The notes below the pieces were generated by a model, which did no database searches, was not told the DNA's origin, and saw only the letters and a program-made list of their open reading frames with translations. A stretch of 64,000 bases of DNA, taken from assembly GCF_030691015.1 (NCBI RefSeq), contig NZ_JAUYFF010000004.1, positions 1-64,000 of the forward strand. The letters run 5' to 3'. The stretch comes from Sulfuricurvum sp. GTDB taxonomy: Bacteria > Campylobacterota > Campylobacteria > Campylobacterales > Sulfurimonadaceae. Shown one piece after another: positions 1-64,000 of the stretch (position 1 is its first letter; each line of letters starts with the position of its first letter). The position numbers and the translations under genes were made by a program.

Positions 1-544
<544 letters not shown>

Positions 545-552
<8 letters not shown>

Positions 553-862
553 AAATCGCCTCTTTAAGCAATTTATCTCTTTTAACGTCATCTAACCCTG
601 ATAGATCACAAATATCGACACGTCCCCCACCAAAACGATGCGATATAGCACTTCGAAGTTCTTCGATCACACGCAATGCTTCCCATCCGGGATGAACTTG
701 TAAAAAGCGGGGCGTAGTGTGCATAATGATGTCAATATCACTACCCCACACCGCACTTTCACGCGCGTAACTGCCAAACAAGCCTAATTTTTCGATCCCT
801 TCGCTTTCTAATTTCGGGCGAATGGACGAGAGATAGGCTAAGATTTCTTCTTTTTTTGTCAT
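545..862 (-). CDS. mntA: MntA-like minimal nucleotidyltransferase antitoxin
   Basis: A 105-residue MNT-fold nucleotidyltransferase with the GS-X10-DXD signature (G30, S31, D42, D44), which binds metal and ATP. In the type VII HepT/MntA systems the enzyme AMPylates the toxin and so neutralises it. It overlaps hepT by 8 nt, implying translational coupling. No Shine-Dalgarno is visible before the ATG, and a perfect TATAAT lies only 6 nt upstream, so the transcript may be leaderless. C-terminal KRDKLLKEAIYV is typical of these short proteins. Confidence 0.88.
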
Positions 863-868
863 GAGTTA

Positions 869-874
869 ATTATA
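869..874 (-). promoter_or_regulatory. -10 box (TATAAT) of mntA-hepT
   Basis: The minus strand reads TATAAT ending six bases before the mntA ATG. Transcription starting the usual 6-8 nt downstream would begin at or within one or two bases of the start codon, giving a leaderless mRNA. Confidence 0.5.
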
Positions 875-896
875 ACAGAGTTTAGGGGATTTTCTA

Positions 897-920
897 GTCA
901 TTCCCGACTTGATTTTGGGA
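897..920 (+). repeat. Short palindromic interspersed element, copy 1
   Basis: The sequence GTCATTCCCGACTTGATT followed by TTGGGA has an imperfect TCCC...GGGA stem around an ACTTGAT core. A close relative in the opposite orientation is at 6275-6302. Both are non-coding. Elements with CATTCCC...GGGAAT arms are widespread small repeats in bacterial genomes. Its role here is unknown. Confidence 0.55.
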
Positions 921-1075
921 AGTGTCCTTTTGGAAAATAGTAATAAACCAGATTGTCATCTTTAAGCTTTAATCATATAATTTGCCTTGATTTTTATTTG
1001 ATAGTTGTATGTAACGTTTAAATACAGTAGCAAAGTGCTGTAAAAACTTTATTAGTGTGCTATGTTTTGTTACAT

Positions 1076-1726
1076 TTATCTTCTTACATACTTTTTTACT
1101 ATTCCTAAATTTGCACATTCTAAATGAAAAGTATTAAATTTATCTGCTAATTTTTGATTTGCAAATGATGTTATATATTGCATATCTGCATTTGCTACAA
1201 TCATATCATTTGTGATTTCTAATTCTTCTGCGATTATAAAATTATTAACTATATCTCTAAATCGTGGTTGAGTATGTCTATATTCAGAATTATCGTATGT
1301 GACCAACTCTCCAGTTACAGCACAAGGTACTTCTCCTTGACTGAATAATAGTTTTTTCTCTTCAATTAATCTTGGTGAGACAGCAGCACGACATGCTGAA
1401 TAAAAATCTTGCAGTAATGTTGGATTAGCGCTATTTATACATGTTTTTATTGAAAAATCTGTCGTACTTCCATCATTTCGTTTTATATGGAAACAACTTG
1501 TTGGGTGATCTGGTGATTGGTCACGATAAAAACAATTAATTCCTATTCCAACTTTTTCTTCAACTTCAGGATGACGTTGAATTAAATCAAAAAGTATATT
1601 GTCATCATCATCGGATGAGACAACATCTCCATCGTTGTAACATGCAAGCATATCTTTGAAAAACTGTCTAGCTTCTGTTTTGGTCGAAAACTCTTTATGA
1701 GGTAATTTGATTGAGTAACCTGCCAT
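1076..1726 (-). CDS. DUF3223 (DCL-family) protein, possible Hachiman accessory gene
   Basis: A 216-residue protein. Residues about 8-95 resemble the DUF3223/DCL domain: FSTKTEARQFFKDML, then a GIGINCFY strand, a CFHIKRNDGSTTDFS segment and a conserved C. The C-terminal part has CAVTGE (C135) and RHTQPRF (H151), reminiscent of an HNH-like xHxxPxF arrangement; that link is only inference. The ATG at 1726 has AAAGGG 5 nt upstream, so it is preferred over a TTG at 1765. It lies 54 bp downstream of hamB on the same strand, so probably the same transcript. The C-terminal codons include one copy of the 17-bp repeat (1123-1139). Biochemical function unknown. Confidence 0.65.
   Translation of the reverse strand: MAGYSIKLPHKEFSTKTEARQFFKDMLACYNDGDVVSSDDDDNILFDLIQRHPEVEEKVGIGINCFYRDQSPDHPTSCFHIKRNDGSTTDFSIKTCINSANPTLLQDFYSACRAAVSPRLIEEKKLLFSQGEVPCAVTGELVTYDNSEYRHTQPRFRDIVNNFIIAEELEITNDMIVANADMQYITSFANQKLADKFNTFHLECANLGIVKKYVRR
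1123..1139 (+). repeat. 17-bp direct repeat, internal copy
   Basis: AATGAAAAGTATTAAAT is identical to 6152-6168 and close to 166-180. This copy lies inside the DUF3223 gene, encoding part of its C-terminus (KFNTFH). Confidence 0.5.
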
Positions 1727-1780
1727 TCTATCCCTTTGTGTTGATATAACATTTAAAGTGAGCAATTTTGTTTGTTTAAC

Positions 1781-3919
1781 CTATTTCCCCAAACCTTGTT
1801 GAAAATCTTCCAGCATACGACTTTCAAAAACATTTCCCCCATATTCTTTTAGAGATACTTTACGTAGAACATTTAATACTTTTCCTAAATCATCTTCACG
1901 ATGAATTACTTTTGATTTAACTAACTTTTCTGATAGTTCTAAAGGAAGTCCATATTCTTCGAGTGCTAGAAAAGATTGCGGTTGGAAAAGATGTTCAATG
2001 GCACCTGCGAAAGGAATATAGTCACATGCTTTTATACCTTTCTTCGCTAAAATAACCTTAACAACATCATTTAGTGCAACAAGATATTTTGGATAACTAA
2101 AAGAGGCCCAGTTTCGTAAAAATGACAACACATCTTCTACTGCATCATCAGGTTTGGCTCCTCCATTAATCAAATTATTTATTCTTATTTTTTGAAACTT
2201 TGATACATTTCGTTTTTTGTACAAGTCATTTATCCAGAATGTCATCATTTTTTCTGATCGAAGTCCTGCCCTTTTGGCTGATTGTGCTCCATTTAGTTCA
2301 TTCCAAATAATATATGACGTAGCATCTAGTTCGTCGTAATCTGGATTACCGCTCCATGCAAATATTGCAATTTCTCTAGGGTTCATTAAAAGTAATTTTT
2401 TAGCAGTATCAATAAGGTATTCTGGTTCTATGCCACTATGTACTTGTAAAAGTTCGAGAGGTAAAATATTATCTATTAAAAGTTTATCTAATCGTTTAAT
2501 CAGCTTGTCAGGCAAACTTTGTTTATCCATCTGTAACAATAGGCTATTTGGAGTTGTATCAGTTGGATTAAATGCTGGAATATCAACAAAAGGCAATTCT
2601 GCAACAGGAGGCTTATCAAACACATATACATGTCCGATAAAATGTTTAAACATACGTCCAGATCTACCTCTAATGTTATTGTAAGTAAAAAAGTCTAGCT
2701 TTCGTCTATCTAAAAGATTATCGAAAATAACGACATTCTTTGCACTTGTATTTACTCCTTCAATTAATGTCGAAGTACACAATAGTACATTGATTTTTTT
2801 CTCTTCAAACGCACGAATCATAAATCTACCAAGTGCTCTAGGCAATCTACCATGATGAATTCCAACACCATGCTTTAATGCTAGAGTCACAAGCCATTGA
2901 TCGTGATAATTGTTAGCAGTCCATTGTGCCGCTTCTAATAATTCTTCATCTTGAGTAATTGTAAAAACATTCAATTCAATTAACTTTTCTGCTAACTTAC
3001 GTGTACTATTTGGTGACTTGCAATATATAAGAGTCTGATCTTGCATCTGATTTAGAGCTTCAGCAAGAACTTGTTCTTTTGATGGTTTTTTCACTAAATG
3101 ATGTAGTTCTAATGCTACAGTATGATAATCTTCAACAAAAAACTTACAATCAAGCTTCGCATGTACAATGTCTGGTATTTCTTGAATTGATGGACCTAAA
3201 AGGTAGAATTGAGCCCCAGTATTGAATAAAAGTAAAAAAGCATGATTTAATAATGATGCGCGGCTGCCATCACCACCTATTGACAACTTATAAAACTCAT
3301 CAATCACGAAAAAATCCGGATCAGGCATACTGTCTTTAATCGCCAAGTAACGTTCTTGCGTTAAAACAAAAATGTTTTTGTAGCCTAAAGGTTGACTGAC
3401 ATTAGTTATTACTTGATAATCAGGTGAGAATCGTACCATTCTTCGTCTTGTTTCTTCAATTAAAGCAATTGTCGGAACAATTAATATAACATTGCTAAAG
3501 TTTTTTGCAGCAATGATTGTATCAATTATCAAACTTTTCCCGTAGGATGTTGGAGCACTAAGGATAACTGAATGTCCATCCAGTAATGCTTCAAAAATTT
3601 TATTTTGAGAATTATGAAGAACATAATCAGACATTTCACCAATCGCCCTATGAGCAGCATGATTAAACGCACTTCGTAAAGAAAGTTGTGCAAGGTTATC
3701 AACATAAGGATATAAACCTACTTGCATGGCAATTTCGTCTAATATTTGCTGTGAATTTGCCTCAAGTTTGCTTTTTGAATCTAAAGCTCGAATGACTAAT
3801 TCCCTTGCCTCATTGGAATTCTTTGTACACATTGAAGACAAAAGTCGTAAAATTTCGAACTGGCCTTTTTCCCACCACTGGCCTCGTAGTATATTTCTTA
3901 GTTCAGTTACTGTTGTCAT
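1781..3919 (-). CDS. hamB: Hachiman defence helicase HamB
   Basis: A 712-residue superfamily 2 helicase. Motif I is SAPTSYGKS (121-129). Motif II is DEFY (207-210), a variant of DEAD/DEAH. Later motifs include CTSTLIEGVN (381-390) and RGRSGRM (417-423), typical of Ski2/RecQ-like DNA or RNA helicases. About 270 residues follow the core. The ATG overlaps the end of the DUF1837 gene in an ATGA, so the pair is translationally coupled. A DUF1837 protein plus a helicase is the definition of the Hachiman anti-phage system, in which HamB is thought to sense DNA damage or phage DNA and release the HamA nuclease. Codon use is clearly more AT-rich than the flanking core genes. Confidence 0.9.
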   Translation of the reverse strand: MTTVTELRNILRGQWWEKGQFEILRLLSSMCTKNSNEARELVIRALDSKSKLEANSQQILDEIAMQVGLYPYVDNLAQLSLRSAFNHAAHRAIGEMSDYVLHNSQNKIFEALLDGHSVILSAPTSYGKSLIIDTIIAAKNFSNVILIVPTIALIEETRRRMVRFSPDYQVITNVSQPLGYKNIFVLTQERYLAIKDSMPDPDFFVIDEFYKLSIGGDGSRASLLNHAFLLLFNTGAQFYLLGPSIQEIPDIVHAKLDCKFFVEDYHTVALELHHLVKKPSKEQVLAEALNQMQDQTLIYCKSPNSTRKLAEKLIELNVFTITQDEELLEAAQWTANNYHDQWLVTLALKHGVGIHHGRLPRALGRFMIRAFEEKKINVLLCTSTLIEGVNTSAKNVVIFDNLLDRRKLDFFTYNNIRGRSGRMFKHFIGHVYVFDKPPVAELPFVDIPAFNPTDTTPNSLLLQMDKQSLPDKLIKRLDKLLIDNILPLELLQVHSGIEPEYLIDTAKKLLLMNPREIAIFAWSGNPDYDELDATSYIIWNELNGAQSAKRAGLRSEKMMTFWINDLYKKRNVSKFQKIRINNLINGGAKPDDAVEDVLSFLRNWASFSYPKYLVALNDVVKVILAKKGIKACDYIPFAGAIEHLFQPQSFLALEEYGLPLELSEKLVKSKVIHREDDLGKVLNVLRKVSLKEYGGNVFESRMLEDFQQGLGK

Positions 3920-4785
3920 CCTTGAAGTTCCTTAAGACGCTGGTTCAATGCAGTTGTAAGGGCAGCTTTATCCTTCAATGGAAATAATAATATGTGTACT
4001 GTAATTTCTAGCGATGATCCATAAGTTTCTAAGTGCTTATCTTCTAAACGTTTTCTCAATTTAGTATAAGCGGATGTAAGCTCTATTTTGATATCATCAA
4101 GGTACTTCTGATCTGAAATATTTGAGTCTTTGACAATATCACTGTCATATGTTAAAAGGATAGGTATTGTAGCTTTTGAAAAAATTTCATCTAAAGATGT
4201 ATTTTCATCAATAAGTTTTTTTAGGTTTTCTGCATGTGGCCAAGAAGAGTCAATTTTATTAGTGATTAAGAGGAACTCATTTCTTAAATAATCAGTATTC
4301 AGATGATCAATTATTTCATCACAAACATCTCTTATTGCTCTACCGACATCATTATAAAACTTTGTTTCACCTATCCATAGTTCGAGCTCATCACCTGTAT
4401 CGACAACATGAACTGCATCAAAACCTTTAACAGTTTCATTCACTGCACTTTTATAATAAATTTTGCTTACCGCTGGAATAGTAGTAAAGATTTGTCTGAT
4501 AGCTATATGAAGAAGTACTTCACCAAATTCACCACGGTTACCATACTTTTCAGTCTTATAAACAGAATTTGCGGCTCTTCGTACCATACGTTGAGCATTG
4601 TGATAACTAATGCTTTGCAGTTCATCATAAGTTAATGCAAACTCTGGAAGCCATTCCATAACATGTTCGACTAAAGCACTTTCACGCCATTCTCCACGTT
4701 CGAAACCTGCACATAGTCCTACATCATTTCCTTTAGTATGTATATCATGAAAGACTATATTTAAAAAATCTGGAGGCTTTAACAT
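3916..4785 (-). CDS. hamA: Hachiman effector nuclease HamA (DUF1837)
   Basis: A 289-residue DUF1837 protein. A PD-(D/E)XK-like nuclease core is visible as RGEFGE (E86, E89), GFDAVH (D123) and WIGETK (E140, K142). All expected catalytic residues are present, so it looks intact. HamA is the DNA-degrading effector of Hachiman and is held inactive by HamB until triggered. The gene begins at ATG 4785 after a weak AGAAGA ribosome site, and its stop overlaps hamB by 4 nt. Upstream, 116 bp separate it from the YaaC-like gene on the same strand. Confidence 0.9.
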   Translation of the reverse strand: MLKPPDFLNIVFHDIHTKGNDVGLCAGFERGEWRESALVEHVMEWLPEFALTYDELQSISYHNAQRMVRRAANSVYKTEKYGNRGEFGEVLLHIAIRQIFTTIPAVSKIYYKSAVNETVKGFDAVHVVDTGDELELWIGETKFYNDVGRAIRDVCDEIIDHLNTDYLRNEFLLITNKIDSSWPHAENLKKLIDENTSLDEIFSKATIPILLTYDSDIVKDSNISDQKYLDDIKIELTSAYTKLRKRLEDKHLETYGSSLEITVHILLFPLKDKAALTTALNQRLKELQG

Positions 4786-4901
4786 TTATTGTAATCTTCT
4801 GCATAAAATGATATTTTTTGACACAGTGTTTCCTTTATGATAATTATCAGGTTAACGTTTTGTTTAATGGTGGAGTCCGTGCGTTTCAACTTGTTAACAC
4901 T

Positions 4902-5948
4902 TTAGTTTCTCCCTGGAAGCATAAACTCATGCCCAGTTAATTCCGAAGATATTTCATCAATGAATTGTGCTGTTGCCGAACTGATAAACTCAGATAGAAG
5001 CCAGTTATGCTGACAATCAAAATGCTTAGATAGTTTATCTGGTGTATATCGAGACATTTCAGATAATTTGTGCATGGCAGCAAACGTAATAGTCATTGAA
5101 CTTCGAGGGATAATACCCGGAGTATTTCCTCCTCGTTTGATATACCATAATCTAGAAGCACCATTGATATAGTAAAGATGTTTTCTCAACCCTTTATGAT
5201 AATTTTTATATCGCAATAAGCTTGCTGCCTTTTGAGTAGGTCTCCAATCAAAACGATTGCTAGCTCTTATAATCCACTTATCACTGACACTTGATTCTCG
5301 TTCAAATCCATTTGGTAATTTATTAATTGAATGTTGATTTGCGAATTTGTCAGTTAGCTCGGCACAGAACCATGATTCATGTGTTGTTTGAGACCTGACA
5401 ATTTTAGGGTTAAATATAGGAATAAATAATTCAGTATCAGCACTATAAGTCAAATCAAATGCTCTATGAATATTAGGCAAGTTATACAAAAGATCTTTTA
5501 ATGTATAAACCTCTCCATTTGCAGACTCACCTAAATGATTACATAGTGCAGGCAATATACCGCCAGCCTTGAATTTAACTTTTTCATTACTCAGTGATGT
5601 TTGACCACCAATCGTAAATCCAGAAACACCGTGCTGGTCACTGAATTGTAAGCCCTTAGTCAAAAGAAGGGCTTTCGTTGCATTGAGAAAACAATAATAT
5701 GCCGTCAGAGGCGCTGATGTTTTAGGGAGTAGCTGTGTAGCATCATAGAAACTATGAGCTTGATTCCAGAAAAACCTTGCATCATGCTTTCCTGCACGCT
5801 TAAGCCATAGGTCAACGTAATCCCATGTGCTTGTGACAAGAACTGTTTTTTCATTAAAGCGAGGCTCTGAAACTGCTTTGTGAATCGTAAGGTTTTTATT
5901 CTTGTGACTTATATCTCTAAACCCCAATTTAAGTTCCTTTTGCTCCAT
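4902..5948 (-). CDS. YaaC-like protein upstream of Hachiman
   Basis: A 348-residue soluble protein. A stretch at about residues 60-95 (AHSFYDATQLLP..., YYCFLNATKALLL) is characteristic of the YaaC family, where small aromatic-rich helices recall HEPN-type folds. The function of YaaC proteins is not established. No signal peptide, membrane segment or nuclease signature is apparent. It is the first gene of the minus-strand defence cluster, 116 bp ahead of hamA. No good Shine-Dalgarno is seen at the ATG. It could be a further defence component or an unrelated passenger; adjacency is the only evidence. Confidence 0.6.
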   Translation of the reverse strand: MEQKELKLGFRDISHKNKNLTIHKAVSEPRFNEKTVLVTSTWDYVDLWLKRAGKHDARFFWNQAHSFYDATQLLPKTSAPLTAYYCFLNATKALLLTKGLQFSDQHGVSGFTIGGQTSLSNEKVKFKAGGILPALCNHLGESANGEVYTLKDLLYNLPNIHRAFDLTYSADTELFIPIFNPKIVRSQTTHESWFCAELTDKFANQHSINKLPNGFERESSVSDKWIIRASNRFDWRPTQKAASLLRYKNYHKGLRKHLYYINGASRLWYIKRGGNTPGIIPRSSMTITFAAMHKLSEMSRYTPDKLSKHFDCQHNWLLSEFISSATAQFIDEISSELTGHEFMLPGRN

Positions 5949-6151
5949 AACTATTAATTAATAAATATTATATACAAAACAACCAATTAATTCAAAATTA
6001 ATTGACACAAAATACGTTCATTAAAATGATTAAATCATTGTAATGTACAATATTCTGAGTCTTTTTTTACCGAATCCATTAAAATGTTTAAAATATCGAT
6101 GTGGATTTAAAAATATTTTTAGCGTTATTTGGTCATTTTGTCGCTTAAATG

Positions 6152-6168
6152 AATGAAAAGTATTAAAT
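6152..6168 (+). repeat. 17-bp direct repeat, outer copy
   Basis: AATGAAAAGTATTAAAT, exact match to 1123-1139. It marks the transition from the AT-rich island to the core genes beginning with the small Cys protein. Confidence 0.5.
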
Positions 6169-6274
6169 ATACATTGTGTCGTTTAATTTTTAGGAGCTTA
6201 TAACGAAAAAAAACTACTTGATATAGTTGGTTAGTACAAAATGACGTAGGGGCAGGAATAATGGAAGAGGGATA

Positions 6275-6302
6275 TGGATTCCCAATCGAGTTGGGAATGA
6301 CG
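6275..6302 (-). repeat. Short palindromic interspersed element, copy 2
   Basis: Read on the minus strand it is CGTCATTCCCAACTCGAT followed by TGGGAATCCA, with arms ATTCCCAA and TTGGGAAT able to form a hairpin. It resembles 897-920 but lies in the opposite orientation, so the two copies bracket the Hachiman operon. Confidence 0.55.
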
Positions 6303-6320
6303 AGAGAAAATAACGGAGTA

Positions 6321-6518
6321 TTAAAAATCAAACCCGCCGGTTTCACCTTTGGACATACTCTCATAGACGGCGCGGATGTATTTGGCGCGAATCTCGCATC
6401 CGATACATTTTTCACAGACGTAGCAACTGATTACATCATGCTCTTGTTGGCATTCTTGGAGAATTTTTATGGCTTCATCCAATCGTGCTTCGTATTCACT
6501 GTTGTCCGGCATAGACAC
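6321..6518 (-). CDS. Small conserved Cys-rich protein (Cj0839c-like)
   Basis: A 65-residue protein with a [10 protein letters not shown] cluster that could bind a metal, followed by [22 protein letters not shown] recognise it as a small Campylobacterota protein that sits between metG and fbp; its function is unknown. It overlaps the end of fbp by 23 nt. A GTG at 6518 has GAGG six bases upstream and is preferred; an ATG at 6512 is the alternative. Co-translation with fbp and mobB is likely. Confidence 0.75.
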
Positions 6519-7341
6519 TCAAAACCTCATTAATCTCTTCATTGGAACCGAAAAAGCATGGACTTGTATCGTGAACGTGTGCAGGCTCTTTTTCTAAAAC
6601 CCGCTTGGTTCCATCCACCGCTTTACCTCCGGCTTTTTCGAAAATAAAGGCGAAAGGAAATACCTCGAATAACATACGAAGTTTCCCTTCCGGTTTATCG
6701 CTGGCACCCGGATAGCTGAACAATCCGCCCCCTTTGAGGAGTATTTGGTGCAAATCGGGAACCATACCGCCGGAGTAGCGAAGGCGATAGCCGCGTGCGA
6801 AGAAGGAATCAATCATCGTTTTATGAAACGGTGCCCAACACTGCTGTGTACCGCCGGGTGCATTGATCTTTCCTTTTTCATTCAAATGGATATGTTTCAC
6901 AAACTCAAATTCTCCCGCTTGGAGGAGATAGAGAGAGACTTTGTGCTCATCGGCGTAGACTAGCTCAACACGCGGACCGTAGACAACATAGCAGCTTGCG
7001 ACCATTTTAGTAGGGGTAAAAGCACCGTCGTAAATGCCGAAAATTGAACCGACACTGAGATTTACATCTACCAAAGAGGAGCCGTCAAGCGGATCAAATG
7101 CAATAAAAAAGCGGCCGTTTTCATTGAGAACCATAGGAAGTTCTTTCTCTTCACTTGCGATCGTGTGAACACTGGAGATTTGGCTGAGTTCTTCTTCGAT
7201 GATCAAATCGCTTTGGATATCAAGTTGAAGTTGGGTTTCACCGGAGCTGTTTTGTTCTTGGGAATAGCCGATATCTTTAACATCGATCGCGTGTTTGATC
7301 CGTATGGCACTTTTTTGGATCGCTTCTAAAATAACATTCAT
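6496..7341 (-). CDS. fbp: Fructose-1,6-bisphosphatase class 1
   Basis: A 281-residue class 1 fructose-1,6-bisphosphatase. The metal and phosphate site DPLDGSS is at 83-89, preceded by an EE pair (E64-E65). The family hydrolyses fructose 1,6-bisphosphate in gluconeogenesis and the cytoplasmic carbon pathway feeding hexose phosphates. The ATG at 7341 overlaps the mobB stop as ATGA; a longer frame would run further into mobB. In this genome it lies close to a large glycogen operon, which would draw on its product. No missing catalytic residue was noticed. Confidence 0.95.
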
Positions 7342-7844
7342 TTCATAACCTTTGCGTGAGTTAAAATCCATTCGATCACCTGATCTGGGTTGTTGAGATC
7401 GAGAAGATCAATCCCTTCTGGGATTGTGTAGTGAGAAACATTGATACTCTCATCGATAGCCAATGCGTTCATATAAGGAAAATAATCGGTGTCGATAGAG
7501 CCCCTGAAAATACTGATTCGAGGAAGCGGAAGGTTTTTCAACCCTTCAACCAAAAGGACATCAAAATCACCGAAAAGGTCAACCAACTCATCCAGTTCTT
7601 TGTGTCGTTGAGAGAAATAGGTAGTCCGTGTTGGAGAGGTGACAATCACTTCAGCACCGGTATCACTGAATTTATAACTGTCTTTACCCGGAACGTCAAA
7701 CTGCGCTTTATCTTTCGGATCATTCTTAATAATGGCAACATCCAAGTTATGTTCATGAATCAATTTGCGGGCTACTTTGAGAATCAGCGTTGTTTTGCCG
7801 CTGTTGGAGGGACCTGTGAATGCAATCGCTAAACGTTTTTTCAA
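7338..7844 (-). CDS. mobB: Molybdopterin-guanine dinucleotide biosynthesis adaptor MobB
   Basis: A 168-residue P-loop protein: Walker [10 protein letters not shown] at residues 11-19 and VLLVEGLK as Walker B region. MobB binds GTP and assists MobA in attaching GMP to molybdopterin. A TTG at 7844 is chosen as start because GAGG lies 8 nt upstream. An upstream ATG at 7886 would sit across a perfect TATAAT at 7873-7878. The gene heads the mobB-fbp-Cys protein operon, with a 4-nt overlap to fbp. Confidence 0.88.
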
Positions 7845-7872
7845 AAAACATACCTCTAATAAAATGAGGGAT

Positions 7873-7878
7873 ATTATA
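7873..7878 (-). promoter_or_regulatory. -10 box (TATAAT) of mobB-fbp operon
   Basis: Perfect minus-strand TATAAT about 28 nt upstream of the TTG start of mobB. It gives a short leader containing the GAGG ribosome site and supports the downstream start codon. Confidence 0.5.
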
Positions 7879-8089
7879 GTCAACAATCATTTGAATATTG
7901 CTAAAGTGGTACTGGGAACTATTAAAATGCTAGAGAAGTGGAGGATATATTTATTTTATTGATAATTTATCGCTTTAACAATCGAATTCTTTGAAATCTA
8001 TGTTATCATTAAAAACAGATCAAAAAAGTTAGTTATTAACCTAATTATTTTGTTGCTTAATGATACCTTTTTCTAATATAAGGAGTTCG

Positions 8090-10597
8090 ATGAAAGCTGT
8101 TGTGATGGCTGGTGGGTTTGGGACACGGATCCAACCGCTAACAAATTCTATCCCTAAACCTATGCTACCGATAATGAATCGTCCAATGATGGAACACACC
8201 ATAATGAGCCTTAGGGCTTTGGGAATTACCGACTTTATTGTTCTTCTATATTTTAAACCTGATGTTATTAAAGAGTATTTTAAAGACGGAAGCCAGTGGG
8301 GGATTAACATCACCTATGTTCTTCCGGATGATGATTATGGGACTGCGGGTGCCGTTAAAAAAGCCCAAGAGTTTATCGGTAAGGAAAATTTTATTATTAT
8401 CAGCGGTGATTTGGTCACCGATTTTGATTTTCAAAAAATATTCGATTATCATAACTCCAAAAAATCTAAACTTACTATTACCCTGACCTCTGTTGATAAT
8501 CCGCTTGAATTTGGAGTTGTTATCGCCAACAAAGAGGGGAAAATCGAAAAATTTCTTGAAAAACCGAGTTGGGGAGAGGTATTTAGCGATACGATCAATA
8601 CCGGAATTTATATTATAGAACCGGAAATTCTTGACTACATCCCCAATAATGAAAATTTTGATTTTGCAAAAGACCTTTTCCCCCTCCTTATGCGTAAAGG
8701 GATAGATTTAATGGCGGGATATGCACAAGGGTACTGGCGTGACGTCGGAAATCCTGAGAGCTACCGTGATGTCTATGAGGATCTTCTCAGCGGGAAAATA
8801 AAGCTGAATCTGGGTGGAGAAGCGGTTAAGTATATTGATGGTGTTCTTATTTGCGAAGAAGACAATACCCTCGATGAAAGTGTCGAAGTAATCGGGATCG
8901 TTGTCATCGGGAAGAATGTAACGGTTAAGAAAGGGACGAAACTTAACAACGTTGTTATTGGAGACAATGTCACCATAGGAAGTTCGTCCAAAGTGTGCAA
9001 CACGGTTATATGGAATGACGTTGTGATCGGACGCAATGCCAAACTTGACGGATGTGTCATTTGTAACAACAACCATATCGGCAAAAATGTGACGGCAAAA
9101 TCAGGATTGATTTTAGCGGAGGGGTGCGAACTCGGTGAATTGGTCATGGTTGAAAAAGATGTCACCATTTGGCCGGACAAAGTGATCGAAGATGCCTCTA
9201 TCGTTAGCCGAAGCGTTATTTTGGGGAGTAAATATAAGAATTCTATTTTTGAAAACGGGATGGTTATCGGAAAGGCAAATGTTGAAATATCCTGTGAGAT
9301 GGCGACCAAACTTGCCGAAGCATTCGGTGCGCAACTTCCTGTAGGTTCAACAGTTTTAGTATCGCGAGACAACAGTAAAAGTTCTCGTATGCTTAAGCGT
9401 GCTTTTTTAGGGGGACTTCTTTCCTCAGGGATGAATGTTTTGGATTACAATGCGGTATCGTCTCCTGTAATGCGGTGCAGCCTCTCTTCACATGAGGAAT
9501 ACGGTGCGGGTGTTCATGTGAATCAAAAGCTTGACGATCCTACCAGTGTTGTCATTACGTTTTACAATGAAGAAGCGTTGCGGATCAATACCGAGGTAGC
9601 AAAAAAAGTGGAGAAAGCATTTTTTAAAGAGACTTTCCGTCGCGTTGATTACTCACGAATCGGACAAATTTATAATTCGGATCACCAAAAAGAGTACAAA
9701 GAGTACCAAAAAGGGATGGAAGATCTGTTAAAGTCACATATGTTTAAGTGCCTTGATTGCCGCGTTGCCGTTGATATGATGCACGGGATGGCATCAGAAG
9801 TTTTCCCTACTGTCCTTAACGATTTGGGGGTAGATCATATTATGTTTAATGCCCATCCTGATGAGCGCCGTTTGGAAAACATCAATACCCTCACAAAATC
9901 GACAAATGATGACATGAGTGCGGTCATTAAAGCGTTGAACCTCGATGCAGGATTTATGATTTATCCCCATGGACAGCGTTTGGAAATGATGTGCGATAAA
10001 GGGATACTTCTAAGCAAACAGTCTGCCCTTTATGCCGTATTGACACTGTTGAATATGGAAGCAGAAAATTTAGGTGTTAAAAAACGGGTATTCTTGCCGA
10101 CATGGGCTGCTGATCTTGTTACTTTTAATCATCTTGAGATTGAATACGGGCAGTATGCGAATTTCAAATCAGAAAAAATGAAAAGTTATGATCTTGTCAC
10201 TACGGGGGAGGGTAATTACGCATTTACCGAATTTTCTACCCATCGTGATTCGATGTACGCGACACTTAAAATCTTGGAGATGATCGTTAACCATCAGGTT
10301 AAACTTTCTGAAATCATGGAAACTATGCCGCGCTTTTATTATCACTCTTTTCAGGTTTCGTGCAAACAGTCGCAAAAAGGGAAAATGATGCGTATGTTTT
10401 TAGAAGATGCCAAAGATAAGGAATCCTCAACGCTCGACGGGGTCAAAATATGGCTCGATAAGCATGATTGGATTCTAATGATACCCGATCAGTACAATGA
10501 TCACCTCAATCTCTACATTCAAGCAAAAAATCAGATAGCCGGTGAAAAAATTCATCAGATGTACACACGTAAAATTGAGGAATGGATGGCCTCTTAA
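8090..10597 (+). CDS. Sugar-phosphate nucleotidyltransferase fused to a degenerate phosphomannomutase domain
   Basis: An 835-residue fusion. Residues 1-235 are an NTP-transferase domain with GGFGTR (8-13) and K23, as in mannose-1-phosphate guanylyltransferases and glucose-1-phosphate nucleotidyltransferases. Residues about 250-370 are hexapeptide repeats forming a left-handed beta helix. The rest resembles a phosphomannomutase/phosphoglucomutase, but active-site loops are altered. Where TASHNP is expected there is VNQKLDDP (about 477-484). The DGDGDR metal loop is replaced by YPHGQR (625-630), and the sugar loop reads GEGNYAF. The mutase half is therefore probably non-catalytic and perhaps regulatory. 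The ATG at 8090 follows an AAGGAG site. It is the first gene of the glycogen operon; the nucleotide used (GDP, ADP or UDP) cannot be told from sequence. Confidence 0.85.
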   Translation: MKAVVMAGGFGTRIQPLTNSIPKPMLPIMNRPMMEHTIMSLRALGITDFIVLLYFKPDVIKEYFKDGSQWGINITYVLPDDDYGTAGAVKKAQEFIGKENFIIISGDLVTDFDFQKIFDYHNSKKSKLTITLTSVDNPLEFGVVIANKEGKIEKFLEKPSWGEVFSDTINTGIYIIEPEILDYIPNNENFDFAKDLFPLLMRKGIDLMAGYAQGYWRDVGNPESYRDVYEDLLSGKIKLNLGGEAVKYIDGVLICEEDNTLDESVEVIGIVVIGKNVTVKKGTKLNNVVIGDNVTIGSSSKVCNTVIWNDVVIGRNAKLDGCVICNNNHIGKNVTAKSGLILAEGCELGELVMVEKDVTIWPDKVIEDASIVSRSVILGSKYKNSIFENGMVIGKANVEISCEMATKLAEAFGAQLPVGSTVLVSRDNSKSSRMLKRAFLGGLLSSGMNVLDYNAVSSPVMRCSLSSHEEYGAGVHVNQKLDDPTSVVITFYNEEALRINTEVAKKVEKAFFKETFRRVDYSRIGQIYNSDHQKEYKEYQKGMEDLLKSHMFKCLDCRVAVDMMHGMASEVFPTVLNDLGVDHIMFNAHPDERRLENINTLTKSTNDDMSAVIKALNLDAGFMIYPHGQRLEMMCDKGILLSKQSALYAVLTLLNMEAENLGVKKRVFLPTWAADLVTFNHLEIEYGQYANFKSEKMKSYDLVTTGEGNYAFTEFSTHRDSMYATLKILEMIVNHQVKLSEIMETMPRFYYHSFQVSCKQSQKGKMMRMFLEDAKDKESSTLDGVKIWLDKHDWILMIPDQYNDHLNLYIQAKNQIAGEKIHQMYTRKIEEWMAS

Positions 10598-12630
10598 TGG
10601 ATAAAAAACCTTTATCGCTTTCATTTTTCTGGCATATGCATCAGCCTGATTATCGAGGAAGTGACGGGGTTATGACTATGCCGTGGGTCTTTTTGCACGC
10701 CATAAAAGATTATTATGAAATGCCGTGGCTCGTGAGCCGATATCCCCATATCAAGGCAACTTTCAATCTGACAGCAACCCTTATGGAGCAGCTGGAACTT
10801 TACACGGATCCTCTAAAATACGATTATTTTCTATCCTTATGGGCAAAGTATCCTTCTGATCTCGACGTATTATCACGCCAATGGCTTATAAAACTGTGCA
10901 AATCGACCCAATTTGAAACTATGGTGAGGCCGATAAAACGGTATGAATATCTGTATGGCAAAAATGAGTACAGTGATGATGAGCTGATCGATTTAGAAGT
11001 CCTTTTTATGTTGGCATGGTGCGGAAACTGTCTCCGTAATGAAAACCTAATGGTTAAAGAGATGTTAGGTCGCGGAGAGGGATTTACTCAACATGATAAA
11101 GAGCGTCTTCTCGACGAGCTTTGCAGTTTTATCCAAACGATTATTCCGTTTTATGCCTCATTGCAGCAAGAAGGGCGTATTTCGGTCTCAACTACCCCCT
11201 ATTATCACCCGATTTTGCCACTTTTGATCGATATGGAAAATGCTTCTTTGGCCAATCCTCACACGGTACTTCCTCAACGTCCTATTTCATTGGTTGAGGA
11301 TGCACGACAGCATATTGAACGCTCCATTGCACTATACAAAAAACATTTCAAAAAAAAGCCGACAGGATTTTGGCCTGCTGAGGGTGCGGTAGATACGAAA
11401 AGTGTTGCCCTCTATCGCGAATACGGCGTGGAGTGGATTGCTACGGACGAAGCGATATTATTTCACACACTCGGGAATGAAAATCGAAAAGATCTTTATA
11501 AAACGTACAGCTTTAATGGTGTCACTATGGGGTTCAGAGACCATGGATTGAGTGATTTGATCGGTTTTACCTATCGGTTTAAAAGTGCTGAGGATGCGGT
11601 AAACCACTTTATCCATTCCGTTGAATCTATTTACAACGAACAAAGTGACCCTTCTGTTTTTGTGATTGTCGATGGAGAGAATGCATGGGAATTTTATGAG
11701 AATAACGGATTTGATTTTTTTAGCGCACTCTATTCACGTTTAGAGACAACACCGTGGTGCAAAAGCGTCACAATGGATGAGATGGCAAAAGGTAAAAATC
11801 ATATCGAATTGGAAACACTCCATCCCGGAAGTTGGATTCACGGTACATTTGATACGTGGTCAGGGCACCCCCAAAAAAATAGGGCGTGGGAACTGATTTT
11901 TCAGACCCGTCGGGATGCCGGAAATTTTAAAGGAGCCGTTTCAGATGATACGGCACGTAAAATTTCGGAACATTTTTTAGCATCGGAGTGCAGTGATTGG
12001 TTTTGGTGGTACGGTGATGATCATGTTAGTGATTTTGCTGTTGAATTTGATCTTCTGTTTCGAAACCATTTGATCGCAATATATGAGTTGTTGGAATTTG
12101 CACCCCCTGCAAATCTCTATCAACCGATCGTTACAATGGCAGATAGTGCCCCTTTTTGGGTCAAACCGCAATCTCCTCTTACCCCGATTATTGACGGTAA
12201 ATACTCCTCTTTTTTTGAGTGGCTGGGATGCGGAAGTATGGATGAACGAAAACTCTACTCCACCATGGACCGAGTACGCGGACCTATCGATACTCTCTAT
12301 TACGGTCACGATAAAAAAGCGATTTATGTAGCATTTGAGGGAAATGTTTCTAAAATAGACCGTCGTGATTTAAAACTTCTGGTTATATGCGAAGAGAACT
12401 CTGAGCAGTTTGAGTTTGATTTGGAGAGACTAACATCAGCTGAAAATGATAGGGTTGCACTCGATGAACGGCTCGAAATAGTCCTTTCACGATCTCATTT
12501 TGGAACGATGCGATTGTTTCATTTGCGATTTGAGCTAGTGAGCGGATCAAAAATACTGCAAACGATGCCCGGTAACGGAGCGCTTGTGATCGATTTGGAT
12601 GAGCATTATGCAGCCAACTGGTTTGTGTAA
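10597..12630 (+). CDS. GH57 glycoside hydrolase (alpha-amylase/amylopullulanase-like)
   Basis: A 677-residue glycoside hydrolase family 57 protein. Conserved region 1 is HMHQPDY (13-19). The likely nucleophile is E262 in GFWPAEGAVD and the likely acid/base is D359 in VDGENAW. Members cleave or transfer alpha-1,4 (some alpha-1,6) glucan bonds. Residues after about 500 form an extra beta-rich domain. The start ATG shares its A with the preceding stop (TAATG), indicating coupling; an in-frame ATG at 10582 has no properly spaced ribosome site. No signal peptide, so it acts on cytoplasmic glycogen. Confidence 0.88.
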   Translation: MDKKPLSLSFFWHMHQPDYRGSDGVMTMPWVFLHAIKDYYEMPWLVSRYPHIKATFNLTATLMEQLELYTDPLKYDYFLSLWAKYPSDLDVLSRQWLIKLCKSTQFETMVRPIKRYEYLYGKNEYSDDELIDLEVLFMLAWCGNCLRNENLMVKEMLGRGEGFTQHDKERLLDELCSFIQTIIPFYASLQQEGRISVSTTPYYHPILPLLIDMENASLANPHTVLPQRPISLVEDARQHIERSIALYKKHFKKKPTGFWPAEGAVDTKSVALYREYGVEWIATDEAILFHTLGNENRKDLYKTYSFNGVTMGFRDHGLSDLIGFTYRFKSAEDAVNHFIHSVESIYNEQSDPSVFVIVDGENAWEFYENNGFDFFSALYSRLETTPWCKSVTMDEMAKGKNHIELETLHPGSWIHGTFDTWSGHPQKNRAWELIFQTRRDAGNFKGAVSDDTARKISEHFLASECSDWFWWYGDDHVSDFAVEFDLLFRNHLIAIYELLEFAPPANLYQPIVTMADSAPFWVKPQSPLTPIIDGKYSSFFEWLGCGSMDERKLYSTMDRVRGPIDTLYYGHDKKAIYVAFEGNVSKIDRRDLKLLVICEENSEQFEFDLERLTSAENDRVALDERLEIVLSRSHFGTMRLFHLRFELVSGSKILQTMPGNGALVIDLDEHYAANWFV

Positions 12631-12647
12631 CTCTTAAAGGAAAACGG

Positions 12648-14693
12648 ATGTCTAAAACAGCACTTTTATTCGGGATACATATGCATCAGCCGGTGGATAA
12701 TTTCGACTGGGTCATTGAGCATGCGATAGCAGTATGTTATAAACCTTTCTTCGAGGTGATGAGCCGTTATCCCACCTTTTGTTTCAGTGTCCATTGCAGT
12801 GGATGGCTGATGGAGCAGATACAAATGCGTGATCCTGCGTTGTATCATCAGATTCAAAAGCTCTCCCAATCAGGGAGTATAGAATTCTTCAGTGCAGGGT
12901 ATTATGAACCGATTTTAAGTGTTATTCCCTCCCAAGATCGGGTTGCCCAGATCGAAAAACTTAACCGTTCTATCTCAGAATCATTCGGACAAATCCCAAA
13001 AGGGCTGTGGCTAACGGAGAGAGTATGGGAATCGTCGTTAATAACCGATTTGCATCGCAGTAAAATCGAGTATACGGTCATGGATGATTACCATTTTCAA
13101 TGTGCAGGATTTGATGAAGAGGTCCTCGATGGCTATTATATGAGCGAAGAGGGGGGTAAACGGATCGGAATCTTCCCCATCAGTAAAAAGCTTCGCTATG
13201 CTCTACCGTTTCAAAGCGTCGAGAATGCATTGAGTGCCATTAAAAGTTATACACGTGAAAACAATTCGGCTGCCATTATTTTTGACGATGCCGAAAAATT
13301 CGGTATGTGGCCCGGAACCCACGCATGGGTTTATGAAAAGCGATGGCTGGAAAAATTTGTTGAAGCCGTTTTAGCGGATGAAGCGATTGAACCGATTCAT
13401 TATGCGGAGTATTTCAAACAAAATAAGCCGCGAGGCCTCGCCTATGTTCCCAACGTCTCCTATTATGAGATGGGGGAGTGGAGTTTGAGTGCTGATGATG
13501 CTCTGCGACTTGAGCGGTACAAACAGGATATGGGGTTTGAGCAGTATGAAAAGGAGGGGGTGAAGTTTATCAAAGGGGGAATCTGGAAAAACTTCTTTGT
13601 TAAATATCCTGAGAGTAACCGTATTCATAAACGGATGTTGGAACTCTCCGAACAGCGCCCTGTTATTAATCGCAGTGATTTCGATACCGCCCTTTTTAAA
13701 CTTCAGACGAATGATCCGCTGTGGCATGGAGTTTTCGGAGGTCTCTATTTGCCGAACTTACGTGACACTGCCTATCGCTACCTCATCGAATGTGAAAACA
13801 TCCGATACGATAAAAGCAGTGTGATTGAGGCCAACAAGAATGAACTTGATGGATACGAGAAGGTTAAAGCACTGACGTCTGAGCTGATATTTCGATTTGA
13901 TAGCGCTTGCGGAGGACAGTTGGTTGAGTTTGATGTTCGCGATCGATGCTTCAATTATCAAAACACACTCACCCGCCGTAAAGAGGCGTATCATCAAAGA
14001 GTACTTGAACCGGTTACTATCACCTCTAAGGAAGAAAATCCGGCTGAAGACGGAATCGATACGATCCATACCGCGATAGCAGAAATGGACGATAGTTTAC
14101 GCGATGCGATTATCTATGACTGGTATCTTAAAAACTCGTTTATCGATCATATCAGTGACGAAACGTTTGACACGGAATGTTTTCGTCACTGTAACTTTAG
14201 AGAATACGGGGATTTTACCAATCAGCCTTTTGAATCGAAATGGAATCAACACTCCATCACCTTTTCACGTCACGGCGGGCTATATTTCCCCGAAAAAGTG
14301 GAAGCGTTTTTAGAAAAACAGTACGTTCCTCATGATAATTCTCTCGATTTTGAGATAAAGTTTACGAGTAAAGCAACAGAGAAATTGTTCTATATAGTGG
14401 AGCATAATTTACATTTTTCCAATGTCGATGAAGTACTTCTAAACGGATTGAGCGTCGAAGAAGAGGGGGAGATAGCGTTATGTTCAAGAGTCGAAATTAT
14501 CGATCGCGTTCTCGGGAAAAAGATAACCCTCTCCCTAAGCCAGCCGTCTCATATCCATTATTTTCAACTCAAAACCCTTTCTCAAAGTGAGCAAGGATTT
14601 GATTTAACGGTTCAGGGGATCAGTTTTGCGTTCGGCTTTGATTTTGTAGGCTCTTTTGCCCTTAAAGGAACGATGGAGATAGTCAATGTCTGA
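12648..14693 (+). CDS. GH57 4-alpha-glucanotransferase
   Basis: A 681-residue GH57 protein with the layout of Thermococcus litoralis 4-alpha-glucanotransferase. HMHQP is at 11-15, the nucleophile is E124 in WLTERVWE, and the acid/base D214 is in FDDAEKFGMWPGT. The DUF1925 middle and DUF1926 C-terminal beta-sandwich regions follow. It should disproportionate maltodextrins during glycogen build-up or breakdown. AAAGGA precedes the ATG by 7 nt. It overlaps the next gene by 8 nt. It differs clearly from the preceding GH57 gene, so the two are not a recent duplication. Confidence 0.9.
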   Translation: MSKTALLFGIHMHQPVDNFDWVIEHAIAVCYKPFFEVMSRYPTFCFSVHCSGWLMEQIQMRDPALYHQIQKLSQSGSIEFFSAGYYEPILSVIPSQDRVAQIEKLNRSISESFGQIPKGLWLTERVWESSLITDLHRSKIEYTVMDDYHFQCAGFDEEVLDGYYMSEEGGKRIGIFPISKKLRYALPFQSVENALSAIKSYTRENNSAAIIFDDAEKFGMWPGTHAWVYEKRWLEKFVEAVLADEAIEPIHYAEYFKQNKPRGLAYVPNVSYYEMGEWSLSADDALRLERYKQDMGFEQYEKEGVKFIKGGIWKNFFVKYPESNRIHKRMLELSEQRPVINRSDFDTALFKLQTNDPLWHGVFGGLYLPNLRDTAYRYLIECENIRYDKSSVIEANKNELDGYEKVKALTSELIFRFDSACGGQLVEFDVRDRCFNYQNTLTRRKEAYHQRVLEPVTITSKEENPAEDGIDTIHTAIAEMDDSLRDAIIYDWYLKNSFIDHISDETFDTECFRHCNFREYGDFTNQPFESKWNQHSITFSRHGGLYFPEKVEAFLEKQYVPHDNSLDFEIKFTSKATEKLFYIVEHNLHFSNVDEVLLNGLSVEEEGEIALCSRVEIIDRVLGKKITLSLSQPSHIHYFQLKTLSQSEQGFDLTVQGISFAFGFDFVGSFALKGTMEIVNV

Positions 14694-15696
14694 AATAAGG
14701 TACGATCGCCTCCATGATACCCACGTCCTTATAGCACCTGAGAGACTCCGTCATCCGGATGTTCCCCTTAGTGAGAGTGACGCCTTTGTGGGTGAACCAT
14801 GTCCGTTTTGTGAAGGGAATGAAGGGATGACCCCTCCTGAAATCTTTGCGCACCGCTCTGAGGGGAGTTTTCCGAATGAAGGGGGATGGGAGACTCGTGT
14901 TGTCCCCAATCTTTTTAAAGCAGTCCAGCTTGAAACCCCTCCTCATCACCATTTCGGATTATTTGAGTATTGGGAAGGATTTGGCGCCCATGAAGTGATT
15001 ATCGATACTCCGCGTCACACTACTTCGATGTCTGAGTGGAGCGAATCTGACGCGGTTTCTTGGCTTAAAACCCTTCGTCAGCGAGTCGGAGATTTGCGCC
15101 GTGATCAACGGTTGGCCTATCTCTCTTTATTTAAAAATGAAGGAAGAAATGCGGGCGCGACGATGAGCCATTGTCATACACAGTTGATCGGTCTTCCGAT
15201 GATTCCAAAAAATTGTGGAGAGATTTATCGAAGGTCGTATGAGTATTTTCAAACCAACGGCCATGCCCTGATGGAGTCTATACTCCAACATGAAGAGGAA
15301 ACAGGGTGTAGGGTTATTGAAAAAAAGGGAGAGTTTACCGCATTTTGCCCTTATGCGAGTACCTATCCTTTTGAAGTGATGATCAGTTCGATGAAAGAAG
15401 CGGGGCAAATCGATACCCTGAGCCGCACCCGCATTGAAACAGTTGCTTCACTTTTAGTCTCAACACTACAGCGGCTAAAGCGGCAACTGGGGGTATTTCA
15501 TTTTAACCTATGGGTGTCTACACCCCCTTTGATCGAAAACGAAGGGATCGGTTCGGCAGATTTGTGTCGTTTTACGATTCGTATTATGCCGCGTCTTTAT
15601 CAATTCGGTGGATTTGAACACACGACGGGCATTGTGATCAATCCGGTTACACCTGAGTTGGCGGCAAAATTATTACGGGAGAGCACACATGAATAA
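14686..15696 (+). CDS. galT: Galactose-1-phosphate uridylyltransferase-like enzyme
   Basis: A 336-residue HIT-superfamily nucleotidylyltransferase. Zn ligands C39 and C42 are in CPFC. The nucleotidylated histidine motif is HCHTQ (H162, H164, Q166). GalT exchanges UMP between UDP-glucose and galactose-1-phosphate. In an operon of glycogen enzymes without other galactose genes, a related ADP- or UDP-glucose phosphorylase activity is equally possible. It overlaps both neighbours by 8 nt, so it is firmly part of the operon. Confidence 0.85.
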   Translation: MSEIRYDRLHDTHVLIAPERLRHPDVPLSESDAFVGEPCPFCEGNEGMTPPEIFAHRSEGSFPNEGGWETRVVPNLFKAVQLETPPHHHFGLFEYWEGFGAHEVIIDTPRHTTSMSEWSESDAVSWLKTLRQRVGDLRRDQRLAYLSLFKNEGRNAGATMSHCHTQLIGLPMIPKNCGEIYRRSYEYFQTNGHALMESILQHEEETGCRVIEKKGEFTAFCPYASTYPFEVMISSMKEAGQIDTLSRTRIETVASLLVSTLQRLKRQLGVFHFNLWVSTPPLIENEGIGSADLCRFTIRIMPRLYQFGGFEHTTGIVINPVTPELAAKLLRESTHE

Positions 15697-17110
15697 AAAA
15701 CGTATGTTGTTCGCGTCAAGCGAAGTTTACCCCTTTGTTAAAACGGGAGGGCTGGCAGATGTTTCCCATTCGCTTCCTAGGGCGTTGAATGAGAGTTATG
15801 CGGTGAGTGTCGTATTACCCCTCTACAGCTCCATCGACCGTAAACAGTTTAAAATCAAACCTATCGAATCGTTTGAGATTGCTATGGGTGGTTCCTTGTA
15901 TGCGGTTGAAGTGTATGGAACGATCTATGAGAACGTAGCGTATCGCTTTATCTATGCGCCCTTGCTGTGTGATCGGGAGTTTTTGTATGGTCCTCCTGAG
16001 TGCGGGTATGAGGATAACGCTCTTCGATTCGGACTCTTCTCGTATGCTATCGCCGAATTGCTACGACGTGAGAAATACGCGATTGCCCATCTAAACGATT
16101 GGCAGTGTGCACTGGCCGCGCTTTTAATAAAGGAAGATAGCACGCTAGAGACGAAGTGCGTGTATACCATCCATAATTTAGCGTATCAAGGGGTATTTCC
16201 CCCTTCGCTATTGCCACAAATCGGTATTAATGAGAGTTATTTCACTATGGATGCGCTTGAGTTTTACAATCAGGTCAATTTTATGAAAGCGGGAATTGCG
16301 TACGCTGATGCCGTTACAACCGTAAGCCCTACCTACGCAAAAGAGATTTTAACGCCAGAATTCGGATGCGGACTGGAAGGATTTTTACACGTTCATCGCC
16401 GTAAACTGAGCGGGATCATAAACGGAATCGATCCGGATCATTTTTCCCCTTCGTGTGATGAGGCATTGGTTGAGAAGTACACCAATGCCAAAGGGAAGAA
16501 AAGCTCAAAAAGCGATCTTTTGAAGCAGTTGGGGCTTAAAGGCTCTAGTAAACCCCTTTTTGCCTTTATCGGTCGTTTCACCCATCAAAAAGGGATCGAT
16601 ATTTTGGTGGAATCTCTACCGAAAATTGCTCAGATGGAGTGCAATGTCGTATTGCTGGGAGAGGGAGAAGAGGGGTATCGTGACGCACTTGCCTCTCTCT
16701 CTGAGGGTTACGGTAATCTCCATTTGAGCTTCGGATATGATGAAGTAATTTCACATAGGATGTACGCGGCGGCCGATTTCTTGCTAATGCCCTCACTCTT
16801 TGAACCATGCGGGCTGAACCAGATGATCGCCTATGCCTACGGAGCCGTTCCGATAGTGAATAAAGTGGGGGGATTGGCTGATACGGTGAAAAAAGTTGAA
16901 TCATACGATGAGAATACTCCATTTGGATACGGAGTAGTGTTTACCTCGCCGACCTCACGTTCTTTGGTCGCGGCGGTGAAAAAATCGTGTGAACTCTACA
17001 GTGATAAAAAACACTTTGAAGCCGTTGTCAATCACAATATGAAATGCGATTTTTCATGGAGTGAAAGTGCCAAAGCATACGAAGGGATCTATGCGAGACT
17101 CTCGAAGTGA
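15689..17110 (+). CDS. glgA: Glycogen synthase, copy 1
   Basis: A 473-residue GT5 glycosyltransferase. The N-terminal K18-TGGLADV loop binds the nucleotide sugar, and EPCGLNQM with VGGLADTV forms the C-terminal donor-binding site. It elongates alpha-1,4-glucan from ADP-glucose (bacterial type) in the cytoplasm. It starts 8 nt inside galT and its stop overlaps the next gene as GTGA. A second, distinct synthase is encoded 0.8 kb downstream. Confidence 0.93.
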   Translation: MNKKRMLFASSEVYPFVKTGGLADVSHSLPRALNESYAVSVVLPLYSSIDRKQFKIKPIESFEIAMGGSLYAVEVYGTIYENVAYRFIYAPLLCDREFLYGPPECGYEDNALRFGLFSYAIAELLRREKYAIAHLNDWQCALAALLIKEDSTLETKCVYTIHNLAYQGVFPPSLLPQIGINESYFTMDALEFYNQVNFMKAGIAYADAVTTVSPTYAKEILTPEFGCGLEGFLHVHRRKLSGIINGIDPDHFSPSCDEALVEKYTNAKGKKSSKSDLLKQLGLKGSSKPLFAFIGRFTHQKGIDILVESLPKIAQMECNVVLLGEGEEGYRDALASLSEGYGNLHLSFGYDEVISHRMYAAADFLLMPSLFEPCGLNQMIAYAYGAVPIVNKVGGLADTVKKVESYDENTPFGYGVVFTSPTSRSLVAAVKKSCELYSDKKHFEAVVNHNMKCDFSWSESAKAYEGIYARLSK

Positions 17111-17946
17111 AAAAACTTTTTATCGATATCGGCGGCACCCATCTTCGAGGTGAAATAGAGAGTGAAGAGGGTAGCTTCCGTGATACTATCAGCTCTCACG
17201 AGATGGGGTTGTTGACTTATATTGATACACAAATGGCTCTTCATCCCCAAATCGATTTTATAGGTATCTCCTATGCAGGACAGGTCAACAAGGGGGTTAT
17301 AGCGGCTTCCCCTAATATTAATATTGATAAATATGATATTGTCGCGGAGATAAAATCCCGTTATGGGATACGCTCTTGTATCGATAATGATCTCAACTGT
17401 GCCGTTCGTGCTGAAGCCTCATACTGGAAATCAGACAGTATTGCCGCGTTATTTGTCGGAACGGGTATCGGTGCGGCGGTGATTGATGAGGGGGGATTGG
17501 TACGTGGCAGCCGCAATATGGCGTACGAAATTGGACATATTCCTTATCGAGAATCGCCGCTTCACTGCGGATGCGGACGAAGCAACTGCATCGAGCTCTA
17601 TGCATCAGGATCTGGGATGGAAAAATGGCTAAAGTATTACGGCAGTGAAAAGCCCCCTTATTTAGAGAGTCTAAAAACATCAAACACCGATGAACACGCT
17701 GTTGCCACCCAATTTGAAGAGGCATTTCTTTATGCGGCAGGAGTCTTAGTCACCCTTGCCAATCCTGAGATTTTGGTGATTGGGGGAGGGGTAATAGATC
17801 AGAACCCTTATTTGGTTACACTGTTACGAGAAAAAATAAATCATTATGCCTTGGCTCCTGCATTGGAAGGGCTACGTATTGAGATGAGCGTATTAGAAAA
17901 TGCTCCATTAGAGGGGGCAAAATTGTTGGAGGATGATAATGGATAA
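17107..17946 (+). CDS. ROK-family glucokinase
   Basis: A 279-residue ROK kinase. The ATP site is DIGGTHLRG (7-15), and the zinc motif CGCGRSNC (C154, C156, C161) is followed by IELYASG. GTGIGA and a C-terminal IGGGV phosphate loop are present. No N-terminal helix-turn-helix, so an enzyme rather than a repressor. It would phosphorylate glucose released by the alpha-glucan enzymes of the operon. The GTG start overlaps the glgA stop by 4 nt. Confidence 0.88.
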   Translation: MKKLFIDIGGTHLRGEIESEEGSFRDTISSHEMGLLTYIDTQMALHPQIDFIGISYAGQVNKGVIAASPNINIDKYDIVAEIKSRYGIRSCIDNDLNCAVRAEASYWKSDSIAALFVGTGIGAAVIDEGGLVRGSRNMAYEIGHIPYRESPLHCGCGRSNCIELYASGSGMEKWLKYYGSEKPPYLESLKTSNTDEHAVATQFEEAFLYAAGVLVTLANPEILVIGGGVIDQNPYLVTLLREKINHYALAPALEGLRIEMSVLENAPLEGAKLLEDDNG

Positions 17947-19417
17947 ATTGAAGCTACTGATTGCCGCCTCAGAGGTCGTCCCGTTCGCTAAAAGCGGCGG
18001 ATTGGCGGATGTCGCAGGCGCGCTCCCTAAAGCACTTCGTGCCTTGGGACATGATGTCCGCATCGTTATGCCGCGCTATTACAGTGTGGATCGTGAAAAA
18101 TATGCCCTAAAAATGATGCACGGTTCTCTTGGTGTCCCGATGGGGGCATTCGGTGAACTGTGGGCCGGTGTCTATGAGGGGACACTCCCCGGCACCGATA
18201 TTCCGGTCTATTTTATCGAGCATGAGGGATTTTTCGGGCGCGGTGGATTGTATGAGGAGAATGGATTTAGCTATTTGGATAACGACACACGGTTTATCTT
18301 TTTCTCCCGTGCCGTGATGCAGCTTGCCAAAAAACTCCGATTTCATCCCGATGTCATCCACGCAAACGACTGGCATACCGCTTCCATTGCGATGATGCTC
18401 AACACCCATTATGCCTATGATGGCGATTTCGCCTATACCGGATCGCTTTTAACTATCCACAATCTTCAGCATCAAGGTCACTTCAGCAAAGGGGCAATGG
18501 ATGTTTTGGATATCGGATGGGAACATTTCAATGCCGATGAGATCGAAGAGTATGATGGGGTCAATCTTCTCAAAGCGGGGATAGTTCACGCCGATGCCAT
18601 CAGTACCGTAAGCCGAAAATATGCACAGGAGATACGGACTCACGAGTTTGGATGGGGATTGGAGCGATTGATTGATACGAATGCCTATAAGCTTCAGGGG
18701 ATTCTTAACGGTGTCGATTATGATGAATGGAGCCCTGCTGTTGATCCCTTTATCGCACAGAGCTTCGAGTGTGACTCAATGGAGGGGAAAAAAGTGTGTA
18801 AGCGTGCCTTGCAGAACACCTTTGGACTTCCGCAGCGCGATGATGTTCCCGTGATCGGTATGGTAGGAAGACTCGTGGAGCAAAAAGGGATCGAACTGAT
18901 TGTCCACTCGATTCATGCGCTGATGCAGATGGAGATTCAAATCGTCCTTCTCGGTGCGGGAGAAAAATGGGCAGAACATTTTTTCAGCGATATCTGCGGA
19001 CGATATCCCCATAAATTCGGCTGTTATATCGGATATCGCAACGATCTGGCGCACCAAATCGAAGCGGGAAGCGATCTCTTTTTGATGCCCTCGCTGTTTG
19101 AGCCGTGCGGACTAAACCAAATCTACTCTCTGCGCTACGGAACACTCCCTATCGTTCGGGGTACGGGCGGGTTGGATGACACGATTGAAAATTATGCCAA
19201 TGACTCTATGCATGGGACAGGGTTCAAATTTTACGATGCGACACCGGATGCATTGATCAATACCGTAGGTTGGGCTGTGTATACGTGGTACAATGATGCG
19301 CAAGGGTTTTCACAAATGCAGCGTAATGCGATGGAGAGACGATTTGATTGGAATGGAGCGGCAAAAGAGTATGAAGCACTTTACTATCATATTAAAGCGG
19401 GGAGAAGGGGAGAATGA
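17939..19417 (+). CDS. glgA: Glycogen synthase, copy 2
   Basis: A 492-residue GT5 synthase with K18-SGGLADVAGALPKAL at the N-terminus and EPCGLNQI ... GTGGLDDTIENY at the C-terminus, closer to the classical bacterial GlgA than copy 1. GGAGG at 17928-17932 is six bases before the ATG at 17939, so this start is preferred over the ATG at 17933 that touches the ribosome site. It overlaps the kinase gene by 8 nt and glgB by 4 nt. Two synthases in one operon suggest different primers, donors or regulation. Confidence 0.93.
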   Translation: MDKLKLLIAASEVVPFAKSGGLADVAGALPKALRALGHDVRIVMPRYYSVDREKYALKMMHGSLGVPMGAFGELWAGVYEGTLPGTDIPVYFIEHEGFFGRGGLYEENGFSYLDNDTRFIFFSRAVMQLAKKLRFHPDVIHANDWHTASIAMMLNTHYAYDGDFAYTGSLLTIHNLQHQGHFSKGAMDVLDIGWEHFNADEIEEYDGVNLLKAGIVHADAISTVSRKYAQEIRTHEFGWGLERLIDTNAYKLQGILNGVDYDEWSPAVDPFIAQSFECDSMEGKKVCKRALQNTFGLPQRDDVPVIGMVGRLVEQKGIELIVHSIHALMQMEIQIVLLGAGEKWAEHFFSDICGRYPHKFGCYIGYRNDLAHQIEAGSDLFLMPSLFEPCGLNQIYSLRYGTLPIVRGTGGLDDTIENYANDSMHGTGFKFYDATPDALINTVGWAVYTWYNDAQGFSQMQRNAMERRFDWNGAAKEYEALYYHIKAGRRGE

Positions 19418-21360
19418 ATAATATCCAACACTGTCCTATAACGTATGAAGTGTCAAGACTGAGTGAGCTTGATATCTATTTGTTTAAACAAGGCAATCAC
19501 ACCAAACTCTATGAAAAGCTCGGATCACATACCATGGTTTCTGAGGGGAAAGCAGGGGTGTATTTTGCAGTGTGGGCACCTAATGCTGCACGTGTAAGCG
19601 TACGGGGCGATTTTAACCATTATCATACCGATTCACATCCTCTGAAGTTGCGCGAAGATGAATCGGGTATCTGGGAGGGGTTTATTGCGGGAGTAGAGCA
19701 AGGGCTTACCTACAAATATCATATTGTTTCAAAATACCATGATATCGTCCATGATAAAAGTGATCCTTTCGGTTTTTATGCGGAAGAACCGCCGAAATCG
19801 GCTTCACGGGTTTGGAGTTTAGAAGGATACGGCTGGAGTGATACTACGTGGATGGAGGAACGCTACCTCCATAATGCTCATGATGCACCGGTCAGTGTCT
19901 ATGAGATGCATGTCGGTTCATGGAGACGCAAGGTTGAGGAAAATAACCGTTTTCTTACCTATCGGGAACTTGCGGTAGAGTTGGTGGCGTATCTGAAATC
20001 GATGAACTATACCCATGTCGAATTTATGCCCCTTACCGAATATCCCTATTTCGGTTCATGGGGATATCAGGTAGTAGGCTATTTTGCCGCTACGGCACGT
20101 TTTGGGACGCCGCAGGATTTGATGTACTTGATCGATGTACTGCATCAAAACGGTATCGGAGTGATTATGGACTGGGTACCGTCGCATTTTGCGGTGGATA
20201 TGCACGGGTTGATAAATTTTGACGGTACTGCCCTTTATGAGCACGATGATCCGCGTCAGGGGTACCATCCTGAATGGGGAAGTATCATCTTTAATTACGG
20301 GCGGAATGAAGTACAGTCGTTTTTGATCAGCTCGGCAATGTTTTGGTTGGATAAATATCACATCGACGGTATTCGTGTCGATGCGGTTGCCTCGATACTG
20401 TATCTCAACTATGCAAGAGAAGAGGGGGAATGGATACCTAACATCCATGGTGGGAATGAAAATCTTGAAGCGATTGAGTTTTTGAAAAAACTCAATATTA
20501 GTGTCTACGGGGAATTTTCCGATATTTTGATGATTGCCGAAGAATCAACCGCCTATCCGATGGTAACTCGGCCGGTAGATGTCGGAGGGCTTGGGTTCGG
20601 ATTCAAATGGAGTATGGGGTGGATGCACGATTCGCTCAAATACATGAGTTATGATCCGATTTATCGTCAGCATCACCACCATCAGCTTACCTTTAGTATG
20701 TGGTATGGGTTTGATGAGAACTTTATGCTGCCGCTGAGTCACGATGAGGTCGTTCACATGAAAGGCTCACTCATCAACAAAATGCCCGGTGACACGAATC
20801 AGAAATTTGCCCATTTACGCTCATTATATGCATATATGATGGGACACCCCGGCAAAAAACTTCTCTTTATGGGGGGTGAAATTGCCCAATTCGCAGAGTG
20901 GAGTTTTGAACGCTCCCTTGATTGGCATCTGTTGGAATATCCTCTCCATAGAGGTTTAAATAAAATGGTCTCTGATCTCAATACCCTCTATAAAAATGAG
21001 CGTGCATTGCATCTTTATGATGAAAAACGTGAAGGGTTTGAGTGGATCGATGATCGCGATTCCAGCCATAACTGTATCAGTTTTATCCGTAAAAGCGATA
21101 TTTCGGATGAGAGTGTTTATGTGGTGTGTAATTTTGCGGATCATGTGAGAGAAAATTACTGTTTAGGTGTACCGTATGAGGGGGAATATGTTGAAATTTT
21201 CAATTCCCAATCGTCCTATTACGAGGGGTGGAATATTGGAAATACAGGACCTTTGCAATCAGAGGAGAGGGTGATGCATGGACGTCCTTACACCTTAACA
21301 TTAACGCTGCCTCCATTGGGCGTACTGTATCTCAAACGAAATGCAGATAAAAATAATTAA
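19414..21360 (+). CDS. glgB: 1,4-alpha-glucan branching enzyme
   Basis: A 648-residue GH13 branching enzyme. An N-terminal CBM48 is seen (VYFAVWAPNAARVSVRGDFN), followed by the catalytic barrel: DWVPSHF, GIRVDAVAS (nucleophile D323), IAEEST (acid/base E376 or E377) and SHDEVVH (D444). A C-terminal beta domain ends the protein. It introduces alpha-1,6 branches into glycogen. The start overlaps glgA copy 2 by 4 nt. A second GH13 protein with branching-enzyme-like features is encoded convergently at 23075-24862. Confidence 0.95.
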   Translation: MNNIQHCPITYEVSRLSELDIYLFKQGNHTKLYEKLGSHTMVSEGKAGVYFAVWAPNAARVSVRGDFNHYHTDSHPLKLREDESGIWEGFIAGVEQGLTYKYHIVSKYHDIVHDKSDPFGFYAEEPPKSASRVWSLEGYGWSDTTWMEERYLHNAHDAPVSVYEMHVGSWRRKVEENNRFLTYRELAVELVAYLKSMNYTHVEFMPLTEYPYFGSWGYQVVGYFAATARFGTPQDLMYLIDVLHQNGIGVIMDWVPSHFAVDMHGLINFDGTALYEHDDPRQGYHPEWGSIIFNYGRNEVQSFLISSAMFWLDKYHIDGIRVDAVASILYLNYAREEGEWIPNIHGGNENLEAIEFLKKLNISVYGEFSDILMIAEESTAYPMVTRPVDVGGLGFGFKWSMGWMHDSLKYMSYDPIYRQHHHHQLTFSMWYGFDENFMLPLSHDEVVHMKGSLINKMPGDTNQKFAHLRSLYAYMMGHPGKKLLFMGGEIAQFAEWSFERSLDWHLLEYPLHRGLNKMVSDLNTLYKNERALHLYDEKREGFEWIDDRDSSHNCISFIRKSDISDESVYVVCNFADHVRENYCLGVPYEGEYVEIFNSQSSYYEGWNIGNTGPLQSEERVMHGRPYTLTLTLPPLGVLYLKRNADKNN

Positions 21361-21368
21361 GAACTTGC

Positions 21369-21374
21369 TACAAT
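21369..21374 (+). promoter_or_regulatory. Candidate -10 box before the phosphorylase-like gene
   Basis: TACAAT lies 34 nt upstream of the ATG at 21409, in the 48-bp gap after glgB. It is the only gap of any size within the glycogen operon, so the phosphorylase-like gene may also be transcribed separately. Confidence 0.35.
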
Positions 21375-21408
21375 TATTGCATAGATACACCATTAAGAAG
21401 AAGAGATC

Positions 21409-23052
21409 ATGATATTACACGATTACGAATACGATTCGAAATACACAAAGAGTATCGCCTATTTTTCGATGGAGTTCGCTATTCATCAAGGGCTTAAAAT
21501 CTATTCGGGGGGGCTTGGTTTTTTATCCGGCTCACATATGAGAAGTGCGTATGATCTACGTCAAAACGTTGTAGGTGTCGGTATTTTGTGGAGTTTCGGT
21601 TATTACGATCAAACTCGCAGCCCTGATCGCAGTCTCAAAGCGGAATTCGTCCGAAAACATTACTATTTTCTCAAAGATTTGGGCATTCAGGCGAAAGTAA
21701 TGATCCATTCCCAAGAGGTGTATGTCAAAGCTTTTTACCTCTCTCCCGATGTTTTCAGCTCCGCTCCGTTGATATTGCTCTCTACCGATATCCCTGAAAA
21801 CGACTTTTTGGCACGTACTATCACCCACAAACTTTACGATGCCAATGAAGAGACCCGAATTTCGCAAGAGATTATTTTAGGGATCGGCGGAGTTAAGGTT
21901 CTCGAAGCGCTTAAGCAAACCATTGATATCTATCACATGAATGAGGGGCACGCATTGCCACTTGTTTTTGAACTGTATGCTAAATACAAGAATATGGATG
22001 AAGTAAAAAAACGAGTTGTCTTTACTACCCATACTCCTGAAGACGCGGGAAATGAGCAGCACAATATCGATTTACTCCATAAGTTCGGTTTCTTCAACGG
22101 TTTAGAATTGGATACGGTTCGTTCCATTATGAAGATGGAAAATGAGCAAAATTTTAATCTCACGGTAGGGGCATTGCGTTCGTCTAAAATTACCAACGGT
22201 GTCTCCAAATTTCACGGAGAAGTGGCGAACCGCATGTGGAGGGATTGCGAAGGGCGTTCTGAAATTATTCATGTCACAAATGCACAAAATCGCCGTTTTT
22301 GGACCGATAAAGAGTTACTGGCGGCATTGGATGATCATGAAGATTATGAAATCATTAGCCGTAAAAAACATCTTAAGAGAACCCTGTTTACCGTCGTCGC
22401 CGATCAGACCGGAAAGATGTTTAATCCTGATGTTCTGACCATTGTTTGGGCACGCCGATTTGCGGAATACAAACGTCCCGGACTTATTAAATACGATCTT
22501 GCCCGATTTAAAAAGCTCCTTCAGCGTACCGAAGAACCGATCCAGATTATTTGGGCGGGTAAACCTTATCCGTTTGATACCAATGCAATCAATGTTTTCA
22601 ATGAGCTGATCCATATCAGCCATGATTATCCGAATATGGCAGTGTTAGTCGGCTATGAGCTTGATCTCTCCAGAATGCTCAAAAAAGGCTCAGACGTATG
22701 GCTCAATACTCCGCGTGTATCACGAGAAGCAAGTGGAACAAGCGGTATGACGGCGAGTATGAACGGCTCTATTCATTTCTCTACGGATGACGGATGGCAC
22801 CCTGAATTTGCCAAACATACGATCAACTCGTTTACCATTCCACCGATTGACCACAGTCAGCCGATCGAGCTTCAGGACGCCGAAGACAATAAAAATATGA
22901 TGGACATACTCGAAAACGAGATTATTCCGATGTATTATAATAAGCAAGAGCAATGGACGCAGATGATGAAAAATGCGATGGCGCATGTTATCCCCGCATT
23001 TGATTCCGGTCGTATGGCACATGAATACTACACCAAAATGTATGACGCTTAG
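21409..23052 (+). CDS. Short alpha-glucan phosphorylase-like GT35 protein lacking the PLP lysine
   Basis: A 547-residue protein of the short alpha-glucan phosphorylase type: YFSMEFAIHQGLKIYSGGLG at the N-terminus, GVSKFHGEVANRMW, and RRFAEYKRPG. Glycogen phosphorylases bind pyridoxal phosphate through a lysine in SGTSGMK or SGTGNMK. Here the motif reads SGTSGMTASMNG, with T448 (codon ACG at 22750-22752) in the lysine position. The rest of the domain is intact. It is either an unusual, PLP-independent glucan-binding or transferase protein, or inactive. AAGAAGAAG precedes the ATG. About 550 residues is short compared with 800+ for the classical enzymes. Confidence 0.82.
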   Translation: MILHDYEYDSKYTKSIAYFSMEFAIHQGLKIYSGGLGFLSGSHMRSAYDLRQNVVGVGILWSFGYYDQTRSPDRSLKAEFVRKHYYFLKDLGIQAKVMIHSQEVYVKAFYLSPDVFSSAPLILLSTDIPENDFLARTITHKLYDANEETRISQEIILGIGGVKVLEALKQTIDIYHMNEGHALPLVFELYAKYKNMDEVKKRVVFTTHTPEDAGNEQHNIDLLHKFGFFNGLELDTVRSIMKMENEQNFNLTVGALRSSKITNGVSKFHGEVANRMWRDCEGRSEIIHVTNAQNRRFWTDKELLAALDDHEDYEIISRKKHLKRTLFTVVADQTGKMFNPDVLTIVWARRFAEYKRPGLIKYDLARFKKLLQRTEEPIQIIWAGKPYPFDTNAINVFNELIHISHDYPNMAVLVGYELDLSRMLKKGSDVWLNTPRVSREASGTSGMTASMNGSIHFSTDDGWHPEFAKHTINSFTIPPIDHSQPIELQDAEDNKNMMDILENEIIPMYYNKQEQWTQMMKNAMAHVIPAFDSGRMAHEYYTKMYDA

Positions 23053-23074
23053 ATAGTGTTATTTCGTACAGCGG

Positions 23075-24862
23075 TTATTGCGAAAAAATTACTACGCTGT
23101 AAGCGCCGATAGAAACCGAAGCATAAGAGGGTAGGCCATCACACGCACCTTCATTTGCGACAATATCGGTACTGGGATGGTTGCTAAAATCGTCATTGTA
23201 CCCTTCCCAATCACTATTGAAGCGGAGTTTCCAAGCTCCCTCACTCGGAAATCCTATGACGTAGTCTTGCTGTGCCTCATGTGAGAAATTTGCAACGATC
23301 ACAACATCATCCGATGCACCCCCCTTGTCCCAGCGATGATATGCAATAACTTTGCGTTCATTGTTCAGATGGTACACCTGTGTAAACTGCCCGCACAAAC
23401 CGCGTGTAAAGCCCTCACGATTGCTGCGCAACCGTATAATATCTCGGTACAAGCGGACGATTCCGTGAAACTCGGCACATTGATCCCAATCAACAGGAAC
23501 CGTATCACGAAACCATCCCCCCTCTAGGAACTCTTGACCTTGGAAAAGCATAGGTATACCGGGTGAGGTGAAGACCATTGCGGCGGCCAAGGTTGAACGT
23601 TTTCGTGCGTACCACCCTTTGGGGTCATTCGGATTGATCTCTTGGGGTACACGCGCATGGCCGTTTGCTACCTCATCGTGCGATTCGCTGTAAATAACCC
23701 GATCAAAGGCATCATCGTTGTAGCGGTATAAGATGGCATCACGGATGGCATCGAGGGATCGTTGCTCGTCTTGGGGTGTAATAACCGCTTGACGTATGGG
23801 ATGGACAAACATAGCGTCCCACTGAGAGGCGAATCCGGCTCCGCCGGCTCCGACTTCTTTTGTGAGCCATCTATTGTTTTGAAGGTCTTCAGCGATGGTG
23901 ACCCGACCGGGAAATTTCTGTGTGATTTGGCTATTGATCCATTGGAGTAGGCTCCACCCCTCAGGAATATCCTGCTTATCTGAATCATTGACCATGCGGA
24001 TAAATTGGGTACAGTCGAAGCGGATTCCGTCTACATGGTACTCCTCCAGCCACATCATGGCATTATCCAAGAGGTACTGACGAACCTCTCCCCGTCCGTA
24101 ATCGGGTCTGGTATCTCCCCATGGGGTGTGTGCTCTATCATCGTTATAAAAATAGATTCCTCCAAGAGCGTTTTCGCTCCAGCCGTCAAACTGCCACAGA
24201 TCCAGATCACTGGGGCCAAGGTGGTTGTACACAACATCCAATATCACTGCAATACCTGCTTGATGGGCACGCTTGATAAACTGCTTAAACGCCAACGGAC
24301 CACCGTAATCGCGTTCTACCGAAAAAATATGGGCAGGGTTATATCCCCATGAGCTTTCACCCGCGAACTCCCCTATCGGCATAATCTGTATCGCATTGAT
24401 ACCGAGCTTTTTCAAATGTCCCAGACGTGCGGATACCGATGAAAATTCCCCCTGAGTGATAGCATCTTCTTGATCATTAAACGTCCCGACATGCAGTTCG
24501 TAGATGACAAGTTCATTCCAAGGGACGATGCTAAAATCATCCCCCTGCCAGTCAAAACGGGTATCGTGAACGATGGCATTGCCGATCGAGCCTGTCACTT
24601 CACGGGCATAGGGATCTATCCGTTTGAACTCACCTTCAGGCGTTGTGAGGAGAAACAGATACTCATCACCTGCATGGGCTTCAGCGATATTGGCGTACCA
24701 ATACCCGTTTTCCTCACTCTGCATAGAGTGCTTGGTTCCATCCCATTCGTTAAATGATCCGATAACGGATACGTGTTGTGCATGGGGTGCCCATACGCGA
24801 AAAGCCACTCCATGCGTGTGTAGAATCGATCCCATCCCCTTGATGATAGTTTCATGGCTCAT
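23075..24862 (-). CDS. GH13 alpha-glucan enzyme, branching-enzyme/alpha-amylase type
   Basis: A 595-residue GH13 protein. An N-terminal CBM48 (FRVWAPHAQHVSVIGSFNEW) is followed by the TIM barrel: DVVYNHLG, GIRFDCTQ (D283 nucleophile), IAEDLQNN (E325) and SESHDEVANG (D396). A C-terminal amylase-type beta domain follows. The combination looks like branching enzymes or maltooligosyl-trehalose trehalohydrolases; substrate is uncertain. The ATG at 24862 is preferred. A GTG at 24895 is possible and would overlap the pyruvate kinase-like gene by 10 nt. It converges on the glycogen operon. Confidence 0.8.
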   Translation of the reverse strand: MSHETIIKGMGSILHTHGVAFRVWAPHAQHVSVIGSFNEWDGTKHSMQSEENGYWYANIAEAHAGDEYLFLLTTPEGEFKRIDPYAREVTGSIGNAIVHDTRFDWQGDDFSIVPWNELVIYELHVGTFNDQEDAITQGEFSSVSARLGHLKKLGINAIQIMPIGEFAGESSWGYNPAHIFSVERDYGGPLAFKQFIKRAHQAGIAVILDVVYNHLGPSDLDLWQFDGWSENALGGIYFYNDDRAHTPWGDTRPDYGRGEVRQYLLDNAMMWLEEYHVDGIRFDCTQFIRMVNDSDKQDIPEGWSLLQWINSQITQKFPGRVTIAEDLQNNRWLTKEVGAGGAGFASQWDAMFVHPIRQAVITPQDEQRSLDAIRDAILYRYNDDAFDRVIYSESHDEVANGHARVPQEINPNDPKGWYARKRSTLAAAMVFTSPGIPMLFQGQEFLEGGWFRDTVPVDWDQCAEFHGIVRLYRDIIRLRSNREGFTRGLCGQFTQVYHLNNERKVIAYHRWDKGGASDDVVIVANFSHEAQQDYVIGFPSEGAWKLRFNSDWEGYNDDFSNHPSTDIVANEGACDGLPSYASVSIGAYSVVIFSQ

Positions 24863-24885
24863 GGTTTTATTCTTCTTTGAAAGGG

Positions 24886-26322
24886 CTATTTCCACTGAAA
24901 GCTCGGATTATAGAGCAGTTTATTTTTACGAAAGATCAAATCCATTTGCCTGAAAATAGTCGTTAGGATCTTGATCGTCTCTAGGGCATAATCTCCTTTA
25001 TTTAACATCACGCACTCCGCCTTATGGGCGAAGGCAACATCGGATATCTCGGCACGGCTGGGCATATTGGTTTTCATTTTATTCTCTAGTACTTGGGTCG
25101 CTAAGATAACAGGCATATGAGCGGCTGTGCATAGGTCTAAAATCTCCTCTTGCATATACGCTAGATTTTCAAATCCGATCTCTATCGCTAAATCGCCGCG
25201 TGCTATCATAATACCTGAGTTGCCGTATTTTATAAGTTCCTCGAGAATCAGCGGTAAATTCTCAACCCCTTTTTTCGTTTCGATTTTGGCTACGATAGTG
25301 ATTAGGCCTTTTTTACCTAAAAAATCGAGCTGATCTATCAAATCGTGAATATCTTCGGGGGTCTGGGCAAAAGATATCCCGATGATGTCGGCGTATTCAC
25401 AAATATGGGGTAATACCTTTTTATCATGATCACAAATTGCTTGAATATTAATATTACTATCGGGAAAGTTGATCCCTTTTTCATCTTTGATAGTGCTTCC
25501 GGATTCTTTGTTGGTGAGAACACCGCAAACGATATCCTCCCCCACTATCTCTTCAATGACCATTTCGATTTTACCGTCATCAACAAATACTCTATCTCCG
25601 ATCTTAACAAGATTACCTATGTTTTCGAGAGTGCACCCTATACTGTAGTGCTTTGATTTTTTCTTCTGTGTGGAGTGTTCTGAGTGAATCAGAACTTTGT
25701 CGCCAAAATAGAGTTTGATCTTTTTTGGTTTTCCCGATTTTTTAGATTTAGTGAGAGAGGTTCTGATTTTGGGACCGGCGAGATCGACATAGATTTTTAA
25801 ATCTTTTTCACCTGAGTTGACATTGCGTATCGCTTGAGCCATCTCGCTCCAAGCTTTTGGGTTATCATGGGCTGTATTAATACGAAAGAGGTGCACCCCC
25901 TCGCGGGAGAGGTTGCTAAACCAATCTTTATCATCGTTAAAATTGGAAGGGACGGTGATCATGATTTTGGTTTTATCACTGGAAGATGAGAAAATTCTAC
26001 TGTTTTTATCCATAATGGCATGAGATTTTTCGTAACTTAAAGGTGATGGTGCAAGATGTACTTTTTTTTGTAAGGCAAGAGAGAGCATCTCAATCGCTAC
26101 GTTAATACTTGCCTCCATATGTGCTTGAGAACGTCCGAATGAGGATAATCCTACTTTGGTCAAGTTATCTTGCAATTGCGAAAAATCATACTTGCGGAGG
26201 TTTAAATAGTGCTTCATATTGAGCAAAGAGACATTTGTGTGTGCTTTATTGATATCCAGCGACATTTTTTCTTTCATATCGAGTAATTTTTCAAGCAATG
26301 TTGTGAGCACATGGGGGTTCAC
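24886..26322 (-). CDS. Atypical pyruvate kinase with N-terminal extension
   Basis: A 478-residue pyruvate kinase-like protein. About 115 residues precede the barrel, which then shows RINTAHDN (147-154), VDLAGPKIRT, the B-domain strand GDRVFVDDG, the catalytic lysine K346 in VAKIE, ARGDLAIEIG (374-383) and TQVLENKMKTNMPSRAE. The usual C-terminal regulatory alpha/beta domain is missing. It should convert PEP and ADP to pyruvate and ATP, but allosteric control must differ. The GTG start has AGGAG 5 nt upstream. It is transcribed with the GH13 gene downstream. Confidence 0.82.
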   Translation of the reverse strand: MNPHVLTTLLEKLLDMKEKMSLDINKAHTNVSLLNMKHYLNLRKYDFSQLQDNLTKVGLSSFGRSQAHMEASINVAIEMLSLALQKKVHLAPSPLSYEKSHAIMDKNSRIFSSSSDKTKIMITVPSNFNDDKDWFSNLSREGVHLFRINTAHDNPKAWSEMAQAIRNVNSGEKDLKIYVDLAGPKIRTSLTKSKKSGKPKKIKLYFGDKVLIHSEHSTQKKKSKHYSIGCTLENIGNLVKIGDRVFVDDGKIEMVIEEIVGEDIVCGVLTNKESGSTIKDEKGINFPDSNINIQAICDHDKKVLPHICEYADIIGISFAQTPEDIHDLIDQLDFLGKKGLITIVAKIETKKGVENLPLILEELIKYGNSGIMIARGDLAIEIGFENLAYMQEEILDLCTAAHMPVILATQVLENKMKTNMPSRAEISDVAFAHKAECVMLNKGDYALETIKILTTIFRQMDLIFRKNKLLYNPSFQWK

Positions 26323-26417
26323 TGTAACTCCTAAAGATTTAAATTTTCTAGATGAAGCTATTCTAGTGTATTATATACATAACTGTGTTGAATTTTTTTT
26401 GTTAAATAGGATAGTAG

Positions 26418-27377
26418 ATGGTTTTTGTTTATCAACGTACTGACAGCGCTTTTGAAACAGCAAATTTGAGTGAAATAAAAGAGCTCGACAAGATAGTTTG
26501 GATTGATATCCTTCAGCCCAATGAAGAGGAAATTAAGCAGATTGAAGCGTTGTTTAATTTTAAATTGCCGACCAAACATGATCGTGAAGAGATAGAACTA
26601 AGTTCACGCTACTGGGAAGACAGCCGAAGTATCAAGATCAATTCCTATTTTTTTGTCTCTTTCTTTTTTGTCGAGAATGCAAAATCACATTACAATGAAA
26701 GTGTCAGTTTTGTTTTACAGGACAATATCTTATTTACAGTCCGTGACAGTGAACTTCAAACATTCGATATGTTAAGTCAGATGCTATTGTCGTATCCTAA
26801 AGAACTTTACACCGGATATGATGTGTTTATGCAGATTTTTGATATTCGAATCGATCGTGATGCCGATTTACTCGAATATGCCTCCAGGGAGTGCGATGAA
26901 ATACGTAAAAAGCTTTTGTGGGAATCGGGGAGTCACTCGGTAGAGGTATTGAGAAAAATCTCTACTCTGCAGGAATTTACCTTAAAAGTGCGGCAATCGG
27001 TTTTTGACAAGCGACGTATTTTGACGGCAATGGCAAAATCGCCTAAGCTCTCAAAACAGATAAAAGAGGATCTCTCGATTATGATGAAAGATATTAACTC
27101 TTTGATCGAATTTATAGCGATCGATGACAATACGCTGGATAATCTTCAAAATCTCTTTTTAGCCCAAACCAGTATCGAACAAAACAAGATCATTAAACTC
27201 TTTACGGTAGCGAGTGTCGCACTCATGCCTCCGACCCTGATTGCCAGCATCTACGGAATGAATTTCCATTTTATCCCTGAGCTTAGCTGGGGTGCGGGAT
27301 ACCATTTTTCTTTGGTGTTAATGGCACTTTCCAGTGCGATTCCGCTGATCTATTTTCGTAAGAAAAAGTGGCTCTAA
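26418..27377 (+). CDS. corA: CorA-family divalent cation transporter
   Basis: A 319-residue CorA protein. It has a long acidic and helical cytoplasmic N-terminal domain, then two C-terminal membrane helices. The signature YGMNF is at 279-283 at the end of the first helix. It imports Mg2+ (or Ni2+/Co2+) as a pentamer in the inner membrane. It is a single gene, divergent from the pyruvate kinase-like gene, and ends 2 bp before the convergent Tpx-like gene. Confidence 0.93.
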   Translation: MVFVYQRTDSAFETANLSEIKELDKIVWIDILQPNEEEIKQIEALFNFKLPTKHDREEIELSSRYWEDSRSIKINSYFFVSFFFVENAKSHYNESVSFVLQDNILFTVRDSELQTFDMLSQMLLSYPKELYTGYDVFMQIFDIRIDRDADLLEYASRECDEIRKKLLWESGSHSVEVLRKISTLQEFTLKVRQSVFDKRRILTAMAKSPKLSKQIKEDLSIMMKDINSLIEFIAIDDNTLDNLQNLFLAQTSIEQNKIIKLFTVASVALMPPTLIASIYGMNFHFIPELSWGAGYHFSLVLMALSSAIPLIYFRKKKWL

Positions 27378-27379
27378 AC

Positions 27380-27898
27380 TTATCCGTGACACCCTTTTCC
27401 GGTATAGCAGCTTTGTGCAGCCGCAATTTTGAGCAGTGCTTTATCGAGACTAAACGGATCATTGAGATCGTTTAAAATTTCATGATGGAAAATGGCACCG
27501 TCTTTTGAGATAATAAAGAGGGCTTTAGTAAACTCTCCATTCAGTTCCCCGCCTGATAAGCGAACCCCGTAGTAATCTCCGAATGCTTCATCATAATCAA
27601 AGCCTACGAGCCACTCTTCAAGTGGAGGCATTGTATGTTTGTCGGTGGCGACGATGAGCGTTTTGGTGATTCCCCCCAACGCGTTGATAAAGAGGATAGA
27701 ATCCATCTCTTTTAGTTGAGCGATACAGTTGTCGTCGATAAAGGGGAGGGTAATAATTAGCTGCGTTGAGCCGTTTTGTCCCCCGATGCGAAAGCTCTCT
27801 CCCGCACTGTTTTTGAGATCTACCCGCTCAGAAGAATATCCGATATCGAGGGGCATATCTTCGAGTTCTAAGAGGGCTGTATGATAGGTTATCTGCAT
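27380..27898 (-). CDS. Divergent thiol peroxidase (Tpx)-like protein
   Basis: A 172-residue thioredoxin-fold protein. The second half (FGDYYGVRLSGGELNGEFTK followed by ALFII) follows the Tpx peroxiredoxin pattern. The peroxidatic region reads LPFIDDNCIAQL: the cysteine is present but the preceding threonine of TxxC is absent. The C-terminus carries an extra CYTGKGC pair. The ATG at 27898 has AAAGGA 7 nt upstream; a longer frame overlaps the NifX-like gene. It lies 10 bp downstream of that gene, so a role in protecting or reducing metal-cofactor proteins is plausible but unproven. Confidence 0.7.
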   Translation of the reverse strand: MQITYHTALLELEDMPLDIGYSSERVDLKNSAGESFRIGGQNGSTQLIITLPFIDDNCIAQLKEMDSILFINALGGITKTLIVATDKHTMPPLEEWLVGFDYDEAFGDYYGVRLSGGELNGEFTKALFIISKDGAIFHHEILNDLNDPFSLDKALLKIAAAQSCYTGKGCHG

Positions 27899-27908
27899 TT
27901 TTGGTCCT

Positions 27909-28349
27909 TTATGCGGGATGAACGTAACGAAGATGTTCTGCGATCTCGGATGCAATGACGAAATGTTCGATCGCATGAGTGGCGGTTTTAATAAACGGGG
28001 GGATTTTATGGAGTTTGATACCGACATTTTTCATCGCAAACAAAGTGTTTAGACAATACTGATCAACTATGAGAATATTGGATTTCCCTATCACTTCGAG
28101 CAACGCATAGTGTTCGCTGATATGATAGGGGTCTTGAGCCAAAACACTTTCACATTCGCATGATTTCATTTTCGGGTCAATAACCATATTTCCTGAGTAC
28201 TTTTCCCAAGGATTGAGTTTGGTTTCAATATAGCGGTACCGTATATCTTTTCGGTCACCGCTCACTTCATAAAGTGAGAATTTCATACATGCACACGGGT
28301 TATTATGGTAAACACGTTCTCTCGCATCCAGGGGAATCGCAATGATCAT
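27909..28349 (-). CDS. NifX/NifB-family iron-molybdenum cofactor-binding protein
   Basis: A 146-residue protein beginning MIIAIPLDARE and ending with a domain layout like the NifX/NifY/VnfX family (PF02579), which binds and carries nitrogenase FeMo-cofactor precursors. Several cysteines (NPCACMKF, KSCECES) could hold clusters. The ATG at 28349 follows GAGGAG at 8 nt. A sigma-54-like sequence lies about 30 nt upstream (28381-28396). With nifB and nifV nearby, a role in FeMo-co trafficking is the simplest reading. Confidence 0.72.
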   Translation of the reverse strand: MIIAIPLDARERVYHNNPCACMKFSLYEVSGDRKDIRYRYIETKLNPWEKYSGNMVIDPKMKSCECESVLAQDPYHISEHYALLEVIGKSNILIVDQYCLNTLFAMKNVGIKLHKIPPFIKTATHAIEHFVIASEIAEHLRYVHPA

Positions 28350-28380
28350 GGGTAAACTCCTCACATTTCACTATAAGAAA

Positions 28381-28396
28381 TGCAATTTTTATTCTG
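28381..28396 (-). promoter_or_regulatory. Candidate sigma-54 promoter of the NifX-like/Tpx-like operon
   Basis: On the minus strand AGAAT-N5-TTGCA is seen, with the TTGC element about 32 nt before the ATG. It shares the layout AGAAY-N5-TTGCATT with the nifB upstream region (31346-31361). The -24 GG is reduced to AG, so the match is partial. Confidence 0.3.
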
Positions 28397-28462
28397 ATGT
28401 AGTTGTTGTGACAATAGATGGAATTTGAGATGCATAGATATATAGATATTTAGTAAATTTAG

Positions 28463-28468
28463 TATAAA
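28463..28468 (+). promoter_or_regulatory. Candidate -10 box of the FIST-GGDEF-EAL gene
   Basis: TATAAA within TATAAAAT, 30 nt upstream of the TTG start at 28498. It leaves room for a short leader with the GGAGGAAGG ribosome site. Confidence 0.35.
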
Positions 28469-28497
28469 ATTAGAATATTTAAAGTTTGGAGGAAGGT

Positions 28498-31281
28498 TTG
28501 CGGTTAATTAATCATAGATATGAAAACCGACATCTCCTTTCGTCCTTTATCGAAACACACATCCCTTCTTCGTATTCTATATTCATACAGCTCTTTAGTG
28601 GCAATATGGATCTTAGAGTGATCCAGTCTGTCCTTGATGAGATAGCCCTAAAACTTCCTAATGCCGTACTCATCGGTGCCACTACGGCAGGCGAGATTAT
28701 GAATGGATCAATGCAATCGAATGAGATTATCCTCGCTTTTTCTCTTTTTGATACGACCGATATAAAAAGTCGTTATTTCTCTTGCGCTGATTTTGAAAGC
28801 GGTGTTTTGGCAGCTTGTGAGCTTCTCAGTGAGCGGAGCAAAGCTTGTATTGCTTTCGGAGAAGGGTTGCATGGTGATTCGGAGTCCTTTTTAAGAGGAT
28901 TCGCATCGATTAGAGACGATATAATCGTAGCCGGCGGGAATGCTGGAGATGATTTGACATTTACCCATACCGCGATTATGCATAATGATACTGTTTATGA
29001 AAGAGGTATCGTTATTGTGGTACTGGAGAGTGATTGTTTGCAAGTACATAACAATTACTCTCTTAACTGGACATCTATCGGTAAAGAGATGGTGGTCACA
29101 CGTGCAGATAAAAATATTATTTATGAAATTGAAGGGCGCCCTGTCAAAGAGGTGTATGCCCATTATCTAGGACCAGATGCGGTTTCAATGCTTCCTGCAA
29201 GTGCAGTCGAATTTCCTTTTATTAAAGTTTGTGACGGAGTTAGGATTGCCAGATCGATGATTGGGCAAAATAAAAAGGGCGGGTTTGTGTATGCCGGCCA
29301 TTTTGAAAATGGGGATAAAGTTCGTTTTGCTATCGGAAACATTGAAGAGGTGCTTAATCATGCTTCCGACATACGAGAATCTGTCGCTTCTAGACCTGTT
29401 GAAGCTACCTATATCTATTCTTGCTCAGTCCGGAAAATGTTTTTGCAGGAGGAGCTTAATTATGAGTTTTCATTGATTAACGAAATAGCTCCGACAGCAG
29501 GATTTTTTACCTATGGAGAGTTTTTTCATTCCCCTCACGGCAATCAACTTCTTAATATCACGACTACGGCTCTTTCATTGAGTGAGTCGGATACGTTAAA
29601 TAGGTTTGAACCTTCAAAAGGGATACGCAATGTCCCTCACACAATGTTGAAATCTTTAACTCAGTTGGTCAATATAACTCAAAACGAGTTGGATGAAAAT
29701 ATCAAAATTCTTGATCAATACAAAATGGTGTTGGATCAGAGTTCGATTGTCTCTAAAACGAATGCGAAAGGGATTATTACCTATGCCAATGATGCATTTT
29801 GTGCTATTTCCGGATATAGCCGTGAAGAGCTGATCGGCCACCCTCATAACATAGGTCGCCATCCGGACAACCCTAAAAAACTGTACAAAGATTTATGGAG
29901 AACTATCAAATCGGGTAAAGTTTGGAAAGAGACATTTAAAAACATTACCAAAGACGGGCACGATTATTACGTCAAATCGGTTATAGCCCCTATCTTTGAT
30001 GAAGAGGGGAAAATTATTGAATATATTTCGGCTCGAAACGATGTTACGGAACTCGTCAAGCAAGAAAAAATCATTCAGCGTCAACTCCGAGATCCCCTTA
30101 CGGGATTGAAAAATCGTACGGCGCTGTTCAACGATTTGGAAAGCGGAGGCTCTGAAATAACCTTGATGCTTCTAAACATTGACCGGTTTTCAACGGTCAA
30201 CGATTATTTCGGATATGAGAACGGAGATTCCCTTTTAAAAAATTTCGCGCAGCATCTGCTTGAGACAATGCCTCATGAGTATCTCTATCGCATCAGCGGT
30301 GATGAGTTTGCCATAATCTGTATCGATAGAAAGTTTGATGAAATCTTACGCGATCAAATGTTTGAGCACATCAATAAGTTAGAAAATTTTAAATACAATG
30401 TAGCCGGAAATGATATTTCCATCACTATTACAGGCGGGATAGCGCATGCAACCTATTCGGATGTCTATAATCTTGCCCATATGGCTTTCAAAGAGGCAAA
30501 AGAGAAGCAAGCAAAATTGATTTTTTTCAATGACAATACGGCATTGACAGAGAAAACCCGTAATAATATATGGATGATCAATAAAATCAAATCGGCTATT
30601 GAAGACGATCGAATCGTCCCTTATTTTCAGGGGATTGTCGATAATACAACTCGACGAATTGTTAAATATGAAGCATTGATACGTCTTGTGGAAAAGGATG
30701 GTACCGTTTTAAGCCCGTTTTGGTTTTTAGAGCATGCAAAAAAATCAAAACTCTATGACAAATTGACCCGTATTATGATTCAAAAAACATTTGATGTTTT
30801 TGAACAAAACAACTATGAATTTTCGTTGAACCTTACCGTTCAGGATATTGTCTCCGATGAAACGAGAGAGTTTTTATATCAGATATTGGAGTCCTCACCT
30901 GCCGCTGAGCGATTGGTGTTTGAGATCGTGGAATCGGAAGGGATAGTCAATTATGAAGTGGTGGTGGAGTTCATCCATACCGTCAAAGGGTTCGGGTGTA
31001 AAATAGCGATTGACGATTTCGGTACCGGATATTCCAACTTCAGCTATTTAAGCAAACTCGATGTCGATTACATCAAAATAGACGGGTCTCTTATTAAAAA
31101 CATCAATCAAGACGACGACCACCTTTTTACTGTAGAGAGTATCCTCTTTTTTGCTAATCGCAAAGGGATTCAGACAATCGCCGAATTCGTTGAAGATGAG
31201 GCAATTTTCGCGAAAATGGTTGAACTCGGTATCGATTACTCACAAGGGTATCTTTTTTCTATCCCTAAGCCCACCATCTAA
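28498..31281 (+). CDS. FIST-PAS-GGDEF-EAL signalling protein
   Basis: A 927-residue soluble protein. FIST sensory domain (about 15-390) is followed by PAS (about 405-520, ITYANDAFCAISGYSREEL), GGDEF with SGDEF at 600-604, and EAL with E725-AL and DDFGTGYSNFSYL. All hallmark EAL residues seen (EAL, DDFG, KIDGS, QGYLF) are intact, and SGDEF is an accepted active variant, so it may make or degrade cyclic di-GMP. FIST domains are thought to bind small ligands such as amino acids. The TTG at 28498 is chosen because GGAGG lies 5 nt upstream. It sits between nif-related genes in a divergent arrangement. Confidence 0.9.
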   Translation: MRLINHRYENRHLLSSFIETHIPSSYSIFIQLFSGNMDLRVIQSVLDEIALKLPNAVLIGATTAGEIMNGSMQSNEIILAFSLFDTTDIKSRYFSCADFESGVLAACELLSERSKACIAFGEGLHGDSESFLRGFASIRDDIIVAGGNAGDDLTFTHTAIMHNDTVYERGIVIVVLESDCLQVHNNYSLNWTSIGKEMVVTRADKNIIYEIEGRPVKEVYAHYLGPDAVSMLPASAVEFPFIKVCDGVRIARSMIGQNKKGGFVYAGHFENGDKVRFAIGNIEEVLNHASDIRESVASRPVEATYIYSCSVRKMFLQEELNYEFSLINEIAPTAGFFTYGEFFHSPHGNQLLNITTTALSLSESDTLNRFEPSKGIRNVPHTMLKSLTQLVNITQNELDENIKILDQYKMVLDQSSIVSKTNAKGIITYANDAFCAISGYSREELIGHPHNIGRHPDNPKKLYKDLWRTIKSGKVWKETFKNITKDGHDYYVKSVIAPIFDEEGKIIEYISARNDVTELVKQEKIIQRQLRDPLTGLKNRTALFNDLESGGSEITLMLLNIDRFSTVNDYFGYENGDSLLKNFAQHLLETMPHEYLYRISGDEFAIICIDRKFDEILRDQMFEHINKLENFKYNVAGNDISITITGGIAHATYSDVYNLAHMAFKEAKEKQAKLIFFNDNTALTEKTRNNIWMINKIKSAIEDDRIVPYFQGIVDNTTRRIVKYEALIRLVEKDGTVLSPFWFLEHAKKSKLYDKLTRIMIQKTFDVFEQNNYEFSLNLTVQDIVSDETREFLYQILESSPAAERLVFEIVESEGIVNYEVVVEFIHTVKGFGCKIAIDDFGTGYSNFSYLSKLDVDYIKIDGSLIKNINQDDDHLFTVESILFFANRKGIQTIAEFVEDEAIFAKMVELGIDYSQGYLFSIPKPTI

Positions 31282-31345
31282 ATACCAATATTCTACATAC
31301 CCTTACAAAAACGTCGATTTTTGTTAATTCTCCTTTTTAAAGCCA

Positions 31346-31361
31346 TAGAACACTCTTTGCA
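31346..31361 (+). promoter_or_regulatory. Candidate sigma-54 promoter of nifB
   Basis: TAGAAC-ACTCT-TTGCA matches the Campylobacter-type RpoN consensus GGAAC-N5-TTGC except that the first G of the -24 pair is A. The predicted start lies about 60 nt before the nifB ATG. RpoN control of nif genes is normal in diazotrophs; no NifA site was found with confidence. Confidence 0.42.
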
Positions 31362-31435
31362 TTAACTCCATTAAGAAATGATTGCGTGCTGGATGAGGCA
31401 AGAAAATCATTTGATTTAATCTCAAGGAGATACCC

Positions 31436-32851
31436 ATGAGCTGTTCGTCAAGCCATAGCGAAGCTTTTATGCCCGATGACATCAAAGAGAAGATTCACAA
31501 TCATCCATGCTATTCAGAGGGGGCACACCACCATTATGCCCGTATCCACGTTGCGGTAGCCCCTGCGTGTAATATCCAATGCAACTACTGTAATCGTAAA
31601 TATGACTGTTCCAACGAGTCTCGACCGGGAGTAACGTCTGAACGATTGAGCCCGGAAGAGGCGGCAAAGAAAGTGATGTTTGTCGGCGGTGAAGTACAAC
31701 GAATGAGCGTTTTAGGAATTGCAGGTCCCGGTGATGCGCTGGCAAATCCTGCGAAGACATTTGAGACATTCGGACTGGTTCGTCAGTTTGCTCCCGATCT
31801 TAAACTCTGCTTGTCGACAAACGGCTTGGAATTGCCGAGTTTTATCGATGAAATGGTTGAACACAACATCGATCATATCACCGTAACGATCAATACCGTC
31901 GATGAGACCGGAGAGATCGGAAGTCAAATCTATCCGTGGATTTTCTATAACAACAAACGTATTTATGGAAAAGAGGCAGCAAGAATTTTGCTCGAGCGGC
32001 AGTTGGAAGGGATGCGTAAGTGTGTTGAAAAGGGGATTTTGATCAAAGCCAATTCGGTTCTTATTCCTGGGATCAATGACAAACATTTGGTAGAAGTTTC
32101 TAAAAAACTCAAAGAGATCGGTGTGTTCTTGCATAACATTATGCCGATTCTTTCTGAACCTGAATTCGGAACAAAGTTTGCCCTTGACGGTGTCCCGAGT
32201 GCTACCGATCAAGAACAAATGGCCGTTCAGGAAGCATGCGGCATGGATATGAAGCTCATGCAGCACTGCCGTCAATGTCGTGCCGATGCTGTAGGTCTTA
32301 TCGGTGAAGACCGCGGTGCGGAATTTACCAAAGATACATTTTCTGGACTCAGTTTCGACGAACTCCAAATCAAATACGATCTCGAAGCACGTCAAGCGGC
32401 CCAGGCAAAAATTGAAGAGTTCCGATTCTTTTTAGACAAGGCAAATGAGCGTGTTCGTAAAGAGAAAGAAGAACTCAGTTCTACCGGTGTGACTATTCTT
32501 GTCGCCGTTACGACGGCAGGCGAGGGGATGATCAATCAGCATTTCGGAAGTGTACGTGAATTTTTGATCTATGAAGCAGGGGACAAGGGGATTCGATTTA
32601 TCCACCATCGTAAAGTAGAGACAGAGTACTGTGCGGGACCGGACGGTACCAATCCTTTGACACCTATTTTGGAGAAACTCAAAGATATTCAATTAATCCT
32701 TACCGCAAAAATCGGCGGGTGTCCGCAAGATGATTTGAAATCAGCGGGAATAATTGCCGATCAAAGCTATGCGTATCAGCCGATTGAGTTATCTGTACTG
32801 AAAGCGTCACGCAAATATTTCGGGTTGGATGAAAACGCGGAAGTGAATTAA
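31436..32851 (+). CDS. nifB: Nitrogenase cofactor biosynthesis protein NifB
   Basis: A 471-residue radical SAM enzyme. The CX3CX2C cluster is C45, C49, C52 (CNIQCNYC). The SAM core is followed by a C-terminal NifX-like domain (about 350-465). NifB builds the NifB-co 8Fe-9S-C core of FeMo-co. AAGGAG precedes the ATG. It is followed 10 bp later by nifV on the same strand. Nitrogenase structural genes are not in this window. Complete in length, with no lost key residues noticed. Confidence 0.96.
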   Translation: MSCSSSHSEAFMPDDIKEKIHNHPCYSEGAHHHYARIHVAVAPACNIQCNYCNRKYDCSNESRPGVTSERLSPEEAAKKVMFVGGEVQRMSVLGIAGPGDALANPAKTFETFGLVRQFAPDLKLCLSTNGLELPSFIDEMVEHNIDHITVTINTVDETGEIGSQIYPWIFYNNKRIYGKEAARILLERQLEGMRKCVEKGILIKANSVLIPGINDKHLVEVSKKLKEIGVFLHNIMPILSEPEFGTKFALDGVPSATDQEQMAVQEACGMDMKLMQHCRQCRADAVGLIGEDRGAEFTKDTFSGLSFDELQIKYDLEARQAAQAKIEEFRFFLDKANERVRKEKEELSSTGVTILVAVTTAGEGMINQHFGSVREFLIYEAGDKGIRFIHHRKVETEYCAGPDGTNPLTPILEKLKDIQLILTAKIGGCPQDDLKSAGIIADQSYAYQPIELSVLKASRKYFGLDENAEVN

Positions 32852-32861
32852 GGAGCCGATT

Positions 32862-33977
32862 ATGGCACTCATAAATGACACCACTCTACGCGATGGGGAG
32901 CAGGCTCCCTACGTTGCCTTTAATACCGAAGAGAAACTTCGTATTGCGACACTGCTTGATGCATGCGGCGCCGATGAACTTGAAATCGGGATTGCGGCGA
33001 TGGGTGTCAAAGAGCGTGAGGATATCAAAGAGCTGTTAAATCTAGGGCTAAAGGCTCGGATGATGACATGGAACCGGATGAAGATGGAAGACTTGGATGC
33101 CTCCCTCTCATGCGGTGTTAAAGCCGTTGATCTCTCTATTCCTATCTCTGATTTGCTGATCGGTGTCAAATTCGGCGGAAGCAAATTAAAAGTTTTGGAT
33201 GAGCTTGAAGCTGTTGTAAGTGCCGCATCTGGCGAGGGGCTTTTTATCTGTATCGGAGGGGAAGACAGTTCACGCGGAGAACTTTCCTTTATACGCGATG
33301 TGATGGAGCTTGGACGTGAGTATGGTGCGCACCGTTTCCGCTATTGCGACACAATCGGTGTTATGACGCCGACACAAACGTACCAAACGGTAAAAGAGTT
33401 ATGCGGTTATGATCTGCTCCCTATTGAAATGCATACCCACAATGATTTCGGTCTTGCCAATGCCAATGCCCTCAGCGGACTTGATGCAGGAGCCATAGGG
33501 CTGAATACTACAGTGATCGGATTAGGAGAACGTGCCGGAAACGCATCGTTTGAACAGATTCTTATGGCACTTAAACATCTCTACGGAGAGTCAAGATCGA
33601 TCGATCCGCTTTTATTGCGTGATCTTGTACAAAGCGTTGCTCATGCCGCAAATATCAATTTGGCTTTCAACGCTCCTATCATCGGTGATCGGATATTTGC
33701 GCATGAGAGCGGTATCCATGCGGATGGGATGATGAAAGATTCCCATGCCTATGAGCCGTATGAAGCTCATGAAGTGGGGTTAGAGAGTTCATTCCCCATC
33801 GGCAAGCATTCAGGAAGTGCGACGATTCGCTACCATTTGGCACGAATGGGAATTAGTGCCGATAACTCTATTCTAGGGGACCTTTTACCGAAAATTCGTG
33901 AGATTGTTACGTCACGCAAACGTGTTCTCGACAATTTAGAATTAAAATCCCTTTATCAGGATGCGGTATGTTTATAG
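32862..33977 (+). CDS. nifV: Homocitrate synthase NifV
   Basis: A 371-residue HMGL-type acyltransferase. The N-terminus NDTTLRDGEQAP (5-16) and metal-binding HTHNDFG are typical of isopropylmalate/homocitrate synthases, and HESGIHADG and a GKHSG segment follow. Next to nifB it is best read as NifV, making homocitrate, the organic ligand of FeMo-co. AAGGAG lies upstream. It overlaps the next gene by 10 nt. It could in principle be a citramalate or isopropylmalate synthase paralogue, but gene context argues against that. Confidence 0.92.
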   Translation: MALINDTTLRDGEQAPYVAFNTEEKLRIATLLDACGADELEIGIAAMGVKEREDIKELLNLGLKARMMTWNRMKMEDLDASLSCGVKAVDLSIPISDLLIGVKFGGSKLKVLDELEAVVSAASGEGLFICIGGEDSSRGELSFIRDVMELGREYGAHRFRYCDTIGVMTPTQTYQTVKELCGYDLLPIEMHTHNDFGLANANALSGLDAGAIGLNTTVIGLGERAGNASFEQILMALKHLYGESRSIDPLLLRDLVQSVAHAANINLAFNAPIIGDRIFAHESGIHADGMMKDSHAYEPYEAHEVGLESSFPIGKHSGSATIRYHLARMGISADNSILGDLLPKIREIVTSRKRVLDNLELKSLYQDAVCL

Positions 33978-34795
33978 GGTGGCTTAAATATTCGGATGTT
34001 GCGGAACTGACCAAAATTTCCGAGGAGACAGGGTGGTTGTTGGACGGTTATCATGTGAAACTGATGATGATGCACGCTCCCCATTTGTGCTACGGTGCGT
34101 ATGAGGACGGGGTATTAGTCGGTGCCGTTATGGCCATAGAGTTTGAGACAACGGCCATGATTAAATATTTTATGGTGAAACCGAGTCACCAAAAACAAGG
34201 GATAGGAAAACGCCTTTTTAATACGTTGTTCGATGTCTTAAAAGAGGAACACCCCTCCCTTTATCTGCATGCTCATCCACTCTTAGAATCTTTTTTCAAG
34301 GGATATGGTTTTAAAAGTGTGATGGAAGTAGGGCGGTTTTTAAATGTCGGAAAAGTTCCACCCTTTAGCTTTACCAATGCACAAGCCAAAGAACTAGACG
34401 GCGGTAACTTTGATGCAACCATTCGTAAAATTGATTTGGAAACTTTCGGTGAAGATCGAATGCATTTTATGATGGATGAAATGGAGCGAAACAGTTCCCT
34501 TAAATTTGCCCTTCCCAATTCTTTTCAGCATTCCAGCGTAATCAATGCACGCGGCGTCTATCTCGGACCATGGCAATGCAGGGGAGGCTTTGAAGATGAA
34601 GCGGAGAAAATGATGCAGGGGGTTCTCTATTTTAGAGGACTCAAAAAAGTACTTGCAGATGTTCCGATGGGCAATCTCAATGCAGTTACATTATTTGAAA
34701 AATACCACTTCCAACAAAAAGGGACTTTTATCCATATGTGTTACGGTGAAGCGCGCATGATAAAATTTGAAAATATTTACGCATTTTCTTTATAG
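33968..34795 (+). CDS. GNAT acetyltransferase, probable double-domain
   Basis: A 275-residue protein. An N-terminal GNAT domain has the acetyl-CoA loop QKQGIG (about 77-82). A second GNAT-like half at about 130-270 has the C-terminal strand-helix pattern (GNLNAVTLFEKYHFQQKGTF) but no clear QxxGxG. Tandem-GNAT proteins of this sort acylate small molecules; the substrate is unknown. It begins 10 nt before the nifV stop, so it is translated with the nif genes. Confidence 0.82.
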   Translation: MFIGWLKYSDVAELTKISEETGWLLDGYHVKLMMMHAPHLCYGAYEDGVLVGAVMAIEFETTAMIKYFMVKPSHQKQGIGKRLFNTLFDVLKEEHPSLYLHAHPLLESFFKGYGFKSVMEVGRFLNVGKVPPFSFTNAQAKELDGGNFDATIRKIDLETFGEDRMHFMMDEMERNSSLKFALPNSFQHSSVINARGVYLGPWQCRGGFEDEAEKMMQGVLYFRGLKKVLADVPMGNLNAVTLFEKYHFQQKGTFIHMCYGEARMIKFENIYAFSL

Positions 34796-34818
34796 AAATC
34801 GGTTAAGGGGAGTTTGCG

Positions 34819-34824
34819 TATAAT
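34819..34824 (+). promoter_or_regulatory. -10 box (TATAAT) of the lipoprotein gene
   Basis: Perfect TATAAT 28 nt upstream of the ATG at 34853. It lies inside the upstream part of a longer frame (34814), which argues for the later start. Confidence 0.5.
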
Positions 34825-34852
34825 ACTACCAATACGATCTAAAAGGATGTCG

Positions 34853-35338
34853 ATGCGTTTTTCATGGATAGCAATATCAGCTTTATTGCTCTTTAGCGGT
34901 TGTGCGCAAAAGGGGGCATTTGACCTTTTTAAAATGGATGAGACACATGAACGTGCGGTAGAGCAGCTGCGCACAGGTTCAATCGTCCTCTCTTTAGAGA
35001 CCAAAGCGATTTTCTCTTCTTTGTATCTCAATAAAACAGATCCGATCAAATATAATGAAGGTGAAAATTTTATTGTTTCGGTTTATTTTGAAAAAGATGA
35101 TCGAACGAACAAAGTTAGAGAGTTAGAGTCTAACGGCTATACAGTGAGCCTAAACGGAAAAAAAGCAACCCTTATCGAGCCTCTTGATGATAAAGATCCA
35201 AAACGCTCTTTTATGCCGATCCAAAACGCTTGGAATCGGTACTATTTTATCCGTTTTAATTCGGATTTAAACTCTTCTTTATCGCTTCGGCTCGAAAATA
35301 ATCAGACTGGGAAGGTTGTGTTAAAGTATCAAAAATAG
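34853..35338 (+). CDS. Putative lipoprotein (Cj0842-like position)
   Basis: A 161-residue protein with a lipoprotein signal: MRFSWIAISALLLFSGC, lipobox LFSGC with C17. The mature part is mostly beta-strand and charged, with no recognised domain. AAGG lies 6 nt before the ATG at 34853. In C. jejuni a lipoprotein gene lies between mobB and slt, so this looks like the core gene separated from mobB by the 27-kb insertion. Its last 83 nt overlap the end of slt in convergent orientation. Confidence 0.75.
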   Translation: MRFSWIAISALLLFSGCAQKGAFDLFKMDETHERAVEQLRTGSIVLSLETKAIFSSLYLNKTDPIKYNEGENFIVSVYFEKDDRTNKVRELESNGYTVSLNGKKATLIEPLDDKDPKRSFMPIQNAWNRYYFIRFNSDLNSSLSLRLENNQTGKVVLKYQK

Positions 35339-36899
35339 TCGCTATCGAGACACTTTCTCCTAAAATCTTCTTGTACATTACATAGTTGGCAAGTACTTTC
35401 TTGCCATACTCTCGACTCTCGGCATTTCCCACCAACTCCATGCTCATAAACGGTTCATATTCACCTGCATTGAAGTAAGCGCCGCTCAATAACAGACGTT
35501 TCGTAAATCCGATTCCGCCATTATAGGCATATGCCGCGAGTACCGGATTAAAGAGGGTCGCCTCAATGTGCTTCATGTGTTCGATCGAATAGGCAATGCT
35601 AAACTCCGGATTAAACATATCGTCATACGATTTAATTTTAAGCGGATGAATTTTAGAAATGGAATCGACGTTAAAGGGCATGATTTGCATTAAACCTAAG
35701 GCAAAAGATCGCGAAATCAACCCAGGAATGAGTCGTGTTTCTTGACGCATCAGTGCATATAACATCGCTTTTTGGTCAAGGGTGAGGGTTGACATATATT
35801 GATCATAGGGCATAGTGAAATTATGAATATAGGGTTGATAGACACGCTCAATCATATAGGCCTGTACCGCGAGAGAATCTTCCCCGTCATACCGCTCAAC
35901 AATCTCATAGAGCTTTTCAGGTGGGGTAACAACAAGTTCTTGATGCAGCGCATTCCATTCAAACGGATTATCCCCTTTGAATCCCTCTTTGCCCTGTGTC
36001 GGCAAGGTTGTGAAATAGTTTTGGGTTTCAATACCGAGCTTCTCTTTGGCCCATAAAGTGTACATATTGATGTCGAGACTCTCGCTTAGCTCTTTAAGGG
36101 CTGTTTCGTCTTGAGTAATACGATACAACCAAAAACTATTTTTGTCTCGTTCCATAGGAGAGAGTGCTTTACGTTTTGCTTCTTGAAAATGAAACAGAGC
36201 ATTATCGACACGATTGAATTTCAATGCATTGATACCTAGATAAAAGTGGGTTTGGCCGCTGTAAACACCACCGCTGACATTGCTAAGAGATTCTTGGAGT
36301 TTAGTTAGTTTGTGTTCCGTTGCACTAAGGTAAACCAGTTGATCAAACCCTTTTGCTACCGTCAGTTGAGCAAGAATATCATTGTCAATCGGAAGATTAA
36401 AATGATCTGCTCGATACTGCATTCCCGAGATGAGAAAAAGTTTAAGGGAGGAGGATAGATCACTGAATGCGGAGAAGTGATTATTGTGGTTCATGGTACG
36501 AAGCCATTGTACGTCGCCGAAACGATCACCAAGACGCGTGGCAATAAGCTCCCGCTGGTAACTTTCCAAATGCTGGGCTTTAATCGGTGTAAGAGCGAGA
36601 TAGAGGCAATCGTCTTCAACAATGTTCATTAGGTCAGTAGAGACCTTCTGGAGACACTCTGCGGTGTATCGGATCTCGGGTTCATCGGTTTTACAAGCGT
36701 AATCGAATAAAAACCGTTCGTTGACATACTCAACCTGATAAAAAGCTTCGGATGCCTGAGTCGTATTAATGTCTTGACGTAAGTACTGCCATATCAAAAA
36801 GTTTTTTTCGCGAGATGCGGGTTTACTATTGATCTCATCAAGTGTTACGCCCCAAAGATTGGCGCAGAGCAGTGCCGCAAGGGAGAAGGAGAATTTCAC
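35256..36899 (-). CDS. slt: Soluble lytic murein transglycosylase
   Basis: A 547-residue periplasmic lytic transglycosylase. Signal peptide about 1-17, a helical U-domain, then the SLT domain with catalytic E387 in LMRQETRLIPG and the GLMQIMPFN and AYNGG motifs. It cleaves peptidoglycan to 1,6-anhydro products during growth and division. It overlaps yggT by 4 nt upstream. The last 83 nt are antisense to the lipoprotein gene. Confidence 0.92.
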   Translation of the reverse strand: MKFSFSLAALLCANLWGVTLDEINSKPASREKNFLIWQYLRQDINTTQASEAFYQVEYVNERFLFDYACKTDEPEIRYTAECLQKVSTDLMNIVEDDCLYLALTPIKAQHLESYQRELIATRLGDRFGDVQWLRTMNHNNHFSAFSDLSSSLKLFLISGMQYRADHFNLPIDNDILAQLTVAKGFDQLVYLSATEHKLTKLQESLSNVSGGVYSGQTHFYLGINALKFNRVDNALFHFQEAKRKALSPMERDKNSFWLYRITQDETALKELSESLDINMYTLWAKEKLGIETQNYFTTLPTQGKEGFKGDNPFEWNALHQELVVTPPEKLYEIVERYDGEDSLAVQAYMIERVYQPYIHNFTMPYDQYMSTLTLDQKAMLYALMRQETRLIPGLISRSFALGLMQIMPFNVDSISKIHPLKIKSYDDMFNPEFSIAYSIEHMKHIEATLFNPVLAAYAYNGGIGFTKRLLLSGAYFNAGEYEPFMSMELVGNAESREYGKKVLANYVMYKKILGESVSIATIFDTLTQPSQSDYFRAEAIKKSLNPN

Positions 36900-37183
36900 G
36901 ACATAACCACCGCATTTATGATATTAACCAATATTACATCGATTACGTTCAATAAAACGATCAAGATGATCGGAGCTAAATCCAGACCGTTAAACACGGT
37001 CGGCATAATCTTGCGAACCGCACGATAGGCAGGTTCAGTTAGTCGGTAAATAATTTGCACAATCGGATTATATGGATCTGGGCGTACCCACGTCAAAAGA
37101 GCCCCGATGATAACAACCCATGTATATACGGTAAGGAGAGAGTGGACAATGCCGCCCAAACCTGAAATAATACCTTCCATCAT
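36896..37183 (-). CDS. yggT: YggT family membrane protein
   Basis: A 95-residue protein with two hydrophobic segments. The connecting part ([21 protein letters not shown]) is the YggT signature. The function is not firmly established; the family has been linked to osmotic and cell-envelope functions. It overlaps both slt and gltX by 4 nt, so gltX-yggT-slt form one operon as in Campylobacter. Confidence 0.92.
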
Positions 37184-38478
37184 TTTGCCACCTCTTTGAG
37201 ATAATTTTTAATATGTGTGTAGAGATCGTTCATCTCCGGTCCGTGTTCTGCACCGCCGATAAGAATTCGCAACGGCTTAAAGAGACTTTTCCCTTTGAGG
37301 CCGCTGTGTTCTATCAAATAGGCTTTGTACGATTCATAATCATCAAAATGGGGAGCTTTCAAGGTTAAATCGCGTAACACATCAAACCCCTCTTTGTACT
37401 CATCAGGGACAATTTTCGGAGCAAAGATCGCACCGATTTTCTCACGCAACTCTTTAAGGGTGCTTGCCTCTTCTAAAAAGAGTTTTGCAAGGTTTCCGAT
37501 CTCTTCATCCGCAAATCCGACGTATCGTGAAAGCTCTTTAGGATCAAGCCCTTTGAGATGCTCACGGTTGATGAATTTAAGTTTATCAATATCAAAACGA
37601 GCAGGTGCTTTGGAGAGAGTTTTCAGATCGAACCACTTGATGGCCTCTTTGAGAGAAAAAATTTCACACGGCGGTTTATTCCCCATCAAGATGAGATAAT
37701 TGGTGATCGCTTCGGGAAGATATCCCTCTTCAAGAAGCCATTTGACACTGGATGCGTCATCTCGTTTCGACATTTTTTTACCTTCGTTACCGAGGATAAT
37801 CGGCAAGTGGGCATACTCTATTTTTTTGTCGTATCCCAATGCTTCATGGATGGCCATTTGTTTAGGGGTATTGCTCAGATGATCTTCTCCTCGAATAATG
37901 AGAGAGATATCTGCGAGCATATCATCAACGGCACACGCAAAATTATAGGTTGGGTATTTATCGGCGCGCATCAAAATAAAACTGTCGATATCATCTGCGG
38001 CAAAGGTACTTTCTCCCTTGATTATATCCGTAACGGTAATCGAATGGCTTGGTTTTTTAAGGCGAATCGTAAAAGGGAGAGGGTTATCAATCACCTCTTC
38101 GGCATGGAGATTCTCACATGCTCCGTCATAGCGATAGGCTATTTTTCCCTCTTTGGAAGCTTCACGCTTGGCATCCAATGTTTCTGAGGTACAAAAACAG
38201 TTAAATGCTTTTTTATCTTGTAGAAGTTGAAGAGCCATTGCACGATGAAAGCGAAGATTGTTGCTTTGCAGTTGTTGCTCTTGGTATTCGATACCGAAAA
38301 GTGCCAAAATTGCAAATATTTCTTCCTCTTTTCCCGGAATATTGCGCTCTTTATCGGTATCTTCAATGCGGATAAGGAGCGGTTCTTCACGCTGAACGGA
38401 AGAGATGTAATTAAATAAAGCGACACGGAGATTGCCGATGTGCATATCACCGGTCGGGCTTGGGGCAAAACGGAGCAT
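37180..38478 (-). CDS. gltX: Glutamyl-tRNA synthetase
   Basis: A 432-residue class I aminoacyl-tRNA synthetase. HIGN lies in [13 protein letters not shown] (4-16), and KMSKR is near residue 240. Campylobacterota carry two GltX proteins, one of which misacylates tRNA-Gln for later amidation. Which of the two this is cannot be decided here. It is the first gene of the gltX-yggT-slt operon. Confidence 0.95.
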
Positions 38479-38575
38479 AAATATTCCTAAATCTTTTTTG
38501 CAATATTAGCAGAAACTGTGTTCAAGCTAACTTTGCCCTGATTTAAGTGGGGAAAAGTCTCTGATAGGGTACAAT

Positions 38576-38581
38576 TATAAT
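38576..38581 (+). promoter_or_regulatory. -10 box (TATAAT) of the PilZ gene
   Basis: Perfect TATAAT 20 nt before the ATG at 38601, in the 122-bp divergent gap with gltX. Confidence 0.5.
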
Positions 38582-38600
38582 TATTTTACAACTATCAGGG

Positions 38601-40496
38601 ATGAAGGTGTCCATTCTAAAAATCGCTAAGTACGCCAAACACTTTGATCTTCTTGTGGTTTATGAATCAGGAACTGATCTGCCTTTTCGTGAATCGGCTG
38701 AATCTGTTTTTCGTACTTCCGATTTCAGGTCTTTTGATCAGATTCAAATAGATGCTTCGCCTCTGAGCTGTCACTTACTTATCCTTTGCGGCTCAGCCTC
38801 TTTTTTAAGAGAACCCGATTTAAAAAACTCTATCTCTTTGGTTCAGTCCCTTGAATCGATCCTGTTGACATCCGATTTTAAAGATATTAATGTTTTAAGA
38901 GCCGCTCTCTCTCTTCGTATGTCTGCTGTCAATAATATTCCTAAAAATGAAGAAGAATTTGCTCAGGTAATGATGGGGATTTTTTCGACATTGGTAAAAA
39001 AACATAATGAATCGATCCTTACCAATTACGACCGCACTATTTCTGAATACTCCAATAACCTTTTTTGGATACACAAAGAGGGGAAAGCGGTATACGCCAA
39101 TGATACTATAAAACGTAAGTTCGGAATCAAAAGTTTGGGAGACTTTGATTGCTATTTTGAAGAAAAGGAGATGGCTTCTCTTATCAAAACATCGGGGTTC
39201 GCTCAAAAAATAATTTCTCGAAAAGATATAAATGGTGAGTCAAAAGAGTATTTTGTTACGAATCAACCGTTAAAAGAGAATGAGTTCCTTGTAAGTATGA
39301 TCCCTTTGATCGCACCGATACAAAAATGTAACAAACAACTTCATAATCGAATGGGCTTTATCGAACTTCTTAAAGATGCTTTTGTCATCCATAAGAGAGA
39401 AAATGAGGCGATTCCGGTCATTATTATGTACATTGAAAATTCGGATAAGATCATTGAGATGCGGGGTGAAGATATCTATAATGAAGTTTGTAAAGAGATA
39501 CTAAAACTTGCAGAAACTCATTTTGACCATGATACACAAATGGCTCAATGGCACAAAGATATTTATACACTTATCTCTTCAAGTCTTACACTGGATGAAC
39601 TCAAGCATAGATTACAACGTTTTCATGAAAACCTTAATCTCGAAATATCGATAGAAGGGGCTTCTCCGGTCATTGATTCTTTTATCATCGATATGCATGG
39701 CGTGGAACTGAATAAAGCGATCGGTATCATCGATCATATAAATCAAAAACAGCTGCTTTCACGCGATTTAGCTCATCTCGTCCATTTCCAAATTTCAGCC
39801 GCTCCGAAAGAGATTGACGAAAAGACGCAAGCCCTTCATTATCTTGAAAAAATGATTATGACAAAGACATCGGTCAAGATGCTTAATTTTTACAAAGGGA
39901 TTCGTATCAGCACGGCGGCACGAATTGTCAAGATATCGAATGATTTGGTCTATGTGGCCATTGAAAAGATGCAAGGGTATGCCATGAAACTCGAGGGCAA
40001 TGTCGTCATTCAAGGCACAAATATCCCTTTTGATATATTGGCGAATGTCAAAATCGTCGATGTTGCTAAAAAGATTGCCGTATTGTCCAATTTTGAGCCA
40101 CTGGAAGCTTCCGGTAACAATCGTCAATACATCCGTATTCAGAGCGATCATCGTATGCATGTGACGATTTCGACGGCTAAAAGCGTCATGTCGGGGACAA
40201 TTTTAGATATTTCTATAAAATCAATTGCGTGTAAATTAAGCGTCTCGAAAGTTCCTCTAAAACTGGACTCTAAGGTTAGTTTACAATTCAATCTGCCTCT
40301 GGAGCGATTTGATGGCGGGATGGTAACCATGGCAGTTGCCGGGAGAATACAGTATATACAAGAGGGTGATGAATTTACCAAAGTGGTGGTAGAACTGAAT
40401 CTTATGGAGCCGTACGAGAGCTACCTTATCGAATATATTTATGCTCGTCAACAAGCACTTGTTAATGAAATCAAAATAATCGCCAATAAACTGTAA
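38601..40496 (+). CDS. PilZ protein with a degenerate GGDEF-like region
   Basis: A 631-residue cytoplasmic protein. A PAS-like stretch lies at about 135-230 (NLFWIHKEGKAVYANDTIKR). A GGDEF-like region follows at about 245-380, with WHKDIYTL in place of GGDEF, so no diguanylate cyclase activity is expected. A C-terminal PilZ domain has RQYIR (508-512) and DISIKS, where the last G of DxSxxG is S. It probably binds cyclic di-GMP through PilZ, perhaps weakly. A GTG at 38607 is better spaced from AGGGA than the ATG at 38601, so the true start may be six bases later. Confidence 0.75.
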   Translation: MKVSILKIAKYAKHFDLLVVYESGTDLPFRESAESVFRTSDFRSFDQIQIDASPLSCHLLILCGSASFLREPDLKNSISLVQSLESILLTSDFKDINVLRAALSLRMSAVNNIPKNEEEFAQVMMGIFSTLVKKHNESILTNYDRTISEYSNNLFWIHKEGKAVYANDTIKRKFGIKSLGDFDCYFEEKEMASLIKTSGFAQKIISRKDINGESKEYFVTNQPLKENEFLVSMIPLIAPIQKCNKQLHNRMGFIELLKDAFVIHKRENEAIPVIIMYIENSDKIIEMRGEDIYNEVCKEILKLAETHFDHDTQMAQWHKDIYTLISSSLTLDELKHRLQRFHENLNLEISIEGASPVIDSFIIDMHGVELNKAIGIIDHINQKQLLSRDLAHLVHFQISAAPKEIDEKTQALHYLEKMIMTKTSVKMLNFYKGIRISTAARIVKISNDLVYVAIEKMQGYAMKLEGNVVIQGTNIPFDILANVKIVDVAKKIAVLSNFEPLEASGNNRQYIRIQSDHRMHVTISTAKSVMSGTILDISIKSIACKLSVSKVPLKLDSKVSLQFNLPLERFDGGMVTMAVAGRIQYIQEGDEFTKVVVELNLMEPYESYLIEYIYARQQALVNEIKIIANKL

Positions 40497-40528
40497 ACGG
40501 AAAAGGTAAAAAAGAAGATTAAGGAGTA

Positions 40529-40544
40529 TTGGCTTAATAGCCAA
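40529..40544 (-). terminator. Hairpin over the stop codon of the phosphate transporter gene
   Basis: TTGGCT-TAAT-AGCCAA is a perfect 6-bp stem with a 4-nt loop covering the stop codon of the PiT gene. The following minus-strand bases become T-rich only about 12 nt later, so it is a weak terminator candidate for the transporter gene. Confidence 0.3.
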
Positions 40545-42015
40545 ATACTACCTTAAGGATAAAGAAGAAGAGGGCTGCCATTGCTGCAGCTGCGGGTAGG
40601 GTAATGACCCATGCCAGCGCGATTGGCTTCATCAATTTCCAGTTAGCATCACGGTTGAGTACACCGATTCCGATAATCGCACCGACGAGGATATGGGTCG
40701 ATGAAACAGGGATTCCTAAAACGGTCGCCAGTAAAATCACCAAGGTTGCACCAAGCTCAGCAGCAAATCCGGTTACGGGAAATATCTCGGTAATACGGCT
40801 TCCGACAGTATCGATAACCTCTTTACCGATAAACCACAATCCGGCGACCAGTGCAATACCAAACGTTGCCATAGCGATTACGGGGACAGGAGATTCCGCA
40901 TTTATGTTACCGGTTGCCAAAATATCGATGATAGCGGCAAACGGTCCGATAGCGTTCGCGATATCGTTGGCACCGTGACTGAAGGCAAACGATGACGCGG
41001 TTAGGACTTGGAGCATACTGAAAACGCGTAACGTTGCTTTGTGCGGAGTGTCTTTGTGCATTACTTTAATGATGGCGTAAACAACACCGTACATAAGGGT
41101 AGATAAAACTGCCAGCAACATATAGATTTGGGCATCATTTAGACCCAAATTGGCGTGTTTAAGACCTTTGAACAAGAGCATTCCGGCAATCATCGCCGTA
41201 CCGAATGCCGCAACAATGGGTGCATGGGTACGAAGGGCGTAAAAAGCGTTTTGCTTTTTCTTGAGACGATTAAGCTCGTGAACTTGTTCTTCGTGCTTTA
41301 TTTTTTCTTCCGCAGTTGCTGTTTCTGCATTGTGTAAAGCATTCAGTGCCGTGATTTGTGATTTAATATCATCAATGTGTGCTTGAACATTGTCATTGTA
41401 GTCGAGAATATTTTTTTTCAAATACCAATAGATTCCGAATGAAGCCATACCGCCTAGAATCGGAGAAATGACCCAGCTTATTGCAATTTTAGTCACTTGA
41501 TCCCAATGGACAAGACCAAATACAGATTCTCCCACTTCCATCGTAGCGTATCCAAGAGCGATAGAGCCTCCTAGAATCCCTCCGATAATGGCATGCGTCG
41601 TTGAGACAGGATACCCTTTGAATGTTGCATACAAAAGCCATGTCCCTGCGGAGAGGAGTGAACCCATCATAACAAAAACAAGGAGCATCGGATCAAAATT
41701 CATGGCCGAGATATCTACGATCCCTTTGCGGATAGTATTCGTAACTTCGGCTCCTGCGAGCATAGCTCCGCCGAGTTCGAAGATTGCGGCAATCATTAGT
41801 GCTTGTTTAACGGTGAGGGTTTTAGCCCCTACACTCGTACCAAATGAATTGGCAACGTCATTACCGCCGATATTGAAAGCCATAAAGACACCAAAGAGGG
41901 TAGCTAATACAAAAAGGGTGTAGTTGTTTTCGAGATAGTTAAATCCCCAAACCATAAAAACGGCGGTCATTATGATAAATATACCGCCGAAAAAGAGGTT
42001 GTCGCGAGAGAACAT
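40534..42015 (-). CDS. pit: PiT-family phosphate transporter
   Basis: A 493-residue inner-membrane transporter. The two PiT signature repeats are NIGGNDVANSFGTSVG near the N-terminus and SHGANDIANAIGPFA near the middle. About ten hydrophobic segments surround a hydrophilic, coiled-coil-like loop (about 210-265). PiT proteins move phosphate with H+ or Na+. The ATG at 42015 has GGAG 6 nt upstream; an earlier ATG at 42030 has no ribosome site. A TACAAT -10 and a four-unit 11-bp repeat lie just upstream, suggesting regulation by an OmpR/PhoB-family regulator. Confidence 0.92.
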   Translation of the reverse strand: MFSRDNLFFGGIFIIMTAVFMVWGFNYLENNYTLFVLATLFGVFMAFNIGGNDVANSFGTSVGAKTLTVKQALMIAAIFELGGAMLAGAEVTNTIRKGIVDISAMNFDPMLLVFVMMGSLLSAGTWLLYATFKGYPVSTTHAIIGGILGGSIALGYATMEVGESVFGLVHWDQVTKIAISWVISPILGGMASFGIYWYLKKNILDYNDNVQAHIDDIKSQITALNALHNAETATAEEKIKHEEQVHELNRLKKKQNAFYALRTHAPIVAAFGTAMIAGMLLFKGLKHANLGLNDAQIYMLLAVLSTLMYGVVYAIIKVMHKDTPHKATLRVFSMLQVLTASSFAFSHGANDIANAIGPFAAIIDILATGNINAESPVPVIAMATFGIALVAGLWFIGKEVIDTVGSRITEIFPVTGFAAELGATLVILLATVLGIPVSSTHILVGAIIGIGVLNRDANWKLMKPIALAWVITLPAAAAMAALFFFILKVVFGY

Positions 42016-42034
42016 GAATACTCCATTCATTAAA

Positions 42035-42040
42035 ATTGTA
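42035..42040 (-). promoter_or_regulatory. Candidate -10 box (TACAAT) of the phosphate transporter gene
   Basis: Minus-strand TACAAT about 20 nt before the ATG at 42015. The nearest repeat of the 11-bp box (42059-42063) lies 18 bp upstream, where a -35 element would be. Confidence 0.45.
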
Positions 42041-42058
42041 ATCTAAGGGCGGAATTTT

Positions 42059-42096
42059 ATTACAAAACCGTTACCGAAAGGTTACGAAATGATTAC
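42059..42096 (-). promoter_or_regulatory. Four-unit 11-bp repeat box upstream of the phosphate transporter (Pho-box-like)
   Basis: RTTAC occurs at 42059, 42070, 42081 and 42092, each exactly 11 bp apart. Eleven-bp direct repeats are the binding pattern of OmpR/PhoB-family regulators, and Pho boxes have this periodicity. The sequence differs from the published C. jejuni box (GTTTC repeats), so the identity of the regulator is inference. The position fits activation of the transporter gene: the last repeat covers the -35 region. Confidence 0.55.
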
Positions 42097-42139
42097 AAAA
42101 TTATGCCCGATATTCTCTTTAAAATGACTTCGTATTCCA

Positions 42140-42790
42140 TTAAATCTTTTTACTGAGCGCTTCGATATGACCGCTGTTTCCTAAAACAACAAGAATATCC
42201 CCTTTTTCGAGAATATCGTCTTTTTCAAACGAGGTATACCAAACTCCCTGATGTTTGTAGGCAATCGGTTTGACTTCAAACTCATCTTCAAAAATCGGGG
42301 AAAGAATAGATATGCCAACCCAAAAAGAGGGAACGGTCAGCTTGGCAATTTTCATCGTAATAGAGAGATCAATGGTCTCGTAGTGCATATTTTTAACCAT
42401 TTTTTTAACGATTTTTTTAGCTGATTCCATCTCTGGATAGATTACTTTCGCCGCTCCAAGTTTGGAAAGGATCTGACCGTGTACGGTTGTAATCGCTTTG
42501 GCGACTACCGTTTCCACCCCGAGCTCTTTCAGTGCCATAACGGTGAGAATACTCGCTTCGATATTTTCACCGATGCTGACGACCGCAACATCGACATTCC
42601 CGATCCCTGCTTCACGAAGCGCACGTATATCGGTAGAATCGAGTATGATAGCATCTTGAACAAATTCATTGATTTCTCGTATTTGTTCCTCGTCTAAATC
42701 GACAGCGATTACGCTAAGCCCCTGTTGTGCCAAGCCTTTGGCAACGTGAAATCCGAATTTTCCTAAACCTATAACTGCATATGTTTCCAT
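42140..42790 (-). CDS. ktrA: K+ uptake regulatory subunit (KtrA/TrkA-like)
   Basis: A 216-residue RCK protein. The Rossmann nucleotide site is VIGLGKFGFHVAKGL (5-19), with an acidic ribose-binding D31. An RCK_C domain follows at about 135-214. It binds ATP/ADP or NAD and gates the KtrB channel. It is separated from ktrB by one base, the last gene of the kdpD-kdpE-ktrB-ktrA operon. Confidence 0.93.
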   Translation of the reverse strand: METYAVIGLGKFGFHVAKGLAQQGLSVIAVDLDEEQIREINEFVQDAIILDSTDIRALREAGIGNVDVAVVSIGENIEASILTVMALKELGVETVVAKAITTVHGQILSKLGAAKVIYPEMESAKKIVKKMVKNMHYETIDLSITMKIAKLTVPSFWVGISILSPIFEDEFEVKPIAYKHQGVWYTSFEKDDILEKGDILVVLGNSGHIEALSKKI

Positions 42791-42791
42791 G

Positions 42792-44114
42792 TTAAATAAT
42801 TACCTTTCCTTCTGCATATTTAATTCTGCTCTCGATCGCTTTTCCGACAATGATAATGGTAAAAGCAAAGACTCCTACCCGCCCCATGAGCATCAACACA
42901 ATGATGTTAAGTTTTCCCCAATCACTAAAGAGGGCACTGTAGCTGAGAACACCGCCGTTTCCTGTCGATAACCCTACCGTACCGAATGCAGAAGTCGTTT
43001 CAAACAATATCCGCAGAAACGGCAAACGCTCAATTTCACTCAAAAGAATAGTGGAAAATACCACATAGAAAGAGGCTATAAAGATAACGGCATACGCTTT
43101 GTTGATCTGATAGGGGGAAATAGAACGACGGAAAATATGGGCATGGGTATCGCCTCTGAGGGTATACCATACACCGATCAATGCAAGTGCAACGGCTGTC
43201 GTTTTTATCCCTCCGGCAGTTCCTCCCGGGCTTCCTCCCGTCATCATAAAAAAAGTACCGAAAAAGAGATTGGAATCGGTCAAAGTTGAAAAATCGATAC
43301 TGTTAAATCCGGCAGTGCGATAGTTAACGGATGCAAACCAAGCCGCTAAAAATTTTTCGTCCCACTGCATGGATCGAAATGCATTATTCCACTCCAAAGA
43401 GAGAAGCAACGCCATACCTGCAACGATCAAGATAGCACTCATATACAAAACGATTTTGGTATGGGTAGAAATACGGACTAACTGACCGCGTCGATAATTG
43501 TAGATTTCGAGCAAAACTACATACCCTAAACCGCCGAGAATAATCAAAATCGGTATGGTAAGATTGATAATTGTATCACCGCGATAGCTCATCAAGTTAT
43601 CACTGAAGAGAGAAAAACCGGCATTGTTAAATGCTGAGATAGCATGAAACACTCCAAACCATGCGGCTTTTGCAAAGGGCATATCGATCCAAAATCGCAA
43701 AGTTAAAATGACGATTCCTACTACTTCTATGATGATAATTGAGGCAAATACGATTTTTAAAAATCGTACCAACCCATCCATCCCTGGGTGATTTAATGCC
43801 TCTTTGAGAATAAGACGATCTCGGTGACCGATTTTTTGTTTACGCATAACCGCCATAAACGTAACGGCTGTCATATACCCTAGTCCACCAATTTGGATAA
43901 GGGTAAGGATGATCACATGCCCTGCGGAGGTAAAATCAACAGGAGTATCTTTCACAATCAATCCCGTCACACACACTGCGGAGGTAGAGGTAAAGAGTGC
44001 ATCGATAAATCGTAACTCTCCATTATGGGCAAACGGAAGGGAGAGAAGCAGTGCACCGAAAACGATAAGTCCTATAAAGCTATAGAGAATTATTTTAATT
44101 TCTTGCGTATGTAT
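42792..44114 (-). CDS. ktrB: K+ transporter subunit KtrB/TrkH, apparent ATA start
   Basis: A 440-residue K+ channel-like transporter with TrkH/KtrB layout. The first pore region is RFIDALFTSTSAVCVTGL. The region upstream of the first GTG (43976) is conserved coding sequence, so 43976 cannot be the start. Scanning up to an in-frame TAG shows no ATG, GTG or TTG. An ATA at 44114-44112 lies six bases after AAAGGA and gives IHTQEIKII, exactly where homologues should begin. Initiation at ATA is rare, so this needs checking. Ten nt after the kdpE stop. Confidence 0.85.
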   Translation of the reverse strand: MHTQEIKIILYSFIGLIVFGALLLSLPFAHNGELRFIDALFTSTSAVCVTGLIVKDTPVDFTSAGHVIILTLIQIGGLGYMTAVTFMAVMRKQKIGHRDRLILKEALNHPGMDGLVRFLKIVFASIIIIEVVGIVILTLRFWIDMPFAKAAWFGVFHAISAFNNAGFSLFSDNLMSYRGDTIINLTIPILIILGGLGYVVLLEIYNYRRGQLVRISTHTKIVLYMSAILIVAGMALLLSLEWNNAFRSMQWDEKFLAAWFASVNYRTAGFNSIDFSTLTDSNLFFGTFFMMTGGSPGGTAGGIKTTAVALALIGVWYTLRGDTHAHIFRRSISPYQINKAYAVIFIASFYVVFSTILLSEIERLPFLRILFETTSAFGTVGLSTGNGGVLSYSALFSDWGKLNIIVLMLMGRVGVFAFTIIIVGKAIESRIKYAEGKVII

Positions 44115-44124
44115 GGTTGATCCT

Positions 44125-44829
44125 TTATTCTTGATAAGCGATATCGCATGTAAAACGATAGCCGATACCCATTTCTGTATGAATGTAGGTCGGTCGTGCT
44201 ACATCGGTCTCTATTTTTTTACGTAACGTATTAATATAGGTTCTTAAATACTGCATCTCATTTTGATATCCTACGCCCCATATCTCTTTTAAGATACGGC
44301 TATAGGGAAGAACTTGATTACGATGGAGGATAAAATATTTCAGTAAATTAAACTCCGTGGGAGTCAATTTTAAAGGCTCTCCCTTTTTTGCAACAAGATG
44401 ATGTTCTATATCTAATGTTATTTCATGGCATAGTATAACATTTACATTGGGCTGAAGACCTAAGAAACGACGTTGTGCCGAACGGACTCGTGCAAGAAGC
44501 TCATCAATTGAAAACGGTTTCATAACATAATCATCCGCCCCCGCATCAAGTGAGGCAATGACCTCCTTTTCTTCATGACGAGCCGATACGACAATAATCG
44601 GAACCGAGAGCTCGGCACGCACTTTTTTGATCAATCCTTTGCCGTCACCGTCAGGGAGACCTAAATCGAGGATGATCAAGTCGGGGCTATTGGTATGTAT
44701 CAAGCGCACTGCACTTTTAATATCAGCAGCAAGCAATGTTTTGAATCCATGCTGATGGAGTGATAGACTGAGCATTTTTGAAATGGCTTGGTCGTCTTCA
44801 ATGATTAAAATCAACTCTTGTGCTTTCAT
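44125..44829 (-). CDS. kdpE: KdpE-like response regulator
   Basis: A 234-residue OmpR-family regulator. The receiver has acidic ED at 11-12, the phospho-acceptor aspartate in LIILDLGLPDGDG and a conserved lysine in VMKPF. A winged-helix DNA-binding domain follows (about 130-230, LTPTEFNLLKYF). With the KdpD-like kinase upstream it probably controls the K+ transporter genes downstream. It overlaps kdpD by 4 nt. Confidence 0.9.
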   Translation of the reverse strand: MKAQELILIIEDDQAISKMLSLSLHQHGFKTLLAADIKSAVRLIHTNSPDLIILDLGLPDGDGKGLIKKVRAELSVPIIVVSARHEEKEVIASLDAGADDYVMKPFSIDELLARVRSAQRRFLGLQPNVNVILCHEITLDIEHHLVAKKGEPLKLTPTEFNLLKYFILHRNQVLPYSRILKEIWGVGYQNEMQYLRTYINTLRKKIETDVARPTYIHTEMGIGYRFTCDIAYQE

Positions 44830-45851
44830 AGTAAATCTTTTAATCCACTGACAGGAGATTTAGCAACCGGAAAGGTGATTTCGAAACAGACACCTTTTTG
44901 GACATTATACGCCTCTATTTCTCCATTATGAGCACTAACGATATCCCGACAAATGGATAGCCCTATACCGCTTCCTCTGATATCTGCGCTATGTTCAAGG
45001 CGGTAAAAGCGATCGAACATATTTTTGAGATCGGCTTTTTTGATCGGATATGACTCATTAAAGCAAAGAACTTTTATTTTCTTTCCCGTTTCCGTTATAG
45101 TGAGTCGAATTGCTTTTCCCTCATCCGTATATTTGAGTGCATTGTCAATCAGATTTACGATGAGTCGAACCAATAGAGCGCAATCACCCCAAAAGAGCCT
45201 CAACTCCGGATCAATGGTAATCTCAATTTGAGATTGTTTCGGGTTATAGCGAAACTCCTGAAGCGCTACACCGACTATGTCTTCAAAATCGCACCACTCC
45301 TTGCGAAGCGCACTCTGCGTATCCTGTAATCGGGCACTGTCAAGAAGATTGGCAACCAAACGGTTCATTCTCTGACTTGAGTCGTTAATTTGTATCAAGA
45401 CTTCACGACGGACATGGGGATCGTTCATCTTCTCCTGTAATAATAAAGAAGCATTGCCCAGTATGGAGGATAAGGGGGTTTTAAGATCATGAGAGAGGGT
45501 ATTGAGAAAAATCTCCTTGATCGCATTGGTCTGAATCCGTTTTGCCTGAGAACTGATCGTATATCCCACAATAAAAAAAATAATAAAACTCCATATATAC
45601 GATAGATCATGAACATCAAAACTTTTTTCTGGGGGAACATGCAGCAAATCGAATATCAAGACGGTACTGAGCGTTACCATGAATGTTGATTTCATATTAC
45701 CGTGAAGTGCTATTACAATGACAGGAATTAAATGGATTAATGCAATATTGATGAGACCCAACTGCAATTTAAATACTTGACTCACGATTGTAATGAGTAT
45801 AATTAATAAAATTGAGACCATATAATGGCGGTAGGGATAGATTAAATTCAT
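44826..45851 (-). CDS. kdpD: Short KdpD-like sensor histidine kinase
   Basis: A 341-residue sensor kinase. Four membrane segments at about 10-100 (DUF4118 type) are followed by HisKA with the phospho-histidine H121 in LSHDLKTP, an N box LIDNALKY and a G box GSGIGLSI. It lacks the N-terminal KdpD and UspA domains of the full enzyme, so it resembles only the C-terminal part. First gene of the K+ operon. Probably senses K+ or turgor. Confidence 0.88.
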   Translation of the reverse strand: MNLIYPYRHYMVSILLIILITIVSQVFKLQLGLINIALIHLIPVIVIALHGNMKSTFMVTLSTVLIFDLLHVPPEKSFDVHDLSYIWSFIIFFIVGYTISSQAKRIQTNAIKEIFLNTLSHDLKTPLSSILGNASLLLQEKMNDPHVRREVLIQINDSSQRMNRLVANLLDSARLQDTQSALRKEWCDFEDIVGVALQEFRYNPKQSQIEITIDPELRLFWGDCALLVRLIVNLIDNALKYTDEGKAIRLTITETGKKIKVLCFNESYPIKKADLKNMFDRFYRLEHSADIRGSGIGLSICRDIVSAHNGEIEAYNVQKGVCFEITFPVAKSPVSGLKDLL

Positions 45852-46077
45852 TTATTGATAGTTGATGCGATCTTTACCAATATTACTATTACAAGAGCGA
45901 ACAAAACAACCCCCTCACTCACAACAACCCATATATTATCAGCTAAGTGCATACGCTTCCATTTTTTTATAGAATTGTATCCCCTCTGATGTCAAGATGG
46001 TATCAAAATTTTAATAAGAACACTTCAAAATACTCTTTTAGTTATAATAATGAAAAGCAATAGAAGATTGATACTGT
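45852..46077. other. Divergent intergenic region between kdpD-like and DTW genes
   Basis: 226 bp. It carries a TATAAT for the DTW gene (46043-46048) and presumably the kdpD promoter on the other strand. No small gene or RNA was recognised. Confidence 0.5.
46043..46048 (+). promoter_or_regulatory. -10 box (TATAAT) of the DTW gene
   Basis: Perfect TATAAT 29 nt before the ATG at 46078, in an AT-rich upstream stretch. Confidence 0.5.
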
Positions 46078-46731
46078 ATGAATGAATTACTTGAAGGTAG
46101 AGAAAAATGCTACCAATGCTATCGTCCGATCAGTTCGTGTATGTGTCCACATATCAGACCGATAATGACACAGACAAAATTCGTTATCCTGATGCATCCG
46201 AAAGAGTTTAAAAAAACAAAAAACGGTACAGGACGGCTCACCCACCTTTCCCTTCCAAACTCAGAACTCTATATCGATATCGATTTTAGTGAACACACGG
46301 CCGTCAATACGTTGATCAATAATCCTAATAATCTCTGTTATGTCCTTTACCCCGGTAAAAATGCACTTCATCTCAACAAAGAGAAGATCGAAACGGTAGG
46401 AAAACAGGTTGTGATATTTATCATTGACTCGACATGGCCGTGTTCAGTGAAAATGCTGCGTCTGAGCAGCAATCTTCAAAATCTTCCACGCATGAGTTTC
46501 ACCCACTCTAAAAGTTCGCAGTTTCGAATCAAAGAGCAACCTAAAGAGTTTTGTCTCTCTACCATCGAATCGACACTGAGCGTTTTGGAATTATTGAATG
46601 AACAAGGGATTGAAGAGATAGAAGAGGGTGCTTTTGAATCCTTTTTAGATCCGTTTACCTCGATGGTGGAGTATCAGTTAGGATGTGCTTCAGACTCATT
46701 AAAGTCCGTACGCTTTGTAAAAAGGGATTAA
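46078..46731 (+). CDS. DTW-domain tRNA aminocarboxypropyltransferase
   Basis: A 217-residue DTW protein. The N-terminal cysteines (CYQCYRPISSCMCPH) form the expected CxxC...CxC zinc site. The signature is DSTW (117-120), where the family has DxTW. DTW proteins (TapT) add a 3-amino-3-carboxypropyl group to uridine in tRNA, using SAM. Its stop overlaps the convergent tetR stop through a shared TTAA. Confidence 0.88.
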   Translation: MNELLEGREKCYQCYRPISSCMCPHIRPIMTQTKFVILMHPKEFKKTKNGTGRLTHLSLPNSELYIDIDFSEHTAVNTLINNPNNLCYVLYPGKNALHLNKEKIETVGKQVVIFIIDSTWPCSVKMLRLSSNLQNLPRMSFTHSKSSQFRIKEQPKEFCLSTIESTLSVLELLNEQGIEEIEEGAFESFLDPFTSMVEYQLGCASDSLKSVRFVKRD

Positions 46732-47315
46732 TGAGTATGAACGAGTCGAAGGAAATTCTCAACCGCATCATCGACACGTCCTGCTAAATCTCCTCCCGCT
46801 ACTATCCAGTATTTGATCATACCAAAGGTTATGCCATCATAAAGGAAAAAGAGTTCCAACGGGTTTTTATCGGTATTAACACTCTTGGATAAAGGTTCCA
46901 TAACATGGTTTGCAATATAAAGATACATCCCCATCAGCGGATCATCATCATCTGCTGAGACGTTTAGGAAAAAGGTTGGATCATTGATTAGATTTTCTTT
47001 GAGGGCATTTTTATTTTTAATAATGGCGGAGAATTTGATGGCGGTTATTGCTTTAAGCATATCTACCGGATCGGTATAGCGTTTTAATTCTTCTTGGATA
47101 ATTTCGATGTAATACTCAATTTGTCCCATAATATAATGGTTATATATATTCTCTTTGGAACCGAACATACTGTATATAGCCCCAACGGAAACTCCGGCAT
47201 TTTTTGCAAGGTCTGATATTTTCATGTTTTCATAACCCTCTTTGATGAAGAGGCTGGTAGCTTCTTCTAAAATAAGGTCACGTTTCAGTTCTTGCACTTT
47301 CCGCTTTAAGGACAT
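46728..47315 (-). CDS. TetR-family transcriptional regulator
   Basis: A 195-residue repressor. The N-terminal helix-turn-helix (about 10-55: FIKEGYENMKISDLAKNAG followed by VSVGAIYSMFGSKENIY) is clear. The C-terminal ligand domain is not diagnostic. It follows the small hypothetical protein by 2 nt in the flagellar operon. Its target cannot be told from sequence. Confidence 0.9.
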   Translation of the reverse strand: MSLKRKVQELKRDLILEEATSLFIKEGYENMKISDLAKNAGVSVGAIYSMFGSKENIYNHYIMGQIEYYIEIIQEELKRYTDPVDMLKAITAIKFSAIIKNKNALKENLINDPTFFLNVSADDDDPLMGMYLYIANHVMEPLSKSVNTDKNPLELFFLYDGITFGMIKYWIVAGGDLAGRVDDAVENFLRLVHTH

Positions 47316-47317
47316 AG

Positions 47318-47545
47318 TTATTCTTTTTCATCTTCAAACTCTAGAAGCAACCCAGAAGCGTCAACGATCTCTTTGTCCATCTCTTTTTGAGCTTCAGCCT
47401 CCTCGACTTTGGCATGCTCGTCTTCGACATATTCGATGAAGGTTTCAATATCCTGATCGGGTTTATAACTTTGTTGATACCCTAACGCGATATCAACAAA
47501 TTCTGCTCCACACCCAAAATCTATGAGCTTTTGCTTTAAATCCAT
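47318..47545 (-). CDS. Small acidic hypothetical protein
   Basis: A 75-residue protein, acidic and mostly helical (EEAEAQKEMDKEI region), with a single Cys-Gly-Cys-free N-terminus apart from one cysteine (C12). No domain recognised. It sits between fliO and tetR, 3 nt after the fliO stop, with GGAG about 11 nt upstream of the ATG. Likely real because it fits tightly between genes. Confidence 0.6.
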   Translation of the reverse strand: MDLKQKLIDFGCGAEFVDIALGYQQSYKPDQDIETFIEYVEDEHAKVEEAEAQKEMDKEIVDASGLLLEFEDEKE

Positions 47546-47548
47546 ATA

Positions 47549-48442
47549 TCAATACACTCCTGAAGCTTTTTCTTTATACGAATCAAATATTTCATCCTGA
47601 GCGGGGGCGAGTTGAAAATAGCCGTCAAGTTCACGATGTTTTGACTGCAATAGGGATTCAAAATCATTTTGAGTGATCGGAATATTGTCTTGGAATTTAT
47701 CGAGTAAAAGGGTGTTGTTCCCCAACAATACTAAATAACTCATGGTTCCGAAATCTAGCATCGCTACCGTGTGGGAAGGATCAAGGGTTTTTTGGAACCG
47801 AATGTGGACACCACCGCTATCTCCCCCGATAGGAAGAGGGTTTGAAAGTGTCGCTTTGATTTCGGCAGTTGATTTGTTAAAAAGCCAAGGGGTTTTAGGC
47901 TCGCTCTGGATGGTCGCGGCACGTTTGGTTATATTTTGCTTTAACCAAAACAAAATACCGATACCGATTACTAAAATACCGATAACAACATAATAGCTTT
48001 GTTCAAATTCATTGCTTTTTTTGGTTGGAAGGCTGTTGATCGCCGCTTCATCGACCGGAGCGGATTCTATTGCCCTCTCAGCCGCTACAGGGTGTGTAAA
48101 ACGTAAACGAAGACCATAGGAGTCCGATGTTTTAGACGCTTGCATTACGACATCGTTCGCAACCTCTGCAACAATTTCAATGTTCTCTTCTTGGGGTGAA
48201 ATAGTAAGTTTATTTAAATATTTAGAATTAACCTCTTTTACTTTCGGATCTTCGATAAAGGCTTCTTCTAGTTTAATAATGACGGTATTGCCTTGACGAT
48301 TTTGGCGAAGTACCCCTTCATAAGGGGTATCGAATGTCAACATAACATCAACACGGTCGTTTCGATCATAGACGTTATAGCTTAAGATTTTGGCTCCCCA
48401 TAAAAGGGCAGGGAGCAGCAGTAAAGGGATTAAGTATCTCAT
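47549..48442 (-). CDS. fliO: Flagellar export protein FliO with large periplasmic domain
   Basis: A 297-residue protein. Signal peptide 1-16; a beta-rich periplasmic domain resembling an AMIN domain (about 17-115); a membrane helix at about 154-172 (YYVVIGILVIGIGILFWL); then a cytoplasmic domain. Helicobacter and Campylobacter FliO proteins have this enlarged N-terminus. FliO assists assembly of the flagellar type III export gate. It overlaps fliN by 4 nt. The assignment rests on layout and gene neighbourhood. Confidence 0.72.
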   Translation of the reverse strand: MRYLIPLLLLPALLWGAKILSYNVYDRNDRVDVMLTFDTPYEGVLRQNRQGNTVIIKLEEAFIEDPKVKEVNSKYLNKLTISPQEENIEIVAEVANDVVMQASKTSDSYGLRLRFTHPVAAERAIESAPVDEAAINSLPTKKSNEFEQSYYVVIGILVIGIGILFWLKQNITKRAATIQSEPKTPWLFNKSTAEIKATLSNPLPIGGDSGGVHIRFQKTLDPSHTVAMLDFGTMSYLVLLGNNTLLLDKFQDNIPITQNDFESLLQSKHRELDGYFQLAPAQDEIFDSYKEKASGVY

Positions 48443-48780
48443 AGTCTCTCTTTTGAAAGGTAGTAAAGTACGGCACTCGAATCGAGCACCTCATTGATAC
48501 GGATTGCTAAGTTCTTTTCATAAACCATGACTTCTCCTTTGCCGATAATACGCCGATTCACATAAGATTCAACACTTTCACCCGCAGGTTTACCTAAATC
48601 GATGACAGACCCTTTTTCAAGCTTCAGTATCTCTTCCAACGAAAGTGTCGTTTGTCCCAAATCGGCAACAAATTCAACTTCCATATCCAGTAACCCTTCG
48701 TAATCCATCCATGATAGTTCTCGTTCCGGATCAAAAACATGATCTTTAGGAAGGGTAGATTCTGCTACTGTTTCATCCAT
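48439..48780 (-). CDS. fliN: Flagellar motor switch protein FliN
   Basis: A 113-residue SpoA-domain protein. The core (LLDMEVEFVADLGQTTLSLE ... GSVIDLGKPAGESVESYVNR ... GEVMVYEKNLAIRI) is a clear FliN C-ring domain. FliN forms the base of the flagellar switch and helps dock export cargo. Part of a CheX-like/fliN/fliO operon; it follows the CheX-like stop by 3 nt. Confidence 0.93.
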   Translation of the reverse strand: MDETVAESTLPKDHVFDPERELSWMDYEGLLDMEVEFVADLGQTTLSLEEILKLEKGSVIDLGKPAGESVESYVNRRIIGKGEVMVYEKNLAIRINEVLDSSAVLYYLSKERL

Positions 48781-48783
48781 CTC

Positions 48784-49209
48784 TTAGAGCCTTTGTAATG
48801 CGATTGTCATTTCACCGCCATTAATTCCGATACATTGAACTTCATTTAACTGAAGCGAGGCAATCTCTTCGTGCGATAAAACAAACGGTGTCGCAATCGT
48901 CATTGTCGTTTCGTACAACTCACCTGCAAGTACTTTTGCACTTCCGACGATCATATTGGTTGTCTCTAAGAGCATATCAATAAGTGTTTGTTCATCACTT
49001 TCATCTTCACCTAAAAATATCTCAGCAATGGTTTGAATTAACATTACATCACATCCAATATAAGCACGGTGGGTATCCCCGTTTGCCGTTTCAATATCAA
49101 TATAAGCAAGAAGTGTTCTCTTTTTGGAGGATTCAGTTACAAAATCATAAGGAAGGCGGATTTGATGAAGACAAAAATTAGTTGCAGCTTCGACAATAAT
49201 GGGTAACAT
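48784..49209 (-). CDS. CheX/FliY-like flagellar protein
   Basis: A 141-residue protein with a CheC/CheX-like pattern: a central LLETTNMIVGSAKVLAGE helix, as in CheX/FliY phosphatases, where E-x2-N residues act on CheY-P. The E-T-T-N series is visible here, so phosphatase activity is possible. The ATG at 49209 with GAGGA 4 nt upstream is chosen; the longer frame has no ribosome site. First gene of the fliN operon. Confidence 0.7.
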   Translation of the reverse strand: MLPIIVEAATNFCLHQIRLPYDFVTESSKKRTLLAYIDIETANGDTHRAYIGCDVMLIQTIAEIFLGEDESDEQTLIDMLLETTNMIVGSAKVLAGELYETTMTIATPFVLSHEEIASLQLNEVQCIGINGGEMTIALQRL

Positions 49210-49242
49210 CACATCCTCACTCTTTTTTAAGTATGATAATTG

Positions 49243-49248
49243 ATTATA
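49243..49248 (-). promoter_or_regulatory. -10 box (TATAAT) of the CheX-fliN-fliO operon
   Basis: Minus-strand TATAAT 34 nt upstream of the ATG at 49209, in the divergent gap with the TSUP gene. Confidence 0.45.
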
Positions 49249-49297
49249 GCGTAAAATCAATTGAACTAAAAGGGTATTCGTTGAAGCACTAAGGGAG

Positions 49298-49303
49298 TAT
49301 AAT
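49298..49303 (+). promoter_or_regulatory. -10 box (TATAAT) of the TSUP gene
   Basis: Plus-strand TATAAT 30 nt before the ATG at 49334. Confidence 0.45.
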
Positions 49304-49333
49304 CGCGCGATACAAACCCTAGGTAAAGAAAAA

Positions 49334-50071
49334 ATGAGCATTGAATTAGTCCTATTAGGTATCAGCGTCGGTATACTCTCCGGATTTTTTGGAATCGGCG
49401 GAGGGACCGTCAGTGTCCCTATTTTGCTTTATATTGGTTTTGGGATCAAAGAAGCGATCGGTATTTCGGTGACACAAATGGTTGCAGGATCATTGATGGC
49501 GGCTTGGATTCACCATAAAAAGCAAACCTACGAAGTCAGCAATGTCAAATATTTCGGATACGGCGGAGTATTGGGGGCAATCGCTGGTGGAATTTTTGTC
49601 AAACTTTTGAATGAAGCCGTGTTAGAATGGTTCTTTTTAGGGATCGTTGCCTTTACTTTAGGGCGTTTGGCTCTCTCAAATCCTGCTCCGACCAAGGCAG
49701 AAGTTATCAACCGTCCGCTTTATACAGCCATCGGTGGGGGAATTGGGGTGTTTTCCGGGATGTTGGGGGTAGGCGGTTCGATATTAATGACTCCGATATT
49801 GGTGAGTTTTATGGGCTTTCCGCTTAAAAAGGCTTCGGCAGTAGGTTTGTTTTTTGTGATGTTTACCTCTGTATCGGCATTTGGAACCTTACTTTGGCTG
49901 GGGATGATTAATCTTCAGGCGGGTTTAGTGATGGCACTTTCATCACTTCTTGGAATAATATTTGGTATTTGGCTTCTACATCGGGTTAAAGTAGTCCAAT
50001 ATAAACGGATTTTATTGTTTTTTTACATACTTATTTTTGCTATTACAGCATACAAATTGATCGCGGGGTAA
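49334..50071 (+). CDS. TSUP-family (TauE/SafE) anion transporter
   Basis: A 245-residue inner-membrane protein with about eight hydrophobic segments. It has two copies of the family motif: GFFGIGGGTVSVPILL (18-33) and GMLGVGGSILMTPILV. TSUP proteins export or import sulfite, sulfonates and similar organic or inorganic sulfur anions, which suits a sulfur-oxidising Campylobacterota. The substrate is not determined. It ends 6 nt before uvrA. Confidence 0.9.
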   Translation: MSIELVLLGISVGILSGFFGIGGGTVSVPILLYIGFGIKEAIGISVTQMVAGSLMAAWIHHKKQTYEVSNVKYFGYGGVLGAIAGGIFVKLLNEAVLEWFFLGIVAFTLGRLALSNPAPTKAEVINRPLYTAIGGGIGVFSGMLGVGGSILMTPILVSFMGFPLKKASAVGLFFVMFTSVSAFGTLLWLGMINLQAGLVMALSSLLGIIFGIWLLHRVKVVQYKRILLFFYILIFAITAYKLIAG

Positions 50072-50077
50072 AACGTT

Positions 50078-52894
50078 ATGGATATGATTAAAATTATTGG
50101 TGCACGAGAACACAATCTCAAAAATATTTCTCTGGAAATACCAAAAAACAAGCTCATTGTTTGTACAGGGATCAGCGGAAGCGGTAAATCGACCTTGGCA
50201 TTTGATACTCTCTATGCAGAAGGACAACGCCGCTACATAGAGTCACTCTCTTCGTATGCACGACAGTTTCTTGACCGTGTCGGAAAGCCTGATGTGGATA
50301 AAATAGAAGGGTTGACTCCGGCCATTGCGATCGATCAAAAAACTACCTCCAAGAACCCACGATCAACCGTAGGAACCATAACCGAAATCTATGACTATTT
50401 ACGTCTTTTGTATGCCCGTATTGGGGTACAGCACTGTCATCTGTGCGGTAAGCAAATCTCAAAAATGTCGGCTCAGGATATTATCACACAGGTATTAAAG
50501 CTCCCTGATGGAGCAAAGATTGTTATTTTGGCACCGCTGGTACGGGAGAAAAAAGGCTCATTCGCCGATATCCTTGAATCGCTTCGCCACAAAGGGTATG
50601 TACGTGCAATGATCGATGGTGTCATGGTTCGTCTCGATGAAGAAATAGAGCTTTCTAAAACCAAAAAACATACTCTTAAAGTGGTCATAGACCGTCTGAT
50701 CATTAAAGACGATAACCATGACCGCGTCGCACAAGACGTCGAAAAAGCACTCAAAGAGAGCTATGGAGAGGTGGAGATAGAGATTCAAAATCACGACGAA
50801 GTAGGGATGGCGGAGAAACTGATCCACTACAGTGAACACAGTGCCTGTTTTGACTGTAAGGTGAGTTTTGATCCGCTGGAACCTCTCTCGTTTTCGTTTA
50901 ATTCTCCCAAGGGAGCGTGTAGTGAATGTGACGGATTAGGTATCCGCTATGCCCTCGATTATGACAAAATTATCGATTCGGAACTCCCTATCGAGAAAGG
51001 GGCGATCAAGATCGTTTACGGGTTTAACAAGGGATATTATTTTACCTTCTTAAAAGCATTTTGTGCCGCATCCGGAATCAGCATTACCGCACCGTTTTAT
51101 ACCCTTGAAGAGTATCAAAAGAAAGCGATATTACACGGTAGCGTCGATGAAGTGGAGTTCAAATGGCAAGACCATCCTATCAAGCGTATTTGGCCGGGGA
51201 TCGTCCGTATCGCCTATGATATTTTCAAAGATGAAAAAGATCTTGCCGACTATATGTCTGAGAAGCCGTGTAATATCTGTAATTCGCACAGACTGAAGCG
51301 CGAATCGCTTGCTGTTCGAGTAGCAGACAAAGGGATCGGGGATGTAATCTCGATGCCTCTAAAAGATTCGTATGCGTGGTTTGCCGATCCGCAAACGTTT
51401 AAAGGGCTTAGTGATCAGAGTGCTATGATCGCTGCATCGATTCTGAATGAAATCCGTGAACGTCTCTTTTTCCTTTTTGATGTGGGTCTTGGATATCTCT
51501 CACTCAGTCGTGATGCTCGTACTATCAGCGGGGGAGAAGCGCAACGTATCCGTATTGCTTCGCAGATCGGAAGCGGTTTGACGGGGGTGATGTATGTTTT
51601 GGATGAACCGAGCATCGGATTGCACGAACGTGATACTCTAAAATTGATTCGAACGCTGCGGTCACTGCAGGAAAAAGGGAATACCGTTATCGTTGTCGAA
51701 CACGATAAAGAGACGATTGAGAATGCCGATTTTATTGTCGATATCGGTCCCGGTGCGGGGAAATTCGGGGGGAACGTCGTATTTGCGGGTACGCTTGAGG
51801 AGATGAAAAAATCCGATACGTTAACGGCACAGTATCTTTCCGGTCGAAAAAAGATTGAATATTTTTACCGAAGAGCTCAGAAAGAGTGGATGTCGATCAA
51901 TAATGTTACATTAAATAATATTAATAATTTGAGTGTTAAAATTCCTCTTCATAATTTTGTCTGTGTAACGGGAGTGAGCGGAAGCGGTAAAAGTTCCCTT
52001 ATCTTGCAAACACTCCTCCCCGTAACCCGTGAAATCCTTAATCATGCCCGTAAAATCAACCGTGTTGCTGGGGTAGAGGTTGAAGGGTTGGAAAAACTTG
52101 ATAAAGTAATTTATCTCGATCAAAGTCCTATCGGACGTACTCCACGCTCAAATCCTGCAACTTATACGGGAGTAATGGATGAAATCCGTAATCTCTTTGC
52201 CAAGACAAAAGAGGCTCAAATTCGTGGTTATACGGCGTCACGATTTAGCTTCAACGTCAAAGGCGGTCGATGTGAAAAGTGTCAGGGAGAAGGGGAGATT
52301 AAAATCGAAATGCACTTCTTGCCCGATATTATGGTCAAATGTGATTCGTGTCACGGCAGCCGCTATAACATGCAGACGCTTCAAGTGGAGTACAAAGGAA
52401 AGACAATTTCTGATGTCCTTAATATGTCTGTTGGGGAAGCGCTAGAGTTTTTTGCACCGATTCCGAAGATCAAAGCAATTTTACAAACCCTCAGCGACGT
52501 TGGTCTGGATTACATTACCTTGGGACAAAATGCCGTCACGCTATCGGGGGGTGAAGCACAGCGTATCAAACTGGCCAAAGAACTCAGCCGCCGCGACACG
52601 GGAAATACCCTCTATATCCTTGATGAACCGACGACAGGACTTCATTTCGATGATGTTAACCGTCTCACCAAAGTGCTCCATAATTTCGTCGAACTCGGCA
52701 ATTCCGTATTGGTTATCGAACATAACCTTGATATGATAAAAAATGCCGATTACATCATCGATATGGGGCCTGAGGGGGGAAGCGGAGGCGGCTTGTTGGT
52801 AGCTGAGGGCGATCCTGAATGTGTTGCCCGTGATTGGGAAAAAACAGGGAGTTTTACCGGAAAATATTTGGCTCTTGAGTTAAATAAGCTATAA
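50078..52894 (+). CDS. uvrA: Excinuclease ABC subunit A
   Basis: A 938-residue UvrA. Two Walker A motifs (GISGSGKST and GVSGSGKSS) and two ABC signatures (SGGEAQRIR and SGGEAQRIK) are seen. A zinc module is visible as CFDC ... CSEC and as CEKC ... CDSC. It is the damage-recognition ATPase of nucleotide excision repair. The ATG at 50078 follows GGGG at 9 nt. Complete, usual length. Confidence 0.97.
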   Translation: MDMIKIIGAREHNLKNISLEIPKNKLIVCTGISGSGKSTLAFDTLYAEGQRRYIESLSSYARQFLDRVGKPDVDKIEGLTPAIAIDQKTTSKNPRSTVGTITEIYDYLRLLYARIGVQHCHLCGKQISKMSAQDIITQVLKLPDGAKIVILAPLVREKKGSFADILESLRHKGYVRAMIDGVMVRLDEEIELSKTKKHTLKVVIDRLIIKDDNHDRVAQDVEKALKESYGEVEIEIQNHDEVGMAEKLIHYSEHSACFDCKVSFDPLEPLSFSFNSPKGACSECDGLGIRYALDYDKIIDSELPIEKGAIKIVYGFNKGYYFTFLKAFCAASGISITAPFYTLEEYQKKAILHGSVDEVEFKWQDHPIKRIWPGIVRIAYDIFKDEKDLADYMSEKPCNICNSHRLKRESLAVRVADKGIGDVISMPLKDSYAWFADPQTFKGLSDQSAMIAASILNEIRERLFFLFDVGLGYLSLSRDARTISGGEAQRIRIASQIGSGLTGVMYVLDEPSIGLHERDTLKLIRTLRSLQEKGNTVIVVEHDKETIENADFIVDIGPGAGKFGGNVVFAGTLEEMKKSDTLTAQYLSGRKKIEYFYRRAQKEWMSINNVTLNNINNLSVKIPLHNFVCVTGVSGSGKSSLILQTLLPVTREILNHARKINRVAGVEVEGLEKLDKVIYLDQSPIGRTPRSNPATYTGVMDEIRNLFAKTKEAQIRGYTASRFSFNVKGGRCEKCQGEGEIKIEMHFLPDIMVKCDSCHGSRYNMQTLQVEYKGKTISDVLNMSVGEALEFFAPIPKIKAILQTLSDVGLDYITLGQNAVTLSGGEAQRIKLAKELSRRDTGNTLYILDEPTTGLHFDDVNRLTKVLHNFVELGNSVLVIEHNLDMIKNADYIIDMGPEGGSGGGLLVAEGDPECVARDWEKTGSFTGKYLALELNKL

Positions 52895-52928
52895 TAACCC
52901 TAATTGCTTTTGTAGAGGATCACGATTC

Positions 52929-53744
52929 ATGAAGAGTTCGATTATAAACAGTATTAAATCTTTACCACCGCTTCCTAAAACAGTGATTGATATGCAGCGA
53001 ATTTGCAATGATCCTGAAAGCTCAATTAATGATTTGATAAAAACCGTTGAACATGATCCGATGATCGTTGCGAATTTGCTCAAAGCGGCCAACTCACCGT
53101 TATACAGCTTTCGGCGAGAAATACTTAATGTCGGACAAGCGGTATCGTTGTTCGGTATGAGCATGACCCGCTCTATCGGTCTTGGAAATTCGGTTCGCAA
53201 ACTTCTGAATGTCGATATGGAACCCTATGGGATCAGCTCTGATCGTTTTGCTGAAATTTCTTCGATGCAGGCGGCGTTAATACACGAGTGGTATATGAAA
53301 ATAGATCGCGCAAAAGCCGATAAGCTTTTTTTGGCCTCTTTTTTGCAGGAAACCGGAAAAATTATTATTGCCAGTGACGTTATCCAAGAAGATTTAGCAA
53401 CAAACTTCAAGGCGGATATTGACAGCGCCATTGATATCGCGAGTGTTGAACGCTCTTATGTGCAAGAATCTACGGCAAGCGTGACCGCTGCGATTTTTAC
53501 CCACTGGAATTTTGATAAAGAGTTTGTTGAGATGATTCAATTTTCGGATACGCCTGAAGAGGCACCGGATGAAGTAAAAGAGTATTCGACAGCTTTAAAT
53601 ATTATTAAAACTATTCTCCCTATTAATAACCCTTTTGGTGAGCACGGAATCTCATATGGCCTTAAAAAAGCTGAAGAAGCAGGATATGATATTGCAAAAC
53701 TTCAAGCATCGATTGATTCGATACTTGAAAAAATTCGCGCCTGA
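52929..53744 (+). CDS. HDOD-domain signalling protein
   Basis: A 271-residue protein with an HDOD domain (SLPPLPKTVIDMQRI at 11-25; EHDPMIVANLLKAANSPLY). HDOD proteins are non-catalytic relatives of HD phosphohydrolases and act in signalling, motility and stress control. No other domain is present. A GAGG lies about 9 nt before the ATG. It precedes polA by 12 nt. Confidence 0.88.
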   Translation: MKSSIINSIKSLPPLPKTVIDMQRICNDPESSINDLIKTVEHDPMIVANLLKAANSPLYSFRREILNVGQAVSLFGMSMTRSIGLGNSVRKLLNVDMEPYGISSDRFAEISSMQAALIHEWYMKIDRAKADKLFLASFLQETGKIIIASDVIQEDLATNFKADIDSAIDIASVERSYVQESTASVTAAIFTHWNFDKEFVEMIQFSDTPEEAPDEVKEYSTALNIIKTILPINNPFGEHGISYGLKKAEEAGYDIAKLQASIDSILEKIRA

Positions 53745-53756
53745 TAAAGGCGATTG

Positions 53757-56480
53757 ATGGCTCAACCTACCGTTACGATTATTGATACATTCGGATTTTT
53801 TTTCCGCTCATTCTATGCGCTTCCTCCTCTGAGAAATAAACATGGTTTCCCGACAGGTCTTTTGACCGGATTTATAAATTTTATTGCGTCACTGCACAAA
53901 GATCACAGTAGCGATTATCTGATTTTTGCTCTTGATGCAAAAGGGCCAAGCTTTCGTGCCGAGATAGACCCAAATTATAAAGCCAACCGTTCACCTGCAC
54001 CCGAAGAATTAGTGAAACAACTTCCCATCGCAATCGACTGGATCGATAAAATGGGATACAAATCGCTCTCTCAAAGCGGGTTTGAGGCCGATGATATGAT
54101 CGCTTCAGTCGTTCGCCAAGCTCGTGCACATGGGTTTCTTGTCCGAGTCGTTTCTCACGATAAAGATCTCTATCAACTGATTGATGATGATCGGGTCGTA
54201 TTGGTCGATGCCATCAGCAAAAAAGTGATGAACGAGAGCCACTGCGAAGAAAAATACGGCGTTCATCCGCGACAGTTTATCGATTACCAATCCCTCATCG
54301 GAGACACGGCTGATAATGTCCCCGGAGTCAAGGGGATCGGAAAAGTAACGGCACAAAAGCTCTTAGCCCAGTTTGTGACGTTGGATGCGATGTATGAGAG
54401 ACTTGAGGAAGTGACACCTCCTCGGATCAAAGGACTGCTGGAAACGTATCGAGATGACGCATTCCGTTCGCGTGAACTCGTCAGTTTGCGCGACGACGTG
54501 TTTGAAACTCTTGATTTTTCGGAATTTGCGATGCACTTTGACAATCCGTTTCTTCCGATTTATGATGAGTTGGTTCATTATGAGATGAATGCCGTGTTGC
54601 GTACCCTCAAAGCCAAAGCACTCTTTGAAGAGTCACAGCCGATTAGTGATTCGAAGAAGGTAGATATAATAGAACTTCCGAAATGTGAAAGTGTAGAAGG
54701 GTGCAGTGTACTCATCGATTCGGACGAAGTTCTTGGAAAGATAATCGCTTCGATTCCCCAAGGCTCCATGATCGCATTCGACACCGAGACAACGGGACTC
54801 GATCCTACCAAAGATCATTTGGTCGGTTTTAGTTTCAGCATCGACGAAAATACAGGCTATTACGTTCCGATGGCTCATAGTTATTTGGGGGTAGGGGATC
54901 AAGTAAGCCCTGACGCGGCGGCTCAAGCGATTCGAGCAATTTTCACACATCGTGTTATCGGACATAATATCAAATTCGATCTCCACTTCGTCACCCGATT
55001 TTTAGAGGTGGATCGTTTAAGTATTCATGCCGATACGATGGTACTCGCTTGGCTGACTGATTCATCACGCTCACTCTCTATGGACAATCTTGCAGAGTCG
55101 CTTTTGAGTCATGAGATGATCCATTTTAAAGATACGGTGAAAAAAGGGGAAAACTTTGCCTCCGTTGCCATCGAAGATGCGTGTAAATATGCCGGAGAAG
55201 ATGCCTATATCACCTTCCAACTCTACAAGGTACTTAGCGAACAACTTCTCTTAAAAGGGGGCGAAGAGGCACTCAATGAAGCGTTTAACGTTGAATTTCC
55301 TTTCACCTTGACATTGCTGGGGATGGAAGATGCGGGAATCGCCGTCGATACGGCGGTATTGGAAACATTTAAAAAAGAGGTGGCATTAGAGATCGCAACT
55401 CTCACGGAGCAAATCCACAGCGCGTGCGGAACCGTATTTAATCTCAATTCTCCGAAACAACTCGGAGTTATTTTGTTTGAAACGCTGGGACTTGCACACG
55501 GCAAAAAGACCAAAACAGGATACAGTACCGATGAGCAGGTTTTGGAAGGGCTAAAAAATGAGCACGCTGTTATCCCAATGCTATTGCAGTACCGCGAATA
55601 CCACAAACTCTATTCCACCTACATTGAACCGCTGATTACATTGGCGCACAATGATCCATCATCGCGTATCTATACCTCGTTTGTTCAAACGGGAACGGCA
55701 ACGGGACGACTCAGTTCTAAAAATCCAAACCTCCAAAATATCCCTGTAAAAACGGCATTGGGGATGCGTATCCGCGAAGCGTTCGTTGCCCCTGCGGGTA
55801 AAAAACTGATAGGGATCGACTATTCGCAAATCGAGCTTCGCCTCCTCGCCCATTTCAGTGAGGACACGGTTTTGGTCAATGCCTTTAACGAGGGGCATGA
55901 CATTCACATGCAAACGGCGATAGCGTTGTTCGGGGAAGCGGAAGCTGCGAGTAAACGTAATATCGCCAAAACAGTCAACTTCGGTCTCTTATACGGTATG
56001 GGGCAAAAAAAGCTCTCTGACACCCTCGGGATTACGACCAAAGAGGCAAAAGAGATCATCGAGCGCTATTTCGAGACGTTTCCGAGCGTCAAGGGGTATT
56101 TCAGCGGTATCGTTGAGCAAGCCAAAGAGATGGGGTATGTTGAGACATTACTCCATCGCCGACGCTATTTCGATTTCGGCTCTGCTACTCCAATGCTTAA
56201 AGCGGCGTACGAGCGCGAATCGGTCAATACCGTCTTCCAAGGTTCTGCCTCTGATCTCATCAAACTCTCAATGAACAAAATCGACACGATGATCCGCACT
56301 GAGGCTCTTCGCGCCCGAATGCTCTTACAAATCCACGATGAACTGATCTTTGAAGTGGATGAGGATACTGCAGAGACTTATGCGGTGCGCTTTGTCGAGG
56401 TGATGGAGAGTATTTTAGAACTCCGTGTTCCTCTAAAAACCTCGATGCATATCGGGAACCACTGGGGTGAGTTGAAATAA
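53757..56480 (+). CDS. polA: DNA polymerase I
   Basis: A 907-residue family A polymerase. The 5'-3' exonuclease domain has GFEADDMIAS. The 3'-5' exonuclease DTET motif (FDTETTGLD) is intact, so proofreading is expected. The polymerase carries DYSQIELRLLAH and KTVNFGLLYG and HDELIFEV. It fills gaps in repair and removes RNA primers. AAAGG is six bases before ATG 53757, which is preferred to the TTG at 53754. Usual length. Confidence 0.97.
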   Translation: MAQPTVTIIDTFGFFFRSFYALPPLRNKHGFPTGLLTGFINFIASLHKDHSSDYLIFALDAKGPSFRAEIDPNYKANRSPAPEELVKQLPIAIDWIDKMGYKSLSQSGFEADDMIASVVRQARAHGFLVRVVSHDKDLYQLIDDDRVVLVDAISKKVMNESHCEEKYGVHPRQFIDYQSLIGDTADNVPGVKGIGKVTAQKLLAQFVTLDAMYERLEEVTPPRIKGLLETYRDDAFRSRELVSLRDDVFETLDFSEFAMHFDNPFLPIYDELVHYEMNAVLRTLKAKALFEESQPISDSKKVDIIELPKCESVEGCSVLIDSDEVLGKIIASIPQGSMIAFDTETTGLDPTKDHLVGFSFSIDENTGYYVPMAHSYLGVGDQVSPDAAAQAIRAIFTHRVIGHNIKFDLHFVTRFLEVDRLSIHADTMVLAWLTDSSRSLSMDNLAESLLSHEMIHFKDTVKKGENFASVAIEDACKYAGEDAYITFQLYKVLSEQLLLKGGEEALNEAFNVEFPFTLTLLGMEDAGIAVDTAVLETFKKEVALEIATLTEQIHSACGTVFNLNSPKQLGVILFETLGLAHGKKTKTGYSTDEQVLEGLKNEHAVIPMLLQYREYHKLYSTYIEPLITLAHNDPSSRIYTSFVQTGTATGRLSSKNPNLQNIPVKTALGMRIREAFVAPAGKKLIGIDYSQIELRLLAHFSEDTVLVNAFNEGHDIHMQTAIALFGEAEAASKRNIAKTVNFGLLYGMGQKKLSDTLGITTKEAKEIIERYFETFPSVKGYFSGIVEQAKEMGYVETLLHRRRYFDFGSATPMLKAAYERESVNTVFQGSASDLIKLSMNKIDTMIRTEALRARMLLQIHDELIFEVDEDTAETYAVRFVEVMESILELRVPLKTSMHIGNHWGELK

Positions 56481-56496
56481 TAATCAGGAAATTTAT

Positions 56497-57849
56497 ATGG
56501 TCGAAAAAATCTTAGCCAATCTCGAAAAATCGAACTGTGTGACCGATAATACTTTCTTACAAGCTGTGAGTGAAGTCCTCACTTCACTAGAGCCTATCGT
56601 TAAGACTGACTCACGCTATGAGCAGTTCGCCATACTGGAGCGTCTCGTCACTCCTGATCGTGTTATTCAGTTCAAGGTTCAATGGCTCGATGATAACAAT
56701 CACGTTCACATCAACAACGGCTATCGAATCCAGTTTAATAACTCCCTCGGGCCCTACAAGGGAGGACTTCGATTTCACCCGAGTGTGACAACAGGGGTTT
56801 TGAAATTTTTGGCATTCGAGCAGATCTTTAAAAATGCGTTGACGGGTCTTCCGATCGGCGGTGCCAAAGGGGGAAGTGATTTTGATCCCAAAGGTAAAAG
56901 TGATTTTGAGATTATGCGGTTTTGCCGCGCCTTCATGCGAGAACTTTATCCCTATATCGGCGCACGTGTCGATGTACCGGCGGGAGATATCGGAGTAGGT
57001 TCCAGAGAAATCGGCTATCTTTTCGGTGAATACAAACGGATCACTCACCAGTATGACGGAGTGCTTAGCGGTAAGCCTTATGCGTTCGGAGGTTCGCTGA
57101 TGCGGCCTCAGGCGACAGGATACGGTGTCGTCTATTTTGCCCGTGAGATGCTGTCTCAAGAGCTGCAAGAGACGTTAGAGGGGAAAGTGTGCACCGTGAG
57201 CGGTGCAGGGAACGTAGCAATCCATACGATAGAGAAACTTCAACAATTGGGTGCGATTGTCGTCACCTGCAGTGACAGTGACGGAACTATCTATGATCCA
57301 AGAGGAATTGATCTCACCGTTGTCCGAGAACTAAAAGAAAACGGGAGACGATTGTCACTTGCAGGTTATGCTGATCAGATTCCGGGTTCTGTGTACACAC
57401 AAAAAAGTGATTATCCAAACGGTGCTCATGCGGTATGGAATACTTCGTGTTTTGCCGCATTCCCATGTGCGACACAAAACGAACTGACTCTCATCGATGC
57501 TCAAAATCTGATTAAAAACGGATGTGTTGCGGTAGTGGAAGGGGCAAATATGCCGACTGAGCCCGAAGCTATTGCTCTCTTGCAGAGAGAAAGTGTTTTG
57601 TTTTCTCCGGGAAAAGCTTCCAATGCCGGAGGAGTAGCGGTCAGTGAATTTGAGATGTCCCAAAATGCTTCAATGGAAAAATGGGATTTTGACAAGGTCG
57701 ATCGTAAACTTGATGAATTAATGCGCCAGATATATAAGCGGGTTTCCTTGACAGCAAAAGAATACGATCGAGAACGTAATTTCGTAGACGGAGCCAATAT
57801 CGCCGCTTTTAAGCGAGTTGCGGAAGCGATGATTTTAGAGGGTGTATAG
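56497..57849 (+). CDS. gdhA: NADP-type glutamate dehydrogenase
   Basis: A 450-residue hexameric glutamate dehydrogenase. GGLRFHPSVT (substrate-binding) and GGAKGGSDFDPKGKS (catalytic lysine) are present, followed by the Rossmann fold VSGAGNVAIH. It assimilates ammonia by reductive amination of 2-oxoglutarate. AGGA lies 7 nt upstream. It is followed by the minus-strand regulator cluster. Confidence 0.96.
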   Translation: MVEKILANLEKSNCVTDNTFLQAVSEVLTSLEPIVKTDSRYEQFAILERLVTPDRVIQFKVQWLDDNNHVHINNGYRIQFNNSLGPYKGGLRFHPSVTTGVLKFLAFEQIFKNALTGLPIGGAKGGSDFDPKGKSDFEIMRFCRAFMRELYPYIGARVDVPAGDIGVGSREIGYLFGEYKRITHQYDGVLSGKPYAFGGSLMRPQATGYGVVYFAREMLSQELQETLEGKVCTVSGAGNVAIHTIEKLQQLGAIVVTCSDSDGTIYDPRGIDLTVVRELKENGRRLSLAGYADQIPGSVYTQKSDYPNGAHAVWNTSCFAAFPCATQNELTLIDAQNLIKNGCVAVVEGANMPTEPEAIALLQRESVLFSPGKASNAGGVAVSEFEMSQNASMEKWDFDKVDRKLDELMRQIYKRVSLTAKEYDRERNFVDGANIAAFKRVAEAMILEGV

Positions 57850-58494
57850 CTAAACTTTTAAGATATATCCCTCGCCTCTAATATTGTGGATTTCTAATCC
57901 ATCAACTGCATTACGAATTTCTCGTATATGAGACGCAATCGTGTTTAATTTAATAAATTTTTCTTCCCAAACATGATCGATAAACATATCATAGGTGATA
58001 AGCGTGTTACGATGCTTCGTCATAAGATAAAGAATATTACGCTGATTTTTAGTGAGATTAATAATTCCGCCATGTTGTGAAAGCTGTTTTGTTGCGAGAT
58101 TGAATAGCGAATGTGGAGCAATTTGTATTTCATCATCATTTGAAATAGCAAGGAGCTTTTGAACTCGCAGCAATAATTCAATCAGATCGAAGGGTTTTTT
58201 TAGATAATCGCTACACCCGAGACGGTATGCATGAGTGATACTGTCGATATCAGTGTAGGCTGTCATAAAAATAACCGGTTTCATTGGGTCATTTCGAGAA
58301 ATCCATTCGATAACCTCAAATCCGTTAGCACCGGGTACATTGATGTCCAAGATATAAATATCCGAATTGAATTGACACTTGTTTAGCATCTCATTCCCTT
58401 CTCCAAACATCTCAACTTCATAGGAATGGATAGAAAAGAAATCGGCCAAATTATTTCTTAACGCATACTCGTCTTCAAATAAGGTGATTTTCAT
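57850..58494 (-). CDS. OmpR-family response regulator
   Basis: A 214-residue regulator. The receiver has ED (7-8), the phospho-acceptor in SDIYILDINVPGANG and a lysine in YLKKPFD. A C-terminal winged helix (LTKNQRNILYLMTKH ... SHIREIRNAVDG) binds DNA. The ATG at 58494 is chosen (GGGGA 8 nt upstream); it overlaps the kinase gene by 20 nt. Candidate binder of the 11-bp-spaced TGCAT boxes nearby. Confidence 0.9.
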   Translation of the reverse strand: MKITLFEDEYALRNNLADFFSIHSYEVEMFGEGNEMLNKCQFNSDIYILDINVPGANGFEVIEWISRNDPMKPVIFMTAYTDIDSITHAYRLGCSDYLKKPFDLIELLLRVQKLLAISNDDEIQIAPHSLFNLATKQLSQHGGIINLTKNQRNILYLMTKHRNTLITYDMFIDHVWEEKFIKLNTIASHIREIRNAVDGLEIHNIRGEGYILKV

Positions 58495-59527
58495 TAGGTA
58501 TTTCCCCTTTGAATGTATAGGTAAAAGTTGTGCTTCCCTCTGCGGATTCAACCCGCGCTTTGATATTCAGCTGCTGACATATTGATGCAACTATTTCAAG
58601 TCCGATTCCCATTCCGATCGTGTCGTATGATTCACGATATCCATCCGTAAAAATATAGTGAGGATTAATAATTGTACTACCGTTATTGGTAACTTTAAGT
58701 ATGATATTTGCTTTTTTTGTGAGAGAAATATGAATGACTGTATTTTCAAAAGAGTATTTTATTGCATTGGAAATTGTATTGTCAATAATGCGTTGTATAT
58801 CTGAATAAGGGATATCCATAAAACAATTATCATGTGCTTCGAGTTCAATCCGTATGTTTTTAATCTCCGCAATAAGGGTGAAATACTCGACCCGACTTCG
58901 TAAAAATGCTGTTACATTAAGAGTCAAATTTTCTTGCGGATTTTTTTTTGCCTCTAGTGCATAGTAAAGATCTTCATAGATAAGATGGAGTGACTTCGCC
59001 GCTGCGTGCATTGAATCGACATAACTATTTTTCGGATATCGGTATCCATACATTTCTGCAGAGGTTTTTATGATGCTGAGCGGGTTATACAACTCGTGAT
59101 AGGAGCGTTTAAGAAGGCCCTTAAGCTTTTTTATGGCTGAGCGCTTTTTCAGATGAAGCTTTACTCTGGCAAGAACCTCTTTTTCATACAGCGGTTTAAC
59201 AAGATAGTCATCCGCACCGCTTTCAAACCCTTTTGTTTTGTCTTCGTGCGTTCGAAGTGCACTTATAAATAGAATCGAAAGATCACGTTCTTGAGCGGCA
59301 TTTTTCAATTTGCGGCACACTTCATAACCGTCAATATCGGGCATTAAAATATCTAGTAGTATCATATCAAAATCAGTTTGTGCGGCACGTTGCAGAGCCT
59401 CCTCCCCACTTTTGGCGATATAAATATCGAGATTTAGGGGAGTTAAAATATTTTTGATAAGAATAAGATTACGTATTTTGTCATCAACAAGCAATACTTT
59501 TGGTCTATCCGGTTTATATTCAAACAT
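58475..59527 (-). CDS. REC-histidine kinase hybrid
   Basis: A 350-residue cytoplasmic protein. An N-terminal receiver (about 10-125; acceptor D in FDMILLDILMPDIDG) is fused to a kinase core with an H box SYHELYNPL (about H144), N box DNTISNAIKYS and G box GMGIGLEI. No membrane or PAS sensor is present. It probably phosphorylates the OmpR-type regulator encoded by the overlapping downstream gene, with its own REC acting as input or sink. Confidence 0.88.
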   Translation of the reverse strand: MFEYKPDRPKVLLVDDKIRNLILIKNILTPLNLDIYIAKSGEEALQRAAQTDFDMILLDILMPDIDGYEVCRKLKNAAQERDLSILFISALRTHEDKTKGFESGADDYLVKPLYEKEVLARVKLHLKKRSAIKKLKGLLKRSYHELYNPLSIIKTSAEMYGYRYPKNSYVDSMHAAAKSLHLIYEDLYYALEAKKNPQENLTLNVTAFLRSRVEYFTLIAEIKNIRIELEAHDNCFMDIPYSDIQRIIDNTISNAIKYSFENTVIHISLTKKANIILKVTNNGSTIINPHYIFTDGYRESYDTIGMGIGLEIVASICQQLNIKARVESAEGSTTFTYTFKGEIPNENHLI

Positions 59528-59539
59528 GCGGACCTCTCT

Positions 59540-60328
59540 TTAATACGTAATCGTTTCGGATGAGTGTGCAGACATAATAAAGGTTCGGATGGTTTCAAGA
59601 TTCATTTCCCTTAGCTGCTCACTAAGCCATGTTTTACATGCTCCTTGATCCAGTGTACTAACCAGCATCTCTGATTGGCTTAAAGCACCTTTATCGATAG
59701 CATCAAGAAGTTTATGGCGAAACGTATGGCTTAATGATGACAAATCAATAGATTGATTTTCTTTCATTGTACTATTGAGACTCTCGGAGGAGAGCAAGGT
59801 CATGATTTGATCTGCCGTAAACGGTTTAGAAAGCCATGCATCAAAAACGTTTTTACTTCTATCTTCTCGTAGTGCACTGATCGCGACCAGTGTAGCCGAA
59901 GATCCGGCATTATGCAAAGCGGTAGCAGTTTCATATCCGTTCATCCCTGGCATTACGATGTCTATACAAATGATATCCGGGTCAAATAACTCAGCTTTAG
60001 TGAGTGCTTCTGAACCATTTTCAGCACTCTCTATTTCACATTTCAGCGTATGAAATATATCCATTAGAATCTCTCTGTTTTCACGCATGTCATCGACGAT
60101 CAAAACTTTTTTTCCTACTACCGAAGTAGAATCAAATCGAATCGGGAAGCTAGGAGAATCTGCATTCTTTAGCTGAAAAAGTTCCTGCATTATTCCTTCG
60201 ATAATATAGGTATTTTTTTCTATTACCATCGCATACTCATCAACTTTATCAGGGTATTTTCGAAGAAGTGACGCATATCCTGTAATCTGATGCAGTGAAT
60301 TGGTGAGAGAATGTAGATAGTTTTTCAT
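59540..60328 (-). CDS. Receiver-domain protein with N-terminal dimerisation helices
   Basis: A 262-residue protein. Residues 1-55 look like the HisKA helical hairpin (SLTNSLHQITGYASLLRKY) but no ATPase domain follows. A receiver domain occupies about 70-190 (DD, acceptor D in FDPDIICIDIVMPGMNG, K in LSKPF). The last 60 residues are helical. It could be a phosphotransfer or scaffold protein working with the adjacent kinase, whose stop it overlaps by 4 nt. Confidence 0.75.
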   Translation of the reverse strand: MKNYLHSLTNSLHQITGYASLLRKYPDKVDEYAMVIEKNTYIIEGIMQELFQLKNADSPSFPIRFDSTSVVGKKVLIVDDMRENREILMDIFHTLKCEIESAENGSEALTKAELFDPDIICIDIVMPGMNGYETATALHNAGSSATLVAISALREDRSKNVFDAWLSKPFTADQIMTLLSSESLNSTMKENQSIDLSSLSHTFRHKLLDAIDKGALSQSEMLVSTLDQGACKTWLSEQLREMNLETIRTFIMSAHSSETITY

Positions 60329-61089
60329 GCAATTAGGTTTATAATTGACGGATTGAATAGGACTTCAAATCTGCTACCACCTTTTATCGGTAGATACCGA
60401 AGGGTACTTTCGAAACTTTTAGAAATAATTTCCAGACTCATATACAGGCCAAGACCCGTCCCTTTTCCATCCTCTTTATTGGTGAAAAAGGGGGTGAATA
60501 TTTTTTCTCGAATAGCTACCGGTATTCCGCCGGCATTATCTTCAATAGCAAAAAAATATTTCCCCTCATCATTTTTCCCTATAGAAAGTTTCATAATTTT
60601 TTCATTTTGAGCGGATTCATCGAATGCATCTCGTGCGTTGGAAAATAAATTTAACAGCACCTGCTCAAACTGATCTTCATACCCGAAAACTTCTACCCCT
60701 TTTATCCGCTCATCGACGTGGAACATGATGTTATGGGTATAAAGTTGTCTGCCCATAATAAGGAGTACAACATCTATGCTATGGCGAAGCATAAAGGGCT
60801 GAGGGACTTTACTCGGTCTAACAAATTCCATAAACGTTTCAATGGTTTGTGACATTTTTTGACATTGGTTTTGGATTAAAACAGCCCCTTTTTCTATCTC
60901 TTCAGGACGAAGTTCCTCCATTTGAATTTTCAGTGTCATATTGATTGCAGTGGCACTGATGGTATTAAGCGGTTGGCGCCATTGGTGGGCAATCATTGCA
61001 ACCATTTCCCCTAGTTGAATGAGTTTGTTTTGTTGGTTGTTTTGTTGCATATATTCGACGTCATTAAAAGAGTGAGAAGTGGCATTCAT
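60325..61089 (-). CDS. Sensor-less histidine kinase (HQWRQPL type)
   Basis: A 254-residue kinase core with no sensor domain. The H box is AHQWRQPLNTIS, then NLFSNARDAFDE (N box), DNAGGIP and GTGLGLYMS. This HQWRQPL class is abundant in Campylobacterota. Its input must come from a partner protein. The ATG at 61089 lies in a divergent promoter region containing the TGCAT box. Confidence 0.9.
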   Translation of the reverse strand: MNATSHSFNDVEYMQQNNQQNKLIQLGEMVAMIAHQWRQPLNTISATAINMTLKIQMEELRPEEIEKGAVLIQNQCQKMSQTIETFMEFVRPSKVPQPFMLRHSIDVVLLIMGRQLYTHNIMFHVDERIKGVEVFGYEDQFEQVLLNLFSNARDAFDESAQNEKIMKLSIGKNDEGKYFFAIEDNAGGIPVAIREKIFTPFFTNKEDGKGTGLGLYMSLEIISKSFESTLRYLPIKGGSRFEVLFNPSIINLIA

Positions 61090-61162
61090 CCTTTTTCCCT
61101 TTAAAATAAACTTTGAATAAAATAGTATATCACACTAAAAGTTTTTATTAAATGTTTGTTTT

Positions 61163-61197
61163 TGCATTTTTACTGCATTGTTTTTATGTACCATAAT
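61163..61197 (+). promoter_or_regulatory. TGCAT-N6-TGCAT box with -10, copy 1
   Basis: TGCAT occurs at 61163 and 61174, 11 bp apart, in TTGCATTTTTACTGCAT. A CATAAT -10 follows at 61192-61197, 36 nt before the ATG of the receiver gene at 61233. A nearly identical arrangement is at 63389-63420. Confidence 0.5.
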
Positions 61198-61232
61198 AAA
61201 TCAGAGAGTATCTGTATGCAGAGGTCAAAAAT

Positions 61233-61637
61233 ATGTTGTCTAAAGAACTCAAATCGGTAGCAAACACTCTATCCATACTGTATGTTGAAGATGAAGAAGA
61301 CACACGAGTTCAAATAGCTGAAATACTTAGAATGTTTTTTAAAAATGTAGTCGTTGCAGCAAATGGGATAGAGGGATTAAATATTTTTTCTGCACATTCC
61401 ATTGATTTAACTTTATCGGATGTGACTATGCCGGTCATGGATGGCATCACGATGGTAAAAAATATTTTAGACATTAGACCCGATGCCAAGATAATTTTAA
61501 TGACAGCGCATAATTTGGGGGAAGCACAGTTGGATAAGCATAATCTCAACATTACAGGCAATATTCACAAGCCGATTGAGTTAAGTAAAACCCTGCAACT
61601 TTTGTACGATGTATGCAGCGACATAATAAAAGAGTAA
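61233..61637 (+). CDS. Single-domain response regulator
   Basis: A 134-residue receiver-only protein. It has EDEED (17-21), the acceptor aspartate in IDLTLSDVTMPVMDG and a lysine in HKPIE. No output domain. It precedes the PAS kinase by 3 nt, so both are co-transcribed. Its sequence resembles the receiver at 63478, suggesting duplication. Confidence 0.9.
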   Translation: MLSKELKSVANTLSILYVEDEEDTRVQIAEILRMFFKNVVVAANGIEGLNIFSAHSIDLTLSDVTMPVMDGITMVKNILDIRPDAKIILMTAHNLGEAQLDKHNLNITGNIHKPIELSKTLQLLYDVCSDIIKE

Positions 61638-61640
61638 AAG

Positions 61641-63380
61641 ATGGAGAATTACCGTGAAGAAGCAGTGTCAAATCTAAAGCAGACAGATACAACCGCACGT
61701 TATGTCTCTACTTTAAGTGAAATAAATACGATGATTAACGAATATCGCTCATGCTTAGATCAAAAAACATTTTTTCAACTTCTTTATCAAAAATCATCGG
61801 ATGCGATTCTTATCATGCATAACGGTCTTTTTGTCGATGCTAACGAATCGGCGCTGAATATGTTGGGCATCTCATCGATGGATGAAGTATTGTGCCTCCT
61901 CAATCATCACCCCTCATCGCTCTCACCTGAATTTCAACCGGATGGGAGCTGCTCCTATGAGAAATACGAAAAACTCCTAAAAAAATGTTCAGAAGAGGGA
62001 ACATGCCGTTTTGAGTGGCTTTTTAATAGAATAGATGGAAGTGAACTGTGGGTGGATACCGTCATAACACGGATTTCTGAGGGGGAAGATGAAATAATTC
62101 ATGTCGCGTGGCGGGATATTTCGACGCGGAAAGAATATGAGGCTGATTTGATGAATCAGCAAAAAGAGCTTGTGATACTAAACAACGATTTGGCAAATAA
62201 AACAACGCAAATGCATATGCTCAACAAACGGCTGGAATATTCTCAAAAATACCAAAAAGCAATTTTTGACGGACAGCCTAATATTATCGTCGCCAATTTC
62301 AATATCCGGACATTATGTGACGGAAATACGGCATTTCTAAACTTTGTCGGATATTCAGATGTTCCATCGTTTCTGGCAGAGCATGAATGTATCTCCGATT
62401 ATTTTATCGAAAGAGAAGGGTATCTATCCTCAACGATGGAGGGAAAAGAGTGGATAGAATATGTCAAAGACAACAATGGATATTCTCATTATGCCCTACT
62501 GAAACGGGCTGACAAAGAGTATGTTTTCAGTGTCAGTGTGAGTGAAGTCTATATAGAAAACGACAAAATAAATATAGCCTCTTTTTCAGATATCACTGAG
62601 CTGGAAGAGTATAAAAAGACTCTCGAAGAGCGGATTAAAGCGGAAGTGGCGGAGAACCGTAACAAAGACCGTATGCTGCATAACCAGTCCAAAAGTGTAC
62701 AGATGGGGGAGATGCTCAATATGATTGCTCACCAATGGCGCCAACCGCTTAATGCTATTAGTGCTTCAGCCATCTCCGTAGCAATGAAGCTCGAACTTGA
62801 AGAATTGGAGTCTGATGATATACGGGAACATCTAACCTATATCCAGTGGCGTATCCAAAAAATGTCTCAAACAATTAGTGATTTCATGAATTTCTTTAAA
62901 CCGGATCATGAAGTCCAGCAATTCACTCTTAATGAACTCATGAAAGATATTGAATCGTTGATGAAAGCACAATTGCAGGGGAGGGGGATACGTCTGGTTT
63001 ACGATGAGCGAAATCCAATTACAATTTGCAGTTATAAAAAAGAGTTGGCACATGTTCTGATTAATACTATTGCCAATGCGAGAGATGCTTATGAGGGGCT
63101 GCACCTTGAGTTGAAACCTATCAATATTGTACTTACTCAACAAGCGGACGGAATACTTACACTCTCGGTAAGTGATCGTGCCGGTGGAGTCAAAGTAGAG
63201 AATCTTGATAAAATTTTCAATCCCTATTTTACAACTAAAGAACCGGGGAAAGGGACGGGTATCGGTTTGTACATGAGTAAAAGAATTGTTTCTGAGATAC
63301 TGCATGGTTCAATCGAAGTTTCCAATACTGACGACGGAGCTGAATTTTATATTACATTTAAAAATAATAGTATAAATTAA
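61641..63380 (+). CDS. PAS-PAS sensor histidine kinase
   Basis: A 579-residue cytoplasmic kinase. Two PAS-like domains (about 45-170 and 205-315; the first has ILIMHNGLFVDANESALNML) are followed by a coiled coil and a kinase core. H box AHQWRQPLNAIS, N box NTIANARDAYEG, G boxes DRAGGV and GTGIGLYMS. No membrane segment, so it senses an intracellular signal. It is transcribed with the receiver just upstream. Confidence 0.9.
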   Translation: MENYREEAVSNLKQTDTTARYVSTLSEINTMINEYRSCLDQKTFFQLLYQKSSDAILIMHNGLFVDANESALNMLGISSMDEVLCLLNHHPSSLSPEFQPDGSCSYEKYEKLLKKCSEEGTCRFEWLFNRIDGSELWVDTVITRISEGEDEIIHVAWRDISTRKEYEADLMNQQKELVILNNDLANKTTQMHMLNKRLEYSQKYQKAIFDGQPNIIVANFNIRTLCDGNTAFLNFVGYSDVPSFLAEHECISDYFIEREGYLSSTMEGKEWIEYVKDNNGYSHYALLKRADKEYVFSVSVSEVYIENDKINIASFSDITELEEYKKTLEERIKAEVAENRNKDRMLHNQSKSVQMGEMLNMIAHQWRQPLNAISASAISVAMKLELEELESDDIREHLTYIQWRIQKMSQTISDFMNFFKPDHEVQQFTLNELMKDIESLMKAQLQGRGIRLVYDERNPITICSYKKELAHVLINTIANARDAYEGLHLELKPINIVLTQQADGILTLSVSDRAGGVKVENLDKIFNPYFTTKEPGKGTGIGLYMSKRIVSEILHGSIEVSNTDDGAEFYITFKNNSIN

Positions 63381-63388
63381 ATATTGTC

Positions 63389-63420
63389 TGCATTTTTTCT
63401 GCATAGTTGCCCCCTATAAT
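63389..63420 (+). promoter_or_regulatory. TGCAT-N6-TGCAT box with -10, copy 2
   Basis: TGCAT occurs at 63389 and 63400, 11 bp apart, in CTGCATTTTTTCTGCAT. A perfect TATAAT follows at 63415-63420. The second repeat overlaps the -35 region. It resembles copy 1 at 61163-61197 over 15 of 17 core positions. Confidence 0.55.
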
Positions 63421-63477
63421 ACTTTATCGCCATAAAAAGCTTAAGAATTCTTACGACAGTAGACAGAGGAGAAATAA

Positions 63478-64000
63478 ATGATAGTTAATGATATTGTCAA
63501 AATAAAAGAACTGACGAAAGAACTTATCATTTTATACGTAGAAGATGAAGAAGATATACGACACCAGATGCTTGGATTGCTACGCATACTTTTTAAAGAG
63601 GTTTATATTGCCCGCGATGGACTTGAAGGGCTGGAAATGTTTCATAAACGTCTCTATGATTTGATTATAACCGACATACAAATGCCGAATATGAATGGAC
63701 TTGATATGATTGAACATATTCGTATGAACAACTCCACTATTCCTATCATCATCACAACGGCGTTCAGTGATCAGGATTATTTTATCCGATCTATTGATCT
63801 TAAAATTGACAAATATCTTCTAAAACCTATAGAAGAGAGACGCGCAAAACAGGTTTTTTCCGACATTGCGTGGATGATCAATGATCGTAAAAAAGCTAAA
63901 GAGTATGAAATACAGCAGCTTCAGGAGAAAATCAATCGGCTATCAGAGAGGATAATAGCGCAGATAACCGAAAGCTACTTATCCCCATGTATTATTTATA
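63478..64000 (+). CDS. Receiver-domain response regulator, truncated by window end
   Basis: The frame opens at ATG 63478 (AGAGGAGAAAT upstream) and stays open to the window end (174 codons). It begins with a receiver domain: EDEED, acceptor D in YDLIITDIQMPNMNG, and a KPIEE lysine. A helical segment (about 140-165) follows, perhaps leading to an output domain outside the window. It is similar to the single-domain receiver at 61233. Confidence 0.88.
   Translation, partial: MIVNDIVKIKELTKELIILYVEDEEDIRHQMLGLLRILFKEVYIARDGLEGLEMFHKRLYDLIITDIQMPNMNGLDMIEHIRMNNSTIPIIITTAFSDQDYFIRSIDLKIDKYLLKPIEERRAKQVFSDIAWMINDRKKAKEYEIQQLQEKINRLSERIIAQITESYLSPCIIY

Follow-up and report, generated by a model that had tools for sequence, protein, structure and literature searches.

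Glycogen phosphorylase is defined by the lysine that binds PLP, and the question raised by the present locus is what a protein of this family might do once that lysine has been replaced. The locus belongs to a window of 64,000 nucleotides from Sulfuricurvum sp., this being the whole stretch of DNA that was analysed, and consists of an unbroken reading frame at 21409..23052 on the forward strand, whose 547 translated codons specify a short-form GT35/TIGR02094 protein without the PLP lysine, as assigned from the frame and its profile scores. The 547-aa protein passed the model for the alpha-glucan family phosphorylases (TIGR02094) with 455 bits against a cut-off of 191.7 and PF00343 with 56 bits against 27, while the scores of 46 bits for the canonical glycogen phosphorylases (TIGR02093, cut-off 552.9) and 35 bits for the GT5 glycogen synthases (TIGR02095, cut-off 328.45) both failed. 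The phosphate-binding R/K-R...K motif is present as Arg349, Arg350 and Lys355, together with the two loops GG(L)G and GTSG, found as GGLG at residues 34-37 and GTSG at 443-446.

In an alignment with the phosphorylases of the PDB, the position of the PLP Schiff-base lysine, which is Lys680 in the rabbit enzyme and Lys646 in E. coli MalP, is taken by Thr448, encoded by the codon ACG at 22750..22752 (+). This threonine stands opposite a lysine that is invariant in the PDB phosphorylases and in 55 GT35 homologues. The 55 are made up of 46 distant TIGR02094 proteins, a pair of short-form relatives that share one Bacteroidota genome, and seven canonical enzymes, and each of them carries lysine at the position of residue 448. 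Among the 111 close homologues, which come from Campylobacterota and Bacteroidota and exceed 45% identity to the query, the residue is threonine in 78, serine in 31 and alanine in two, and it is lysine in none. The original prediction had located the missing lysine at this very codon and had suggested comparing homologues there; the alignment agrees with the assignment, and the comparison returned T, S or A in 111/111. A sequencing error at 22751 was rejected on account of the varied codons found in independent homologues (ACG, ACT, ACA, AGT, TCA and GCA) and of the complete lack of lysine among the 111. Similarly, a decaying pseudogene was rejected in view of the 111 homologues, their several codons and a dN/dS of about 0.03, and the chance that Thr448 reflects either cause is considered vanishingly small. 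The pairwise dN/dS values with the nearest relatives are 0.025-0.038, compared with 0.052 in the single GlgB comparison, and the frame, which had been described as intact from the outset, is indeed intact and under strong purifying selection.

The extent of this group was explored by scanning 84,980 species genomes with peptide patterns derived from the query protein, which yielded 60 relatives, and further members were collected by genome-wide searches in Campylobacterota and Bacteroidota. No certain member was encountered in other phyla in this one peptide-pattern scan of the 84,980 genomes, which distant members could escape. On the tree, the non-lysine sequences form one clade with an SH-aLRT of 100 that is explained by a single state change, and the Campylobacterota members cluster together within it. 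The nearest kin of the clade are the TIGR02094 proteins that retain the lysine (hereafter K-type), the exact point of attachment being uncertain owing to the long branches around the clade. As judged from its sequences, the clade is a subfamily of the known family GT35 from which the defining family feature is missing. The suspicion that similar short forms exist in Bacteroidota was substantiated by the genome searches, as was the bolder proposal of a whole unrecognised subfamily, since the clade spans both phyla. A description of GT35 proteins without the PLP lysine was nowhere found in the literature, a negative that is weak because subscription papers lay largely outside the search.

The loss at position 448 is accompanied by a gain elsewhere. 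Lys425 (22681..22683, +), a new lysine on a helix near the cofactor pocket and a candidate replacement anchor by alignment and model, is present in 111/111 clade members and in 0/55 of the other GT35 sequences, which have V, I, M, L or T instead. The exchange is reciprocal and without exception in the 166 aligned sequences: either Lys448 occurs without Lys425, or Lys425 occurs with a small residue at 448. In the AlphaFold2 model, Lys425 is located on helix 418-427, seven residues past Leu418. We take Tyr648-Val650 of the rabbit enzyme, at the start of the helix matching 418-427, to be PLP contacts, and helix order together with these assumed contacts makes Lys425 a candidate neighbour of the cofactor pocket. 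It stands out among many changes, which cluster away from the glucose and phosphate sites: about 25 positions are fixed in the non-lysine clade and different in other GT35 proteins. Ser421, one turn before Lys425, and Glu417 are fixed in this clade only, and the latter closes the segment Gly415-Tyr416-Glu417 (22651..22659, +), in which a GT5-like GY replaces the N/D-Y of phosphorylases.

The residues that should handle the sugar and the phosphate have been kept, where the role of each aligned site is taken from what is established for rabbit phosphorylase and E. coli MalP. The Gly34-Gly35-Leu36-Gly37 loop (21508..21519; rabbit 134-137), the active-site histidine His208 (22030..22032; rabbit His377) and the glucose contact Asn291 (22279..22281; rabbit Asn484), all on the forward strand, are 100% conserved in all groups. 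The phosphate-binding pair Arg349-Arg350 (22453..22458, +), matched by motif to rabbit Lys568-Arg569, is conserved at 99-100% in the clade, the pair being RR in the K-type and KR in canonical phosphorylases, and the phosphate-binding Lys355 (22471..22473, +; rabbit Lys574, MalP Lys540) is 100% conserved in the three groups. The glucose- and phosphate-binding loop running from Glu440 through Ala-Ser-Gly-Thr-Ser to Gly446 (22726..22746, +; rabbit Glu672 to Asn678 in the alignment) reads EASGTSG almost invariantly in both the non-lysine clade and the K-type, and EASGTGN in canonical enzymes. According to the alignment, the glucose site (His208, Asn291, Glu440, Ser442, Gly443) and the phosphate site (Gly34-Gly35, Arg349, Arg350, Lys355, Thr444, Ser445) are thus essentially invariant in the clade. 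In E. coli MalP, PLP is carried on Lys646 and its phosphate is held by Lys534 and Lys540 (PMC11046441).

The AlphaFold2 model (pLDDT 88.6, built from 33 sequences) displays a GT-B fold with two Rossmann-like domains and matches GT35 and GT5 chains alike at Z 30-34. Its closest solved structure is the glycogen phosphorylase of Segatella copri (PDB 9l6i; Z 34, 535 residues aligned), and since this lysine-bearing enzyme also heads the sequence matches to solved structures, the clade itself is without a solved structure. With 9l6i, a TIGR02094 protein with the PLP lysine, the query shares its fold at 33% identity, the residues of the glucose and phosphate sites and EASGTSG; it differs from the K-type in the T/S/A that replaces Lys448, the gained Lys425, some 25 further changed positions, the lack of the N-terminal extension and a shorter middle region. 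Canonical GT35 enzymes of the TIGR02093 type, such as rabbit phosphorylase and MalP, have in common with it the GT-B fold (Z about 30), the Arg/Lys phosphate site and the Glu, His and Asn of the glucose site, whereas identity falls to about 20% and the PLP lysine, the W/Y-Q motif and the K394 equivalent are absent from the query. The clade also lacks the phosphorylase-specific equivalents of Trp75, Gln76, Asp125, His294 and Lys394, and scores 33-46 bits with the canonical phosphorylase model versus 74-115 for K-type relatives. GlgA of GT5 resembles the query in the GT-B fold (Z about 30.5), the GY...S/A...GSD helix motif and the Arg/Lys phosphate pair, but is merely 14-17% identical and possesses a KTGGL lysine that the query does not. 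The similarity of the modelled fold leaves PLP and a nucleotide undiscriminated as ligands.

The gene follows a glycogen operon, as had been remarked, and the genes preceding it on the same strand extend from an NDP-sugar transferase fusion to GlgB. The series comprises an NDP-sugar nucleotidyltransferase fused to a phosphogluco/mannomutase (8060..10597; PF00483 and PF02878-80), a GH57 glucan-active enzyme (10582..12630; PF03065, 176 bits), a second GH57 protein of the alpha-amylase/4-alpha-glucanotransferase type (12648..14693; PF03065, PF09094 and PF09095), a divergent GalT-like hexose-1-phosphate uridylyltransferase (14686..15696), a first GlgA of GT5 (15689..17110; TIGR02095, 499 bits), a glucokinase-like sugar kinase of the ROK family (17107..17946), a second GlgA (17933..19417; TIGR02095, 534 bits) and, immediately upstream of the GT35 gene, the branching enzyme GlgB (19414..21360; TIGR01515, 852 bits). 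The GalT-like gene reaches 88 and 70 bits, under the family cut-offs. The operon also holds two different GlgA genes with the ROK kinase between them, and GlgA duplication is common in Campylobacterota carriers. The host genome, which is 99.99% complete, contains neither a second GT35 nor a GH77.

Across Campylobacterota, TIGR02094 proteins were detected in 35 of 249 genomes, 20 of which have the non-lysine type only, ten both types, four the lysine type only and one a broken gene. The broken copy (genome G053, locus L118, G053:C1:448000-466000, about 8571-10120) is interrupted by stops or frameshifts and is evidently a decaying phosphorylase gene. The two types lie within one cluster in four of the ten genomes that carry both. 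Over all searches, by contrast, the 56 genomes with the non-lysine type and without the K-type proved to have no other GT35, whether their glycogen is made through GT5, GT3 or GlgE. GlgA accompanies the gene in 30/30 Campylobacterota carriers, versus 0/9 relatives of the same family without GT35. In the 67 Campylobacterota loci the gene is surrounded by genes of glycogen metabolism and upper glycolysis, GlgA and GlgB among them, whose families were verified by a check. Pgi is its immediate upstream neighbour in 24 loci; elsewhere in the neighbourhood, Pgm occurs in 21, Pfk in 18, an NDP-sugar transferase in 29 and GH57 in 25. Moreover, a ROK kinase and the lysine-less GT35 constitute one uninterrupted frame in six loci (L024, L025, L028, L029, L034 and L049), which suggests a bifunctional protein.

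In the 296 Bacteroidota genomes, 33 have the non-lysine type, 222 another GT35 and none both, an exclusion that is confounded by phylogeny; conserved neighbours of the gene were looked for in this phylum and none were found. GlgA is present in 25 of 37 Bacteroidota carriers, and six of the 12 without it have a GT3 synthase. GlgE-type genes were recognised near the branching enzyme in four GlgA-less carriers (G302, G399, G439 and G371), two of them through Pfam and two by eye, within branching-enzyme neighbourhoods only. The notion that the protein must be a glucan synthase where GlgA is missing is weakened by these six GT3 and four GlgE-type genomes. Five carriers (G329, G364, G447, G252 and G253, loci L230-L234) possess a GBE-type branching enzyme, but in them no GlgA candidate passes the cut-off and GT3 gave no match. 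Most Bacteroidota carriers, those without a full GlgA included, encode proteins of some 270 aa whose similarity to GlgA is confined to its N-terminal half (about 110-155 bits), for example at G253:C22:513465-514139 and G252:C16:117240-117902.

Taken together, the conserved catalytic residues indicate that the lysine-less protein is probably an active enzyme of glycogen metabolism, and its genomic context argues that it holds the metabolic place of a glycogen phosphorylase. The reading we tentatively prefer, with a probability of about 0.4, is phosphorolysis in which PLP is re-anchored on Lys425 or bound non-covalently. The enzyme would take glucosyl units from the ends of glycogen or maltodextrin and pass them to phosphate, the product would feed Pgm, Pgi and Pfk, and the catalytic phosphate would still reside in the PLP-phosphate subsite. 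In the simplest form, PLP would be attached to Lys425, one helix over, with Thr, Ser or Ala at 448 making room, or would be held without a covalent bond, and the reaction would remain phosphorolysis. The 448/425 swap, the invariant catalytic and phosphate sites, the low dN/dS and the single clade appear to support this reading. It is also supported by the status of the protein as sole GT35 of its genomes, its co-occurrence with GlgA, the GT3 or GlgE of GlgA-less carriers, the Pgi/Pgm/Pfk neighbours, the ROK fusions and a phosphorylase as nearest fold (Z 34). The further loss of phosphorylase-specific residues, with the fall in canonical model score, counts against it, as do the solitary gene of Bacteroidota and the phylogenetic confounding of mutual exclusion there; in the ten Campylobacterota genomes the protein is no simple substitute, because both GT35 types are present. 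The original prediction held that the protein cannot work in the usual way and may be free of PLP, which the sequence does not compel: because the phosphate and glucose residues are kept and Lys425 probably adjoins the pocket, PLP bound through another lysine, an outcome that the prediction itself had listed as a refutation, is a live possibility.

The same emptied pocket may be read differently. A PLP-free, NDP-sugar-dependent GT35 would accommodate the nucleotide in the vacated PLP site, the distal phosphate of the sugar nucleotide (ADP- or UDP-glucose) occupying the former place of the PLP phosphate, and would extend a glucan or, in reverse, shorten it in the manner of GT5 and GT3. The helix motif GYELxLSxxLKKGSD, with GY, S/A and GSD as in GT5 and Gly415 in place of the phosphorylase N/D, lends itself to this proposal, and the model fits closed GT5-ADP complexes (Z 30.5-30.8) nearly as well as MalP (Z 31). 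An NDP-sugar transferase adjoins the gene in many loci, and the five Bacteroidota carriers in which neither GlgA nor GT3 was recognised would gain a synthase. However, most carriers already own GlgA (often in two copies), GT3 or GlgE, and since the protein takes the place of a phosphorylase even beside them, such a transferase is not the first choice. Furthermore, the lysine of the GT5 K-S/T-G-G-L loop is absent, the query having Tyr32-Ser33-Gly34-Gly35 with Tyr32 at 100% in the clade, as in the K-type; profile comparison disclosed no closer overall likeness to GT5 than K-type phosphorylases show; and residue 448 is always small, though a vacated site need not be. A nucleotide-sugar reaction, although the chief rival, is considered rather unlikely. 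It would fit the proposal of a review that an NDP-sugar enzyme gave rise to GT35 when PLP took over from the nucleotide (PMC11046441). That the clade represents a present-day form of, or a reversion to, such an ancestor, PLP-free and using an NDP-sugar or an NDP acceptor, is a slightly more doubtful extension.

Two other departures from PLP chemistry were weighed. Inorganic phosphate or pyrophosphate could sit in the PLP-phosphate subsite, or water or a sugar (phosphate) could serve as the glucosyl acceptor, with release of glucose for the fused glucokinase. The intact phosphate sites are compatible with such a PLP-free enzyme with another cofactor or none, as are the ROK fusion and the adjacency of Pgi, both partners handling glucose 6-phosphate; pyridoxal-reconstituted phosphorylase is reportedly known from classical studies with added oxyanions. 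We nevertheless hold it to be improbable. Scarcely less so is a pseudoenzyme that has no catalytic role and binds glucan or acts as a regulator, perhaps of GlgA, GlgB or the glucokinase. The absence of a supposedly essential residue and the K-type paralogue alongside in ten Campylobacterota genomes speak for it, but the residues contacting glucose and phosphate are invariant over two phyla, the protein is the sole GT35 in most carriers, and purifying selection is strong. Given that these binding residues are intact, a mere relic is unlikely, and the pure glucan-binding regulator that had also been envisaged at the start is disfavoured by the complete conservation of catalytic residues.

The lysine-less form is carried by 33/296 Bacteroidota (about a tenth) and 30/249 Campylobacterota genomes sampled and is automatically annotated as phosphorylase, a database name that for this clade denotes a predicted reaction; the label glycogen phosphorylase is premature. 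If the lysine has moved to another helix, the clade would offer a rare and directly testable relocation within an active site, and if a PLP enzyme works without PLP, it would bear on the evolution of phosphorylases from nucleotide-sugar transferases. Either outcome would alter the reading of glycogen breakdown in the carrier genomes.

Downstream of the GT35 gene and convergent with it, the window contains a GH13 protein (23075-24895, reverse strand) that scores 299 bits as GlgB and 272 bits as TreZ, below both cut-offs. If it were TreZ, its TreY partner would be lacking, because the GH13 loci of the host genome are only two, namely GlgB and this one. A pyruvate kinase on the reverse strand (24886-26322) has about 110 N-terminal residues beyond the usual model, like the PRK14725 type.
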